From a bacterium (GTDB lineage Bacteria > Auribacterota > UBA3054): a stretch of 43,649 bases of DNA. The notes beneath the pieces are model-generated. The model worked only from the letters and a program-made list of their open reading frames with translations. It did not search any database and was not told the origin of the DNA. The position numbers and the translations under genes were made by a program. Positions 1-43,649 of this stretch are shown piece by piece (position 1 is the stretch's first letter; each line of letters opens with the position of its first letter). The stretch lies in assembly GCA_017650925.1 (NCBI GenBank), contig JAGCDY010000018.1:1-43649 (forward strand), written 5' to 3'.

Positions 1-541
1 AACCTTCCTCAACTGAGCCTTTCATGGAGTGCCAGACGTTTTTCAGGAAATCTTCCAAGCCGCTGGCGTCGTTCTCAAAGTGGGCGACGTATTCGTAGTA
101 GGTGAGATTGTATTTCAGGCAGAATTCCGTGACTTCCGTGATGGAGTCATGCGGGTAGCCGGAATAAACGGCGATCGGCAGGAAATTCTCCTTTTCGTCC
201 TCGAGGTCGCCGCCGCCCACGCTGTAGAAAGTCTTCGGGGGAACGATCTCGTGCCCCTGCTCGTCGTAGGCGTGGAAAATGAGGGCGTTGGGATGGTGGG
301 GGAGAACTGTCTCGCCCTTCCAGATTATCTCAGTATTGTCGAAAGCCAGACCTTCCAGGACGGCCATGTCGGTGAGGTGCCCTTTGCCCGTTAAGGCGAG
401 GCTTCCCAGAAGCTCAACTGAGATCTTTTTGACTTCCTTGGGAAGGGTCTGACGAAAAAGAGCCGCGGCCCTTTTCGGTCCCATGCTGTGGGAGCTGGAA
501 GGGCCGCAGCCTTTTTTATAAAGAACGCGGATGGAGTTCAT
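1..541 (-). CDS. sdaA: L-serine dehydratase, single-chain iron-sulfur type (partial; C-terminus outside window)
   Basis: Deaminates L-serine to pyruvate and ammonia in the cytoplasm, using a 4Fe-4S cluster. About 180 N-terminal residues are visible. Residues 14-22 read GPSSSHSMG, the hallmark of the family, followed by GSLALTGKGH, HAYDE and YSVGGG blocks that line up with E. coli SdaA/SdaB, so this is the one-chain form rather than the two-subunit Bacillus form. The cluster cysteines would lie past the window edge. ATG at 541-539 was chosen because it places the motif near the N-terminus as in the family. It begins 7 bases after the stop of the PpiD-like gene with only a weak AGG-type ribosome site, so it is probably the last gene of the leuC operon. 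Confidence 0.9.
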   Translation of the reverse strand, partial: MNSIRVLYKKGCGPSSSHSMGPKRAAALFRQTLPKEVKKISVELLGSLALTGKGHLTDMAVLEGLAFDNTEIIWKGETVLPHHPNALIFHAYDEQGHEIVPPKTFYSVGGGDLEDEKENFLPIAVYSGYPHDSITEVTEFCLKYNLTYYEYVAHFENDASGLEDFLKNVWHSMKGSVEEG

Positions 542-548
542 GAAACGC

Positions 549-2168
549 CTACTGGCGCGCGTTTTCAGTAGCTTTGACGATGTTGCCCTGAAGTTCGGAA
601 AGGATCTTGGAGATATCCTCTTCGGTGCTCTTGGAGTAGAGCTCGTTTTCCAGAGCGGTCTTCTGGTCGGCTATCCTGTCGCCCATCTTGTCGGTGTCGT
701 AGGAAGCGTCGGCGTCGATGAATTCGCTGACTATGGCGACATAGACGTTGTTGGCGCCAAGCAGGAGGCGGGGAGTCTCGGCGGGATAGCGGAAGAGCGT
801 CTTGTATTCGGAAGCGGGGATGTCCCTGATTATGCCCTGCAGCGGAGTGACGGGCTGGGGGACTTTGTTGACGTGGCGGTTGGCGTTGGTGGCGATGCCT
901 TCGAAATTCTTGGGATCGAGCTTGACCTTTTCAAGGAAGCTCTCGGCATCGCTCTTCGTAAGCTCGTAAGCTTTGGCGGTGACGCAGGCATCGCGGACTT
1001 CCTTTTCGGCTTCCTCGAAAGTCGGCTCGAAAGCTTCGCTGCGGGAGACCACCAGGTAGACCTGGAAGAAGTTGTCGGCGGCTTCGTAAACGTCGACCGT
1101 GCCGACGGGCTCTTCCTCAATGAGCTTGGCGATCTGGGAGCCGTTGGAAACCATGGGGGAAACCTGGCCGACGGGTTGCGTGAAGGAATCCTGGACCTGG
1201 ACGCTCTCGGCTTTGGCGGCTTCCCTGAAGTCGTTCTCCAGTTCCTCGCCGGAGAGCTCTTCCTTGGTCGAGACTTTGTCGCGGAAAGCGTAGGCTTTTT
1301 CCTGAACGTCTTCGTTGGCTTTCTCAAGCAGGAAAGCGGACAAGACCTGGGGGCGGGCTTCCTCGTAGTCCATGTCGACCGTTTCGCCGAACTCGTTGGT
1401 CTTGGTGAAGTCGCCCTGGAAGATCTCGAAGTGGCTCTTGAGATCGTCTTCCGTGTACTGGACCTTGTTGGTGTCGGCCTTGAAGTTGGCGCACAGGAAG
1501 CGGTATTTTTCCGGCTGGGCGAAAGCATGGGGATCCTTGTCGTAGAGAGCCTGAACGTCGTTGCTGCTGACGTTTTTGCCGGCTTCCTCGAGCTTGGCGC
1601 TGTAGACGAAGGTGACGTAGCGGATGTCGGCTTTGACGTTGGAGCTGACGTAGTCGAGGTCTTTCTCGTTCTTCGGTTCGAAGAAGGACAGAGAAGCGTC
1701 GTTGGAATTGAGGGAGATGGCCAGGATCTGGCGGAAGTCTTCCTCGAACTCCCTGGTGTTGTTCACGCCGAAAGTGGACGAGACGTAGCGCTGGTAGGCT
1801 TCCGGAGAGGTCGACATGGGGACGTACGCCCTCAGCGCGTTCTGGAGCATGGTGTTGTCGATGGTGACGCCGGCTTTCTTGGCCTTGCGGTAGCTGACGA
1901 TGTGAAGGACGGCCTGGGTGGTCAGAAGGCCGTCGCTCATTTCGCTGAGCGGCCAGCCTTGCATGGCGAGGCGGACTCTGGCGGCTCCCTTGGCGCGCTG
2001 GAGATCCTCGAAGGTGATCTTCTGACCGTCATAGGAGGAAAGCTTGGTGGTCGGGGAGATGCTGAACATTCTGTTGGGCTTGGAGCCCCAGAAAACAAAG
2101 GTGATGACGACTACGATAAGCAGCAGCCACAGGAGCCATCTTTGGGATTTGCGGAACAAGTATAACAT
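549..2168 (-). CDS. PpiD/SurA-like membrane-anchored periplasmic folding factor
   Basis: Predicted periplasmic chaperone anchored in the inner membrane (539 aa). Residues 11-28 form one hydrophobic helix after a short basic N-terminus, followed directly by a SurA_N-type helical region (about 40-130) and a long charged, helix-rich body. This is the layout of PpiD/SurA_N_3 proteins, and the length is near that of PpiD (about 620 aa). No parvulin domain is clear by eye, so prolyl isomerase activity is uncertain. The ATG at 2168 has a CGGAG site 5 bases upstream. It lies 38 bases after leuD and 7 before sdaA. A YfgM-like protein, the PpiD partner in E. coli, is encoded at 30899-31561. Confidence 0.7.
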   Translation of the reverse strand: MLYLFRKSQRWLLWLLLIVVVITFVFWGSKPNRMFSISPTTKLSSYDGQKITFEDLQRAKGAARVRLAMQGWPLSEMSDGLLTTQAVLHIVSYRKAKKAGVTIDNTMLQNALRAYVPMSTSPEAYQRYVSSTFGVNNTREFEEDFRQILAISLNSNDASLSFFEPKNEKDLDYVSSNVKADIRYVTFVYSAKLEEAGKNVSSNDVQALYDKDPHAFAQPEKYRFLCANFKADTNKVQYTEDDLKSHFEIFQGDFTKTNEFGETVDMDYEEARPQVLSAFLLEKANEDVQEKAYAFRDKVSTKEELSGEELENDFREAAKAESVQVQDSFTQPVGQVSPMVSNGSQIAKLIEEEPVGTVDVYEAADNFFQVYLVVSRSEAFEPTFEEAEKEVRDACVTAKAYELTKSDAESFLEKVKLDPKNFEGIATNANRHVNKVPQPVTPLQGIIRDIPASEYKTLFRYPAETPRLLLGANNVYVAIVSEFIDADASYDTDKMGDRIADQKTALENELYSKSTEEDISKILSELQGNIVKATENARQ

Positions 2169-2206
2169 GTTTTCTCCGGTTCTTTATGTTTTAAGATTAA
2201 TTGCGT

Positions 2207-2749
2207 TTATTTGGGAAGCATGCCGGACTTCCTGGCGAATTCGAAGATGCCGCCGGCTTCTATGACTTCCCCGGTCGCGCCCAGGGGAGTCAGGGAAATC
2301 GTTTTTCCATCCGGAAGCGTCAGCGTATTATTCGTCAGATCGAGCGTCAGCTCGTCGCCGTTCTTTATGATCTCGTTCAGTTTGACGGGCGTTTCCATCG
2401 GATAGACGGAACCCGTCATGATGCAGTTCCTGAAGAAGATCCTGGCGTAGGATTCGGCGATGACGGCTTTCACTCCGGCGGCCGAGAGGGCGACGGGGGC
2501 GTGTTCCCTGGAGGAACCGCAGCCGAAGTCGCGTCCGGCGATGATGAAGGTGTATTCGCACTTCGTTTCGCCTTCCCTGATGAAGCGGGGATAGCGTTCC
2601 GGCAGTCCGGAAAGGGCGTGGCTTCCGAGGGCAACGCGCTCTTCAGGAATGGTCGGGACGAGCGTCAGGTAACAGGCCGGAATGATCTGGTCGGTGTCGA
2701 TCTTGTCGTCCAGAACGTAAGCTTTGCCTTTGATGATCTTGTCGGTCAT
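2207..2749 (-). CDS. leuD: 3-isopropylmalate dehydratase small subunit
   Basis: Small subunit of isopropylmalate isomerase, which interconverts 2- and 3-isopropylmalate in leucine synthesis (180 aa, usual for the family). DTDQIIPA near residue 18, FGCGSSREHAPVAL near 75 and the AESYARIFFRN block are family hallmarks. The stretch YLTLVP after the DTDQ motif closely recalls the plant plastid small subunit (from memory). The start codon overlaps the leuC stop by 4 bases (ATGA) and has a strong GGGAGG site, so the two subunits are probably translationally coupled. Homoaconitase or citraconate hydratase activity is a less likely alternative. Confidence 0.93.
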   Translation of the reverse strand: MTDKIIKGKAYVLDDKIDTDQIIPACYLTLVPTIPEERVALGSHALSGLPERYPRFIREGETKCEYTFIIAGRDFGCGSSREHAPVALSAAGVKAVIAESYARIFFRNCIMTGSVYPMETPVKLNEIIKNGDELTLDLTNNTLTLPDGKTISLTPLGATGEVIEAGGIFEFARKSGMLPK

Positions 2750-4044
2750 AATACCTCCCTGGGGTCGGTCAGGACGCCGAACAGCGCCGAGGCCGCGGCG
2801 GTATACGGTGTCGCAAGATAGACCTGGCTCTGCATGGAGCCCATGCGGCCGGGGAAGTTGCGGTTCGTGGTGGAGACGACGACCTCGTCGGCCATGGTGC
2901 GGCCGTAGGTGTCAATGGGACCGCCCATGCAGGCGCCGCAGGAGGGCGGCTGGATGGGATCGCAGCCGGCCGCTTCGAAGATCTGCCTCAGCGTTTCGCC
3001 GCCGATTTTTTCAGTGTCGAGAGAAGCGGCGACTTCCTTGGTTGCCGGGGTGATTATCGTCCTGATCTTGACCTTGCGGCCTTTCAGGATCTCGGCGGCG
3101 GCTTTGAAGTCGGCGGTTTTGCCGCCGGTGCAGGAGCCGATGTAGGCTTGCGTCAGCTTCGTTCCAGCCACTTCCTTGACGGGGCAGACATTGCCGGGGG
3201 AATAGGGTTTCGCGACTACGGGCACCAGTTCCTCAGCCTTGAATTCGTAAGTGGCGGCGTAATTGGCGTCGGGATCAGACTGGTATTCCGTGTAGGGTTT
3301 GTCCGTGCGGCCTTTCAGATATTCTCTGGTCGTTTCGTCCGGGGCGATGATGCCGTTCTTGGCGCCCGCTTCCACCGCCATGTTGCAGATCGTCATTCTT
3401 TCGTCCATACAGAGGGAACTGATGGCGGAGCCGCGGAATTCCATTGAGCAGTAGGTGGCGCCGTCGCTTCCTATGCGTCCGATGGAAGTCAGAATAATGT
3501 CTTTGCCCATGACGCCCTTCGGGAGCTTGCCCTCGAAGAGGAAGAGGAGTTGTTTCGGAACTTTCAGGAGGAACTTGCCGGTGCCCAGGACGAAGCCGGC
3601 GTCAGTGTTGCCGACGCCCGTAGAGAATTCGCCGAAGGCGCCGTAGGTGCAGGTGTGCGAGTCGGTGCCTATGACCAGTTCGCCGGGACGGCAGTGGCCG
3701 GATTGCGGAAGGCCGACGTGGCAGACGCCGCGGTAAGATTCCTTTTGGGGATCGTAGAAATACTTTATGTTTTTCTTCTGGGCGTATTTCCTCAGAATGT
3801 CGACGTTTCTTATGGAAGCGGGATCCTTGGTGAAGATAAAGTGGTCGGGGATAAGGACGACCTTCTCCTTGTCAAAGACGGGCGCGTCGCTTCCGAACTC
3901 GCGTTCCATAATGGCGAAGGAAGGGGGACCGCAAACGTCGTGCGTCATCACGAGATCGACGCTCACCCAGACGGTCTCGCCGGGGACGACGGACTCTTTG
4001 CCGGCGTGCCTGGCGATGATCTTTTCAGTTATCGTAAGACCCAT
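2746..4044 (-). CDS. leuC: 3-isopropylmalate dehydratase large subunit
   Basis: Aconitase-family catalytic subunit (432 aa). Three cysteines that would bind the 4Fe-4S cluster are present: C305 in GSCTGG, and C369 and C372 in SCGAC. GTDSHTCTYGAFG and STTNRNFPGRMG are the expected substrate and cluster-adjacent blocks. The length matches the shorter LeuC/HacA branch, and several blocks (MTHDVCGP, YFYD, GKTADF) recall plant IIL1. It is the first gene of the minus-strand operon. Its ATG lacks a clear Shine-Dalgarno sequence and lies about 32 bases from the predicted transcription start of the promoter at 4083-4111. Confidence 0.93.
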   Translation of the reverse strand: MGLTITEKIIARHAGKESVVPGETVWVSVDLVMTHDVCGPPSFAIMEREFGSDAPVFDKEKVVLIPDHFIFTKDPASIRNVDILRKYAQKKNIKYFYDPQKESYRGVCHVGLPQSGHCRPGELVIGTDSHTCTYGAFGEFSTGVGNTDAGFVLGTGKFLLKVPKQLLFLFEGKLPKGVMGKDIILTSIGRIGSDGATYCSMEFRGSAISSLCMDERMTICNMAVEAGAKNGIIAPDETTREYLKGRTDKPYTEYQSDPDANYAATYEFKAEELVPVVAKPYSPGNVCPVKEVAGTKLTQAYIGSCTGGKTADFKAAAEILKGRKVKIRTIITPATKEVAASLDTEKIGGETLRQIFEAAGCDPIQPPSCGACMGGPIDTYGRTMADEVVVSTTNRNFPGRMGSMQSQVYLATPYTAAASALFGVLTDPREVL

Positions 4045-4082
4045 AATCGGATATGTGGATTAATATTTTACAAGTATTGGAC

Positions 4083-4111
4083 ATTATACTCTTAGGCCCT
4101 TTTCAAGTCAA
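4083..4111 (-). promoter_or_regulatory. Promoter of the leuCD-ppiD-sdaA operon
   Basis: On the minus strand, TTGACT (4111-4106), a 17-base spacer and TATAAT (4088-4083): a near-perfect sigma70-type promoter. Predicted start near 4076, about 32 bases before the leuC ATG. It faces away from the nahK promoter, with 34 bases between the two -35 boxes. Confidence 0.85.
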
Positions 4112-4145
4112 ATGGCAGGGCGGTCGAAGGGCGGTCCCGGTTTCT

Positions 4146-4174
4146 TTGCAAATGCGCCGTCCTTTTGGTATCAT
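4146..4174 (+). promoter_or_regulatory. Promoter of the nahK operon
   Basis: TTGCAA (4146-4151), 17-base spacer, TATCAT (4169-4174) with an extended -10 TGG just upstream. Only 7 bases separate the -10 box from the ATG at 4182, so the transcript is predicted to start at or next to the start codon. Confidence 0.8.
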
Positions 4175-4181
4175 AAACAAT

Positions 4182-5303
4182 ATGTTTTTACTATCTGAAT
4201 TCCTAAAGTGGCGTCTCCATTCAGTCTCGGTGCAGTTCGAGCCTGAACTGAAAGTTCAGGAGGTCTCCAGGCTGAAAGGCGGGCACATCAACAGCACCTA
4301 CCACATCCACGGGATGATGAACGGGCGCTACGACGACTTTGTCCTGCAGCGGCTCAATACCAAAGTCTTCACCGAGCCTGACAAGGTGATGAACAACATA
4401 GGCCGCGTCTGCCAGCACCTGAAGAAGAAAGTCAGGGAGGATAAGTCGGTCAGGATCATTCCGCTGCAGTTCCGCGCGGCCAGCGACGGCCGCTACTTCT
4501 TCATCGATGACAACGGCGAGTTCTGGCGCGTCATGGAATACGTCAAAGGCGGTTTCTCCGTCGACCACGCCGAGACCGTGACCCAGGCTTACGAGACCGG
4601 CAAGGCTTTCGGCGAGTTCCAGTACCTATTGAACGACATTCCGGGCGGGCCTCTGGAAATAACGATCCCCAGGTTCCACGACACGGTCTTCCGTTTCGAG
4701 CAGCTGGAGGAGGCTTTTAAGCAGGACGCCGCCGGAAGAGCCGCGAGCGTAAAGGAAGAGATGGACTTCTGCTTCGCGAGGAAGGACACCATCAGCTGCG
4801 TCCTGGACGGCATAGCTGACGGCAGCATCCCGGAAAGAGTGACGCACAACGACACGAAGATCAACAACGTGCTTCTTGACGCCAACGGGAAGAGGCTCTG
4901 CGTCATCGACTACGACACGCTGATGCCGGGCTCCTCTTTGTACGATGTGGGCGACTGCGTCAGGTCCACTACGAGGACAGGCGACGAGGACGAACGCGAC
5001 CTCGACAAGATCAATATGGACATCTCGCTTTTCGAAGGGCTGGTCAGGGGATATGTCTCCGCTACCAAGAACATCCTTTCCGAAAGGGAGAAGGAGCTTC
5101 TCTATTTCTGCGGCAATCTGATCACCTTCGAAATTGGCCTCCGCTTCCTGGCGGACCATCTGAACGGCGACGTTTATTTCCAGACGGAAAGGGAGAATCA
5201 CAACTTAGACCGCGCCAGGGTCCAGTTCAAGATGGTGAAGTCCATGGAGGAACAGAAGGACGCCATGCGCAGGATAGTCGACGATCTGCTTAAAGAGAAA
5301 TAA
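4182..5303 (+). CDS. nahK: N-acetylhexosamine 1-kinase (APH-fold kinase, NahK/LnpB type)
   Basis: Phosphorylates the anomeric C1 of GlcNAc or GalNAc with ATP for sugar salvage. The 373-aa protein matches bifidobacterial NahK (about 359 aa) along its length: GHINSTYHI near the N-terminus, FGEFQ and PRFHDT blocks, the Brenner-type catalytic motif THNDTKINN with H222 and D224, and the Mg-binding IDYDTLMPG (D243, D245). The reading frame stays open up to 4053, but ATG 4182 is preferred because it gives the NahK length and lies just after a promoter. There is no Shine-Dalgarno sequence. First gene of a plus-strand operon ending with uppP, with a GALK2-like kinase three genes on. An exact substrate cannot be read from sequence. 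Confidence 0.85.
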   Translation: MFLLSEFLKWRLHSVSVQFEPELKVQEVSRLKGGHINSTYHIHGMMNGRYDDFVLQRLNTKVFTEPDKVMNNIGRVCQHLKKKVREDKSVRIIPLQFRAASDGRYFFIDDNGEFWRVMEYVKGGFSVDHAETVTQAYETGKAFGEFQYLLNDIPGGPLEITIPRFHDTVFRFEQLEEAFKQDAAGRAASVKEEMDFCFARKDTISCVLDGIADGSIPERVTHNDTKINNVLLDANGKRLCVIDYDTLMPGSSLYDVGDCVRSTTRTGDEDERDLDKINMDISLFEGLVRGYVSATKNILSEREKELLYFCGNLITFEIGLRFLADHLNGDVYFQTERENHNLDRARVQFKMVKSMEEQKDAMRRIVDDLLKEK

Positions 5304-5318
5304 AATTAAGGATTATAT

Positions 5319-7637
5319 ATGGCTGTTGCTAAAAAGAAATTGTTTTTAGGCGTGGACATCGGCTCCACTACCATCAAAGCGGTTCTTTTGACGGAAGAGG
5401 GGAAGGTCATGCACACGATGTACCAGAGGACCGTTCCCAGGAAAGACGCTAAATTAGCCTGCACCGGACGCTGCTCGAACTGCGGGCAGTGCAATGTGGG
5501 CGCGCTCTCGAAGACCATTCTGGACTTTTTGGCTTCGGTCGGCAAGACTCAGGATGACATCTCCTGCACGATCGTGACGGGCAGTCAGGTCGTCGATGAA
5601 CTGCACAGATTTTTGAACTTCGACTATTTCGTTTCGGAAGTGACGGCGCACGTTTCCGGCGCCCGCCACTATTACCCCGACTGCAAGGCGATCCTTGACG
5701 TCGGCGGCCAGGACAGCAAGGCCATGCTCTACAATCCGGAGATGAACATCTGGACTTCCAAAATGAGCGGCATCTGCGCGGCCGGCACCGGCGCCTTCCT
5801 CGATTCCGTTTCGGCGAAGCTGAACGTGCCCATCACCGAGATGGCCCAGAAGTGCAACTTCGACTCCGACCTGGAAGTCAGTTCGGTCTGCGCCGTATTG
5901 GGCGCAACTTCTATCAACAAATTCAAGAACCGCTATCCTCTGGGCGACGTTATCGCGGCGGCCTGCCGCGCCCAGGCCAGGACGATCATGTCCGGCGTCG
6001 GCGAGCTCTTCTTGAATTACCACGGCGACATCATCTTCCAGGGCGGCGTGGCCTACAACAGGGCCGTGGCCTATTACCTGAAGGAGATCACCGGCTGCAA
6101 CATCATCATCCCGGAGTTCCATCCTGTTATGGGCGCTCTGGGCGCCGCGGTTTTGGCCAAGCAGTTCGACTCCCTTAAGGGGAAGGTCGATCCTCCCAAG
6201 ACCGTCGAGACGAAACGCACCGGCATCACGATCCCGGAATTCAAGCATTTCGTGGACGCCGTTACCGATCCCAACCTCAGAAGGGAAGCCATGCGCGTTT
6301 TCGAGAACGTCGCCAAGGTGAAAGGGGAGGACGGAAGCAGCAAGCTTACCTTCCCCGAGATCAGCAAAGTGAAAGAGACCCTGAAGAGCGAAGAACTCAG
6401 GAAGACGCTGGAATCTTTCACCGACAAGCTTTTCGACCGCGCTCTAGTTAACAAGTCTACGGCCATGCGCACGCAGATGACGCGCCACGAGTTTTTCTCG
6501 AGGGGCAAGGAGCCCCTGGTCTGGCGCAATCTTTTCTTCCCCTCGGAGATCCTGGCCGCCCTGGGCGTCCGCTCCCTGACTCTGGAAACTTACGCCGCGC
6601 TGAAAGGCCGCAACCAGAAACGCCTTAGGAAATGCTTCGACCACGCGGCCTGCAAGGGCTTCTCGGGCGAGACCTGCTCGTTCCTGAGAGTCCTGGAAGG
6701 AGACGAGACGCTGCCGCACGCCGACTTCTCGGTGACGACCTACCAGCCCTGCCAGCAGGGTGAGAGGATCTTCGCGGACCTGGTCCGCTCCAACTGCTCC
6801 TCCTCCAGTAATCGCTTCTATACGCTTCACACACCCGGCCGCGGCGGCGAATCCGCCGTCAGGATGATCGCCAACGGCCTCAAGGAATCCGTCGAGGCGA
6901 TGGAGGACGCTCTTGGATTGAAGATGGACCCCGACCGCCTGGCCGAGGCCTGCGTTCTTTCCAATAAAGCGAGGGAACTGGCCATCAAGTGCAATCAGAT
7001 CCGCTTCACGAGCCCGCCGCTAATTCCGGGCACGGAAGCCGTCTCTTACGCCAACATCTTCTCGCAGCTCTGGGGCAAACAGGAGATGGTCGATCTTCAG
7101 CAAGTCTTCCTGGAAGAACTTTTGGAGCGCAAGAAAGAAGTCGAGAAGCACACGCACATCGACGAGACGCACCGTTTGCTCTGGCTGCATCTCCCGCCCT
7201 TCTACAGCGGCAGGACCATGACGTATCTCGAGCAGACCTGCCACGCGCCGGTCGCCTTCGAGGAAGTGAACTTCGTGGGTTGGGAAGAGCTCGATCCCAA
7301 CGATCCCTACACCAGCCTGGCCAGGAAGCTTCTGACGGTCGGATTCCTCGATCCCGAAGTCCGCGTCAACAGGATCAAGCAGAGAGCCAATACTGCCAAA
7401 ATTTCCGGCGCCGTCCTCTACAACCACATGTTCGGCCGCTGCTCCATGGCGGACAGCAGTTTCATCAAATACTTGAGACAGTCGCTTACCGAGATCGGCA
7501 TCCCGCTTCTCGTACTTGACGGCGACTGCCTTGACGAGACGACCGACCCCTGCAGCACGCTTACCAAGATCAGCGCCTTCACGGAAGCTTTGAACCTCAA
7601 CAAGTTCGGAAACATTTTCGGACCGATCAGAAAGTAG
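5319..7637 (+). CDS. Fused 2-hydroxyacyl-CoA dehydratase activator ATPase and dehydratase-like (HgdB/double-cubane) protein
   Basis: A 772-aa protein joining two normally separate partners. Residues 8-285 are a BadF/BcrD/HgdC ATPase: GVDIGSTTIK (11-20), LDVGGQDSK (126-134), C153 in CAAGTGAF and C191 in VCAVLGAT. The two cysteines are spaced like the HgdC pair that holds one 4Fe-4S cluster across the dimer. Residues 380-772 resemble the HgdB-type component: FFPSEILAALG, CSFLRVLEG, and the closing IPLLVLDGDCLDE with several cysteines. An unusual cysteine group lies at C48, C52, C55 and C58 in the ATPase half. By family knowledge the ATPase drives low-potential electrons into the partner cluster. 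The substrate is unknown. It could be a double-cubane-type reductase rather than a dehydratase. It follows nahK by 15 bases, with AAGGA upstream. Confidence 0.8.
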   Translation: MAVAKKKLFLGVDIGSTTIKAVLLTEEGKVMHTMYQRTVPRKDAKLACTGRCSNCGQCNVGALSKTILDFLASVGKTQDDISCTIVTGSQVVDELHRFLNFDYFVSEVTAHVSGARHYYPDCKAILDVGGQDSKAMLYNPEMNIWTSKMSGICAAGTGAFLDSVSAKLNVPITEMAQKCNFDSDLEVSSVCAVLGATSINKFKNRYPLGDVIAAACRAQARTIMSGVGELFLNYHGDIIFQGGVAYNRAVAYYLKEITGCNIIIPEFHPVMGALGAAVLAKQFDSLKGKVDPPKTVETKRTGITIPEFKHFVDAVTDPNLRREAMRVFENVAKVKGEDGSSKLTFPEISKVKETLKSEELRKTLESFTDKLFDRALVNKSTAMRTQMTRHEFFSRGKEPLVWRNLFFPSEILAALGVRSLTLETYAALKGRNQKRLRKCFDHAACKGFSGETCSFLRVLEGDETLPHADFSVTTYQPCQQGERIFADLVRSNCSSSSNRFYTLHTPGRGGESAVRMIANGLKESVEAMEDALGLKMDPDRLAEACVLSNKARELAIKCNQIRFTSPPLIPGTEAVSYANIFSQLWGKQEMVDLQQVFLEELLERKKEVEKHTHIDETHRLLWLHLPPFYSGRTMTYLEQTCHAPVAFEEVNFVGWEELDPNDPYTSLARKLLTVGFLDPEVRVNRIKQRANTAKISGAVLYNHMFGRCSMADSSFIKYLRQSLTEIGIPLLVLDGDCLDETTDPCSTLTKISAFTEALNLNKFGNIFGPIRK

Positions 7638-7646
7638 GAGCATTTT

Positions 7647-7829
7647 ATGGAAGAACCGAAACAACTGGAAGAACAGAAACGCTTCACCCTGCCGTGGTAC
7701 GCGATCGTCGGTCTGATGGTCGTCCTTTCCATCGTAGCCCTTCTGCTTTTCGCCCGTCCGCTCAACACCGAACTAGCTCCCGGCGAAACGATACCGCAGG
7801 ACGCCATCACCGGTCCTGCCAAAGACTGA
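7647..7829 (+). CDS. Small single-pass membrane protein
   Basis: A 60-aa protein that I do not recognise. It has an acidic/charged N-terminus (about 1-15), one strong hydrophobic helix at about 19-41 ending in an Ala-Arg boundary, and a short polar C-terminal tail. The ATG has a good AGGAG site 7 bases upstream, and it sits 9 bases after the activator fusion and 32 before galK, so it is very likely translated. Its place beside a redox protein might hint at membrane tethering, but nothing in the sequence shows this. Confidence 0.65.
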   Translation: MEEPKQLEEQKRFTLPWYAIVGLMVVLSIVALLLFARPLNTELAPGETIPQDAITGPAKD

Positions 7830-7861
7830 AAATTTATTAACCCTAATTTAGGAGAAATATT

Positions 7862-9313
7862 ATGAACAGCTCAGCCCTGAAAGCCAAACTGGAAGCCAAA
7901 GATCCAAGCGTAATGGAAGTTCTTCTCTCCGTCAACGCCCAGGCCGCCGACGTGGCGGAAGAAGCGAGACAGAGACTTATCAACGCCATCACCGTTTATG
8001 AAAAAACCTTCGCTCCCGAAGAAGTGGTGGTCGTCCGCGCCCCGGGCAGAGTCAATTTGATCGGCGAGCACACCGACTACAACGGTTTCCCCGTGATGCC
8101 GATGGCCATATCCAGAGACATGCTCATCGTGGCCGGCGCCAGCAAAGACAACGTCATCAGCTTCGCCAACGTCATTCCTTCCTTCCAGGGCGGATCGTTC
8201 ACCATTGAGCGCAACATCCCCCCGTATCAGGGCGGCGACTGGGGCAACTACATCAAGAGCGCCACGCAGGGCCTCATCGATTTCTGGGGAACCGAGGAAG
8301 GGCTGCAGGGCCTCAAAATGGTCATAGACGGCAACGTGCCCCTGGCCAGCGGCCTCTCTTCCTCCGCCGCCTTCACAGTCGCGGCCGCCGAAGCGATCCT
8401 CGCCATCAACGGCAGGACGATCGACCCGGTCGTCCTGGCGGAAGTCATGGCCAAATCCGACCACTATGTCGGCATGGCAAGTGGCGGCATGGACCAGTCC
8501 ATCTCCATTCTGGGCCAGGCCGGCAAATGCCTCAAGATCGACTTCTATCCCATCAGGACGAAACTCGTGACCCTGCCCAAGGAAGCCGACATCCTCGTCT
8601 GCCACTCCCGCGTCAAAGCCGCCAAGGCTGGCAACGCCAGGATCGCCTACAACATGCGCACGGTCGAGTGCCGCATCGCTTTCATGCTGCTGCATAAGCT
8701 GGCCGGCAAAGCGGGCGCCAAAGAGCCCACCATGCTCTACGATTGGTTCGCCAATGAGACGGAAGGCTTCGACGACGCCCTCAACAAGATCGAGACCGCG
8801 CTCGTCGACGAAGGCTACACCGTTAAGATGATCGCGGAAGCCCTGGGCGTTTCGGAAGAATACGCCGCCAAGGAAGTCTGCCTCACCAAGACCGGCGAAG
8901 TGATGCCCGAACCGCAGGGCGGCTTCCAGGTCAAGAAGAGAGCCCGCCACGTCATCAGCGAAGCCAGAAGAGTGGAAGATTCCATGGCCCTTCTGAACGG
9001 CGACTCCGAGAACAAAGCCGAGGCTTTCGGTCTTCTTATGGATCAATCCCACGCCAGCTGCCGAGACGATTACGAGATCAGCTGCGAAGAGTTGAACGCT
9101 CTCGTGGAAGCCGGCAAGGCCGCCGGTTCCTACGGCTCGAGGCTGACCGGCGCCGGCTTTGGCGGCTGCACCGTGCACCTCATCCCCAAGGGCAAAGGAC
9201 CCGAATTCATCAAGAAGATCCACGAGGCTTATTACCTCCCGCACGACCTTGACGGCTACGCCGATAACCAGTACCTCTTCGCTCCCGCGCAGGGCGCCGG
9301 CAAGCTCTTCTGA
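7862..9313 (+). CDS. galK: Galactokinase / N-acetylgalactosamine kinase (GHMP family, GALK2-like)
   Basis: Sugar 1-kinase of 483 aa, longer than typical bacterial GalK (about 385). Motifs in order: the galactokinase signature GRVNLIGEHTDYNG near 61-74, the GHMP ATP loop PLASGLSSSAAF near 160-172, GGMDQSIS near 213, and GSRLTGAGFGGCTV near 428. There is a 55-residue N-terminal extension. Blocks such as SHASCRDDYE and the MRTVECR helix recall human GALK2 (GalNAc kinase) more than E. coli GalK, which fits the nearby nahK and suggests amino-sugar salvage. Substrate remains inferred. A strong TTAGGAG site precedes the ATG, and the stop overlaps the uppP start by one base. Confidence 0.88.
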   Translation: MNSSALKAKLEAKDPSVMEVLLSVNAQAADVAEEARQRLINAITVYEKTFAPEEVVVVRAPGRVNLIGEHTDYNGFPVMPMAISRDMLIVAGASKDNVISFANVIPSFQGGSFTIERNIPPYQGGDWGNYIKSATQGLIDFWGTEEGLQGLKMVIDGNVPLASGLSSSAAFTVAAAEAILAINGRTIDPVVLAEVMAKSDHYVGMASGGMDQSISILGQAGKCLKIDFYPIRTKLVTLPKEADILVCHSRVKAAKAGNARIAYNMRTVECRIAFMLLHKLAGKAGAKEPTMLYDWFANETEGFDDALNKIETALVDEGYTVKMIAEALGVSEEYAAKEVCLTKTGEVMPEPQGGFQVKKRARHVISEARRVEDSMALLNGDSENKAEAFGLLMDQSHASCRDDYEISCEELNALVEAGKAAGSYGSRLTGAGFGGCTVHLIPKGKGPEFIKKIHEAYYLPHDLDGYADNQYLFAPAQGAGKLF

Positions 9314-10197
9314 TGACGACTTTCGACGCAATACTGGTCGGTCTTATCCAGGGACTGACGGAATTCATTCCCGTTTCCAGCTCCGGGCATCTCGCCGTGG
9401 CCAAGTTCTTCGTGCCGATCCGCGACCTCGACCTCAATTACATCGTCCTCTTACATTTCGGGACGGTACTGGCGATCTTCGCGGCGCTCTGGAAAGACAT
9501 CTGGATCCTTATCAGGGATTTCTGCAAGGGTGAGAAGTACGCGCTCAATTTCGCGCTGCTCATTCTCATCTCGATGGTCCCGGCCGCCATCGTCGGCTTC
9601 ACGCTTGACGACGTGCTGGAGAGGATCTTCTGCGAAAAGGGCCTCATGATCGGCAGGATCCCGCTGGAGCCGTACCGTCTCATCGGCCTGGCGTTCATCG
9701 CCTGCGCCTACTGGGTGCTCACTCCCGCCAACAACATCCTGAAGGCCCGCAATCAGCTTTCCCCCGAAGAGAAAGAGGAGGCGGAAAAGGATCTGAAGGG
9801 ACTCGACCAGATGACCTGGAAGGACGCGCTCTGGATCGGTTTGGCCCAGGCGGTCGCCGTCATTCCCGGTCTCTCCAGGAGCGGCAGCACCATCTACGCC
9901 GGTCTTCTTTGCAAACTGAAAAGCGACGCGGCCGCCCGCTTCTCTTTTCTCATGTCGATTCCGGTTATTCTGGGCGCGGCCTTAAAGGACGTCGTCTCGC
10001 CCGAGTTCCGCTCCCAGGTGGCCGTATCCTGGCACAACGGCGACGGCACGGCGATAGTCCAGATAATAGGCATTCTGGTGGCTGCCGTTTCTGGTTACGT
10101 TGCCATCAAGCTTTTGCTCAGGATGGTCAACAGGTACAACTTCCGGCCTTTCGTCATCTATCTCTGGATCATAGGGCTTGTCTGCATAGCCTCATAA
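9313..10197 (+). CDS. uppP: Undecaprenyl-diphosphatase
   Basis: Integral membrane BacA/UppP enzyme (294 aa) that dephosphorylates undecaprenyl diphosphate so the lipid carrier can be reused for peptidoglycan and LPS. The two catalytic loops are present: QGLTEFIPVSSSGHL at about 13-27 and PGLSRSGSTI at about 185-194, separated by several hydrophobic helices. The start overlaps the galK stop (TGATG), so translation is probably coupled. Last gene of the nahK operon, followed at once by a terminator. Confidence 0.95.
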   Translation: MTTFDAILVGLIQGLTEFIPVSSSGHLAVAKFFVPIRDLDLNYIVLLHFGTVLAIFAALWKDIWILIRDFCKGEKYALNFALLILISMVPAAIVGFTLDDVLERIFCEKGLMIGRIPLEPYRLIGLAFIACAYWVLTPANNILKARNQLSPEEKEEAEKDLKGLDQMTWKDALWIGLAQAVAVIPGLSRSGSTIYAGLLCKLKSDAAARFSFLMSIPVILGAALKDVVSPEFRSQVAVSWHNGDGTAIVQIIGILVAAVSGYVAIKLLLRMVNRYNFRPFVIYLWIIGLVCIAS

Positions 10198-10232
10198 AAA
10201 AAAGACCGGGCGAAAAGCCCGGTCTTTTTTTT
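10195..10232. terminator. Bidirectional intrinsic terminator between uppP and lysS
   Basis: Stem GACCGGGC / GCCCGGTC (10204-10211 with 10217-10224) and a GAAAA loop. It is flanked by a T-run on the right (10225-10232) and an A-run on the left (10196-10203), so it can stop both convergent transcripts. Confidence 0.9.
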
Positions 10233-10246
10233 GCTTTTTACGGCGC

Positions 10247-11797
10247 TTATTTTTCCAGGAATTTCCTGATCCTGGAGGCGACCACGTCGCTGCCGGCCAT
10301 GGCCACGAACCAGCCGGCCCTGGGGCCGCGGTCTCTGCCAAGCGTCACCCTGTAGAGCGCCTTGCACAGCGCGCCCATGGAGATGCCTTCCGAATTTGCG
10401 ATGCCGTAGATCATCTGGTGGATGGCATTGCCGTCCGCTTCCTTGTCTTTCTCGAGGCCGTCCGCGATGAGGGACAAGGCCTTCTTTTCCTCCGGCGTGA
10501 TCTGGGAAGCGATCTCGGCCGGCGTTTCGTCTAAAAGCGTGAAGATGAATTCCGGCGTGGCGTAGCGCTTCAGCCACTCGTCGGCGTAGTGGCAGCGTTC
10601 AAGAAGAGCCGCCTCGTCGCTGTATTTGAAGCCGGTGCGCTCTAAGATCTTCTTGACCTTCTCGAAATCGCCGCCGGCAACCTGCCAGACGTTGACGAGA
10701 TGATTGAAGGGGATGTGTAGGGGAACGAAGCCGCCGGCCTGGGAAAGCTCGACGCTTCTGGCGTCACGCTGCTTCTTGCTTTCGTCGTCCACTTCGTCGA
10801 CCAGGTTAAGGAGCTGCGTAACGAGGTCCAGAGCCAGGCTGGCCTTGGGATTGGGGCGCGTGATGAAGTAACGCAGCACGTCGGGCGGAACGACTTCCAA
10901 AACTTCGTCGACGGAAACGACGTTACCTTTGCTGGAGCTCATGTCGCCCAGGCCTTTCAGTCTGATCCATTCATAGATGATGGGGAAGGGCTCGGTGCCG
11001 CCGTAGATCTTTCTTACGATCTCTTTGCCGGTGTCGTAGCTGCCGCCCTTGCCGCCGTGGTCTTTGCCGAACGGCTCGACGTCTACGCCCAGGGCCGCCC
11101 ATCTGGCTGGCCAGTCGGCGCGCCAGGTCAGTTTGCCGTTGCCGACGACGGGAACGGTGCGTTCCTTATCGCAGTGCGAGCAGTAGTAGGTGATCTCTTC
11201 CGTTTCCGGATGCCACGCCACAAGCTTCGTGGTCTTCATGTTGCCGCAGAGGCGGCAGTGAGGATTGAAGGGGCTCCAGTCCTCGCCGATCTCTTTGCCG
11301 GTGACTCTCGTTAAGATCTCGGCGATCTCGTCCCTGGCGTTCAGGGCCTGGATTATCTGTTTCTTCAAGACGCCGTCGCGGTAGAGCTCGCTGGCCCTCA
11401 CCACGTGCGCGTCTATTTTCAGTTTCTTGAGCGATTTGACGAACGGCTGCAGGAAGTATTCCGCGTAGGTCATGTCGCTGCCGTCGGGGGCCGGGATCTC
11501 GGAGAGGGGACAGCCGACGTACTTTTCGTAGACCGCGGGGTCCAGGAAGGGATAGACTTTCCTCAAGGCGTCGTAGTCGTCCGCCACGAAGATGAGCTTC
11601 GCCTCATGGCCGCGTTCCTTTAAGATGCGGTAGACGATGTCGGCGGTCAGGACTTCCCTTAAGTTGCCGACGTGGATGCGTCCGGAGGGAGAGATGCCGC
11701 TGGCGATGAGGAAGGGTCCGTTGCCTCTCTGCTGGAGCAGGAGGTCGACGGCTTTGTCGCCCCAATGGGCGCTTTGAGTTTTGATTTGTTCTGCCAT
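10247..11797 (-). CDS. lysS: Lysyl-tRNA synthetase, class I
   Basis: Charges tRNA-Lys with lysine. This is the rarer class I form (516 aa): a Rossmann-fold HIGH-type motif PSGRIHVGN at 37-45, the KMSKS-type DMSSSKGN near 285-292, and an inserted zinc-type region with CRLCGN and YCSHCD cysteine pairs. The class II motifs are absent. The ATG at 11797 lies about 30 bases after the predicted start of the promoter at 11834-11862 and has no Shine-Dalgarno sequence. Single-gene transcript ending at the shared terminator. Confidence 0.93.
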   Translation of the reverse strand: MAEQIKTQSAHWGDKAVDLLLQQRGNGPFLIASGISPSGRIHVGNLREVLTADIVYRILKERGHEAKLIFVADDYDALRKVYPFLDPAVYEKYVGCPLSEIPAPDGSDMTYAEYFLQPFVKSLKKLKIDAHVVRASELYRDGVLKKQIIQALNARDEIAEILTRVTGKEIGEDWSPFNPHCRLCGNMKTTKLVAWHPETEEITYYCSHCDKERTVPVVGNGKLTWRADWPARWAALGVDVEPFGKDHGGKGGSYDTGKEIVRKIYGGTEPFPIIYEWIRLKGLGDMSSSKGNVVSVDEVLEVVPPDVLRYFITRPNPKASLALDLVTQLLNLVDEVDDESKKQRDARSVELSQAGGFVPLHIPFNHLVNVWQVAGGDFEKVKKILERTGFKYSDEAALLERCHYADEWLKRYATPEFIFTLLDETPAEIASQITPEEKKALSLIADGLEKDKEADGNAIHQMIYGIANSEGISMGALCKALYRVTLGRDRGPRAGWFVAMAGSDVVASRIRKFLEK

Positions 11798-11833
11798 AGT
11801 GGTTCTACTTGTGTTTTGAGCTTGATTTCGGTA

Positions 11834-11862
11834 ATTCTACCAAAATGACGGATAGCGTTCAA
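11834..11862 (-). promoter_or_regulatory. Promoter of lysS
   Basis: Minus strand TTGAAC (11862-11857), 17-base spacer, extended -10 TGG-TAGAAT (TAGAAT at 11839-11834). Predicted start near 11827, giving a leader of about 30 bases. Confidence 0.75.
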
Positions 11863-11881
11863 CATCAGAGGGTGAAAACCG

Positions 11882-11910
11882 TTTCAACATTTTTCTAAAA
11901 ATGGTAGAAT
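11882..11910 (+). promoter_or_regulatory. Promoter of the first FHA-like/TPR paralog
   Basis: TTTCAA (11882-11887), 17-base spacer, TGG-TAGAAT (11905-11910). The -10 is identical to that of the divergent lysS promoter. Seven bases separate it from the ATG at 11918, with no ribosome site, predicting a leaderless transcript. Confidence 0.7.
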
Positions 11911-11917
11911 AATCTAT

Positions 11918-14900
11918 ATGAAACTAGTTGCTTTCCCCAATACGCCGCAGAAGCAGGTCTTCGCGGTGACCGGCCCCAGCGCCACTTTCGGTTCCTCACC
12001 TGACAACCCGATCTATTTGGAAGGACCCAATGTCAGCGATTATCAGGCGTCGCTCACTTATTCCGACGGCGTCTGGCTGCTTGAAAGTCTGGATGAGAAG
12101 AAGATACAGTGCGGAAGCGAAGCTTCCTCCAGCCTGAAACTGAAAGTCGGCCTGAAATTCTCTCTGGCCGGCGTCGATTTCCTTGTCCTCGACGTCATAA
12201 TGACCGAGGCGAAAGCGCCGAGCGAACCGGAACAGCCCCAGCAGATGCAGCCTCCTCCCGGCGGCGCCCTGCAGGTCATGCCGAACGGCATGCAGCAGCA
12301 AGGCTACCAGGTCGCTGTCGGCGGCCAACAGTGGGGGATGGCGGCGCCCGGAACTTTCGTAGATCCTTACGCCGGCTTCGTTGTTCAGGCCTCCGACACG
12401 TTAGCCAAACTGGGCTTGATCTTCTCCATCCTTGGCCCCCTGGTCCTGGGTGTCGGCGAATTGATAGGCCTTGTGCTCTGCGTCATCTCCATTTCCCGTC
12501 GCCGCAACACCGTGAGAGGCACGATCATGGCCTGGATCGGCGTGGTGCTCTCTTTGGTCTGGCTTATCATCATCGGTCTGGGGCTCTTCTACTTCATGAC
12601 GAAGGACACCAAAGTCCACAATGAGACGAAAGTGGTGGCCAGGCTGGAAAAGACGGTCATGGCGGAATACTACGTCAAGTACGCCGTGCTAGTCGACGAC
12701 GATGGCAATCTGATCGGCGAATTCGTGGAGCCCGACCGCTTCGCCGGCATCGCCGGAATAGACGTCAAGGCCAAGGAACTGGCCGAGAGTCCGCTGAGGG
12801 AAGGCTACAATTACTACTTCGAGAACGTTTCCGCCGACACTTTCACCATAACCGCTACGCCCCAAGTCTACAACGTGACGGGCAAAAAGACCTACTGGGT
12901 GAACGAAACGGGCATCATCGTCTCGGAAGATCTTAAGGGCTCTCGCTTCGAGGATGACCCCTTATCGAAGATCGAGGACATGGAAAACGTCCAGACGATC
13001 CCGCAGCGCTACGAGAAGGAACTGTCGGAGAAGCTGCTTTTCGCGGCTGAGCAGAACTTCAAGAACGAAAAATACGACCTCTGCCAGCAGATCATCGAGA
13101 ATCTGAAGAACAAATTCCCGTATTCCTCCGCCATGGCGAAGCTGAACGCCGTGGAAAAAGAGAACGCTCCTTTCCTGATGGAAGCCAAGGCCCACAGGCT
13201 GTATTCCGACGCCATGAATTACGTCAAGAGCGGAAGGAAGGATCCGGCCCTGGAGACGCTGAGGAACATCGCGGCGGATTTCCCGAACACCAGTACGGCG
13301 CAGGAAGCCAAGAATCAGGTCAACGCCCTGGCTCTGGAGTTGGCAAGCGCCGAACTTGCGCTGGCGAACGCTTACATCGAGTCCAATTTCTGGAATGCCG
13401 TGGAGGAATCTCTCGGAAAGATCGAGCAGAAATATCCCGAAGCCTTCGTGCAGGGCGACTTCAAGGACAAGGTCTCGGCCTGCCGCAAGCTCAGCCACGA
13501 CCTGAGGGACCAGTACGCCATGAATCTTCTGAAGAGCGCGGAGAACCTGGAACTGGCGGGCGACAACGTCCAGGCCTACAACGCCTATCTGCAGATCAGG
13601 GAGAGCTACGGCAATACGCCGGCCGCAAAGGACATCGACGCGGCCCTGGCGCGCCTCAACACGCAGATGAACGAGAAGACGGCCGAAAAATACATAGCCG
13701 ATATCATGAAGAACGTGGCTATGAGCAACGAGGTCGTCGTCGTGAACATGATTTCGCTCCTAAAGAACAGCTGCGGCGAGACCAAGGCCTACAAGCGGGC
13801 CGAGGAGATCCTCGAGAGGATCAGGAAGAACTGCACCGTCAGCGTCCTCAGCAAAGAAGTTGACAAGTTCATGGAGGAGAAAAATTACCAGTCCGCCAAG
13901 GACAGGCTCGAGCACATCATAAAGGAGAAGCCCGAGTCCTTCATGAAGATCAAGGATAAGCTTGAGCTCTGCCTGGTCAATAATTTCGACACCTACTACG
14001 CGAAGGGGGATTTCGACGAGGCCCTGGAAGCCTACGAACGCTACATGGACATGAACCCCATCCTGCCGGCCATAGACAGGGGAAAAGTCGACGAATGCTG
14101 CTACAAGAGCGGCGTGAGGCTCTATCAGCAGGGCGACATGCGGGACGCCGCGGACAAATTCGAGAAGTGCTATCCGGCCTATCTGAAAGACAACCAGTAC
14201 AACTTCATCGCCGGCCGCGCCAACGCTGTGATAAAGCACTGGGAGCCGGCGGCCAGGCACCTGATCGCCTGCAAGGACATAGAGGATCGCTACAAGTTCG
14301 ACCTCTGCACGGCCAGGGCTTATTCCATCGTCAACCTCTCCATGCGCCAGGAAAACAGGCTCATCGCCATGTTCGTCGCCAATCTTGATTTCCAGGAGAC
14401 CATCAGGGATTACAAGTGGATCAAGATCAACTACGCCAAACTGTCCGTCACGAACGACATCGAGAACGTCAGCAACGTCCTCATGAAGATCGACCGCGAG
14501 AAGACTTCCGGCGAGGTCGTCGTCACGCTGCAGAGGCCGGAGCCGGACGCGCAGAAACAGAATGCGAGCGCGACGGCCAGCGAAAGGGATAAGCTTGACA
14601 TGCAGGAGAGCCTCCTGAACGTCGACAGAAGCTATCAGAAGTCGCTGATGATCATAAACGACAGGATCCGCGAGCTGGAGCAGATACTGAACGAGATAAT
14701 CAGGACGAACGGCTCCAGCAAGCATATCGTCAGGGAGAAATTCAAGAAACAGATCGACCGCTTCAACCTGAGGATCAAGGAGCTTGAGATCATAGACAAG
14801 CGGGAAATGAAGGCCAACGAGGACATCCTAAAGCAGATCGACCGCGACATCGCCCATCACAACGCCGTGAGAGCCGATCTGAAGGCAATCCTTGAAAAGC

Positions 14901-15307
14901 GCAACGTGCCGGAATTGGGCGAGAGGCTCGTTTCCGTATCGAAAAAGATCGAAGAGTTGAAGAAGGTCAACAGGATGTTCAGGAAATTCTTCAACGACAG
15001 GAATCTCCGCAACGCCAAGATCGACCTCTTCCTGAAATCCATCGTCGACTCGGCTGAAAAGGAGACGCTGACTCCTGAGCAACTTTCGGAAGGCGCTGTG
15101 AAGATCAGAGGCTACTACACGAACGAGGACAAGACCTACATAGAGTGCGTCCGGAAATTCACAGAGTCACTTAACATCGACATCGACCTTTCCTCCCTGG
15201 AGGAATTCCTGCCGAAAGACAAGTCTGAAGCGAACAAGGCAAAGGCGGAGGCAGAGGCTGCTGCCAAGGCTCAGCAGCAACAGGCCCAGCCGCCGGAGCA
15301 GAAATAA
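11918..15307 (+). CDS. Giant FHA-like / DUF4190 / pilin-like / TPR / coiled-coil protein, paralog 1
   Basis: A 1129-aa protein of unknown function. Residues 1-95 look like an FHA fold, but the usual GR and SxxH phosphothreonine residues read GS (25-26) and SDYQ (40-43), so phosphopeptide binding is doubtful. A Pro/Gln/Met-rich linker spans 100-150. Two hydrophobic segments at about 165-193 and 203-227, split by SRRRNTVRG, resemble DUF4190. Residues 240-345 resemble pilin/GspG- or DUF2950-like domains (GYNYYF, TFTITATP, KTYWVNETG). TPR-like helical repeats run from about 355 to 870 and a coiled coil from about 896 to 1000, with an Ala/Gln-rich tail. Membrane topology is unclear. It is followed by its tandem paralog. 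It could be an envelope scaffold or secretion-related protein. Confidence 0.7.
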   Translation: MKLVAFPNTPQKQVFAVTGPSATFGSSPDNPIYLEGPNVSDYQASLTYSDGVWLLESLDEKKIQCGSEASSSLKLKVGLKFSLAGVDFLVLDVIMTEAKAPSEPEQPQQMQPPPGGALQVMPNGMQQQGYQVAVGGQQWGMAAPGTFVDPYAGFVVQASDTLAKLGLIFSILGPLVLGVGELIGLVLCVISISRRRNTVRGTIMAWIGVVLSLVWLIIIGLGLFYFMTKDTKVHNETKVVARLEKTVMAEYYVKYAVLVDDDGNLIGEFVEPDRFAGIAGIDVKAKELAESPLREGYNYYFENVSADTFTITATPQVYNVTGKKTYWVNETGIIVSEDLKGSRFEDDPLSKIEDMENVQTIPQRYEKELSEKLLFAAEQNFKNEKYDLCQQIIENLKNKFPYSSAMAKLNAVEKENAPFLMEAKAHRLYSDAMNYVKSGRKDPALETLRNIAADFPNTSTAQEAKNQVNALALELASAELALANAYIESNFWNAVEESLGKIEQKYPEAFVQGDFKDKVSACRKLSHDLRDQYAMNLLKSAENLELAGDNVQAYNAYLQIRESYGNTPAAKDIDAALARLNTQMNEKTAEKYIADIMKNVAMSNEVVVVNMISLLKNSCGETKAYKRAEEILERIRKNCTVSVLSKEVDKFMEEKNYQSAKDRLEHIIKEKPESFMKIKDKLELCLVNNFDTYYAKGDFDEALEAYERYMDMNPILPAIDRGKVDECCYKSGVRLYQQGDMRDAADKFEKCYPAYLKDNQYNFIAGRANAVIKHWEPAARHLIACKDIEDRYKFDLCTARAYSIVNLSMRQENRLIAMFVANLDFQETIRDYKWIKINYAKLSVTNDIENVSNVLMKIDREKTSGEVVVTLQRPEPDAQKQNASATASERDKLDMQESLLNVDRSYQKSLMIINDRIRELEQILNEIIRTNGSSKHIVREKFKKQIDRFNLRIKELEIIDKREMKANEDILKQIDRDIAHHNAVRADLKAILEKRNVPELGERLVSVSKKIEELKKVNRMFRKFFNDRNLRNAKIDLFLKSIVDSAEKETLTPEQLSEGAVKIRGYYTNEDKTYIECVRKFTESLNIDIDLSSLEEFLPKDKSEANKAKAEAEAAAKAQQQQAQPPEQK

Positions 15308-15310
15308 AAG

Positions 15311-15337
15311 AAGGCCTCCCCGGGGAGGCCTTTTTTT
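15311..15337 (+). terminator. Intrinsic terminator after paralog 1
   Basis: Perfect palindrome with arms AAGGCCTCCCC / GGGGAGGCCTT (15311-15332), followed by a T-run to 15337. The next gene starts only 16 bases later. Confidence 0.9.
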
Positions 15338-15352
15338 CGCAGTGATCATTTC

Positions 15353-18300
15353 ATGAAGCTAGTCGCATTCCCAAACACGCCAGATAAAAAGACCTTCACG
15401 GTAACTGGGATCAGCGCCACCATAGGGAGCGCGAAAGACAATTCCGTCGTCGTTAATGGCGAGGGTGTCAGCGATTATCAGGCTTCGCTCACGTATTCGG
15501 ACGGTGTCTGGCTAATTGAGAGCCTGGACGAAAAGCCAATCATTGCGGGAGGGGAGAACGCGCCCAGTCTGGAACTAAAGGCCGGATCTAAGTTCTCCAT
15601 TGCCGGGATAGAATTTCTCGTTCTGGACACCGGAGTGATCAAGGCCGAAGCGCCGGCTCTCGCCCCGGGAGGGAACCAGGTCGCGCTCGGCAACTCCAAT
15701 TACGGCGTGGCGGCGCCCGGCACTTTTTACGACCCATACGAAAGCTTCGTCATCCACACTTCCGACACGCTCGCGAAACTGGGACTTGTTTTCGCCGCCT
15801 TAGGCCCCTTCGTCATCGGTATCGGCGAGATCATAGGGCTTGTTCTCTGCATTCTTTCCATTTCCCGCGGCCGCAACACCGTGAGGGGAACGATCATGGC
15901 CTGGCTCGGCATAATCATATCCCTTGTTTGGTGCGCCGCCATAGGAATCGGCGTTTTCTATCTCACGACCCGGGACGTCCAGGCGAGCAACGAAAAGAGA
16001 GTCGCAATCAGGCTCGAAAAGACCGCCCTTGATGAATTTTACATAAAATACGCGGTCCTCATAGACGACGACGGCGACATGTTCGGCGAATTCGTCGGCC
16101 CCGAGCGTTTCGCCGCGATCGGCGGCCTGAACGCCAAGGTAAGGGAGCTGGGCGAAAATCCCATGCTCGACGGCTACAACTATTACTTCGACAACGTCAG
16201 CGCCGACACCTTCTCCGTTACGGCCGCGCCGCAAGTTTACGGCGTGACGGGGAAAAAGACCTACTGGGTGAGCGAATCCGGTATCGTTGTCTCGGAAGAC
16301 TTGAAGGGCGGACGTTTCGCGGATGATCCTCTTTCCAAGACGGAGAACGTTGAAAAGATCCAGGCGATCTTTGCGAAGTACGAAAGGACGCTTTCCAAAA
16401 AACTGCTTTCCGCCGCCGAAAAAAATTTCAAAGCCGGGAATTACCGCCTTTGCCAGCGGATCCTTGAAAACTTAAGGAACATGCTCCCGAATTCCTCCTC
16501 CATGGCGAGGCTTTCCGCCATGGAAAAAGAGAACGAAAGCTTCCTTGCGGAAGCCGAGGCGGAAAGGCTTTGCACCGACGCCGAAAATTACATAAGGAGC
16601 GGTAAGAAGGATCCGGCGCTCGTGATGCTGAGGGCCGTCGCCGCAGATTATCCGAAAACGAAGGCCGCGCAGGAGGCGGCATCCAAAGTCAAAGCCCTTT
16701 CCCTGGAACTGGCTGAGGCGGAACTTAAGCTGGCGAGCGCTTATATCGAGTCGAACTATTGGAACGCCGTGGAGGAATCGCTTTCCAAGATCGAGCGGCT
16801 GTATCCCGAAGCCATCGCGCAAGCCGATTTCAAGGATCGGGTCTCGATTTGCCGCAAAACTAACCATGACAGAAGGGACCAATATGCCCTGGATCTTCTT
16901 GCCGAGGCGGAAAAACTTGAGTTCAGGGAAGAAACTGTTCTCTCTTACAACACCTATCTTCAGATCAAGGAAAATTACGGCGACACTCCGGCCGCCAAGG
17001 ACATAGATTCCGCCCTGGAACGTCTGAAGTCCCAGATGAACGAACAGACGGCTGAGAAGTACATTGCCGAGATCATGAGGAACGTGGCCCTGAGCAACGA
17101 GGTCGTGGTCGTCAATATGGTCTCGCTCATAAAAAACAGCTGCGGGGACACAAAAGCCTACAGACGCGCCGCCGACGTTTTGGAAAGAGCGAGAAGGGAC
17201 TGCACGGTAAGTCTCCTGGACAAGGAAGCCGACGGATACATGGCGGGAGGCCATTACAAGTCCGCTAGCGACCGCCTTGAGAATATGCTGAAGGAGAAGC
17301 CGGAATGCTTCGTGAACATAAAGGGCAAATTCGAGACCTGCCTTGTCAAAAATTTCCACGACTATATGTCGAGCGAGGATTTTGAGGAGGCTCTGGAATC
17401 GTACGACCGCTACATGGACATGAATCCCTCCTTCCCGGCCATAGAGAAGGAGAAGGTCGACGAATGCCTCTACAAGAGCGGCCTGCGACTCTTCCAGCAG
17501 GGAAACATGAGGTTGGCAGCCGCCAGGCTTGAGATGTGCTATCCGACTTATCTGAACGACCAGCAGTACAACTTCGTCGCCGGCCGCGCCAACGCCGTAA
17601 TCAAGCACTGGGAGCCGGCCGCCAGGCATTTGATCGCCTGCACCGATCTGGGAGAAAGACAGAAACTCGACCTTTGCATCGCACGCGCTTATTCCATCTC
17701 GAATCTCCGGCTCCTCCTAGAGAACAAGCTGATCGCCATGTTCGTCGCCAATCTGGAATTTCAGGAGACCGTCAGGAACTACAAATGGCTCAAGATCGTT
17801 TACGCCAAACTGTCCGTCACGAACGACATCGAGAATGTCAGCAACGTGAAGATGAAGATAGACAGGGAAGCGACCACCGGCGAAGTGATAGTCACAGTGG
17901 AAAGCCCCGAATCAATAGTGCTGAACCAGTTTGAAGCGGAAAGTATGAGCCGCTTCGAACGGGCGGAAAACAAGGAATCGCTGCTGAAGAAGGAAATAAG
18001 CTACCAGAAGTCCCTTGAGGTAATGCTCGACAGGATCCGCGAACTGCAGGAGAAACTCGAGCAAATAATGAAGAGCCACGGCAAGGAAAAGGATCCGCTC
18101 AGGGAAGACCTGGAGATGCTGGTCGACAGATTCAACATAAGGATCAAGGAACTTGAGGTCATAGACAAGCGAGAGAGGGAAGCCAACGAAGACATAATAA
18201 GTCAGCTGGACCGTGACATAATCCATCACAACGCCGTTCTGAGCGACCTTAGATCGATTCTTTCCATGCGCAGCGACAAAACGCTTCTCGAGAAATCGCT

Positions 18301-18598
18301 GAACGTGACGAAAAAGATCGGCGAGCTTAAGGCGGTCAGGCGTAATTTAAGAAGATTCATAAACGAAAGGAACGAACGCAACCACAAGATAGTTGTTTTC
18401 CTAAAGACGCTTCCCGAACCGATCCTAATGGAGAACGTGACTGTTGAGCAGGTAGGGGACGCCGCCGAAAAGATCAGAGGCTACTACTTGGAAGAGAACA
18501 AGAATTTCATGGAATGTGTCGAGCGGTTCGTCGGTCTCGTGAACATCGACATCGACCTGTCAGAACTCGAGCAATTCCTTCCGAAAGAGAAGGAATAA
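15353..18598 (+). CDS. Giant FHA-like / DUF4190 / pilin-like / TPR / coiled-coil protein, paralog 2
   Basis: A 1081-aa tandem paralog of the preceding gene with the same domain order: FHA-like 1-92 (again GS and SDYQ in place of the binding residues), membrane segments at about 142-206, a pilin-like domain, TPRs and a coiled coil. It lacks the Pro/Gln-rich linker and the Ala/Gln tail, which accounts for its shorter length. Identity is very high in patches, for example YAKLSVTNDIENVSNV, where even the DNA is nearly identical (14430-14477 versus 17802-17850), pointing to a fairly recent duplication or gene conversion. ATG 15353 matches the MKLVAFPNTP start of paralog 1. I see no Shine-Dalgarno sequence and no convincing promoter between the genes. 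Confidence 0.7.
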   Translation: MKLVAFPNTPDKKTFTVTGISATIGSAKDNSVVVNGEGVSDYQASLTYSDGVWLIESLDEKPIIAGGENAPSLELKAGSKFSIAGIEFLVLDTGVIKAEAPALAPGGNQVALGNSNYGVAAPGTFYDPYESFVIHTSDTLAKLGLVFAALGPFVIGIGEIIGLVLCILSISRGRNTVRGTIMAWLGIIISLVWCAAIGIGVFYLTTRDVQASNEKRVAIRLEKTALDEFYIKYAVLIDDDGDMFGEFVGPERFAAIGGLNAKVRELGENPMLDGYNYYFDNVSADTFSVTAAPQVYGVTGKKTYWVSESGIVVSEDLKGGRFADDPLSKTENVEKIQAIFAKYERTLSKKLLSAAEKNFKAGNYRLCQRILENLRNMLPNSSSMARLSAMEKENESFLAEAEAERLCTDAENYIRSGKKDPALVMLRAVAADYPKTKAAQEAASKVKALSLELAEAELKLASAYIESNYWNAVEESLSKIERLYPEAIAQADFKDRVSICRKTNHDRRDQYALDLLAEAEKLEFREETVLSYNTYLQIKENYGDTPAAKDIDSALERLKSQMNEQTAEKYIAEIMRNVALSNEVVVVNMVSLIKNSCGDTKAYRRAADVLERARRDCTVSLLDKEADGYMAGGHYKSASDRLENMLKEKPECFVNIKGKFETCLVKNFHDYMSSEDFEEALESYDRYMDMNPSFPAIEKEKVDECLYKSGLRLFQQGNMRLAAARLEMCYPTYLNDQQYNFVAGRANAVIKHWEPAARHLIACTDLGERQKLDLCIARAYSISNLRLLLENKLIAMFVANLEFQETVRNYKWLKIVYAKLSVTNDIENVSNVKMKIDREATTGEVIVTVESPESIVLNQFEAESMSRFERAENKESLLKKEISYQKSLEVMLDRIRELQEKLEQIMKSHGKEKDPLREDLEMLVDRFNIRIKELEVIDKREREANEDIISQLDRDIIHHNAVLSDLRSILSMRSDKTLLEKSLNVTKKIGELKAVRRNLRRFINERNERNHKIVVFLKTLPEPILMENVTVEQVGDAAEKIRGYYLEENKNFMECVERFVGLVNIDIDLSELEQFLPKEKE

Positions 18599-18631
18599 AA
18601 AAAGGCCTCCCATCCGGGAGGCCTTTTTTTT
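18599..18631. terminator. Bidirectional terminator between paralog 2 and mreB
   Basis: Stem AAAGGCCTCCC / GGGAGGCCTTT (18601-18611 with 18616-18626), loop ATCC, T-run to 18631 and an A-run on the left. It serves both convergent transcripts. The stem shares GGCCTCCC with the terminator after paralog 1. Confidence 0.9.
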
Positions 18632-18644
18632 GGCGCGCTGTTTA

Positions 18645-19724
18645 TCAGAGATTGATGAGCGCCAGTTTTTCCAGCACGTCCTCTCTTTCAACGATAAAGC
18701 CCGTGCCCTTGGCGACGGCCAGAAGCGGCTCGTCCGCGATGGAGACGGAAAGGCCCGTGTCGTTCTCGATGCGCTTGTAGAGTCCTCTTAAGAGCGCGCC
18801 GCCGCCCGCCAGCATGAGACCGTGGTCGAGAAGGTCGGCCGAGAGTTCCGGAGGGCACTGTTCCAGCGCGTCCCTGACGGAGTTGACGATGGCGTCGACC
18901 GGATCCTTCAGGGCCTGGCGGATCTCGACGCTGCTGACCGTGATGGTCTTCGGCAAGCCGACGTTGAGGTCGCGGCCTCGGACTTCCTTTTTCATTTCGT
19001 TTTCGCCCAGGGGATAGGCGGAGCCGATGGCGATCTTCAGTTCTTCCGCGGTTTGTTCGCCGATAAGGAGGTTGTACTCGCGCTTCATGTACTGGATGAT
19101 GGCGTCGTTCATCTCGTTGCCGGCCACTCTCAAGGATTTGGAATAGACCGTGCCGGAAAGGGAGGTGATGGCGACTTCCGTCGTGCCGCCGCCGATGTCG
19201 ATGATCATGTTGCCGGAGGGATCGTGAACGGGAAGGCCGCTTCCGATGGCGGCCGCCATGGCCTGCTCGATGCAGTAGACTTTCCTGGCGCCGGCTCTTT
19301 CGGCCGCGGATTTGACGGCCTGGCGCTCAAGCTCCGTGATGGAGGAGGGGACGGCGATGACGATCCTCGGCGGAACGACGGAATGCCTGCTGTGGGCGCG
19401 GCGGATGAAGGTGCGGAGCATCTCTTCCGTGACGTTCGGGTTCGCGACCGCGCCGTCTTTCATCGGACGCAGGGTGTCTATTATGCCGGGCGTGCGGCCG
19501 AGCATGCACTGGGCTTCTTTTCCGATGGCGATTATTTCGCCGGTCTTGTTGTTGATGGCGACGATCGTGGGCTCGTTAACGACGACGCCCATGCCGGAGA
19601 CATAGACGATCGTGTTGGCAGTGCCGAGGTCGACGCCGATGTCGGAGGCCAGAGCGCCCAGGAATTTTCCCGAGACGTTCAGGAAGGAATCCCTCACTCC
19701 TGAACCGAAAGACCTGTTCTTCAT
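18645..19724 (-). CDS. mreB: Rod-shape-determining actin homolog MreB
   Basis: Cytoplasmic actin-like filament protein that guides the elongation machinery (359 aa, usual length). Phosphate-1 loop DIGVDLGTANT near 28-38, the PSSITELER block, phosphate-2 IDIGGGTTEVAI near 165-176, and the adenosine motif LAGGGALLRG near 302-311. The start at 19724 overlaps the uvrA stop by 4 bases and has an AGGGAG site; a longer in-frame opening to 19871 is uvrA coding sequence and is rejected. No mreC, mreD or rodA follows. It ends at the convergent terminator. Confidence 0.95.
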   Translation of the reverse strand: MKNRSFGSGVRDSFLNVSGKFLGALASDIGVDLGTANTIVYVSGMGVVVNEPTIVAINNKTGEIIAIGKEAQCMLGRTPGIIDTLRPMKDGAVANPNVTEEMLRTFIRRAHSRHSVVPPRIVIAVPSSITELERQAVKSAAERAGARKVYCIEQAMAAAIGSGLPVHDPSGNMIIDIGGGTTEVAITSLSGTVYSKSLRVAGNEMNDAIIQYMKREYNLLIGEQTAEELKIAIGSAYPLGENEMKKEVRGRDLNVGLPKTITVSSVEIRQALKDPVDAIVNSVRDALEQCPPELSADLLDHGLMLAGGGALLRGLYKRIENDTGLSVSIADEPLLAVAKGTGFIVEREDVLEKLALINL

Positions 19725-22216
19725 ATTTTTTCTCCCTTTAGAATTCTCTTCAAAAAGCGGCCGGTCACGCTTTTGGGATCTTCCGCGACTTCCATGGGCG
19801 AACCGCAGGCGAGCAGCTGCCCGCCGTTGGCTCCGCCTTCGGGGCCGAGGTCGATCACGTAATCGGCGCACTTGATAAAATCAAGGTTATGTTCTATCAC
19901 GATGACGGTGTTGCCGGCATCGACAAGTTTCTGCAAAACTTGCAAAAGACGCTCGACGTCCGCGAAATGCAGTCCCGTGGTCGGCTCGTCAAGGACGTAG
20001 AGCGTTCTTCCGGTATCCATTTTCGCGAGCTCGTAAGAGAGCTTCACCCTCTGGGCTTCGCCGCCGGACAAAGTGGTGGCGTGCTGGCCGAGGGTTATGT
20101 AATCCAGCCCGACTTCGGAAATCGTTTCCAATATGCGGTGGAGGACCTTGTGATGCTTGAAGAACTCCTTGGCTTCGGCAAGGGGCATGTCCAAGACGTC
20201 CGCGATGCTCTTCCCGCGGTATTTAATTTCCAGCGTCTCTTTATTATAGCGTTTACCCTCGCATTTGTCACACGTGACGAAAACGTCGGGGAGAAAATGC
20301 ATCTCGACCCTTTTGACGCCGGAGCCTTCGCACTCCTCGCAGCGGCCGCCCCTGACGTTGAAGGAGAAGCGCCCGGGCTTGTAGCCCCTCAGCTTCGCTT
20401 CCGGGACCTGGGCGAAGAGATTCCTGATGTGGGTGAAGGCTTCCGTATAGGTCGCGGGGTTGGAGCGCGGGGTGCGGCCCAGCGGCGACTGGTCGACCAG
20501 GATGACTTTGTCGAGGTTTTTAAGGCCCTCGATTTCCTTGAAAGCGCCCGGGGTCGCCTTGGCCTTGTGGTAATGCTTCCTCAGGGCGGGCAGGAGCGTG
20601 TCGGTCACTAGAGAGGACTTGCCCGAGCCGGAAACGCCTGTGACGCAAATTAAGCGGCCTAAGGGGAAGCGGACGGTTAAGTTCTTGAGATTGTTGTGAG
20701 AGGCCCCTTTTAGCGTAAGAGAGGGCGTTTTAGGGCCAACCGGGCGGTAATGCGGCGTCTTTATTTCCCTCGTTCCGTTCAAATACTCTGCGGTGAGGGA
20801 ATCTTTGCACTTCAACAACTGTTTGTAAGGGCCCTGGAAAACGACCCGGCCGCCAAGGTTCCCAGCCCCGGGACCCATGTCGACTATATAGTCGGCGCTC
20901 CTTATGACTTCCGCGTCGTGCTCGACTACTACCACGGTGTTTTTCAGGTCCCGCAGCTGTTTCAGGGCGTCGAGGAGCTTCTGGTTGTCCCTCGGATGCA
21001 AGCCTATGGTCGGCTCGTCCAGGACGTACATGACGCCTGTCAGGCCCGTGCCGATCTGCGAGGAGAGCCTTATGCGCTGGGCTTCGCCGCCTGAGAGGGT
21101 AATGGAACTTCTGGAAAGATTGAGATATCCCAATCCTACGGTCTTGAGAAAGCCCAGGCGGTTGTTCACTTCTTTAAGGATGTCTCTCGTTATGTCGAGC
21201 TTTTCGCCCTTCAGGGTCTTCGGCAGCTCCTTGAAAAACAGGGAGGCCTCGTCCAGCGACATTTTTCCTACGTCCACTATGGTCTTCCCGTTGACGGTAA
21301 CCGCCCGGCTGTAGGCGTTGAGCCTTTCGCCGTGGCAGTCGGGGCAGGTCTTGGAAAAATCGGAGAGCATGATGCCGAGCCCGAAGCAGGAGGGGCAGAA
21401 GCCGTAGGGACTGTTGAAGGAGAAAAGCCTGGATTCCATCTTGGGCAGCTCTTTTCCGTCGCGGCAGTTCGGACAGGCGTAGTTGCCGGAAAAATAAAGG
21501 TCGCCTTTTCCGAGCTTGTGCACCACTAAGGAATTGTCGCCAAGCTTGAGAGCGGTCTCGACGGAGTCGGCCAGGCGGCGCCTGATGTCGGGCTTTATGA
21601 TTAGCCTGTCGACGATCACTTCTATCGTGTGGAGGTTGTAGCGAGCCAAAGAGGGAGCGTCGTCGAGAAGATACTCTTTTTCATCGATCCTGACTCGCTG
21701 GAAGCCCTCCCTGCGGGCCTTCGCCAAGAGTTCCTTGTGCTCGCCCTTTTTGCCTCTGACGAGAGGGGAGAGTATCTCGATCTTTTCGCCCTGGGGAAGC
21801 TCAAGTATGGCTTCTATGATCTCCTCGGGAGTCTGGGGCGTGATGGCGGCGCCGCATTCGGGACAGTGGGGGACGCCCAACTGCGCGAAAAGCACCCTAA
21901 GGTAATCGTGGATCTCGGTGGCGGTGCCGACGGTGGACCTCAGGCTCGTGTTGCCCATCCTCTGCTGGATGGCGATGGCTGGGGAGAGTCCCTCAATGCG
22001 GTCCACCCTGGGTTTCTGCAGGATGCCCAAAAACTGCCTGGCGTAGGAGGAGAGGCTCTCCATGAAGCGCCTCTGACCTTCCGCGAAAAGCGTGTCCAGA
22101 GCCAGCGACGATTTCCCCGAACCGGAAAGTCCCGTAATGACGGTAAGGGAATCGTGGGGGATGTCGACGCTGATGTTCCTTAAATTATGTTCCCGCGCCC
22201 CGCGAACTGAGATCAT
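19721..22216 (-). CDS. uvrA: Excinuclease ABC subunit A, compact form
   Basis: Damage-recognition ATPase of nucleotide excision repair (831 aa; E. coli 940). Two Walker A loops (GLSGSGKSS at 29-37, GVSGSGKSS near 525), two LSGGEAQR signatures and two DEPT Walker B sites are intact, as are CPNC/CPSC (about 245 and 271) and the second zinc module CEEC...CDKC. The UvrB-binding region (about 125-240) is kept. Only about 17 residues separate CPSC from the following CPDCHGERL, against roughly 110 in E. coli, so most of the insertion domain is missing. The frame is uninterrupted, so this is a natural compact form rather than a broken gene. Starts one base after the accA stop with an AGGGAG site. Confidence 0.93.
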   Translation of the reverse strand: MISVRGAREHNLRNISVDIPHDSLTVITGLSGSGKSSLALDTLFAEGQRRFMESLSSYARQFLGILQKPRVDRIEGLSPAIAIQQRMGNTSLRSTVGTATEIHDYLRVLFAQLGVPHCPECGAAITPQTPEEIIEAILELPQGEKIEILSPLVRGKKGEHKELLAKARREGFQRVRIDEKEYLLDDAPSLARYNLHTIEVIVDRLIIKPDIRRRLADSVETALKLGDNSLVVHKLGKGDLYFSGNYACPNCRDGKELPKMESRLFSFNSPYGFCPSCFGLGIMLSDFSKTCPDCHGERLNAYSRAVTVNGKTIVDVGKMSLDEASLFFKELPKTLKGEKLDITRDILKEVNNRLGFLKTVGLGYLNLSRSSITLSGGEAQRIRLSSQIGTGLTGVMYVLDEPTIGLHPRDNQKLLDALKQLRDLKNTVVVVEHDAEVIRSADYIVDMGPGAGNLGGRVVFQGPYKQLLKCKDSLTAEYLNGTREIKTPHYRPVGPKTPSLTLKGASHNNLKNLTVRFPLGRLICVTGVSGSGKSSLVTDTLLPALRKHYHKAKATPGAFKEIEGLKNLDKVILVDQSPLGRTPRSNPATYTEAFTHIRNLFAQVPEAKLRGYKPGRFSFNVRGGRCEECEGSGVKRVEMHFLPDVFVTCDKCEGKRYNKETLEIKYRGKSIADVLDMPLAEAKEFFKHHKVLHRILETISEVGLDYITLGQHATTLSGGEAQRVKLSYELAKMDTGRTLYVLDEPTTGLHFADVERLLQVLQKLVDAGNTVIVIEHNLDFIKCADYVIDLGPEGGANGGQLLACGSPMEVAEDPKSVTGRFLKRILKGEKI

Positions 22217-22217
22217 T

Positions 22218-23171
22218 TTATATCTCCCTGAGGCATCCGACCCGGCGGAATTTCTGATAGCGCTGTTCCTTTAGTTCTTCGGGGGAAAGTTTCTTGAGTT
22301 CGCCGATGTGCCTTAAGACCGCGTCTTTCAGCGAGAGCGCCACGGCCTTGTGATCCCTGTGGGCGCCGCCCACGGGCTCCTCTATCACTTCGTCGGCGAT
22401 GCCGAGCTTAAGAAGGTCTTTGGCGGTGAGACGAAGGGCGCTGGCCGCGTCGGCGGCCCTTTTGGCGTCGTGGAACAGGATGGCCGCGCAGCCTTCCGGG
22501 GAAATGACCGAGTAGTAGGAATAGGAGAGCGCGAGAAGACGGTTGCAGACGCCGATGCCGATGGCGCCGCCGCTGCCGCCTTCGCCAATGACTACCGAGA
22601 CGATCGGGACGGAGAGATCCATCATGTCGCGGAGATTTTCCGCGATGGCTTCAGCTTGTCCGCGCTCCTCCGCGCCGATGCCGGGATAGGCGCCGGCCGT
22701 GTCGATGAGCGTGACGATGGGGAGGCCGAAGCGGTCCGCCATTTGCATGAGACGCATGGCTTTCCTGTAGCCTTCAGGGTGCGCCATGCCGAAGTTGCGC
22801 TGGATGTTTTCCTTGGCGGAGCGTCCTTTCTGCTGGCCGATCAGCATGATCTTCTCGCCGCCCATGGTCGCGAAACCGCCGACCATGGCCTCGTCGTCCT
22901 TGAAGCGCCGGTCGCCGTGCAGTTCCAGAAAATCCTCGCAGGCAAGGGAGACGTAGTCCAGCGTGTAGGGGCGCTGGGGGTGCCTGGCGATCTGGACGAT
23001 CTCGTAGGGCGTCAAGCCGGAATAGACCTCGTTGCAGAGAGCGTCTCTCTTTTTTATGAGGCCTTCTATTTCCGCGGAGGCGTCGACTTTGACTTCCTCG
23101 GAGTAACGCTTAAGCTCTTCGATCCTCTGTTCGAGTTCGATTATCGGTTTTTCAAAATCGTAATAGAGCAT
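22218..23171 (-). CDS. accA: Acetyl-CoA carboxylase carboxyltransferase subunit alpha
   Basis: Alpha half of the carboxyltransferase that makes malonyl-CoA for fatty acid synthesis (317 aa, normal length). The N-terminal FEKPIIELEQRIEEL coiled region, ELHGDRRF, DTAGAYPGIGAEERGQ and GEGGSGGAIGIG blocks are diagnostic. It begins 2 bases after the L,D-transpeptidase stop and ends one base before uvrA, so all three are surely co-transcribed. accD is not in the window. Confidence 0.96.
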   Translation of the reverse strand: MLYYDFEKPIIELEQRIEELKRYSEEVKVDASAEIEGLIKKRDALCNEVYSGLTPYEIVQIARHPQRPYTLDYVSLACEDFLELHGDRRFKDDEAMVGGFATMGGEKIMLIGQQKGRSAKENIQRNFGMAHPEGYRKAMRLMQMADRFGLPIVTLIDTAGAYPGIGAEERGQAEAIAENLRDMMDLSVPIVSVVIGEGGSGGAIGIGVCNRLLALSYSYYSVISPEGCAAILFHDAKRAADAASALRLTAKDLLKLGIADEVIEEPVGGAHRDHKAVALSLKDAVLRHIGELKKLSPEELKEQRYQKFRRVGCLREI

Positions 23172-23173
23172 GA

Positions 23174-24271
23174 TCAGTCGTGGATATGGACGACGGTGCC
23201 TTCTTTCACAAGGGAGTAGAGTTCCTCGACGTCCTCGTTTTTCATCCTGACGCAGCCGGCGCTGCTGGCTTTTCCGACCGTGTCGGGTTCCCAGGTGCCG
23301 TGGATGCCGAAGCCGGGAGAGCTGATGGCCATCCAGCGGGTGCCGAGGGCGTTCTCAGGATCGCCGTAGGGGATGGGCTTAGAGTTGTCCTTGTACCAGA
23401 TGGGCTCTTTCTGCTTCAGGTTGATTATGAAGTCGCCCCTCGGGGTGTTGTCGTTCTTGCCCGTGCCGACGGGATAGCTTTTGAAGAAATTGGTCTGGCC
23501 GTTCCAGATCCTGTAGAGTCTGAGCTTGTATTCCGGAATGGAGACGTCGATCAGATAGTTGGAGAGATCGATCCTCAGGCGCTGGTTGATCCTTATGCGG
23601 TCGGAATTCATCCTGTTGACGAAAAGGATGGAGTCGGAAGTCGTTTTGTATTTTCTGGCGATGACGTTCAAAACTTCGCCGGAATGCACGACGTGGTTCG
23701 TGATGAAGTCGAGCCTGGCTTCGAAAAGCTCGGCCAGGTTGCGGTCGCCGATGTAGGCTTCCGCCTGCTTCGCCTCGGCGCTTTCAGGGAAAGCGTCTAT
23801 AAGGGCCTGGCGGGTAGAGTCGGCCTTCTGCTGGTCGCCCTTGACGTTCGCGGCTTTCAGCTCTTCCACGAGGAAAGATCTGGAAGCTTCGTTCTTGGGA
23901 TATTTCTCCCTGAAGGCGGCCTTGGCGGCTTCCTTGTCTTTCGCGAAGGCTATGAGCTCGTATTCGGCCCTGGCTTTGATCTCGGGGTTCGAGTGGTTTT
24001 CCAAGACCTTGCGCCAGGTGTCCTCACTGCTCTTGCCGAGCGCGGTCTCGCAAAGAGCCTGCTTGTAGAGGGCGTCGGCTTTGGAGGCCTGGTTGTCGTC
24101 GTATTTGCGGACGGCTTTCTTGAAGACCGGCAGGGCGTCGCTGTAGCGCTTTTCCTGGAGAGCCTTCTCAGCCTCGGCCAATTTTTCCTCTATGGGCCTG
24201 CCGGTTGCCAACAATATGGCGACGGTGCCGGCGATGCCCAAAAGCACGACTATCAGAAAAACTTTTTTCAT
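23174..24271 (-). CDS. LysM-containing L,D-transpeptidase (YkuD domain)
   Basis: Predicted periplasmic cell-wall enzyme (365 aa) that forms peptidoglycan cross-links or attaches proteins. Residues 4-23 form a signal or anchor helix. Residues 28-185 carry helical TPR-like repeats, 190-236 a LysM-type glycan-binding module (VVHSGEVLNVIARKY ... INQRLRI), and 240-365 the YkuD catalytic domain with H324 in GIHGTWEP and nucleophile C340 in SAGCVRM. The combination of TPR-like repeats, LysM and YkuD is uncommon by my recollection. AGGA site about 13 bases upstream; it follows the secreted 541-aa protein by 25 bases. Confidence 0.88.
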   Translation of the reverse strand: MKKVFLIVVLLGIAGTVAILLATGRPIEEKLAEAEKALQEKRYSDALPVFKKAVRKYDDNQASKADALYKQALCETALGKSSEDTWRKVLENHSNPEIKARAEYELIAFAKDKEAAKAAFREKYPKNEASRSFLVEELKAANVKGDQQKADSTRQALIDAFPESAEAKQAEAYIGDRNLAELFEARLDFITNHVVHSGEVLNVIARKYKTTSDSILFVNRMNSDRIRINQRLRIDLSNYLIDVSIPEYKLRLYRIWNGQTNFFKSYPVGTGKNDNTPRGDFIINLKQKEPIWYKDNSKPIPYGDPENALGTRWMAISSPGFGIHGTWEPDTVGKASSAGCVRMKNEDVEELYSLVKEGTVVHIHD

Positions 24272-24296
24272 TACGTTCGTTTTCCTTTGCTAATTC

Positions 24297-25922
24297 TTAG
24301 TCTTTTTTGGATTTTTTCTGGTTCTTCTGATTTTTCTGATCCTTGGAGGGCTCTTTGCCCTTCTGGGCCTTGGCCTTCTTCTGCTCCTCGATGTCGCTGG
24401 CGACGGAGTCGGTGGTCAGAGTGTTGAAGACAAGGTAGGGGATGCGGTTGCGGAAGGTCTTGTAGTTGCTGCCGATGTCCTCGGCTTCGGCGGATTCTTC
24501 CTCATCCTTGGAATCGCCGTCCTTCTTGTCTTTCTTATCCTTCTTGTCCTTGTCGTCTTTTTTCGGCTCGGTCTTTTTGCCCATGAAGGAGTCGCGGTGC
24601 AGACTGGCGAAATAGTTGTCGTAGTCTTTGTCAAAGTTGCGGTTCTGCTCTCTGCTCTTGCGCATGAGGTATATAAGAGGCAGGGCGTCCTTGATGGAAA
24701 GATAATCGTAGACGGCCGCGGACTGGCGCAGATAGTAGTAAAGCTTGTAGTTGTCGGTGGGAGGGCCGTTCTTTGTGAACTGGTCGATGTTGATGATGGC
24801 TGATTTTTCCAGCGGGAGAGACTTGAACGGCAGGGCGCCGGACTTCATCTTGAGCAGCATGTCGTAGGTGACAGGCTTGTTCTGGAAAGTTTTGAGCTGG
24901 ACCGGACCGCCTTCCGTTATGACGGAGCTGAGGTCGCTGCAGTAAGCGGCGAAGCCGACGGTCAGGAACTCATTGACGGAGCCCTTGGAGTTCGTGATGG
25001 ACAAGAATTCATCGAGGACAGCCGCGGCCACGGCGTAGGCGAAGGCCTCGCCGTTCCAGTCTTTGTTGATCGGCGTGAGATAGACGTAGAATTCCCTGTA
25101 GCCCTTGGCGGTGTAGATCGTCTGAACGGGGGAGTTCCTGAGTCCGGTGCCTTTCAGCATGGTCCAGTCTTCGCTCTTGGTGACGAAGTAAACTTTGGCT
25201 CTCAGTTTGTTCAGCCAGTTGATGAAGTCGGTCATGACAAGCGCTTCGGTCGCCCTCTCGAAAGCGGAGTCGCCGGCCGAGAGGATCTGGTCTATGCCGT
25301 AGAACTCAGCGGTATCGACTTCGGTCGCCTTGCCATTTTTGGGGACTTTGCAGGTCTTGGGATAGAACGCGATGAAACGCGTGCTTTCGGCCAAGACCGG
25401 CTTCTGGCCCTTCATGGCGCTTTTAAGGCGCGAAGCGTGGTTGCTGTCGCCGAGCTTCGCGATCTTGATGTCGTTCTGGCGGAAGGCAGTGTAGGTCTTC
25501 TGGATATCCTTGTCGTCCGTAATGGAGATCTTGTTGCAGTAAGAGCGGGCGCCGCGGTCGCTGCCGGCCTTGGCGTTCAGCCTCCCTATGTATTCTTTCC
25601 ACTTCGGGCAGGTGTACTGGGGGCCCGCGGCGGCTTTGTCGGCGTCGGCCTGGGAAAGGGCGCCGGCGCCTTCCGCCGTGTTTTCGAGCAGTTCTTTCTT
25701 GGCGTTATCATCCAGCGCTTCGGACACGGCTTCCGCGGCCGGGGCGGCCGGAGCGGACGCGACGTCTTCGCTTTCGCCGGATTCTTCTTCCGTCACTTCC
25801 TCGATGGCGTTGCCGTCCTCGTCGAACTGGACGTCCTCATCGTCGAACTCCTCGTCGGCGAAGGCAACGGACGTTGTCAGGGCGAGGGAAACTAAAAGGA
25901 GATAAAGAAGATTCTTTTTCAT
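24297..25922 (-). CDS. Secreted protein of unknown function, gluzincin-like without active site (tandem member B)
   Basis: A 541-aa exported protein I do not recognise. Signal peptide 1-22 (cleavage after AFA), then an acidic Glu/Ala-rich stretch to about 105, a globular core about 105-440, and a lysine/aspartate tail with repeated KKD triplets and a QKNQKNQKK end. The core shares layout with its upstream neighbour (25956-27455). A helix around 298-303 (AAAVL) followed by LTVGFAAYCSD near 320-330 sits where peptidase-MA-like proteins have HExxH and the WLxEGxAxY helix, but the catalytic residues are absent. This assignment is inference from pattern only. The charged tail could bind nucleic acid or polyanions. 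Confidence 0.6.
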   Translation of the reverse strand: MKKNLLYLLLVSLALTTSVAFADEEFDDEDVQFDEDGNAIEEVTEEESGESEDVASAPAAPAAEAVSEALDDNAKKELLENTAEGAGALSQADADKAAAGPQYTCPKWKEYIGRLNAKAGSDRGARSYCNKISITDDKDIQKTYTAFRQNDIKIAKLGDSNHASRLKSAMKGQKPVLAESTRFIAFYPKTCKVPKNGKATEVDTAEFYGIDQILSAGDSAFERATEALVMTDFINWLNKLRAKVYFVTKSEDWTMLKGTGLRNSPVQTIYTAKGYREFYVYLTPINKDWNGEAFAYAVAAAVLDEFLSITNSKGSVNEFLTVGFAAYCSDLSSVITEGGPVQLKTFQNKPVTYDMLLKMKSGALPFKSLPLEKSAIINIDQFTKNGPPTDNYKLYYYLRQSAAVYDYLSIKDALPLIYLMRKSREQNRNFDKDYDNYFASLHRDSFMGKKTEPKKDDKDKKDKKDKKDGDSKDEEESAEAEDIGSNYKTFRNRIPYLVFNTLTTDSVASDIEEQKKAKAQKGKEPSKDQKNQKNQKKSKKD

Positions 25923-25955
25923 AATCGGGACCTCACTAATGGAAGGTTAGAACTT

Positions 25956-27455
25956 TTATTCAGTTTTGGCTTCTTCTTTTATTGCTTCGGCGGCGGGAGT
26001 GCTTTCGGGCGTCGCTTCCGGAGTCGGCTCTCCGCCTTCCTCGGGCTTCGCTTCGGCAGGAGTGCCCTCGGCGGGCGTTTCCTTAGCTTCGCCAGCTGCT
26101 TCGGGCGCGGCTTCGGCGTTCTCGGCGGGCTTAGCCTCGCCTTCCTCGGGAGCGGCTTCGCCGTTGGCCTCGGCGGCTTTCTTCGCTTCGGCTTTGGCTT
26201 TCTGGGCCTTTTGAATGTCTTCGGTCATCTTCTCCTGGGTCATTTCGTAGAAGAGCCTGTTGGAGGCCTTCTCCAGGAATTTCAGATCGGCTTCGCCGAC
26301 CACGACGACGTTGGTGGAAGGTTTCTGTTCCTTGACTTCGGTGCCTATGATGCCGCGCTGCATCTCGCAGTAGGAAAGGCTGAACTCTTTGTCAAAGCTG
26401 CGGCCCTGGGAGAGCGAGCGGATGAGGCTGAGCATGCCGAGCGGGGACTCTTTCCAGAGCTTCTCGACAAGGCCTCTGGATTCGCGGAGGAAATAGTATT
26501 TCTGTTCCGGCATCTGAGGCATGGTCTGGGCTTCCTTAAGTTCGGAGAAGGGAAGAAGGCGCTTGGCCTGGAGGGGGAGCATGATGCCGACTTTCGGCCT
26601 CTTGATCTTCTTGGCCTTGCCGTTTATGACGACTTCCCTGACCTGCACGGGAAGGAAAGCCGGGGGAGCGACGCAGACTTCCAGCCCGGAGAGATAGCCG
26701 GCGATGCCGGTCATCAAAAAGAGCGGGATCTTGGAGTCCGGGCGGCCGGAAAGCACGCGGCCGTATTCCTTCACGATCTGTTCCGTCACCGCGTAGCACA
26801 GGGTCTGGGGAACGTATTCGGAGCAGCTGACGTCGTCGAGGATGAAGATCTCACGCGAGAGGTCGCTGGTGCAGTAGTTGGCGCACATTTGGTCAGCCGA
26901 TTTGGCGTCTCTCAATCTCAGCCACATCGGCTGGTTGGGGATCACCGTGATGCGGCAGGGAATGTCGGACCAGTCCATAAATTCGCCGACTATCAGTTTT
27001 TCCGTTACGGCCACGTAGTTGGATTCCGCTGTGTCGAGGAGCATCTGGAGTCTTTCGGCGTTGGGGCTTCTCTTCGTCTTCTCCTCAACTACGGAGAAGG
27101 AGTAGCTCGGGCCGGTGATTATGAAATACTCGCCGGTCAGGACGATGTCCGGGCCGTACATGGAGCGGTACTTCTTGGTCTTGGTGAACTCAATGGCGCG
27201 TTTCGGGATGGGGCTCTTGTCGGCGGGCGCGACGGTCTCGGTGTCGTAGAGGCGGAAACGGTTGTAGTATTCGTTCACGCCTTCCGGGGTGTCGAGGCCG
27301 AAAAGACGGGTGTAGAGCGTAATGGCCGTGCCGCTGGACTCCACCTGGCCGACGGTCTTTTTGACCTGCAGAACTTTTGGCGGTTCGTCATGGGAAGCCA
27401 TGAGGGCGCTTGTGAAAACAAGGGCTAGAAGGGCAAAGATGCTGAGATTTTTCAT
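25956..27455 (-). CDS. Secreted protein of unknown function, gluzincin-like without active site (tandem member A)
   Basis: A 499-aa exported protein. ATG 27455 is chosen over an in-frame GTG at 27467 because GAGGAAG lies just upstream and it gives a clean signal peptide (1-20, cleavage near LMA). The core (about 25-400) includes TEQIV at 224-228 and FLMTGIAGYLSG near 246-257, which align with the HExxH and WLxEGxAxY elements of peptidase-MA-like gluzincins but lack both zinc histidines and the glutamate. The last about 95 residues are low-complexity Ala/Glu/Pro. It lies 36 bases after dut and 33 before its apparent paralog, in the long rpsO-mreB run. Confidence 0.6.
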   Translation of the reverse strand: MKNLSIFALLALVFTSALMASHDEPPKVLQVKKTVGQVESSGTAITLYTRLFGLDTPEGVNEYYNRFRLYDTETVAPADKSPIPKRAIEFTKTKKYRSMYGPDIVLTGEYFIITGPSYSFSVVEEKTKRSPNAERLQMLLDTAESNYVAVTEKLIVGEFMDWSDIPCRITVIPNQPMWLRLRDAKSADQMCANYCTSDLSREIFILDDVSCSEYVPQTLCYAVTEQIVKEYGRVLSGRPDSKIPLFLMTGIAGYLSGLEVCVAPPAFLPVQVREVVINGKAKKIKRPKVGIMLPLQAKRLLPFSELKEAQTMPQMPEQKYYFLRESRGLVEKLWKESPLGMLSLIRSLSQGRSFDKEFSLSYCEMQRGIIGTEVKEQKPSTNVVVVGEADLKFLEKASNRLFYEMTQEKMTEDIQKAQKAKAEAKKAAEANGEAAPEEGEAKPAENAEAAPEAAGEAKETPAEGTPAEAKPEEGGEPTPEATPESTPAAEAIKEEAKTE

Positions 27456-27490
27456 ACTCTTCCTCACTTCTGGTTATCTCCAATATAATT

Positions 27491-27946
27491 TTACAATATT
27501 CCTGTGTGTCCGAAACCGCCTTCGCCGCGATCGGTCTTTCCGAGCTCCGATTCCTCGGAGCAGGGGAGGACGGCGGCCCGCTCGACTCTTTGGACCACGA
27601 ACTGGGCGATGCGCATCCCGCGGGTCACGGCAAAGGGCTCTTTTCCAAAGTTGATCAGGATCACGCGGATCTCGCCGCGGTAATCCGAATCGACAGTTCC
27701 CGGGCCGTTCACCACGCCGATCCCGTGCTTGGCGGCCAGGCCGCTCCTGGGCCTCACCTGGATCTCGTAGCCAGATGGAACGCTGGCCTTGAGCCCGGTC
27801 GGGATCATGGCGAACGCTCCGGGCTCAAGGACGATGTCCGCTTCGTTGGCCGCGCAGACGTCCAGGCCGCTGGAGCCTTCCGTCTGATAGGCCGGAAGCG
27901 GAATGTCCTCCGTTCCGGGAAGCCTCAGGAAGCGCACTTCGACCAT
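27491..27946 (-). CDS. dut: Deoxyuridine 5'-triphosphate nucleotidohydrolase
   Basis: Trimeric dUTPase (151 aa) that hydrolyses dUTP to dUMP, keeping uracil out of DNA. The conserved motifs appear in order: [41 protein letters not shown] and the C-terminal [10 protein letters not shown] arm that closes over the active site. It overlaps the pnp stop by one base (TGATG). Confidence 0.96.
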
Positions 27947-30159
27947 CAGTCTTCCTGGTCGTTTTCCTGACGGCGGCGGGGGCGCCTTTCACGGTCGCCG
28001 CCCCTGCGCTCGCCTCTGCCCTCTCTGGGGCCGCGGCGTTCGGCGTCTTTCTGGCTGCGGCTTTTCACCTTGCTCGGATCGAAGGGTTCGTCCAGGTGCT
28101 TCATGGTGAGGTTGACGCGGCCTTTGTCGTCGATCTCTATGACGCGCACGTCGACCTCGTCGCCCTCTTTCAGGACGTCCTCGATCTTTTCAACGCGCTC
28201 GTCTCTGATCTCGCTGATATGGACCATGCCTTCCACGTCGGGAAGGATCTTCACGAAGGCGCCGAAGCTCATGAGCCTCGTCACCGTGCCGTGGTAGTTC
28301 TTGCCGATCTCGGCGGTTGCCATCATGGATTCGACGATCTCTTTGCCCTTCTGGGCGATCTCAAGGGAGTCGCCGGCAATCTGGACGGTGCCGTCGTCCT
28401 CGATGCTGATCGTGGTGCCGGTCTGCTCCTGGATGGCTCTGACGTTCTTGCCGCCGGGGCCTATGAGGGCGCCGATCTTGTCGACCGGGATCTTGATGGT
28501 CAGGATCTTGGGAGCCAAGGGCGAGAGTTCAGGACGCGGCGCGGGCAGTTCCTGGGCCATGATGTCCAGGATACGGAGCCTGGCGCTGCGGGCTCTCTCG
28601 AAGATGGCGGGCAAGAGATCGACGGGGAGGCCTTCCACCTTGAGGTCGACCTGCACGCCGGTCACGCCTTTTTTGGAACCGGCCACCTTGAAGTCCATGT
28701 GTCCGTAATGGTCCTCGTCGCCTACTATGTCGGTGATGAGCGTATATTCGCCGTCATCCGCGACCAGGCCGACGGAGATGCCGGCCACCGGGGCGTCGAT
28801 GGGGACGCCGGCGTTCATCAGCGACAGGCAGCCGCCGCAGACGCTCGCCATGGAGGAGGAGCCGTTGGATTCGGTGATGTCGCTGGTGATGCGGATGGTG
28901 TAGTCAAAATTCTCGGGAACGAGGAACTTCAGGCTGCGCTCAGCCAGATTGCCGTGGCCGATCTCGCGGCGGCCGGGGCCTCTCAAGGGCCTGGCCTCGC
29001 CGACGGAATACGGCGGGAAGGTGTAGTGCAGCATGAATTTCTTTTCGCTTTCGCCGCTCAAGCCTTCGATGCCCTGGGCGTCGTCGGCCGTGCCCAAAGT
29101 CGTCGTTACGAGGGCCTGGGTCTCGCCTCTGGTGAAGAGGGCGGAGCCGTGGCAGCGGGGCAAAAATCCCGTCTCGCAGCTGATGGGGCGGATCTCGTCG
29201 AGACCGCGGCCGTCGACTCTGTGAGACTTCTCGCGGATGAGTTTCCTTAAGCAGACGCCGGTCAGATCCTCGAAGGCCACGTTCAGGGCGATCGGGTTCT
29301 CCTCGGCGCATTCCTCAAGGGCCAGCACTTCTTCCTTGAAGGCGTCCCTCAGGGCGTTGATGGCGTCGTTGCGCTCGGCCTTGCCCTTGATCATCAGGGC
29401 TTCGGTGATCCTGTCGCGGTAGGTCTCGCAGACGGCCTGGGCTTTTTCGCCGGCCTTGATGTGAGTGTATTCGCGTTTAACCACGCCCAGCTTGGCGGCC
29501 AGTTCGTCCTGCAGCTTGATGAGCGGCTGGAGTTCCTTAAAGGCGTAGGCAATGGCTTCCGTCACGTCGGCTTCTGGGGCCTGTTTGGCCTCGCCCTCGA
29601 TCATCACGACCTTGTCGGCGGATCCGGCCACCACGAAATCGAGGCTCGCCTTGGCGCGCAGTTCGTCGTTCGGGTTGATTATGAGTTCGCCGTCGACCTT
29701 GACGACTCTGACGGCCGCAAGCGTGCAGGCGAAGGGAATGTCGGAGACGGCGACCGCCGCGGAGGCGGCCGTCACGGCCATCACGTCGGGATCCTCGTCG
29801 CGCTTGGCGCTGAGGACCTGGAGCATGATCTGGACTTCGTTATAGTAGTCGGCCGGGAAGAGGGGACGCATGGGTCTGTCGATGCAGCGCATGGTCAGGA
29901 TCTCTTTGTCGGTCGGTCTGTTTTCTCTTTTCATGTATCCGCCCGGGAATTTGCCGACGGCGGGGAAGCGCTCGCGGTAATCCACGGTCAGGGGGAAGAA
30001 ATCGGTATCCTCTTTAACCTCGTAAGGGGAGACGGCCGTGGCCAGAAGGACCAGGTCGCCGTGCTGAAGGATGACGGCGCCGTGAGCCTGTTTTGCTATG
30101 CGACCGGTCTCGATAGTTAGCTTTTTTCCTAGAAATTCTGTTTCAACTTTGGAAACCAT
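27946..30159 (-). CDS. pnp: Polyribonucleotide nucleotidyltransferase (PNPase)
   Basis: Phosphorolytic 3'-5' exoribonuclease of the degradosome (737 aa). Two RNase PH domains (about 1-220 and 310-540, the second with FPPYSVGE and [14 protein letters not shown]), a KH domain with [11 protein letters not shown] near 560, and an S1 domain near 625-690, ending in an Arg/Gly/Glu-rich tail that could bind RNA or a partner. ATG 30159 is preferred to an upstream in-frame GTG at 30177 because a GAGGAG site precedes it and MVSKVETEF fits the family start. A stem-loop separates it from rpsO. Confidence 0.96.
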
Positions 30160-30190
30160 AGAGATAAAACTCCTCACTTAAAATAGTTTA

Positions 30191-30224
30191 AACGCGCGGA
30201 TCCGATGTTTCAGACCCGCGCGTT
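30191..30224 (-). other. Stem-loop in the rpsO-pnp intergenic region
   Basis: A 9-bp perfect stem (AACGCGCGG at 30191-30199 with CCGCGCGTT at 30216-30224) and a 16-base loop lie between rpsO and pnp. No long T-run follows on the minus strand, so it is more likely a processing or stability site than a full terminator. In E. coli the same interval carries the RNase III site for PNPase autocontrol. Confidence 0.6.
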
Positions 30225-30232
30225 GCCCGCAA

Positions 30233-30502
30233 TTACTTACGGATATTGAGCTGTTCAAGCAGCGCTTTGTAGCGGTCTTCCGCGGTGGCGCGCAGATAAT
30301 CGAGTAGTTTCCTGCGCTTCGCGACCAGTTTCAGAAGGCCTCTTCTGGAGTTGTTGTCCTTCGGGAACTGCTTAAGGTGTTCCTGGATGTGGGCGATGCG
30401 CTCGGTCATCAGAGCGATCTGGACGTCGGAGGAACCCGTGTCCTTGTCGTGCAGAGCGAATTTCTGCATGACTTCCTGCTTGCGTTCAACTGTGATAGGC
30501 AT
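30233..30502 (-). CDS. rpsO: 30S ribosomal protein S15
   Basis: An 89-aa primary 16S rRNA-binding protein of the small subunit. [19 protein letters not shown] and the [22 protein letters not shown]-type block are diagnostic (quoted in part: [12 protein letters not shown]). ATG 30502 has a perfect GGAGG site; the open frame continues to 30592 but that is leader sequence. First gene of the long minus-strand run rpsO-pnp-dut-...-mreB. Confidence 0.97.
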
Positions 30503-30618
30503 AAATTGCCTCCTTATATGTTGGCGCCCCATTTGGGACGCAATACACCCCACTCTAAGCCAACAACCAGATGTTAACCGAGGATAGGGCAAAAATATCC
30601 TTTCTTATTTTTTGATTG
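30503..30618 (-). promoter_or_regulatory. Structured rpsO leader, possible S15 autoregulatory element
   Basis: Predicted 5' UTR of about 115 bases. Its 3' half can form a stem between GCCAACA (30559-30565, plus orientation) and TGTTGGC (30519-30525), with an inner hairpin GCGCCCC-ATTT-GGGACGC (30524-30541), ending a few bases before the GGAGG ribosome site. S15 controls its own translation through such leaders in several phyla. Assignment here is inference from position and pairing only. Confidence 0.4.
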
Positions 30619-30624
30619 TGTAGG

Positions 30625-30653
30625 ATTATATCAAAGGAGGTCGTGAAATGCAA
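30625..30653 (-). promoter_or_regulatory. Promoter of the rpsO-pnp-dut-...-mreB run
   Basis: Minus strand TTGCAT (30653-30648), 17-base spacer, extended -10 TGA-TATAAT (TATAAT at 30630-30625). Divergent from the tRNA-Arg promoter. Confidence 0.82.
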
Positions 30654-30697
30654 ACGCCCCGTTGCGGCGCAGGGACTTTGTCTGTCCTCCGGCTCGG

Positions 30698-30715
30698 GTC
30701 TCTTGAATGAGAGAC
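30698..30715. repeat. Inverted repeat spanning the -35 box of the tRNA-Arg promoter
   Basis: GTCTCT (30698-30703) and AGAGAC (30710-30715) are perfect arms around six bases. The -35 box TTGAAT (30703-30708) lies inside. It could be an operator, or chance. Confidence 0.35.
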
Positions 30716-30731
30716 GCTCTTTTGGTATGAT
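30703..30731 (+). promoter_or_regulatory. Promoter of tRNA-Arg and the downstream envelope operon
   Basis: TTGAAT (30703-30708), 17-base spacer, extended -10 TGG-TATGAT (TATGAT at 30726-30731). Predicted start near 30738, about 37 bases before the tRNA. It is very similar to the nahK promoter (CTTTTGGTATxATAAAC in both). Confidence 0.8.
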
Positions 30732-30760
30732 AAACGAATAGAATTTATTTTGCCTTAGAT

Positions 30761-30774
30761 TTCGGGCAAAGACT
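30761..30774 (+). repeat. Left arm of inverted repeat enclosing tRNA-Arg
   Basis: TTCGGGCAAAGACT directly abuts the first tRNA base and is complementary, with two central mismatches, to 30848-30861 on the other side of the tRNA. Confidence 0.75.
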
Positions 30775-30848
30775 GTCCTCGTAGCTCAGCAGGATAGAGC
30801 GACGGTTTCCTAAACCGTAGGTCGCCGGTTCGAATCCGGCCGAGGATA
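30775..30848 (+). tRNA. tRNA-Arg (anticodon CCT)
   Basis: Complete cloverleaf: 7-bp acceptor (GTCCTCG with CGAGGAT, first pair G-U), D stem GCTC/GAGC, anticodon stem ACGGT/ACCGT with loop TTCCTAA (anticodon CCT, reads AGG), T stem GCCGG/CCGGC with loop TTCGAAT, discriminator A. No CCA is encoded. AGG is visibly a common arginine codon in neighbouring genes, so this tRNA should be in demand. No terminator separates it from the protein genes that follow, so it is probably cut out of a long mRNA. Confidence 0.95.
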
Positions 30849-30861
30849 GTCTTGTCCCGAA
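30848..30861 (+). repeat. Right arm of inverted repeat enclosing tRNA-Arg
   Basis: AGTCTTGTCCCGAA pairs with the left arm: six pairs continuous with the acceptor stem, a 2x2 mismatch, then six more pairs. The first base is also the tRNA discriminator. Confidence 0.75.
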
Positions 30862-30898
30862 TCGGAGGGGCGGATGACGTTAACCAATTAGGAGCAAC

Positions 30899-31561
30899 AT
30901 GTCTGGTCTAACAAAAAAGGAACTGCGTCACGACGCGGTGCATGAAGAACTCGAGAAGATCACGGTGACTGTGGTCAAAAAGCGCAATTCCATCCTGCTG
31001 GGTGTTTTGATACTGCTGGTCGTCTGCGTGGCGGTCTTCCAGATCATCAACAATAAGAAAGCGAAGAAGGCCGGCGCGGACTTCAACCTGGCCAACGCCG
31101 GGACCAACTCCATGGCCCTGGCCGAGATCCCCAACAAGTACCCCGGAACGCACGGCGCCAGGGGCGCCCTTCTGAGGATGGCCGCCGCCGCCGCGTCCTC
31201 GACGAACTACGCGCTCGCCAGGGAATATTACACCAGAGTCGCCAAGGAATACCCCGAGGACGAGTACGCCGACGCCGCCTGGCTCTCCGTGGCCCGCTGC
31301 TACGTTGGCGAAGGCGACTATGACCAGGCCGTGAACGTGCTGAACGAAAAACTCATGAAAGGCAAGCACGCCGACAACGCCAAATACCTGCTCTTCAAGA
31401 TCTACGCCTTGCAGGGCAAGGACGACGAGGCGCTGGCCATTGCCGACGAGCTCCCTGACCTGAAAGACTCTCCGCTTCTCGAAGACGTCGCCGCGTCCAT
31501 CGTGCGCAGAAAAGGCGGCGCTCCCGAGGAAGCCGATCCCGAAGCCGAGAGCTCCAAATAA
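30899..31561 (+). CDS. YfgM-like membrane-anchored TPR protein
   Basis: A 220-aa protein with a charged cytoplasmic N-terminus, one membrane helix at about 31-48, and a periplasmic body of TPR-like helices (NYALAREYYTRVAKEYPEDEYADAAW and similar repeats, shown here in part: AREYYTRVAKEYPEDEYA). Layout and length match YfgM/TPR_21 proteins, which in E. coli bind PpiD at the Sec translocon; a PpiD-like gene lies at 549-2168. Good AGGAG site upstream. First protein gene after tRNA-Arg; the acidic tail ends at 31561, 41 bases before the BamD-like gene. Confidence 0.7.
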   Translation: MSGLTKKELRHDAVHEELEKITVTVVKKRNSILLGVLILLVVCVAVFQIINNKKAKKAGADFNLANAGTNSMALAEIPNKYPGTHGARGALLRMAAAAASSTNYALAREYYTRVAKEYPEDEYADAAWLSVARCYVGEGDYDQAVNVLNEKLMKGKHADNAKYLLFKIYALQGKDDEALAIADELPDLKDSPLLEDVAASIVRRKGGAPEEADPEAESSK

Positions 31562-31602
31562 ACATTCGAAAGACCGATAATTTTTTCCGAAAGGAGACGC
31601 AT

Positions 31603-34338
31603 ATGAAATCTCATTTTCTGAGCACCATCTGCCTGGCCGTCCTTTTCGCGGCCGTCTGCCTGTCCGCGGCTGAAAACACGGCCCAGACCGCCTCTTCGCT
31701 TTTCCAGCAGGGCGTCACGGCCTACGAAACCGGCGACTACAAGGGCGCTCTCAAGCTGTTCCGCCAGATGCAGGAGGAATTCCCCCGTTCCGCCAGGGCC
31801 GTGAGAGGCTGGGAATATATCGCGCTTTGCGAGAACAAGCTCGGCGATCCGTACGCGGCCTTCGAGGCCTACCAGGAGATCTGGGACAACCACAAAGAGT
31901 TCACGAAGATGTCGGTCATCACCCGCAACCAGATGAGGATCGGCAACCATTACATGGAGTACAAGCGCTATTCCGTGGCTGAGAAGATCTTCAGCAAGAT
32001 CCTTGAGAATTCCCCTTACGGCGAAGCTTCCCCGGCCGCCCAGTATTCTCTCGGCATGGCCCAGTACAACCTTAAGAAGTACGGCCCGGCCAGGGAATCT
32101 TTTGAGACCGTCTGCCAGAATTTCCCGACCTCACAGCTGGTCGACGATTCGGCCTTCATGCTCGGCATAGTCGATTCCGCGGCCGCCGTGGAAGCCGATT
32201 ACGACCAGACCTCTACCGACCGCGCCATAGCCAGTTTCCGCAATTACATCAGGGAATTCCCGACCGCTGAGCACGTGGGCGACGCCCAGGCTCACATCCG
32301 CGCCCTCAGGGACCGCAAGGCCCAGTCCCTCTACGACCAGGCCTACTATTACGACTATTCCGGCCACGCCAAGTCCGCCATCATGCACTACGAGCTGCTC
32401 GTCTCCGAGTATCCCGACACCGATTGCGCCGACAAGGCGAAAATGCGCCTGGCCGCCCTGAAGGGCGAGCCTGTCCAGGGCATGCCGAAAGACACGGTCA
32501 CCTACGTCGATCCGACTCCGGACGCCGGCGCCGTCAGCTCCCAGAAGGAACAGGACGAAGCCGTCAGAAGCTTCAGGGAAAGCGGAAGCTCTTTTGACCA
32601 GCCGAAGGCCCAGAGCGCGCCCTTTGACGAGAACAGAGCGCCGGCTTTCAGCGAGACGACCCCCGAGGTCACCTCTTCCGGCAGCGCTTTCGACACCGCG
32701 CCCCAGAGCAATTATCCTCTGAAAAAGGACCCCGCCAAGACCGAGGACCAGCGCGTGGAAAGGACCGCGGCTCTTACCGGCTCTAGCTCGACGATGGCCG
32801 CCACCGGCGATGACTGGCGCCAGAATCAGTCCCGCCAGGTCATGAACGAATACCTGAAGGATCCCTCCAAGAAGCAGGAACTGACCTCCTTCATGAAGGA
32901 CGAATATGAAAGGGAAGCCGAGGCCCAGCAGGCCAGCGCGGCGCTCTTAAAGCTCTACCAGAGCAGCAATCCCGACGCTGTGCCCCCGCCGGTGAGCGAA
33001 GTTTCCGCGGCCAGCTACGTCAAAGAGCAGGTGAAGAGGGAAGAGAAACCGCTTGGCGAAACTATCGTCAAAGAGATCGCGAAAGAAGAGAAAGAGACCA
33101 GGCCGGTCCAGAAGATCGAGACCGTCTGGGCTCCTGTTCCCGGCACGGAAGTGAAGACCCAGCCCGTTTCTCAGCCCGTCTCCGTCGCCGTGACCGAGAA
33201 GCCCAAAGTTCAGGAGCCGACCTTCACCGCCCCCGCTCCCCAGACGCAGAAGACCACCTATACGAGGCCCACGAGCCGCGTCCAGTCTTCCGATTGGCAG
33301 ACGCTCTCCCAAGCCGAGAATTTCGGAGATGAAGTCGTGACCAGCGATCCGCCCAAGTACAGCACCGTCAGCCAGTCTGAAATGGCCAGCTTGAACAACG
33401 GCAGTTCCGTCGTGCTGAAAGAGCCTCCCAAAGTGACCTACGGCGGTTCCGCCCCGGTCTTCAGGGACGTTTCCGGCAACGTTTCCGGCACCACGACGGT
33501 AGTCGTCTCCGAACCCGTTTCCGAGCCCTCTGCCAGCAAGCCTTCCTTTGCGACTTCCACTCCGTCTTTTCAGGCCGAGACCAGCGCTGCTTCGGTAAAG
33601 GTAACGGCCGAGACCACCAAGCCCAGCTTCGAGGTCCAGACCGTTTCCGAGCCTACCGTCCAGCTCTCCACCGCGAACGTCACGGCGGAAGCGAAGGGCA
33701 ATCCCGCCGACGAAATAGTGAACAGCATCATCCCGCTGGAAGCCGAAGTCAAGGAACAGGCCATCAAGATCAACGTCACGACCAACACCGGACTCAGGGT
33801 GACCAGGGAAGTCAGCAAGCCGGTCTTTGAGGAAGAAAAGAAGACTGAAGATCCCAAGCCCGGCACCTCGGTCTCCTTCAAGGTCGGCAAAGCCGAAAGC
33901 GAAAAGACCACCGGCGCCACCTCCCAGGACATCACTTCCGTCCTGCCCAAAGGCCTTGCCGATGACAACGCGGACCTCAACAAAGACGCCATCGTAAAGG
34001 CTCCCGAAGGCACGGTCATCAGAACTATGCCGGAAGCCGGCCGCGTTTCCACCGCCATCAGCCAGGAACAGTACCAGAGAACGGTGGAAGAAAAGAACGT
34101 CAAGGATTATTCCAGCGAGACGACGCTCATAAATTCCTATAAGAAAGCTTACTCCCTGGTGCAGAAAGCGGAAGCCTACCAGAACCAGAACGATTCTGTC
34201 AACGCGCGCTTCTACTACGGCCAGGCCTTGGACGCCTTCACGGCCCTTAAAGCCCAGGCTCCTCCCAACTGGCGCCACATGGACGTTCTCGACACCCGTA
34301 TCCAGAAGTGCCGCGAGGAACTTCACCGCATCGACTAA
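31603..34338 (+). CDS. Exported BamD/YbgF-like TPR protein with long disordered region
   Basis: A 911-aa periplasmic protein. Signal peptide 1-22 with no lipobox cysteine (cleavage after LSA), so unlike true BamD it is not a lipoprotein. Residues about 26-290 are TPR repeats of BamD/YfiO type (FQQGVTAYETGDYKGALKLF, KKYGPARESFETV, YPDTDCADKAKMRL). Residues about 300-800 are Ser/Thr/Pro/Glu-rich, likely disordered, with repeated VSEP and KPSF elements. The last 80 residues form another helical TPR-like pair. AAAGGAGA site upstream. Its place before an LptE-like lipoprotein and the Kdo/Lpt genes suggests an outer-membrane assembly role, which is inference. Confidence 0.65.
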   Translation: MKSHFLSTICLAVLFAAVCLSAAENTAQTASSLFQQGVTAYETGDYKGALKLFRQMQEEFPRSARAVRGWEYIALCENKLGDPYAAFEAYQEIWDNHKEFTKMSVITRNQMRIGNHYMEYKRYSVAEKIFSKILENSPYGEASPAAQYSLGMAQYNLKKYGPARESFETVCQNFPTSQLVDDSAFMLGIVDSAAAVEADYDQTSTDRAIASFRNYIREFPTAEHVGDAQAHIRALRDRKAQSLYDQAYYYDYSGHAKSAIMHYELLVSEYPDTDCADKAKMRLAALKGEPVQGMPKDTVTYVDPTPDAGAVSSQKEQDEAVRSFRESGSSFDQPKAQSAPFDENRAPAFSETTPEVTSSGSAFDTAPQSNYPLKKDPAKTEDQRVERTAALTGSSSTMAATGDDWRQNQSRQVMNEYLKDPSKKQELTSFMKDEYEREAEAQQASAALLKLYQSSNPDAVPPPVSEVSAASYVKEQVKREEKPLGETIVKEIAKEEKETRPVQKIETVWAPVPGTEVKTQPVSQPVSVAVTEKPKVQEPTFTAPAPQTQKTTYTRPTSRVQSSDWQTLSQAENFGDEVVTSDPPKYSTVSQSEMASLNNGSSVVLKEPPKVTYGGSAPVFRDVSGNVSGTTTVVVSEPVSEPSASKPSFATSTPSFQAETSAASVKVTAETTKPSFEVQTVSEPTVQLSTANVTAEAKGNPADEIVNSIIPLEAEVKEQAIKINVTTNTGLRVTREVSKPVFEEEKKTEDPKPGTSVSFKVGKAESEKTTGATSQDITSVLPKGLADDNADLNKDAIVKAPEGTVIRTMPEAGRVSTAISQEQYQRTVEEKNVKDYSSETTLINSYKKAYSLVQKAEAYQNQNDSVNARFYYGQALDAFTALKAQAPPNWRHMDVLDTRIQKCREELHRID

Positions 34339-34349
34339 AGGTGACAGAC

Positions 34350-34928
34350 ATGAAACTTTTATACTTAACGGCCGCCGCTATCCTTCTCACGCTTCTTTCC
34401 GGATGCGAGAGGGAAACTTCCGCCGACGCGCCCATTACGGTCCTGGGCTACACCCTGGGCTCGCCGCAGCGTGAGGACAACATCAAGAAGCTGCACATCC
34501 CGCGCATCTCTTATGTTCCCGACAAAGTCAACGAGCCGCACCTTCTGATGGAGGTTACGAACCAGATCATCAGCGAGTTCACGAAGGAGCAGACCTACGA
34601 AGTGGTGCCTACCGCGGAAGAGGCTGACGGCGAACTGAGAGTCCAGCTCGTCGACCTGAATTTCAGGCCGACCCAGTTCGTGGACAAGACCGTCAACGCC
34701 AACGCCGCCGGCGTGGCCACGGCCTTCAGGGCGATCGTCTACGCCAACATCACGATGTACGAGTACCAGGACGGCGAACCGGTCGCCATCTGGAGCAGGA
34801 ACAGGGTCAGGGGCAAATACGACCTTCTGACGACCGACGACATCTCCCAGACGCGCCACCAGGCCATCCTTCTGGCGTGTTCGGACCTCGCCCAGCACAT
34901 CTGCGAACAGGCGGTCGAGCGCTGGTAA
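34350..34928 (+). CDS. LptE-like LPS-assembly lipoprotein
   Basis: A 192-aa lipoprotein: type II signal with lipobox LLSGC (C19). The body has the LptE-family pattern: a KKLHIPRISYVPDKVNEP strand, then the VTNQIISEFTKEQTYEVV helix-strand, and paired strands RAIVYANITMYE and AIWSRNRVRGKYDLL. LptE plugs LptD in the outer membrane during LPS insertion; LptD is not in the window. ATG 34350 is preferred (AAAGG site, signal peptide at the very start) over an in-frame ATG at 34308 lying inside the previous gene. Context with kds and lpt genes supports the role. Confidence 0.75.
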   Translation: MKLLYLTAAAILLTLLSGCERETSADAPITVLGYTLGSPQREDNIKKLHIPRISYVPDKVNEPHLLMEVTNQIISEFTKEQTYEVVPTAEEADGELRVQLVDLNFRPTQFVDKTVNANAAGVATAFRAIVYANITMYEYQDGEPVAIWSRNRVRGKYDLLTTDDISQTRHQAILLACSDLAQHICEQAVERW

Positions 34929-34979
34929 ATTTGAAAAACAATTAACAACAAATAAACAAAATAAATTAAGGAGACAAAT

Positions 34980-35210
34980 ATGTCCAAAGAATGCGATATC
35001 TGCGGCAAGAAGCCCTCTGTCGGCAAAAAGATCATCCGTCACGGTATTCCGAAAAAGAAAGGCGGCATCGGTCTGCACACCACCGGCATCTCGGTCCGCC
35101 GCTTCATGCCGAACCTTCAGAAGGTCCGCGTCAAAACGGAAGACGGCACTATCCTGACCGCCACCGTCTGCGCCCGTTGCATCCGCTCCGGCAAAGTGAC
35201 GAAGGCCTGA
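34980..35210 (+). CDS. rpmB: 50S ribosomal protein L28
   Basis: A 76-aa large-subunit protein of the zinc-binding type: CDIC near the N-terminus and CARC near the C-terminus form a four-cysteine site, with RRFMPNLQKVRV between. AAGGAGA site upstream. A ribosomal gene embedded in an LPS operon; rpmG, its common partner, is not seen. Confidence 0.95.
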   Translation: MSKECDICGKKPSVGKKIIRHGIPKKKGGIGLHTTGISVRRFMPNLQKVRVKTEDGTILTATVCARCIRSGKVTKA

Positions 35211-35218
35211 CAGAGGTT

Positions 35219-35956
35219 ATGTCCCTGAACGTTGGGATCATTCCGGCGCGCTACGCGTCGACGCGCTTCCCCGGCAAACCCCTGAAACTATTGAGGGGCT
35301 TGCCGGTGATAGCCCACGTCTGCGCAGCGGCCGCCCGCGTCAGGAATCTTTCCGCCGTGTACGTCGCGACGGATGACGAAAGGATCGCCGAAGCGGTCAT
35401 TGCCTGCGGGCACACGCCCATCATGACCCGAAGCGACCATGTGTGCGGCACGGACAGGATCGTCGAGGCGCTCTCAAAGCTTGAGACCGCGCCGGATATC
35501 GTCGTCAACATTCAGGGCGACGAGCCTCTCATCGACCCCTTGTCCGTGGAAAAGGCCGTGGACAAACTGGAAAATTCGGACGCCGACTGGTCGACGCTTG
35601 TTTATCCCATCAGCGCCGAAGAAGCCGCCAATCCCAACAAAGTCAAAGTGGTTTTGGGCACTGACGACAGGGCGCTCTATTTTTCAAGGGCTGCCATACC
35701 TTACCCCAGAGACGGTGTGAAGGCCGCATATTTCGGCCATATCGGACTCTACTGTTATAAGAGGGAAGCCCTGATGCGTTTCGCCTCCGCGGATCCGACG
35801 CCCCTGGAAATGACGGAAAAGCTCGAGCAGCTGAGGGCTTTGGAAAACGGCATGAAGATCGTCTGCGTGAAGGTGGACGGCGCCGCTCCCGGCATAGACA
35901 CGCCGGAAGATCTGGCGAAGACTGAAGAGATATTGAGAAAAAGGGGGGAGATGTGA
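35219..35956 (+). CDS. kdsB: 3-deoxy-manno-octulosonate cytidylyltransferase
   Basis: Activates Kdo with CTP to CMP-Kdo (245 aa, normal). IIPARYASTRFPGKPL near the N-terminus is the nucleotide-binding signature; HVCGTDRIVEA, NIQGDEPLI and GHIGLYCY follow as expected. The ATG at 35219 has an AGAGG site and lies 8 bases after rpmB; an open frame further upstream overlaps rpmB and is rejected. Confidence 0.96.
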   Translation: MSLNVGIIPARYASTRFPGKPLKLLRGLPVIAHVCAAAARVRNLSAVYVATDDERIAEAVIACGHTPIMTRSDHVCGTDRIVEALSKLETAPDIVVNIQGDEPLIDPLSVEKAVDKLENSDADWSTLVYPISAEEAANPNKVKVVLGTDDRALYFSRAAIPYPRDGVKAAYFGHIGLYCYKREALMRFASADPTPLEMTEKLEQLRALENGMKIVCVKVDGAAPGIDTPEDLAKTEEILRKRGEM

Positions 35957-36828
35957 CTGGAAAATACGATGTCAGCGTAGGCGCTCAGAAAGACAAGCTC
36001 TCGACGCGCAAAGTTCCGATCGCCTCTTTTTTCGCGGGCGGAGGGGAAAAGCTCTTTTTCCTTGCCGGCCCCTGCGTGATAGAAAATTTTGAATCTGTTA
36101 TGGAAGAGGCGAAGGCTCTGAAAAAGATCGCCGAAGAGAAAGGTTTCTCCCTGGTCTTCAAGGCGAGCTTCGACAAAGCCAACCGCACTTCCGTTGAGAA
36201 TTTCCGCGGCCCCGGCCTGGAGAAAGGGCTGGAGATACTTTCCGCCGTCAAAAAAGAAACGGGCCTTCCCATAGTCACGGACGTGCACGAATGCTGTCAG
36301 GTGGACAAGGTGGCCGAAGTCGCGGACGTACTGCAGATCCCGGCTTTCCTCTGCCGCCAGACCGACCTTCTCGTGGCGGCCGGCAGAAGCGGCCGCGTGG
36401 TCAACATCAAGAAGGGCCAGTTCGTGGCTCCCCAGACCATGGCCCAGGCCGTGGCGAAAGTTGCCTCCACCGGCAACGAGAAGATCATGCTGACGGAAAG
36501 GGGCGCCTCCTTCGGCTACGGAAACCTCGTGGTCGACATGCGCGGACTTGCGGTCATGCGCCAAATGGGAGTGCCTGTCATATTCGACGCCACGCATTCC
36601 GTCCAGCTGCCCAGCGGGCAGGGGACTTGCTCCGGCGGCGACAGGACTTTCGTTCCGCTTTTGGCCAGGGCGGCCGTGGCGGCCGGCGTGGACGGTGTTT
36701 TCATGGAAGTGCACCCCGACCCAGACAAGGCGCTCTGCGACGGCCCCAACTCCTGGCCGCTTTCCAGGTTCGGCGCCCTCTGCGATATGCTTTTGAAAGT
36801 AGACGCCTGCGTAAACGGAGAACAATAA
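35953..36828 (+). CDS. kdsA: 3-deoxy-8-phosphooctulonate synthase
   Basis: Condenses phosphoenolpyruvate with arabinose 5-phosphate to Kdo-8-phosphate (291 aa). AGPCVIE, FKASFDKANRTS, PAFLCRQTDLL, LTERGASFGYGNLVVDMR and ATHSVQLP are family blocks. The Cys in AGPC, where E. coli has Asn, marks the metal-dependent class II form known from Aquifex. GTG start at 35953 overlaps the kdsB stop by 4 bases and has a GGGGGGAG site. Confidence 0.96.
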   Translation: MTGKYDVSVGAQKDKLSTRKVPIASFFAGGGEKLFFLAGPCVIENFESVMEEAKALKKIAEEKGFSLVFKASFDKANRTSVENFRGPGLEKGLEILSAVKKETGLPIVTDVHECCQVDKVAEVADVLQIPAFLCRQTDLLVAAGRSGRVVNIKKGQFVAPQTMAQAVAKVASTGNEKIMLTERGASFGYGNLVVDMRGLAVMRQMGVPVIFDATHSVQLPSGQGTCSGGDRTFVPLLARAAVAAGVDGVFMEVHPDPDKALCDGPNSWPLSRFGALCDMLLKVDACVNGEQ

Positions 36829-36833
36829 TAAGT

Positions 36834-37790
36834 ATGGATCATCTTAGCGTAGCCAGAAACGTTCTTAAACTGGAAGCCCGCGCCATAGACGGCGTCTCGG
36901 AAAGACTGGGGGAATCTTTTTCCCGCGCGGTCGAACTGATGTACGAGTGCAAGGGCAGGATCATCGTCCTGGGCATGGGAAAATGCTTCCACATAGCGAG
37001 GAAGATCGCCGCCACTCTGGCCTCCACCGGAACTCCGGCTTTCGCGGTCCATCCCGGCGAAGCTTTCCACGGCGACCTCGGCATGATCGTCAAGGGCGAC
37101 GTCGTGCTGGCCCTCTCCAACAGCGGCGAGACTTCCGAGATGACCGCCATTCTGCCGAGCTTAAAACAGCGCGGCGCGAAACTTATCGCAATCAGCGGCC
37201 GCGAGGAATCGACGTTGGCCAAGGCGGCGGAAGTCTACATCTCCTCCTACGTTCCGAAGGAAGCCTGTTCTTTCGGCATGGTTCCGACCTGCTCCTCCAC
37301 GGTGCAGCTCGCTCTGGGAGACGCGCTCGCCATGGCGCTGGTTGAGAAACGCAACTTTACGGAAAAAGATTTCGCCCTTCTGCATCCGGGCGGAGCGCTG
37401 GGCCGCAAGATGCTAAAAGTCGAGCAGATCATGCGCACGGGCGACAATCTCGCCAAGGTCACTCCCGACACGGTCGTCAGGGACGTCGTCATAATGATGA
37501 CCAAGACCAGAAACGGCGCCGCCTGCGTGGTCGACGCGGAAGGAAAACTCTGCGGCTTCTTTACGGACGGCGATTTCCGCCGCGCCATAATCAGGGATCC
37601 CGAGGCTGTCATGACGCCTGTAGGGGATGTCATGACTAAGAACCCCACGACCATCACTCCCGGCTATCTCGCCTCCGAGGCGGCCGAGATAATGTTCGGC
37701 TCCAACAAGAAATTTTCCCAGCTGCCCGTCGTCGACGAAGAGGGCAAACTTCTGGGGCTTCTGGACGACGACGAACTGATAGGAATGTAA
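36834..37790 (+). CDS. kdsD: Arabinose-5-phosphate isomerase (KpsF/GutQ type)
   Basis: Converts ribulose 5-phosphate to arabinose 5-phosphate, the first step to Kdo (318 aa, normal). SIS domain about 35-165 (GMGKCFHIARKIAATLASTG, LSNSGETSE, CSSTVQLALGDALA), LHPGGALG, then two CBS domains about 205-318. ATG 36834 is 5 bases after the kdsA stop; GGAG lies 15 bases upstream, a weak site. A longer in-frame opening reaching into kdsA is rejected. Confidence 0.95.
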   Translation: MDHLSVARNVLKLEARAIDGVSERLGESFSRAVELMYECKGRIIVLGMGKCFHIARKIAATLASTGTPAFAVHPGEAFHGDLGMIVKGDVVLALSNSGETSEMTAILPSLKQRGAKLIAISGREESTLAKAAEVYISSYVPKEACSFGMVPTCSSTVQLALGDALAMALVEKRNFTEKDFALLHPGGALGRKMLKVEQIMRTGDNLAKVTPDTVVRDVVIMMTKTRNGAACVVDAEGKLCGFFTDGDFRRAIIRDPEAVMTPVGDVMTKNPTTITPGYLASEAAEIMFGSNKKFSQLPVVDEEGKLLGLLDDDELIGM

Positions 37791-37792
37791 TT

Positions 37793-38344
37793 ATGCCTCA
37801 CTGGCACGACAAAAATCCCACCGAAGAGCAACTCGCCCTGCTGCGCTCGATCAGGGCGCTGGCCTTCGACGTTGACGGCGTCCTAACCGACGGCGGCATC
37901 ATCTACGGGACTTCCGGGATGGAGATAAAGCGCTTCGACTGCAAGGACGGGCTCGGTTTGCGTCTGTGGCTGAAGGCCGGATTCGACCTTGCCATCATAA
38001 CCGGCAGGGAATCCGTCGCCGTCAGCGAAAGAGCAAAGGATCTGAACCTCAAGTACGTCTACCAGAAGTGCGGCGACAAAGCCGAGGTCCTGAAACGCTT
38101 TTCGCTCGAATCCGGCGTGCCGCTGAAAGAGATCTGCGTCGTGGGGGACGACATAATCGACATCCCCATGATGAGATCGGCCGGCCTTGCCGTCGCGGTG
38201 GGGGACGCCTCCATAGAATGCAAGGAGGCCGCCCAGCTCGTGACCTTGAAAGCGGGCGGAAGAGGCGCTGCCAGAGAAGTGATAGAATATATTTTGAAGG
38301 GACGTTTCCTTTGGGATAAAGTCATCGCCGATTACTATGCTTAA
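37793..38344 (+). CDS. kdsC: 3-deoxy-8-phosphooctulonate phosphatase
   Basis: HAD phosphatase that releases Kdo from Kdo-8-phosphate (183 aa, normal). AFDVDGVLTDG holds the nucleophile D26 and acid/base D28; ITGRESVAV and GDDIIDIPMM complete the active site. AGGA site upstream, 2 bases after kdsD. Its stop overlaps the lptC start by 8 bases. Confidence 0.95.
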   Translation: MPHWHDKNPTEEQLALLRSIRALAFDVDGVLTDGGIIYGTSGMEIKRFDCKDGLGLRLWLKAGFDLAIITGRESVAVSERAKDLNLKYVYQKCGDKAEVLKRFSLESGVPLKEICVVGDDIIDIPMMRSAGLAVAVGDASIECKEAAQLVTLKAGGRGAAREVIEYILKGRFLWDKVIADYYA

Positions 38345-38843
38345 GATTCTTCTTGTTATCCTTGCCTTCTCTCTGCCCGTAATGGCTGAGGAAAAGCCGC
38401 AGCAAAAGTCCGCCGTGGCCGCCACGCAGAACGTCAAGTCCGGCAACAGCCGCGACGATATGCTCGACGAGATGGAGATGCTGGACGGCGTGACGGTGAT
38501 GGAAGTGGACGAGACGGGCGAACGCCGCTGGGTCCTTGAGGGCTCCAGCGCCAAGCAGTCGGAAGGCTCGAAGATCCGCGTCTTCGACGTCATCGTGACG
38601 CTTTACAGAAGGGACGGGACGGAAGTGAAGCTCATAACCGAGCACGCCGACGTCAACAGGGAAACGGGTGAGATCGAAACTGAAAAGACCGTCCAGCTGC
38701 TGGACGGAGACAGAGTTATAAAAGGCCGCGGCCTCTACGTCATATACAACAAGGAAAAGAAGGAATGCAAACTTTTCCACGACGTCGAGATCAGGGCCAA
38801 GATAGAGAAAAACAGTATTGATGTCTTCAAAGCGGGGAAATGA
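38337..38843 (+). CDS. lptC: LptC-like LPS-transport protein
   Basis: A 168-aa protein with an N-terminal hydrophobic segment (1-17) ending at VMA-EE, which could be a cleaved signal rather than the usual anchor. A single LptC/OstA beta-jellyroll follows: VTVMEVDETGERRWVLEG, then VTLYRRDGTEVKLITEHADV and VQLLDGDRVIKGRGL. LptC passes LPS from the LptBFG exporter to LptA in the periplasm. It overlaps kdsC and is overlapped by the first lptA-like gene, so translation is coupled. Confidence 0.78.
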   Translation: MLKILLVILAFSLPVMAEEKPQQKSAVAATQNVKSGNSRDDMLDEMEMLDGVTVMEVDETGERRWVLEGSSAKQSEGSKIRVFDVIVTLYRRDGTEVKLITEHADVNRETGEIETEKTVQLLDGDRVIKGRGLYVIYNKEKKECKLFHDVEIRAKIEKNSIDVFKAGK

Positions 38844-39379
38844 TCATGAAGCTTAAAACGTCAGTATTACTGCTGTTTCTGGCGGCGCTCTCCCTCTACG
38901 CCAAGGACAAGGAGAAGAGCGACGTCACCATCAATTCCGATGAACTGAAGTATTCCTTCGAGGAAAACACCGCTTATCTTAGAGGCCACGTCGTCGTCAC
39001 GGACGGCGAAAGGAAGCTCACGACCGACAACGCCACGGTCTATTTCGAGGAAGACAAAAAGGGCGGCGACCAGGCCGTCGAGGATCTCGGATTGAAGGGC
39101 GTTGACGGCTTTTCCCGCGTCGTGGCGGTGGGGAACGTGCACGTAGTTTTCAACGACCAGAGCAACACCAAGACGGAGGTCATCGCCGACCGCGGCATCT
39201 GGGAAAAGGCCCAGAACAAGGTCATCATGACGGGCGGCCCCCCGATAGTCCGCAACGGGTCCAACTACATCCGCTGCCGCCGTCTTACGGTCGACCTTCT
39301 GAAAGCCAAGTGCGATTTCGAATCGCCGGAGATCATCCTCACTCCTTCCAACGAAGACAAGGAAAAATTCTTATTCTAA
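38840..39379 (+). CDS. lptA: LptA-like periplasmic LPS-transport protein, first copy
   Basis: A 179-aa exported protein with signal peptide about 1-20 (cleavage after LYA) and an OstA/LptA jellyroll: INSDELKYSFEENTAYLRGHVVV, then TDNATVYFEED and a second set VIADRGIWEKAQNKVIMTG. LptA forms the periplasmic bridge for LPS. The start overlaps the lptC stop (ATGA); a second ATG two codons on is also possible. Confidence 0.75.
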   Translation: MIMKLKTSVLLLFLAALSLYAKDKEKSDVTINSDELKYSFEENTAYLRGHVVVTDGERKLTTDNATVYFEEDKKGGDQAVEDLGLKGVDGFSRVVAVGNVHVVFNDQSNTKTEVIADRGIWEKAQNKVIMTGGPPIVRNGSNYIRCRRLTVDLLKAKCDFESPEIILTPSNEDKEKFLF

Positions 39380-39391
39380 AAGGTAACGCCC

Positions 39392-39913
39392 ATGAAGAGA
39401 ACTTTCTGCCTAATCTTAGTCCTTTTCGCTTTCTCCTCCGCGCTTTTCGCCGCGGATGAAGGCAAAGGCCGCGTTATGATCACGGCCGACAGCACCACGA
39501 TGGAGACGAACGGAACCTTCGTTTTGACCGGCAACGTCAAGCTTACTTCCGTCGACGCTTTCGGAACGGCCGCCAACCGCATAACGAACGTTTCCGTCAG
39601 GGCCGACAAAGCCATCGTCTATCAGGATCAGTCGACGCACGACATCGGCAAGATCGAAGCCTTGGGCAGAGTCCTCATCCGCACTTCGCAGGGGACTGTC
39701 ACAGGCCAAAAGCTGACTTACGACGCCGGCAAGGACACTTTCAGAATGACCGGCGAACCAATCATGCGCGATCTTAGGGGCAACACCGCCTCGGGTTCGG
39801 CCATAACCTGGGACAACCGTCACAAGAAGCTCAGCCTCGACGACGGGGCCCGCATCACGCTGAACATTCAGGACGGGAAGCTCAGGCTTCCCAACATCAA
39901 GGAGGAAAAATGA
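39392..39913 (+). CDS. LptA-like periplasmic LPS-transport protein, second copy
   Basis: A 173-aa exported protein, signal peptide about 1-20 (cleavage after LFA), with its own OstA/LptA jellyroll: MITADSTTMETNGTFVLTG, VRADKAIVYQDQ, VTGQKLTYDAGKDTFRMTG, ending near KEEK. Same fold class as the preceding gene but clearly diverged from it. It lies 12 bases after copy one and overlaps lptB by 4 bases (ATGA). It could replace part of LptC/LptA or act as a second bridge unit. Confidence 0.75.
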   Translation: MKRTFCLILVLFAFSSALFAADEGKGRVMITADSTTMETNGTFVLTGNVKLTSVDAFGTAANRITNVSVRADKAIVYQDQSTHDIGKIEALGRVLIRTSQGTVTGQKLTYDAGKDTFRMTGEPIMRDLRGNTASGSAITWDNRHKKLSLDDGARITLNIQDGKLRLPNIKEEK

Positions 39914-40659
39914 GCGGAGATTTCACGCCGCCGATCGGCGCTGTCCTCTATACGGAAAAGCTGGTAAAGACATATAATCAGCGCAACGTCGTCAAGGGCG
40001 TCTCCATCCATGTCAATAAAGGCGAGATCGTAGGCCTTCTGGGACCAAACGGCGCCGGCAAGACGACGACCTTCTACATGATCGTTGGCATCATCCGCCC
40101 GAATCAGGGCAGAGTGGTCTTCCAGGGCAGGGACATCACCAACGACCCGATGTGCGACCGCGCCCAGCACGGCATCGCCTATCTGGCCCAGGAACCTTCC
40201 GTTTTCCGCCGCATGACGAGCTTTGAGAACATCATGGCCATCATGGAGACGCTGCCTATGAAAAGGGACGAGATGAAGAAGAGATCCTATGAGCTTTTGG
40301 AAGAACTCGGCATCTCGAAACTCGCCAAAAGCAAGGCCTACACGCTTTCCGGCGGCGAGCGCAGGCGTCTTGAGATCGCCCGCGCGCTGGTGACGAGCCC
40401 TTCTCTGATCCTTCTCGACGAACCTTTCTCAGGCGTCGATCCCATCGCCGTGGCGGACGTCCAGCAGATCATCAGAGAACTGAAGAATCGCGACCTGGCC
40501 ATTCTCATCACAGACCACAACGTCAGGGAAACGCTCTCCGTAACGGACAGGGCCTATCTGATCAACCAGGGCGAAATTTTGATCGAAGGCTCCGCGGACA
40601 AGCTTATCAACGATCCGGAAGCCCGCAGGATCTACCTCGGCGAAGACTTCAGGATCTGA
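39910..40659 (+). CDS. lptB: LPS-export ABC transporter ATPase
   Basis: Cytoplasmic ATPase that powers LPS extraction with LptFG (249 aa). Walker A GPNGAGKTT (45-53), the LptB-typical AYLAQEPSVFRRMT block, signature LSGGERRR near 146, Walker B LILLDEPFSGVDP and switch TDHNVRET. Very close to the family in length and sequence. Last gene of the tRNA-Arg operon; lptF and lptG are not in the window. Confidence 0.95.
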   Translation: MSGDFTPPIGAVLYTEKLVKTYNQRNVVKGVSIHVNKGEIVGLLGPNGAGKTTTFYMIVGIIRPNQGRVVFQGRDITNDPMCDRAQHGIAYLAQEPSVFRRMTSFENIMAIMETLPMKRDEMKKRSYELLEELGISKLAKSKAYTLSGGERRRLEIARALVTSPSLILLDEPFSGVDPIAVADVQQIIRELKNRDLAILITDHNVRETLSVTDRAYLINQGEILIEGSADKLINDPEARRIYLGEDFRI

Positions 40660-40682
40660 CCTTTTTTCGTTCCTTTTTCATC

Positions 40683-40716
40683 CGCCCCGTTTGAGTGTTC
40701 AAACGGGGCGTTTTTT
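40683..40716 (+). terminator. Intrinsic terminator after lptB
   Basis: Perfect 12-bp stem CGCCCCGTTTGA / TCAAACGGGGCG (40683-40694 with 40699-40710), GTGT loop and six T residues. It ends the roughly 10-kb transcription unit that begins at tRNA-Arg. Confidence 0.95.
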
Positions 40717-40724
40717 GCTAAAAT
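40696..40724 (+). promoter_or_regulatory. Possible promoter of the metzincin gene
   Basis: Extended -10 TGC-TAAAAT (40719-40724) with a weak TGTTCA 17 bases upstream that overlaps the terminator stem. The following AT-rich stretch gives other -10 options. Weak support. Confidence 0.35.
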
Positions 40725-40765
40725 ATAAATATATGTGTTTTATTTATAAATGGGGAAGACCTGAC

Positions 40766-43649
40766 ATGAAAAATCTTTGCCTGTTTCTGGCTTTAGTCTC
40801 GCTTTCAGTCTTGGGAGCGGAGCGCGTCATCGACATCACGCCCATTCCGGAGAACCAGATAAATTCCGAGATCTCCAAAGAGCAGAGCGCGACTTTCGCG
40901 GCGGAAGTGATGGCCCTCAAACTTGGCGACAAGCTGGTCATAAAAACTTCCAGGACAACCAGCCTGACCGGTACGGTCTCGCGCTCGTACATGGACGTGA
41001 ATTTTGTGGAGGTCAGGTCTGGCTTTCTTGACGACCGGCTCGGGCACTTCCGCATGACTTGGGACGACGACGCGGTGGTGGGCAGAGTCTACGACACCAT
41101 GAAGCCGGAAAGCTACGACATCGTGAAGAAGATCGGCAATCATCCCGTTACAATCGACAGGCTGGACGTCGACGCTTTTAACAAGAAATATTCTCTTCCC
41201 TGCGGCAACGACGAATTCGAACATGAATGTGAGATCAACGCCGGCATGGTGGCCGCCAACTACGATCAAAAGGACGATCCCGCCATCTGGAACGACGGCG
41301 TCATGGTGACGCAGACCTTCCTGGTCATGTACACCTTCAACACGTCACGGCATCTCAAGGACCGCGGCGGCATTAACAACCACATCGCGCAAGGCCTGGA
41401 GCTGGGCAACCTCTGCCTTATCACGAGCGGAGTGCCCTGCACGCTGGTCCTTGGGCACAGCGAGGGAGTCGACTACGTCAGCCAGGGCAACGGAAGCCAG
41501 GACCTCAGCGCTTTGGGCAGCAACAGGAAGCCTTTCCACAATGTCAGGAATCTCCAGTGCCACTACGGCTGCGACATCCGCACCATCGTGCCGGAAATCA
41601 GCAACTACGGCGGCTTGGCCTACGTGGCCAGCACGGCCTCCGGCATGTACGACAAGGAAGCCTCGCACATGGTCCACGTGGACTACATGGCCTGGCACAG
41701 CTGGATCCATGAGATCGGCCACAACATGGGCGGCCAGCACGCCATCGAGCAAAGTTACAGCGCAGGCCCTGAATCAGGCGGCCTTTTCGGACACTCCGTG
41801 GGCAGCTTCTACACCCTTCGCGGCGACGATTCTTACGGCAGCATCATGAGCTACGCCGGGCACCGCACCGACAATTTCTGCGACACCAACGCCTTCATCG
41901 AGGGAACGCCCCTGGGCGTGGACGGCCGCCGCAACGTGGCCAGGACCTGGAAGAAGATCAGAAAGTACGCCGCCAACTATCTCGCCAAGCCCAAACCTTC
42001 CCGCATCTACGCGGAGGAGAGCTTCAACTACAAACTGGACGATTCTCTCATGTGGCAGGAAGGCGGCAGCGGCTGGTGGGAACCCTGGTGGACCTGCTCC
42101 AACAAAGTTTTCCAAATAACGGGCGGCCTTTCTTATCCCGGCCTCCATTGCAGCGGCAACGCGGTCTACTGCGACACCTGGACCAGCAACGCCATCTCTA
42201 GGTGCGGCGGCAACGATCCTTCCTGCTGCGACCTCAGGATGCCCTTCATCAACAACAGGACAAACAAGCCGCTCTGGTTCTCCTGCCTTATCAGCCGCCA
42301 GAACGACGATCCTAATTTCTTCGGCGTGGGCTTGGGGCGCAGTCTGCGTTTCGGGAAAGACGCCGACACGGACGAGATCTTCCTGAACTCCACCGGGACC
42401 GGAGTCATGATGCCGCCTTTCTCGACCAACCTCTTCCTTGTCAAAGTAGACATCGACGCCCGAAAGGTCTATTTCTGGGTCGATCCGGACATCGCTTCCG
42501 AACCGGACGTGAGCACCTGCCAGGCCTCGCTTTCCACCTACTTCAGCTACACGCTCAACAAAGCGGTGATAGAGGGCCGCAAGGGCGCCAAGTTCATCGT
42601 GGACGAAGTGAGGCTGGGCCGCAGCTTCGAGGAAGTGGTGGCGGCGCAGCATCCCCAGGAACCCAGGCTTACTGAAGGGGAGAACGATCTCACGTTCTCC
42701 TTCCTTGGCGCGCCTGGCGAATACGACATTTTTAGAAGCGAGAGCGAGGAACTTTCCGATAGAGTGAAGATCGCCACCGTTACCAGCGAAGGCGGACGCT
42801 ATTCCTACGTGGACGACGCGCCCCGCGACACCGTCTGGTATTATATGGCCGCGCCCAAGGACGCCGAGAGCGAATGGCTCTTCACCACGCCTGTCTCGGG
42901 ACTTCTCGGAAGCTTGACTCAGATACCCGAGCCAAACGGACCCTACGTGGTAGGCCAGGGGCAGACCAACTATTTCTCGGCCAAAGGCTCCAAGGGCTGG
43001 GAGAGCGCCTTCAGATGGCAATTGCGCGGCACGCAGTCGCAGATGAAGACCAACAACATGTACTACGCCTACATGTCCACCTTCACGCCCGGGACCTACG
43101 ACGTCACGCTCCTCATGCGCTCCTGCCGCCGTCCTTACGACGGCATCGTCACGAACTACACGACTCTCACAGTCACGAATTCCTATCCTCAAGTGAGCGT
43201 GGAGATGATCAGGGGCGACAATATGGCCAAGCGTCCTCTGACCTTCAGGGCTAGTCCCTGGGACCCCGGCACCAACGACGTATTGGAAGTCCGCTACCAG
43301 GCTGACGAGTCGGAAGAATGGACGGATTGGAGCCGGAACTACGAGTTCGTACATACCTACGAGACTTCCGGAGAGCATCTCCTGAAGTGCCAGGTCAGGG
43401 ACAACTACGGCGCCATTTCTGAAACGGAACTTCCTCTGGTTATCGAGACAGCGCGGGCCATTCCAAGTTTCGAGGATATCATAGTGATCCCGCCGGGCGA
43501 GGACCACCACTTTTTCACGCTGCGCAACCTTGGAACGGAACCTTACGAATACGAGATCGAATATACGACCAATCCTACTATTTTCACGGTCACGCCGGAA
43601 TCCGGCACGGTCGACGCCCACGGGCGCTCGCTGCTCATCAGGTTCAACC
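40766..43649 (+). CDS. Secreted metzincin-type metalloprotease with C-terminal beta-sandwich domains (partial; runs off window)
   Basis: At least 961 aa with no stop before the edge. Signal peptide 1-17 (cleavage near VLG-AE). The zinc motif HEIGHNMGGQH at 315-325 fits HExxHxxGxxH, and GSIMSYAGH with Met-turn M361 lies 36 residues on, so it is a reprolysin-like metzincin. Later come a possible jelly-roll binding domain (about 430-625), a fibronectin/PKD-like pair (about 720-900) and a segment near 905-961 (TLRNLGTEPYEYEIEY) resembling BACON or ASPM/Hydin repeats. Cysteines are frequent, suggesting disulfides. GGGGAAG site upstream. Likely degrades extracellular glycoprotein or matrix, which is inference. 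A large antisense frame over it is an artefact. Confidence 0.85.
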   Translation, partial: MKNLCLFLALVSLSVLGAERVIDITPIPENQINSEISKEQSATFAAEVMALKLGDKLVIKTSRTTSLTGTVSRSYMDVNFVEVRSGFLDDRLGHFRMTWDDDAVVGRVYDTMKPESYDIVKKIGNHPVTIDRLDVDAFNKKYSLPCGNDEFEHECEINAGMVAANYDQKDDPAIWNDGVMVTQTFLVMYTFNTSRHLKDRGGINNHIAQGLELGNLCLITSGVPCTLVLGHSEGVDYVSQGNGSQDLSALGSNRKPFHNVRNLQCHYGCDIRTIVPEISNYGGLAYVASTASGMYDKEASHMVHVDYMAWHSWIHEIGHNMGGQHAIEQSYSAGPESGGLFGHSVGSFYTLRGDDSYGSIMSYAGHRTDNFCDTNAFIEGTPLGVDGRRNVARTWKKIRKYAANYLAKPKPSRIYAEESFNYKLDDSLMWQEGGSGWWEPWWTCSNKVFQITGGLSYPGLHCSGNAVYCDTWTSNAISRCGGNDPSCCDLRMPFINNRTNKPLWFSCLISRQNDDPNFFGVGLGRSLRFGKDADTDEIFLNSTGTGVMMPPFSTNLFLVKVDIDARKVYFWVDPDIASEPDVSTCQASLSTYFSYTLNKAVIEGRKGAKFIVDEVRLGRSFEEVVAAQHPQEPRLTEGENDLTFSFLGAPGEYDIFRSESEELSDRVKIATVTSEGGRYSYVDDAPRDTVWYYMAAPKDAESEWLFTTPVSGLLGSLTQIPEPNGPYVVGQGQTNYFSAKGSKGWESAFRWQLRGTQSQMKTNNMYYAYMSTFTPGTYDVTLLMRSCRRPYDGIVTNYTTLTVTNSYPQVSVEMIRGDNMAKRPLTFRASPWDPGTNDVLEVRYQADESEEWTDWSRNYEFVHTYETSGEHLLKCQVRDNYGAISETELPLVIETARAIPSFEDIIVIPPGEDHHFFTLRNLGTEPYEYEIEYTTNPTIFTVTPESGTVDAHGRSLLIRFN

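Follow-up and report, generated by a model that had tools for sequence, protein, structure and literature searches.

A tandem pair of large membrane-anchored proteins with degenerate FHA domains in a rumen bacterium of the Auribacterota, putative copies of an envelope scaffold

Closest described systems and the window locus

T2SSG is a periplasmic family, and the known TPR proteins of the BamD/YbgF/CpoB type are periplasmic as well. Inner-ring proteins of the T3SS (YscD, PrgH, and MxiG) combine an N-terminal, cytosolic FHA fold, whose phosphothreonine (pThr)-binding residues are poorly conserved, with a membrane segment and a large periplasmic part, and mutating the corresponding FHA residues of PrgH had no effect on secretion (PMC3635987). 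In mycobacteria, the pseudokinase MviN recruits the FHA domain of FhaA (PMC12599244), and the pair has a role in the envelope (PMC12599244, PMC11898655).

We analyzed a stretch of 43,649 nucleotides, referred to below as the window, from a rumen bacterium whose named relatives are ruminant-gut assemblies. As shown in Table 1, it carries two adjacent genes whose products share the above-mentioned features of the T3SS inner-ring proteins, the cytosolic position of the FHA fold and the large periplasmic part being presumed, and the FHA domain of PrgH/YscD represents their nearest described analogy. They differ from the inner-ring proteins in that this part comprises a DUF2950-like domain, TPRs, and a coiled coil, with no ring-building match in Pfam scans. 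With BamD (YfiO) and YbgF/CpoB they have the TPR subtype in common, but unlike BamD, they are membrane anchored, are about four times longer, and carry no N-terminal lipoprotein signal. A DUF4190-T2SSG fusion from a sister genome (L116:1339-2052) likewise places a small head domain directly behind a DUF4190 anchor; it lacks FHA, TPR, and coiled coil, however, and in the window proteins it is DUF2950, not T2SSG, that the head matches. As with FhaA and MviN, an FHA protein and a pseudokinase occur in one cell, but whereas the FHA domain of FhaA is recruited by phosphorylation, here the FHA binding set is incomplete and the pseudokinase gene is not a neighbor. Membership in a T3SS was rejected, as FliP was found in 0 of the 15 genomes of the order while control genomes were positive.

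The initial annotation regarded the architecture as new. As far as the sources examined show, this holds for the arrangement, which is undescribed as a whole, since no characterized family that we found covers the entire protein, but the parts themselves are known. In the literature searched, DUF4190 was not mentioned and DUF2950 was mentioned in one rhizobial genome survey.

Table 1. Features of the gene pair (positions in the window; residues of each protein)
Feature	Residues	Position	Strand	Remark
Copy 1 (P0001), whole gene		11918..15307	+	1129 aa
Copy 1, degenerate FHA	1-94	11918..12199	+	Arg to Ser, His to Gln
Copy 1, DUF4190-like anchor	161-226	12398..12595	+	positive loop RRRNTVRG
Copy 1, middle domain	227-348	12596..12961	+	DUF2950-like; pilin-like element order, putative
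Copy 1, TPR solenoid	358-800	12989..14317	+	BamD/YfiO type
Copy 1, C-terminal helical coiled coil	900-1099	14615..15214	+	
Terminator-like hairpin and T tract right after copy 1		15306..15337	.	
Copy 2 (P0002), whole gene		15353..18598	+	1081 aa
Copy 2, degenerate FHA	1-94	15353..15634	+	Arg to Ser, His to Gln
Copy 2, DUF4190-like anchor	139-204	15767..15964	+	
Copy 2, middle domain	205-326	15965..16330	+	DUF2950-like
Copy 2, TPR solenoid	336-778	16358..17686	+	
Copy 2, C-terminal coiled-coil region	878-1075	17984..18577	+	by alignment to copy 1
Terminator-like hairpin and T tract right after copy 2		18597..18630	.	stem nearly the same as that of copy 1

The gene pair and its family

The two proteins are 63% identical, and both ORFs were also found in seven further species of this genus. 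In copies 1 and 2, synonymous changes far outnumber nonsynonymous ones, with whole-gene dN/dS values of 0.12-0.21. These data indicated that both genes are real and under purifying selection, in agreement with their first description as adjacent paralogs of more than 1000 aa. When closely related species were compared, constraint was strongest in the membrane and middle parts and usually weakest in the coiled coil, which also shows the lowest similarity between branches of the family. For copy 1 of G005 versus G007 (L075, L006), synonymous divergence amounted to ~0.4 in the FHA domain, linker, and coiled coil but to ~0.02-0.07 in the membrane, middle, and TPR parts, an unevenness that suggests recombination between lineages.

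The pair is flanked by a divergent gene at 10247-11797, which we take to be lysS, and by a convergent gene at 18645-19724, presumably mreB, both names coming from reading the sequence and not from a profile search. Guilt by association with these genes was given little weight: mreB is convergent, lysS is divergent, and in G004 the neighbor is not mreB. The terminator-like hairpin (GGCCTCCC) is nearly the same 3' of both copies and has a third match at G000:C1:7139-7172. Farther along the window lie a gene for a protein with LysM and a YkuD L,D-transpeptidase domain (23174-24271, minus strand) and three long ORFs for which Pfam gave nothing at an E value of 0.01 (24297-25922, 25956-27467, and 41774-43621, all minus strand). 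An LPS export/Kdo cluster spans 31603-40659 on the plus strand and encodes a YfiO-TPR protein of 911 aa, LptE, a cytidylyltransferase, a DAHP_synth_1 protein (KdsA-like), an SIS-CBS protein, an HAD hydrolase, LptC, two LptA-like proteins, and an ABC ATPase (LptB-like). On contig G000:C37, a LysM pseudokinase is encoded at L131:3876-5753 (minus strand); it has no HRD Asp and shows an apparent membrane segment and LysM repeats.

Every genome of the order (15 of 15) carried the family, as did 1 of the 29 phylum genomes outside the class (G026); in our sample of 44 genomes of the phylum, order and class comprise the same 15. A third, distant paralog, the A form, is found in the window genome (C23:12986-16171, 31% identity); this form occurs in one copy per genome and is more distant than the tandem copies. 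Some sister genomes hold an additional B form. Tandem forms are limited to the window's genus, with 1 to 3 copies per species; the contigs read show a single copy in G004 and in G006, two copies in G007 and the window genome, and three in each of G002 and G005. The third copy has lost its FHA domain, retains the anchor, middle domain, TPR, and coiled coil, and shows a dN/dS of 0.43, indicative of relaxed constraint. In the tree, all tandem copies fall into one well-supported clade and the B forms into another, to which a long-branch warning applies. We read the tandem pair as a duplication, within the genus, of a family that occurs across the order and not as a stand-alone pair.

In this genus, the A form lies in a same-strand block with maf-like, inositol-monophosphatase, PFK, GspF, and GspK genes and two N_methyl pseudopilin genes. 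The sister family f2 retains the maf-like and phosphatase genes but not the T2SS genes, and in G013 a phosphatase-like gene comes next. The maf genes and the phosphatases of relatives were named from sequence, and the phosphatase, PFK, and T2SS genes of the window genome were named by Pfam. Thus, co-occurrence in relatives, a point raised with the initial annotation, extends to maf and inositol-monophosphatase genes adjoining the A form in most genomes, but to the T2SS block in this genus only, on the contigs read. No neighbors common to the A form and the tandem copies that would point to a process were seen on these contigs.

Domain assignments

Profile evidence makes the FHA assignment secure. 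Copy 2 matches PF00498 at 21.2 bits, over the Pfam cut-off of 20.7, and copy 1 scores 18.6 bits in the protein search (under the cut-off) and 23.6 bits in the genome search (over it). Sister-family members reach 31-56 bits, their FHA domains also match Yop-YscD_cpl (Pfam) over its cut-off, and the family profile retrieves the FHA structures of GarA, EmbR, and OdhI from the PDB at E values of 1e-5 to 3e-7. The reported loss of the binding Arg and His in both copies was borne out by the alignment. Judged from the same alignment, loss of pThr residues is not confined to the window's two copies: the full Arg/Ser/His/Asn set occurs in no aligned family member, the second copies of sister species keep Arg and have lost His, A forms keep His, and B forms of f2 keep Ser and His. 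The FHA domain is nevertheless constrained, with dN/dS values of 0.09-0.11 in copy 1, ~0.2 in copy 2, and 0.14-0.27 in the A form. Constraint despite incomplete binding residues points to a structural FHA domain, as in YscD/PrgH of the T3SS. The suggestion that the domain has become a pure interaction module fits lost residues in a retained fold, but the loss is not special to these copies. No FHA domain outside the family was found in the genomes of the order; we interpret a short match at the end of contig G013:C40 as the beginning of a family member. In the full-length AlphaFold model of copy 1, most of the first 360 residues have a pLDDT of less than 50; the alignments used for AlphaFold did not contain the distant A and B forms.

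Residues 95-160 of copy 1 form a linker. In sister families the linker holds a four-cysteine zinc ribbon, which in the G010 B form exceeds the Pfam cut-off, and a cysteine-rich, zinc-ribbon-like stretch lies between FHA and anchor in A or B forms of f2 to f4 (L080, L083, L084, L086, L087, and L090). The ribbon is absent from the window's genus and is taken to have been lost there. The anchor that follows consists in 23 of 23 aligned members of two hydrophobic stretches, the first of 28 residues, separated by a loop of +3 to +6, and it has invariant Gly-Pro, in the first stretch, and Gly positions. This anchor, with its two hydrophobic parts and the positive loop between them, agrees with the original DUF4190 label, but the profile matches are subthreshold (PF13828, 15.9 and 10.5 bits in the window copies and 29.9 in the best relative, against a cut-off of 35).

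The middle domain had been described as pilin-like, and this description found no confirmation by profile or fold. DUF2950 (PF11453) matched instead in 17 of the 19 members scanned (best E value, 2.9e-9), the window copies lying under the cut-off and the match spanning just the last part of the profile (~206-255 of 274). Pilin profiles (N_methyl, T2SSG, and pilin) gave no match to the members' middle domains except for ComP at an E value of 0.11 in one, and the middle-domain profile found nothing below an E value of 0.4 in the PDB. A separate AlphaFold model of the domain (pLDDT, 47) draws a helix of ~50 residues, the first half of which is the membrane stretch, followed by four strands; its Foldseek matches (RAD51 and others) were treated as meaningless, with none below 0.001. 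The fusion at L116:1339-2052 (G010; 237 aa) is independent of the family and has both halves over Pfam cut-offs, and its product is predicted to be a membrane-anchored pseudopilin-like protein. The pilin-like reading rests on the low-confidence element order and on this DUF4190-T2SSG fusion elsewhere, and we leave it open. Of the earlier picture, in which a cytosolic-looking and a pilin-like domain are joined across a membrane, there remains an anchor linking the FHA domain to a large second part, the pilin being unproven.

The TPR and coiled-coil assignments stood up to scrutiny. The YfiO profile matches the ~440-residue TPR stretch at 38.3 and 31.9 bits (cut-off, 25), the subtype by profile is that of BamD/YbgF/CpoB, and the model of copy 1 shows a fairly confident solenoid of helical hairpins over residues 371-790 (pLDDT, ~64-90). 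Several cysteines in this region are unpaired. Membership in BamD itself was rejected (57.7 and 43.6 bits, under the NCBI BamD cut-off of 81.4). A Foldseek search with the full model returned general TPR proteins, including a flagellar periplasmic scaffold chain of C. jejuni at 7e-4, and is not specific. Residues 900-1099 of copy 1 are modeled fairly confidently as long helices, part of which show a heptad-like periodicity.

A putative envelope scaffold and its alternatives

Domain order, the anchor with its positive loop, the incomplete FHA set kept under selection, and the distribution of the family are established at the level of sequence. Our best explanation, which we hold tentatively, is that the two proteins represent copies, specific to this lineage, of an envelope scaffold that is anchored in the inner membrane of a diderm host and occurs throughout the order, Omp85, secretins, and Lpt genes having been found in the genome. 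The loop between the hydrophobic stretches would be cytosolic, and because it is positive, the C-terminal ~900 residues (middle domain, TPR, and coiled coil) would lie outside the cytosol, in the periplasm. The N terminus would lie inside, as judged by the FHA domain and, where sister families have one, by the zinc ribbon. With the N terminus in and the C-terminal part out, the first hydrophobic stretch would have to form a hairpin. The FHA domain may then dock a partner without phosphothreonine, and the TPR solenoid and coiled coil may form a long arm that binds periplasmic or outer-membrane partners. We speculate that the copies form assemblies among themselves and with the A form, which would fit a copy number that changes while the single-copy paralog is kept. 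Also in favor of the scaffold are the periplasmic nature of known TPR proteins of this subtype, the sister-genome fusion in which a periplasmic family follows DUF4190, the third copy without FHA domain, and the uneven constraint along the proteins. Two findings stand against this topology. The low-confidence model draws the first hydrophobic stretch as a single helix, in which case the FHA domain would lie outside, and the unpaired TPR cysteines do not favor an oxidizing compartment. As for the envelope or secretion scaffold originally proposed, the scaffold is our best guess, but a dedicated secretion system finds no support, since FliP is absent and, on the contigs read, no genus but this one has the T2SS block next to its A form.

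The same cysteines, together with the presence of just two hydrophobic stretches, would suit a cytosolic scaffold tethered by two transmembrane helices, with the FHA domain and the TPR/coiled coil both in the cytosol. However, this would place a strongly positive loop outside in 23 of 23 members, contrary to the positive-inside rule, and we consider it rather improbable. An accessory to a T2SS or type IV pilus-like system, in which DUF4190 permanently anchors a pseudopilin-like head in the membrane and the TPR arm organizes pseudopilins or the secretin, appears unlikely. It would account for the same-strand block of the A form with GspF, GspK, and two N_methyl pseudopilins in this genus, for the secretins in 15 of 15 genomes, for the DUF4190-T2SSG fusion in the sister genome, and for the long helix and four strands of the low-confidence model, but PFK and inositol-monophosphatase genes intervene in the block, no T2SS genes adjoin the tandem copies or, in other families whose contigs were read, the A form, and neither a pilin profile nor a pilin fold matched convincingly.

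About as improbable as the cytosolic tether is a signaling receptor pair, in which the family and a LysM-bearing kinase-like protein would report on the cell wall. A single kinase-like protein, bearing LysM in the window genome, scores over the Pkinase cut-off in every genome of the genus, and the only FHA domains are those of the family; recruitment of the FHA domain of FhaA by the pseudokinase MviN provides a precedent (PMC12599244). Yet the catalytic Asp of HRD is missing in four kinase-like sequences (the window genome, G005, G008, and G010) and the FHA binding set is incomplete, so that neither half looks phospho-competent, and the genes are not neighbors. A related possibility to which we give a still lower probability is an assembly that is specific to the order and spans the envelope: FHA domains that do not read phosphate would build a ring or lattice in the cytosol and dock the LysM pseudokinase, and TPR/coiled-coil arms would cross the periplasm. 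Were it true, FHA lattice and LysM pseudokinase would be a phosphate-free relic of a kinase-FHA signaling pair, now structural. Finally, the copy number of 1 to 3 in the genus and the third copy, with its dN/dS of 0.43 and no FHA domain, might be explained by extra tandem copies drifting as duplicates without a function of their own; copies 1 and 2, however, are intact and constrained (dN/dS, 0.12-0.21), which makes this very improbable.

If the scaffold reading is true, the family would represent a further case, separate from the T3SS, in which an FHA domain has turned from a pThr reader into a structural dock, and this in a family that is universal in the group, where no other FHA protein was found. 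The analysis also provides a domain map for a conserved large protein, probably of the envelope, in uncultured gut bacteria.
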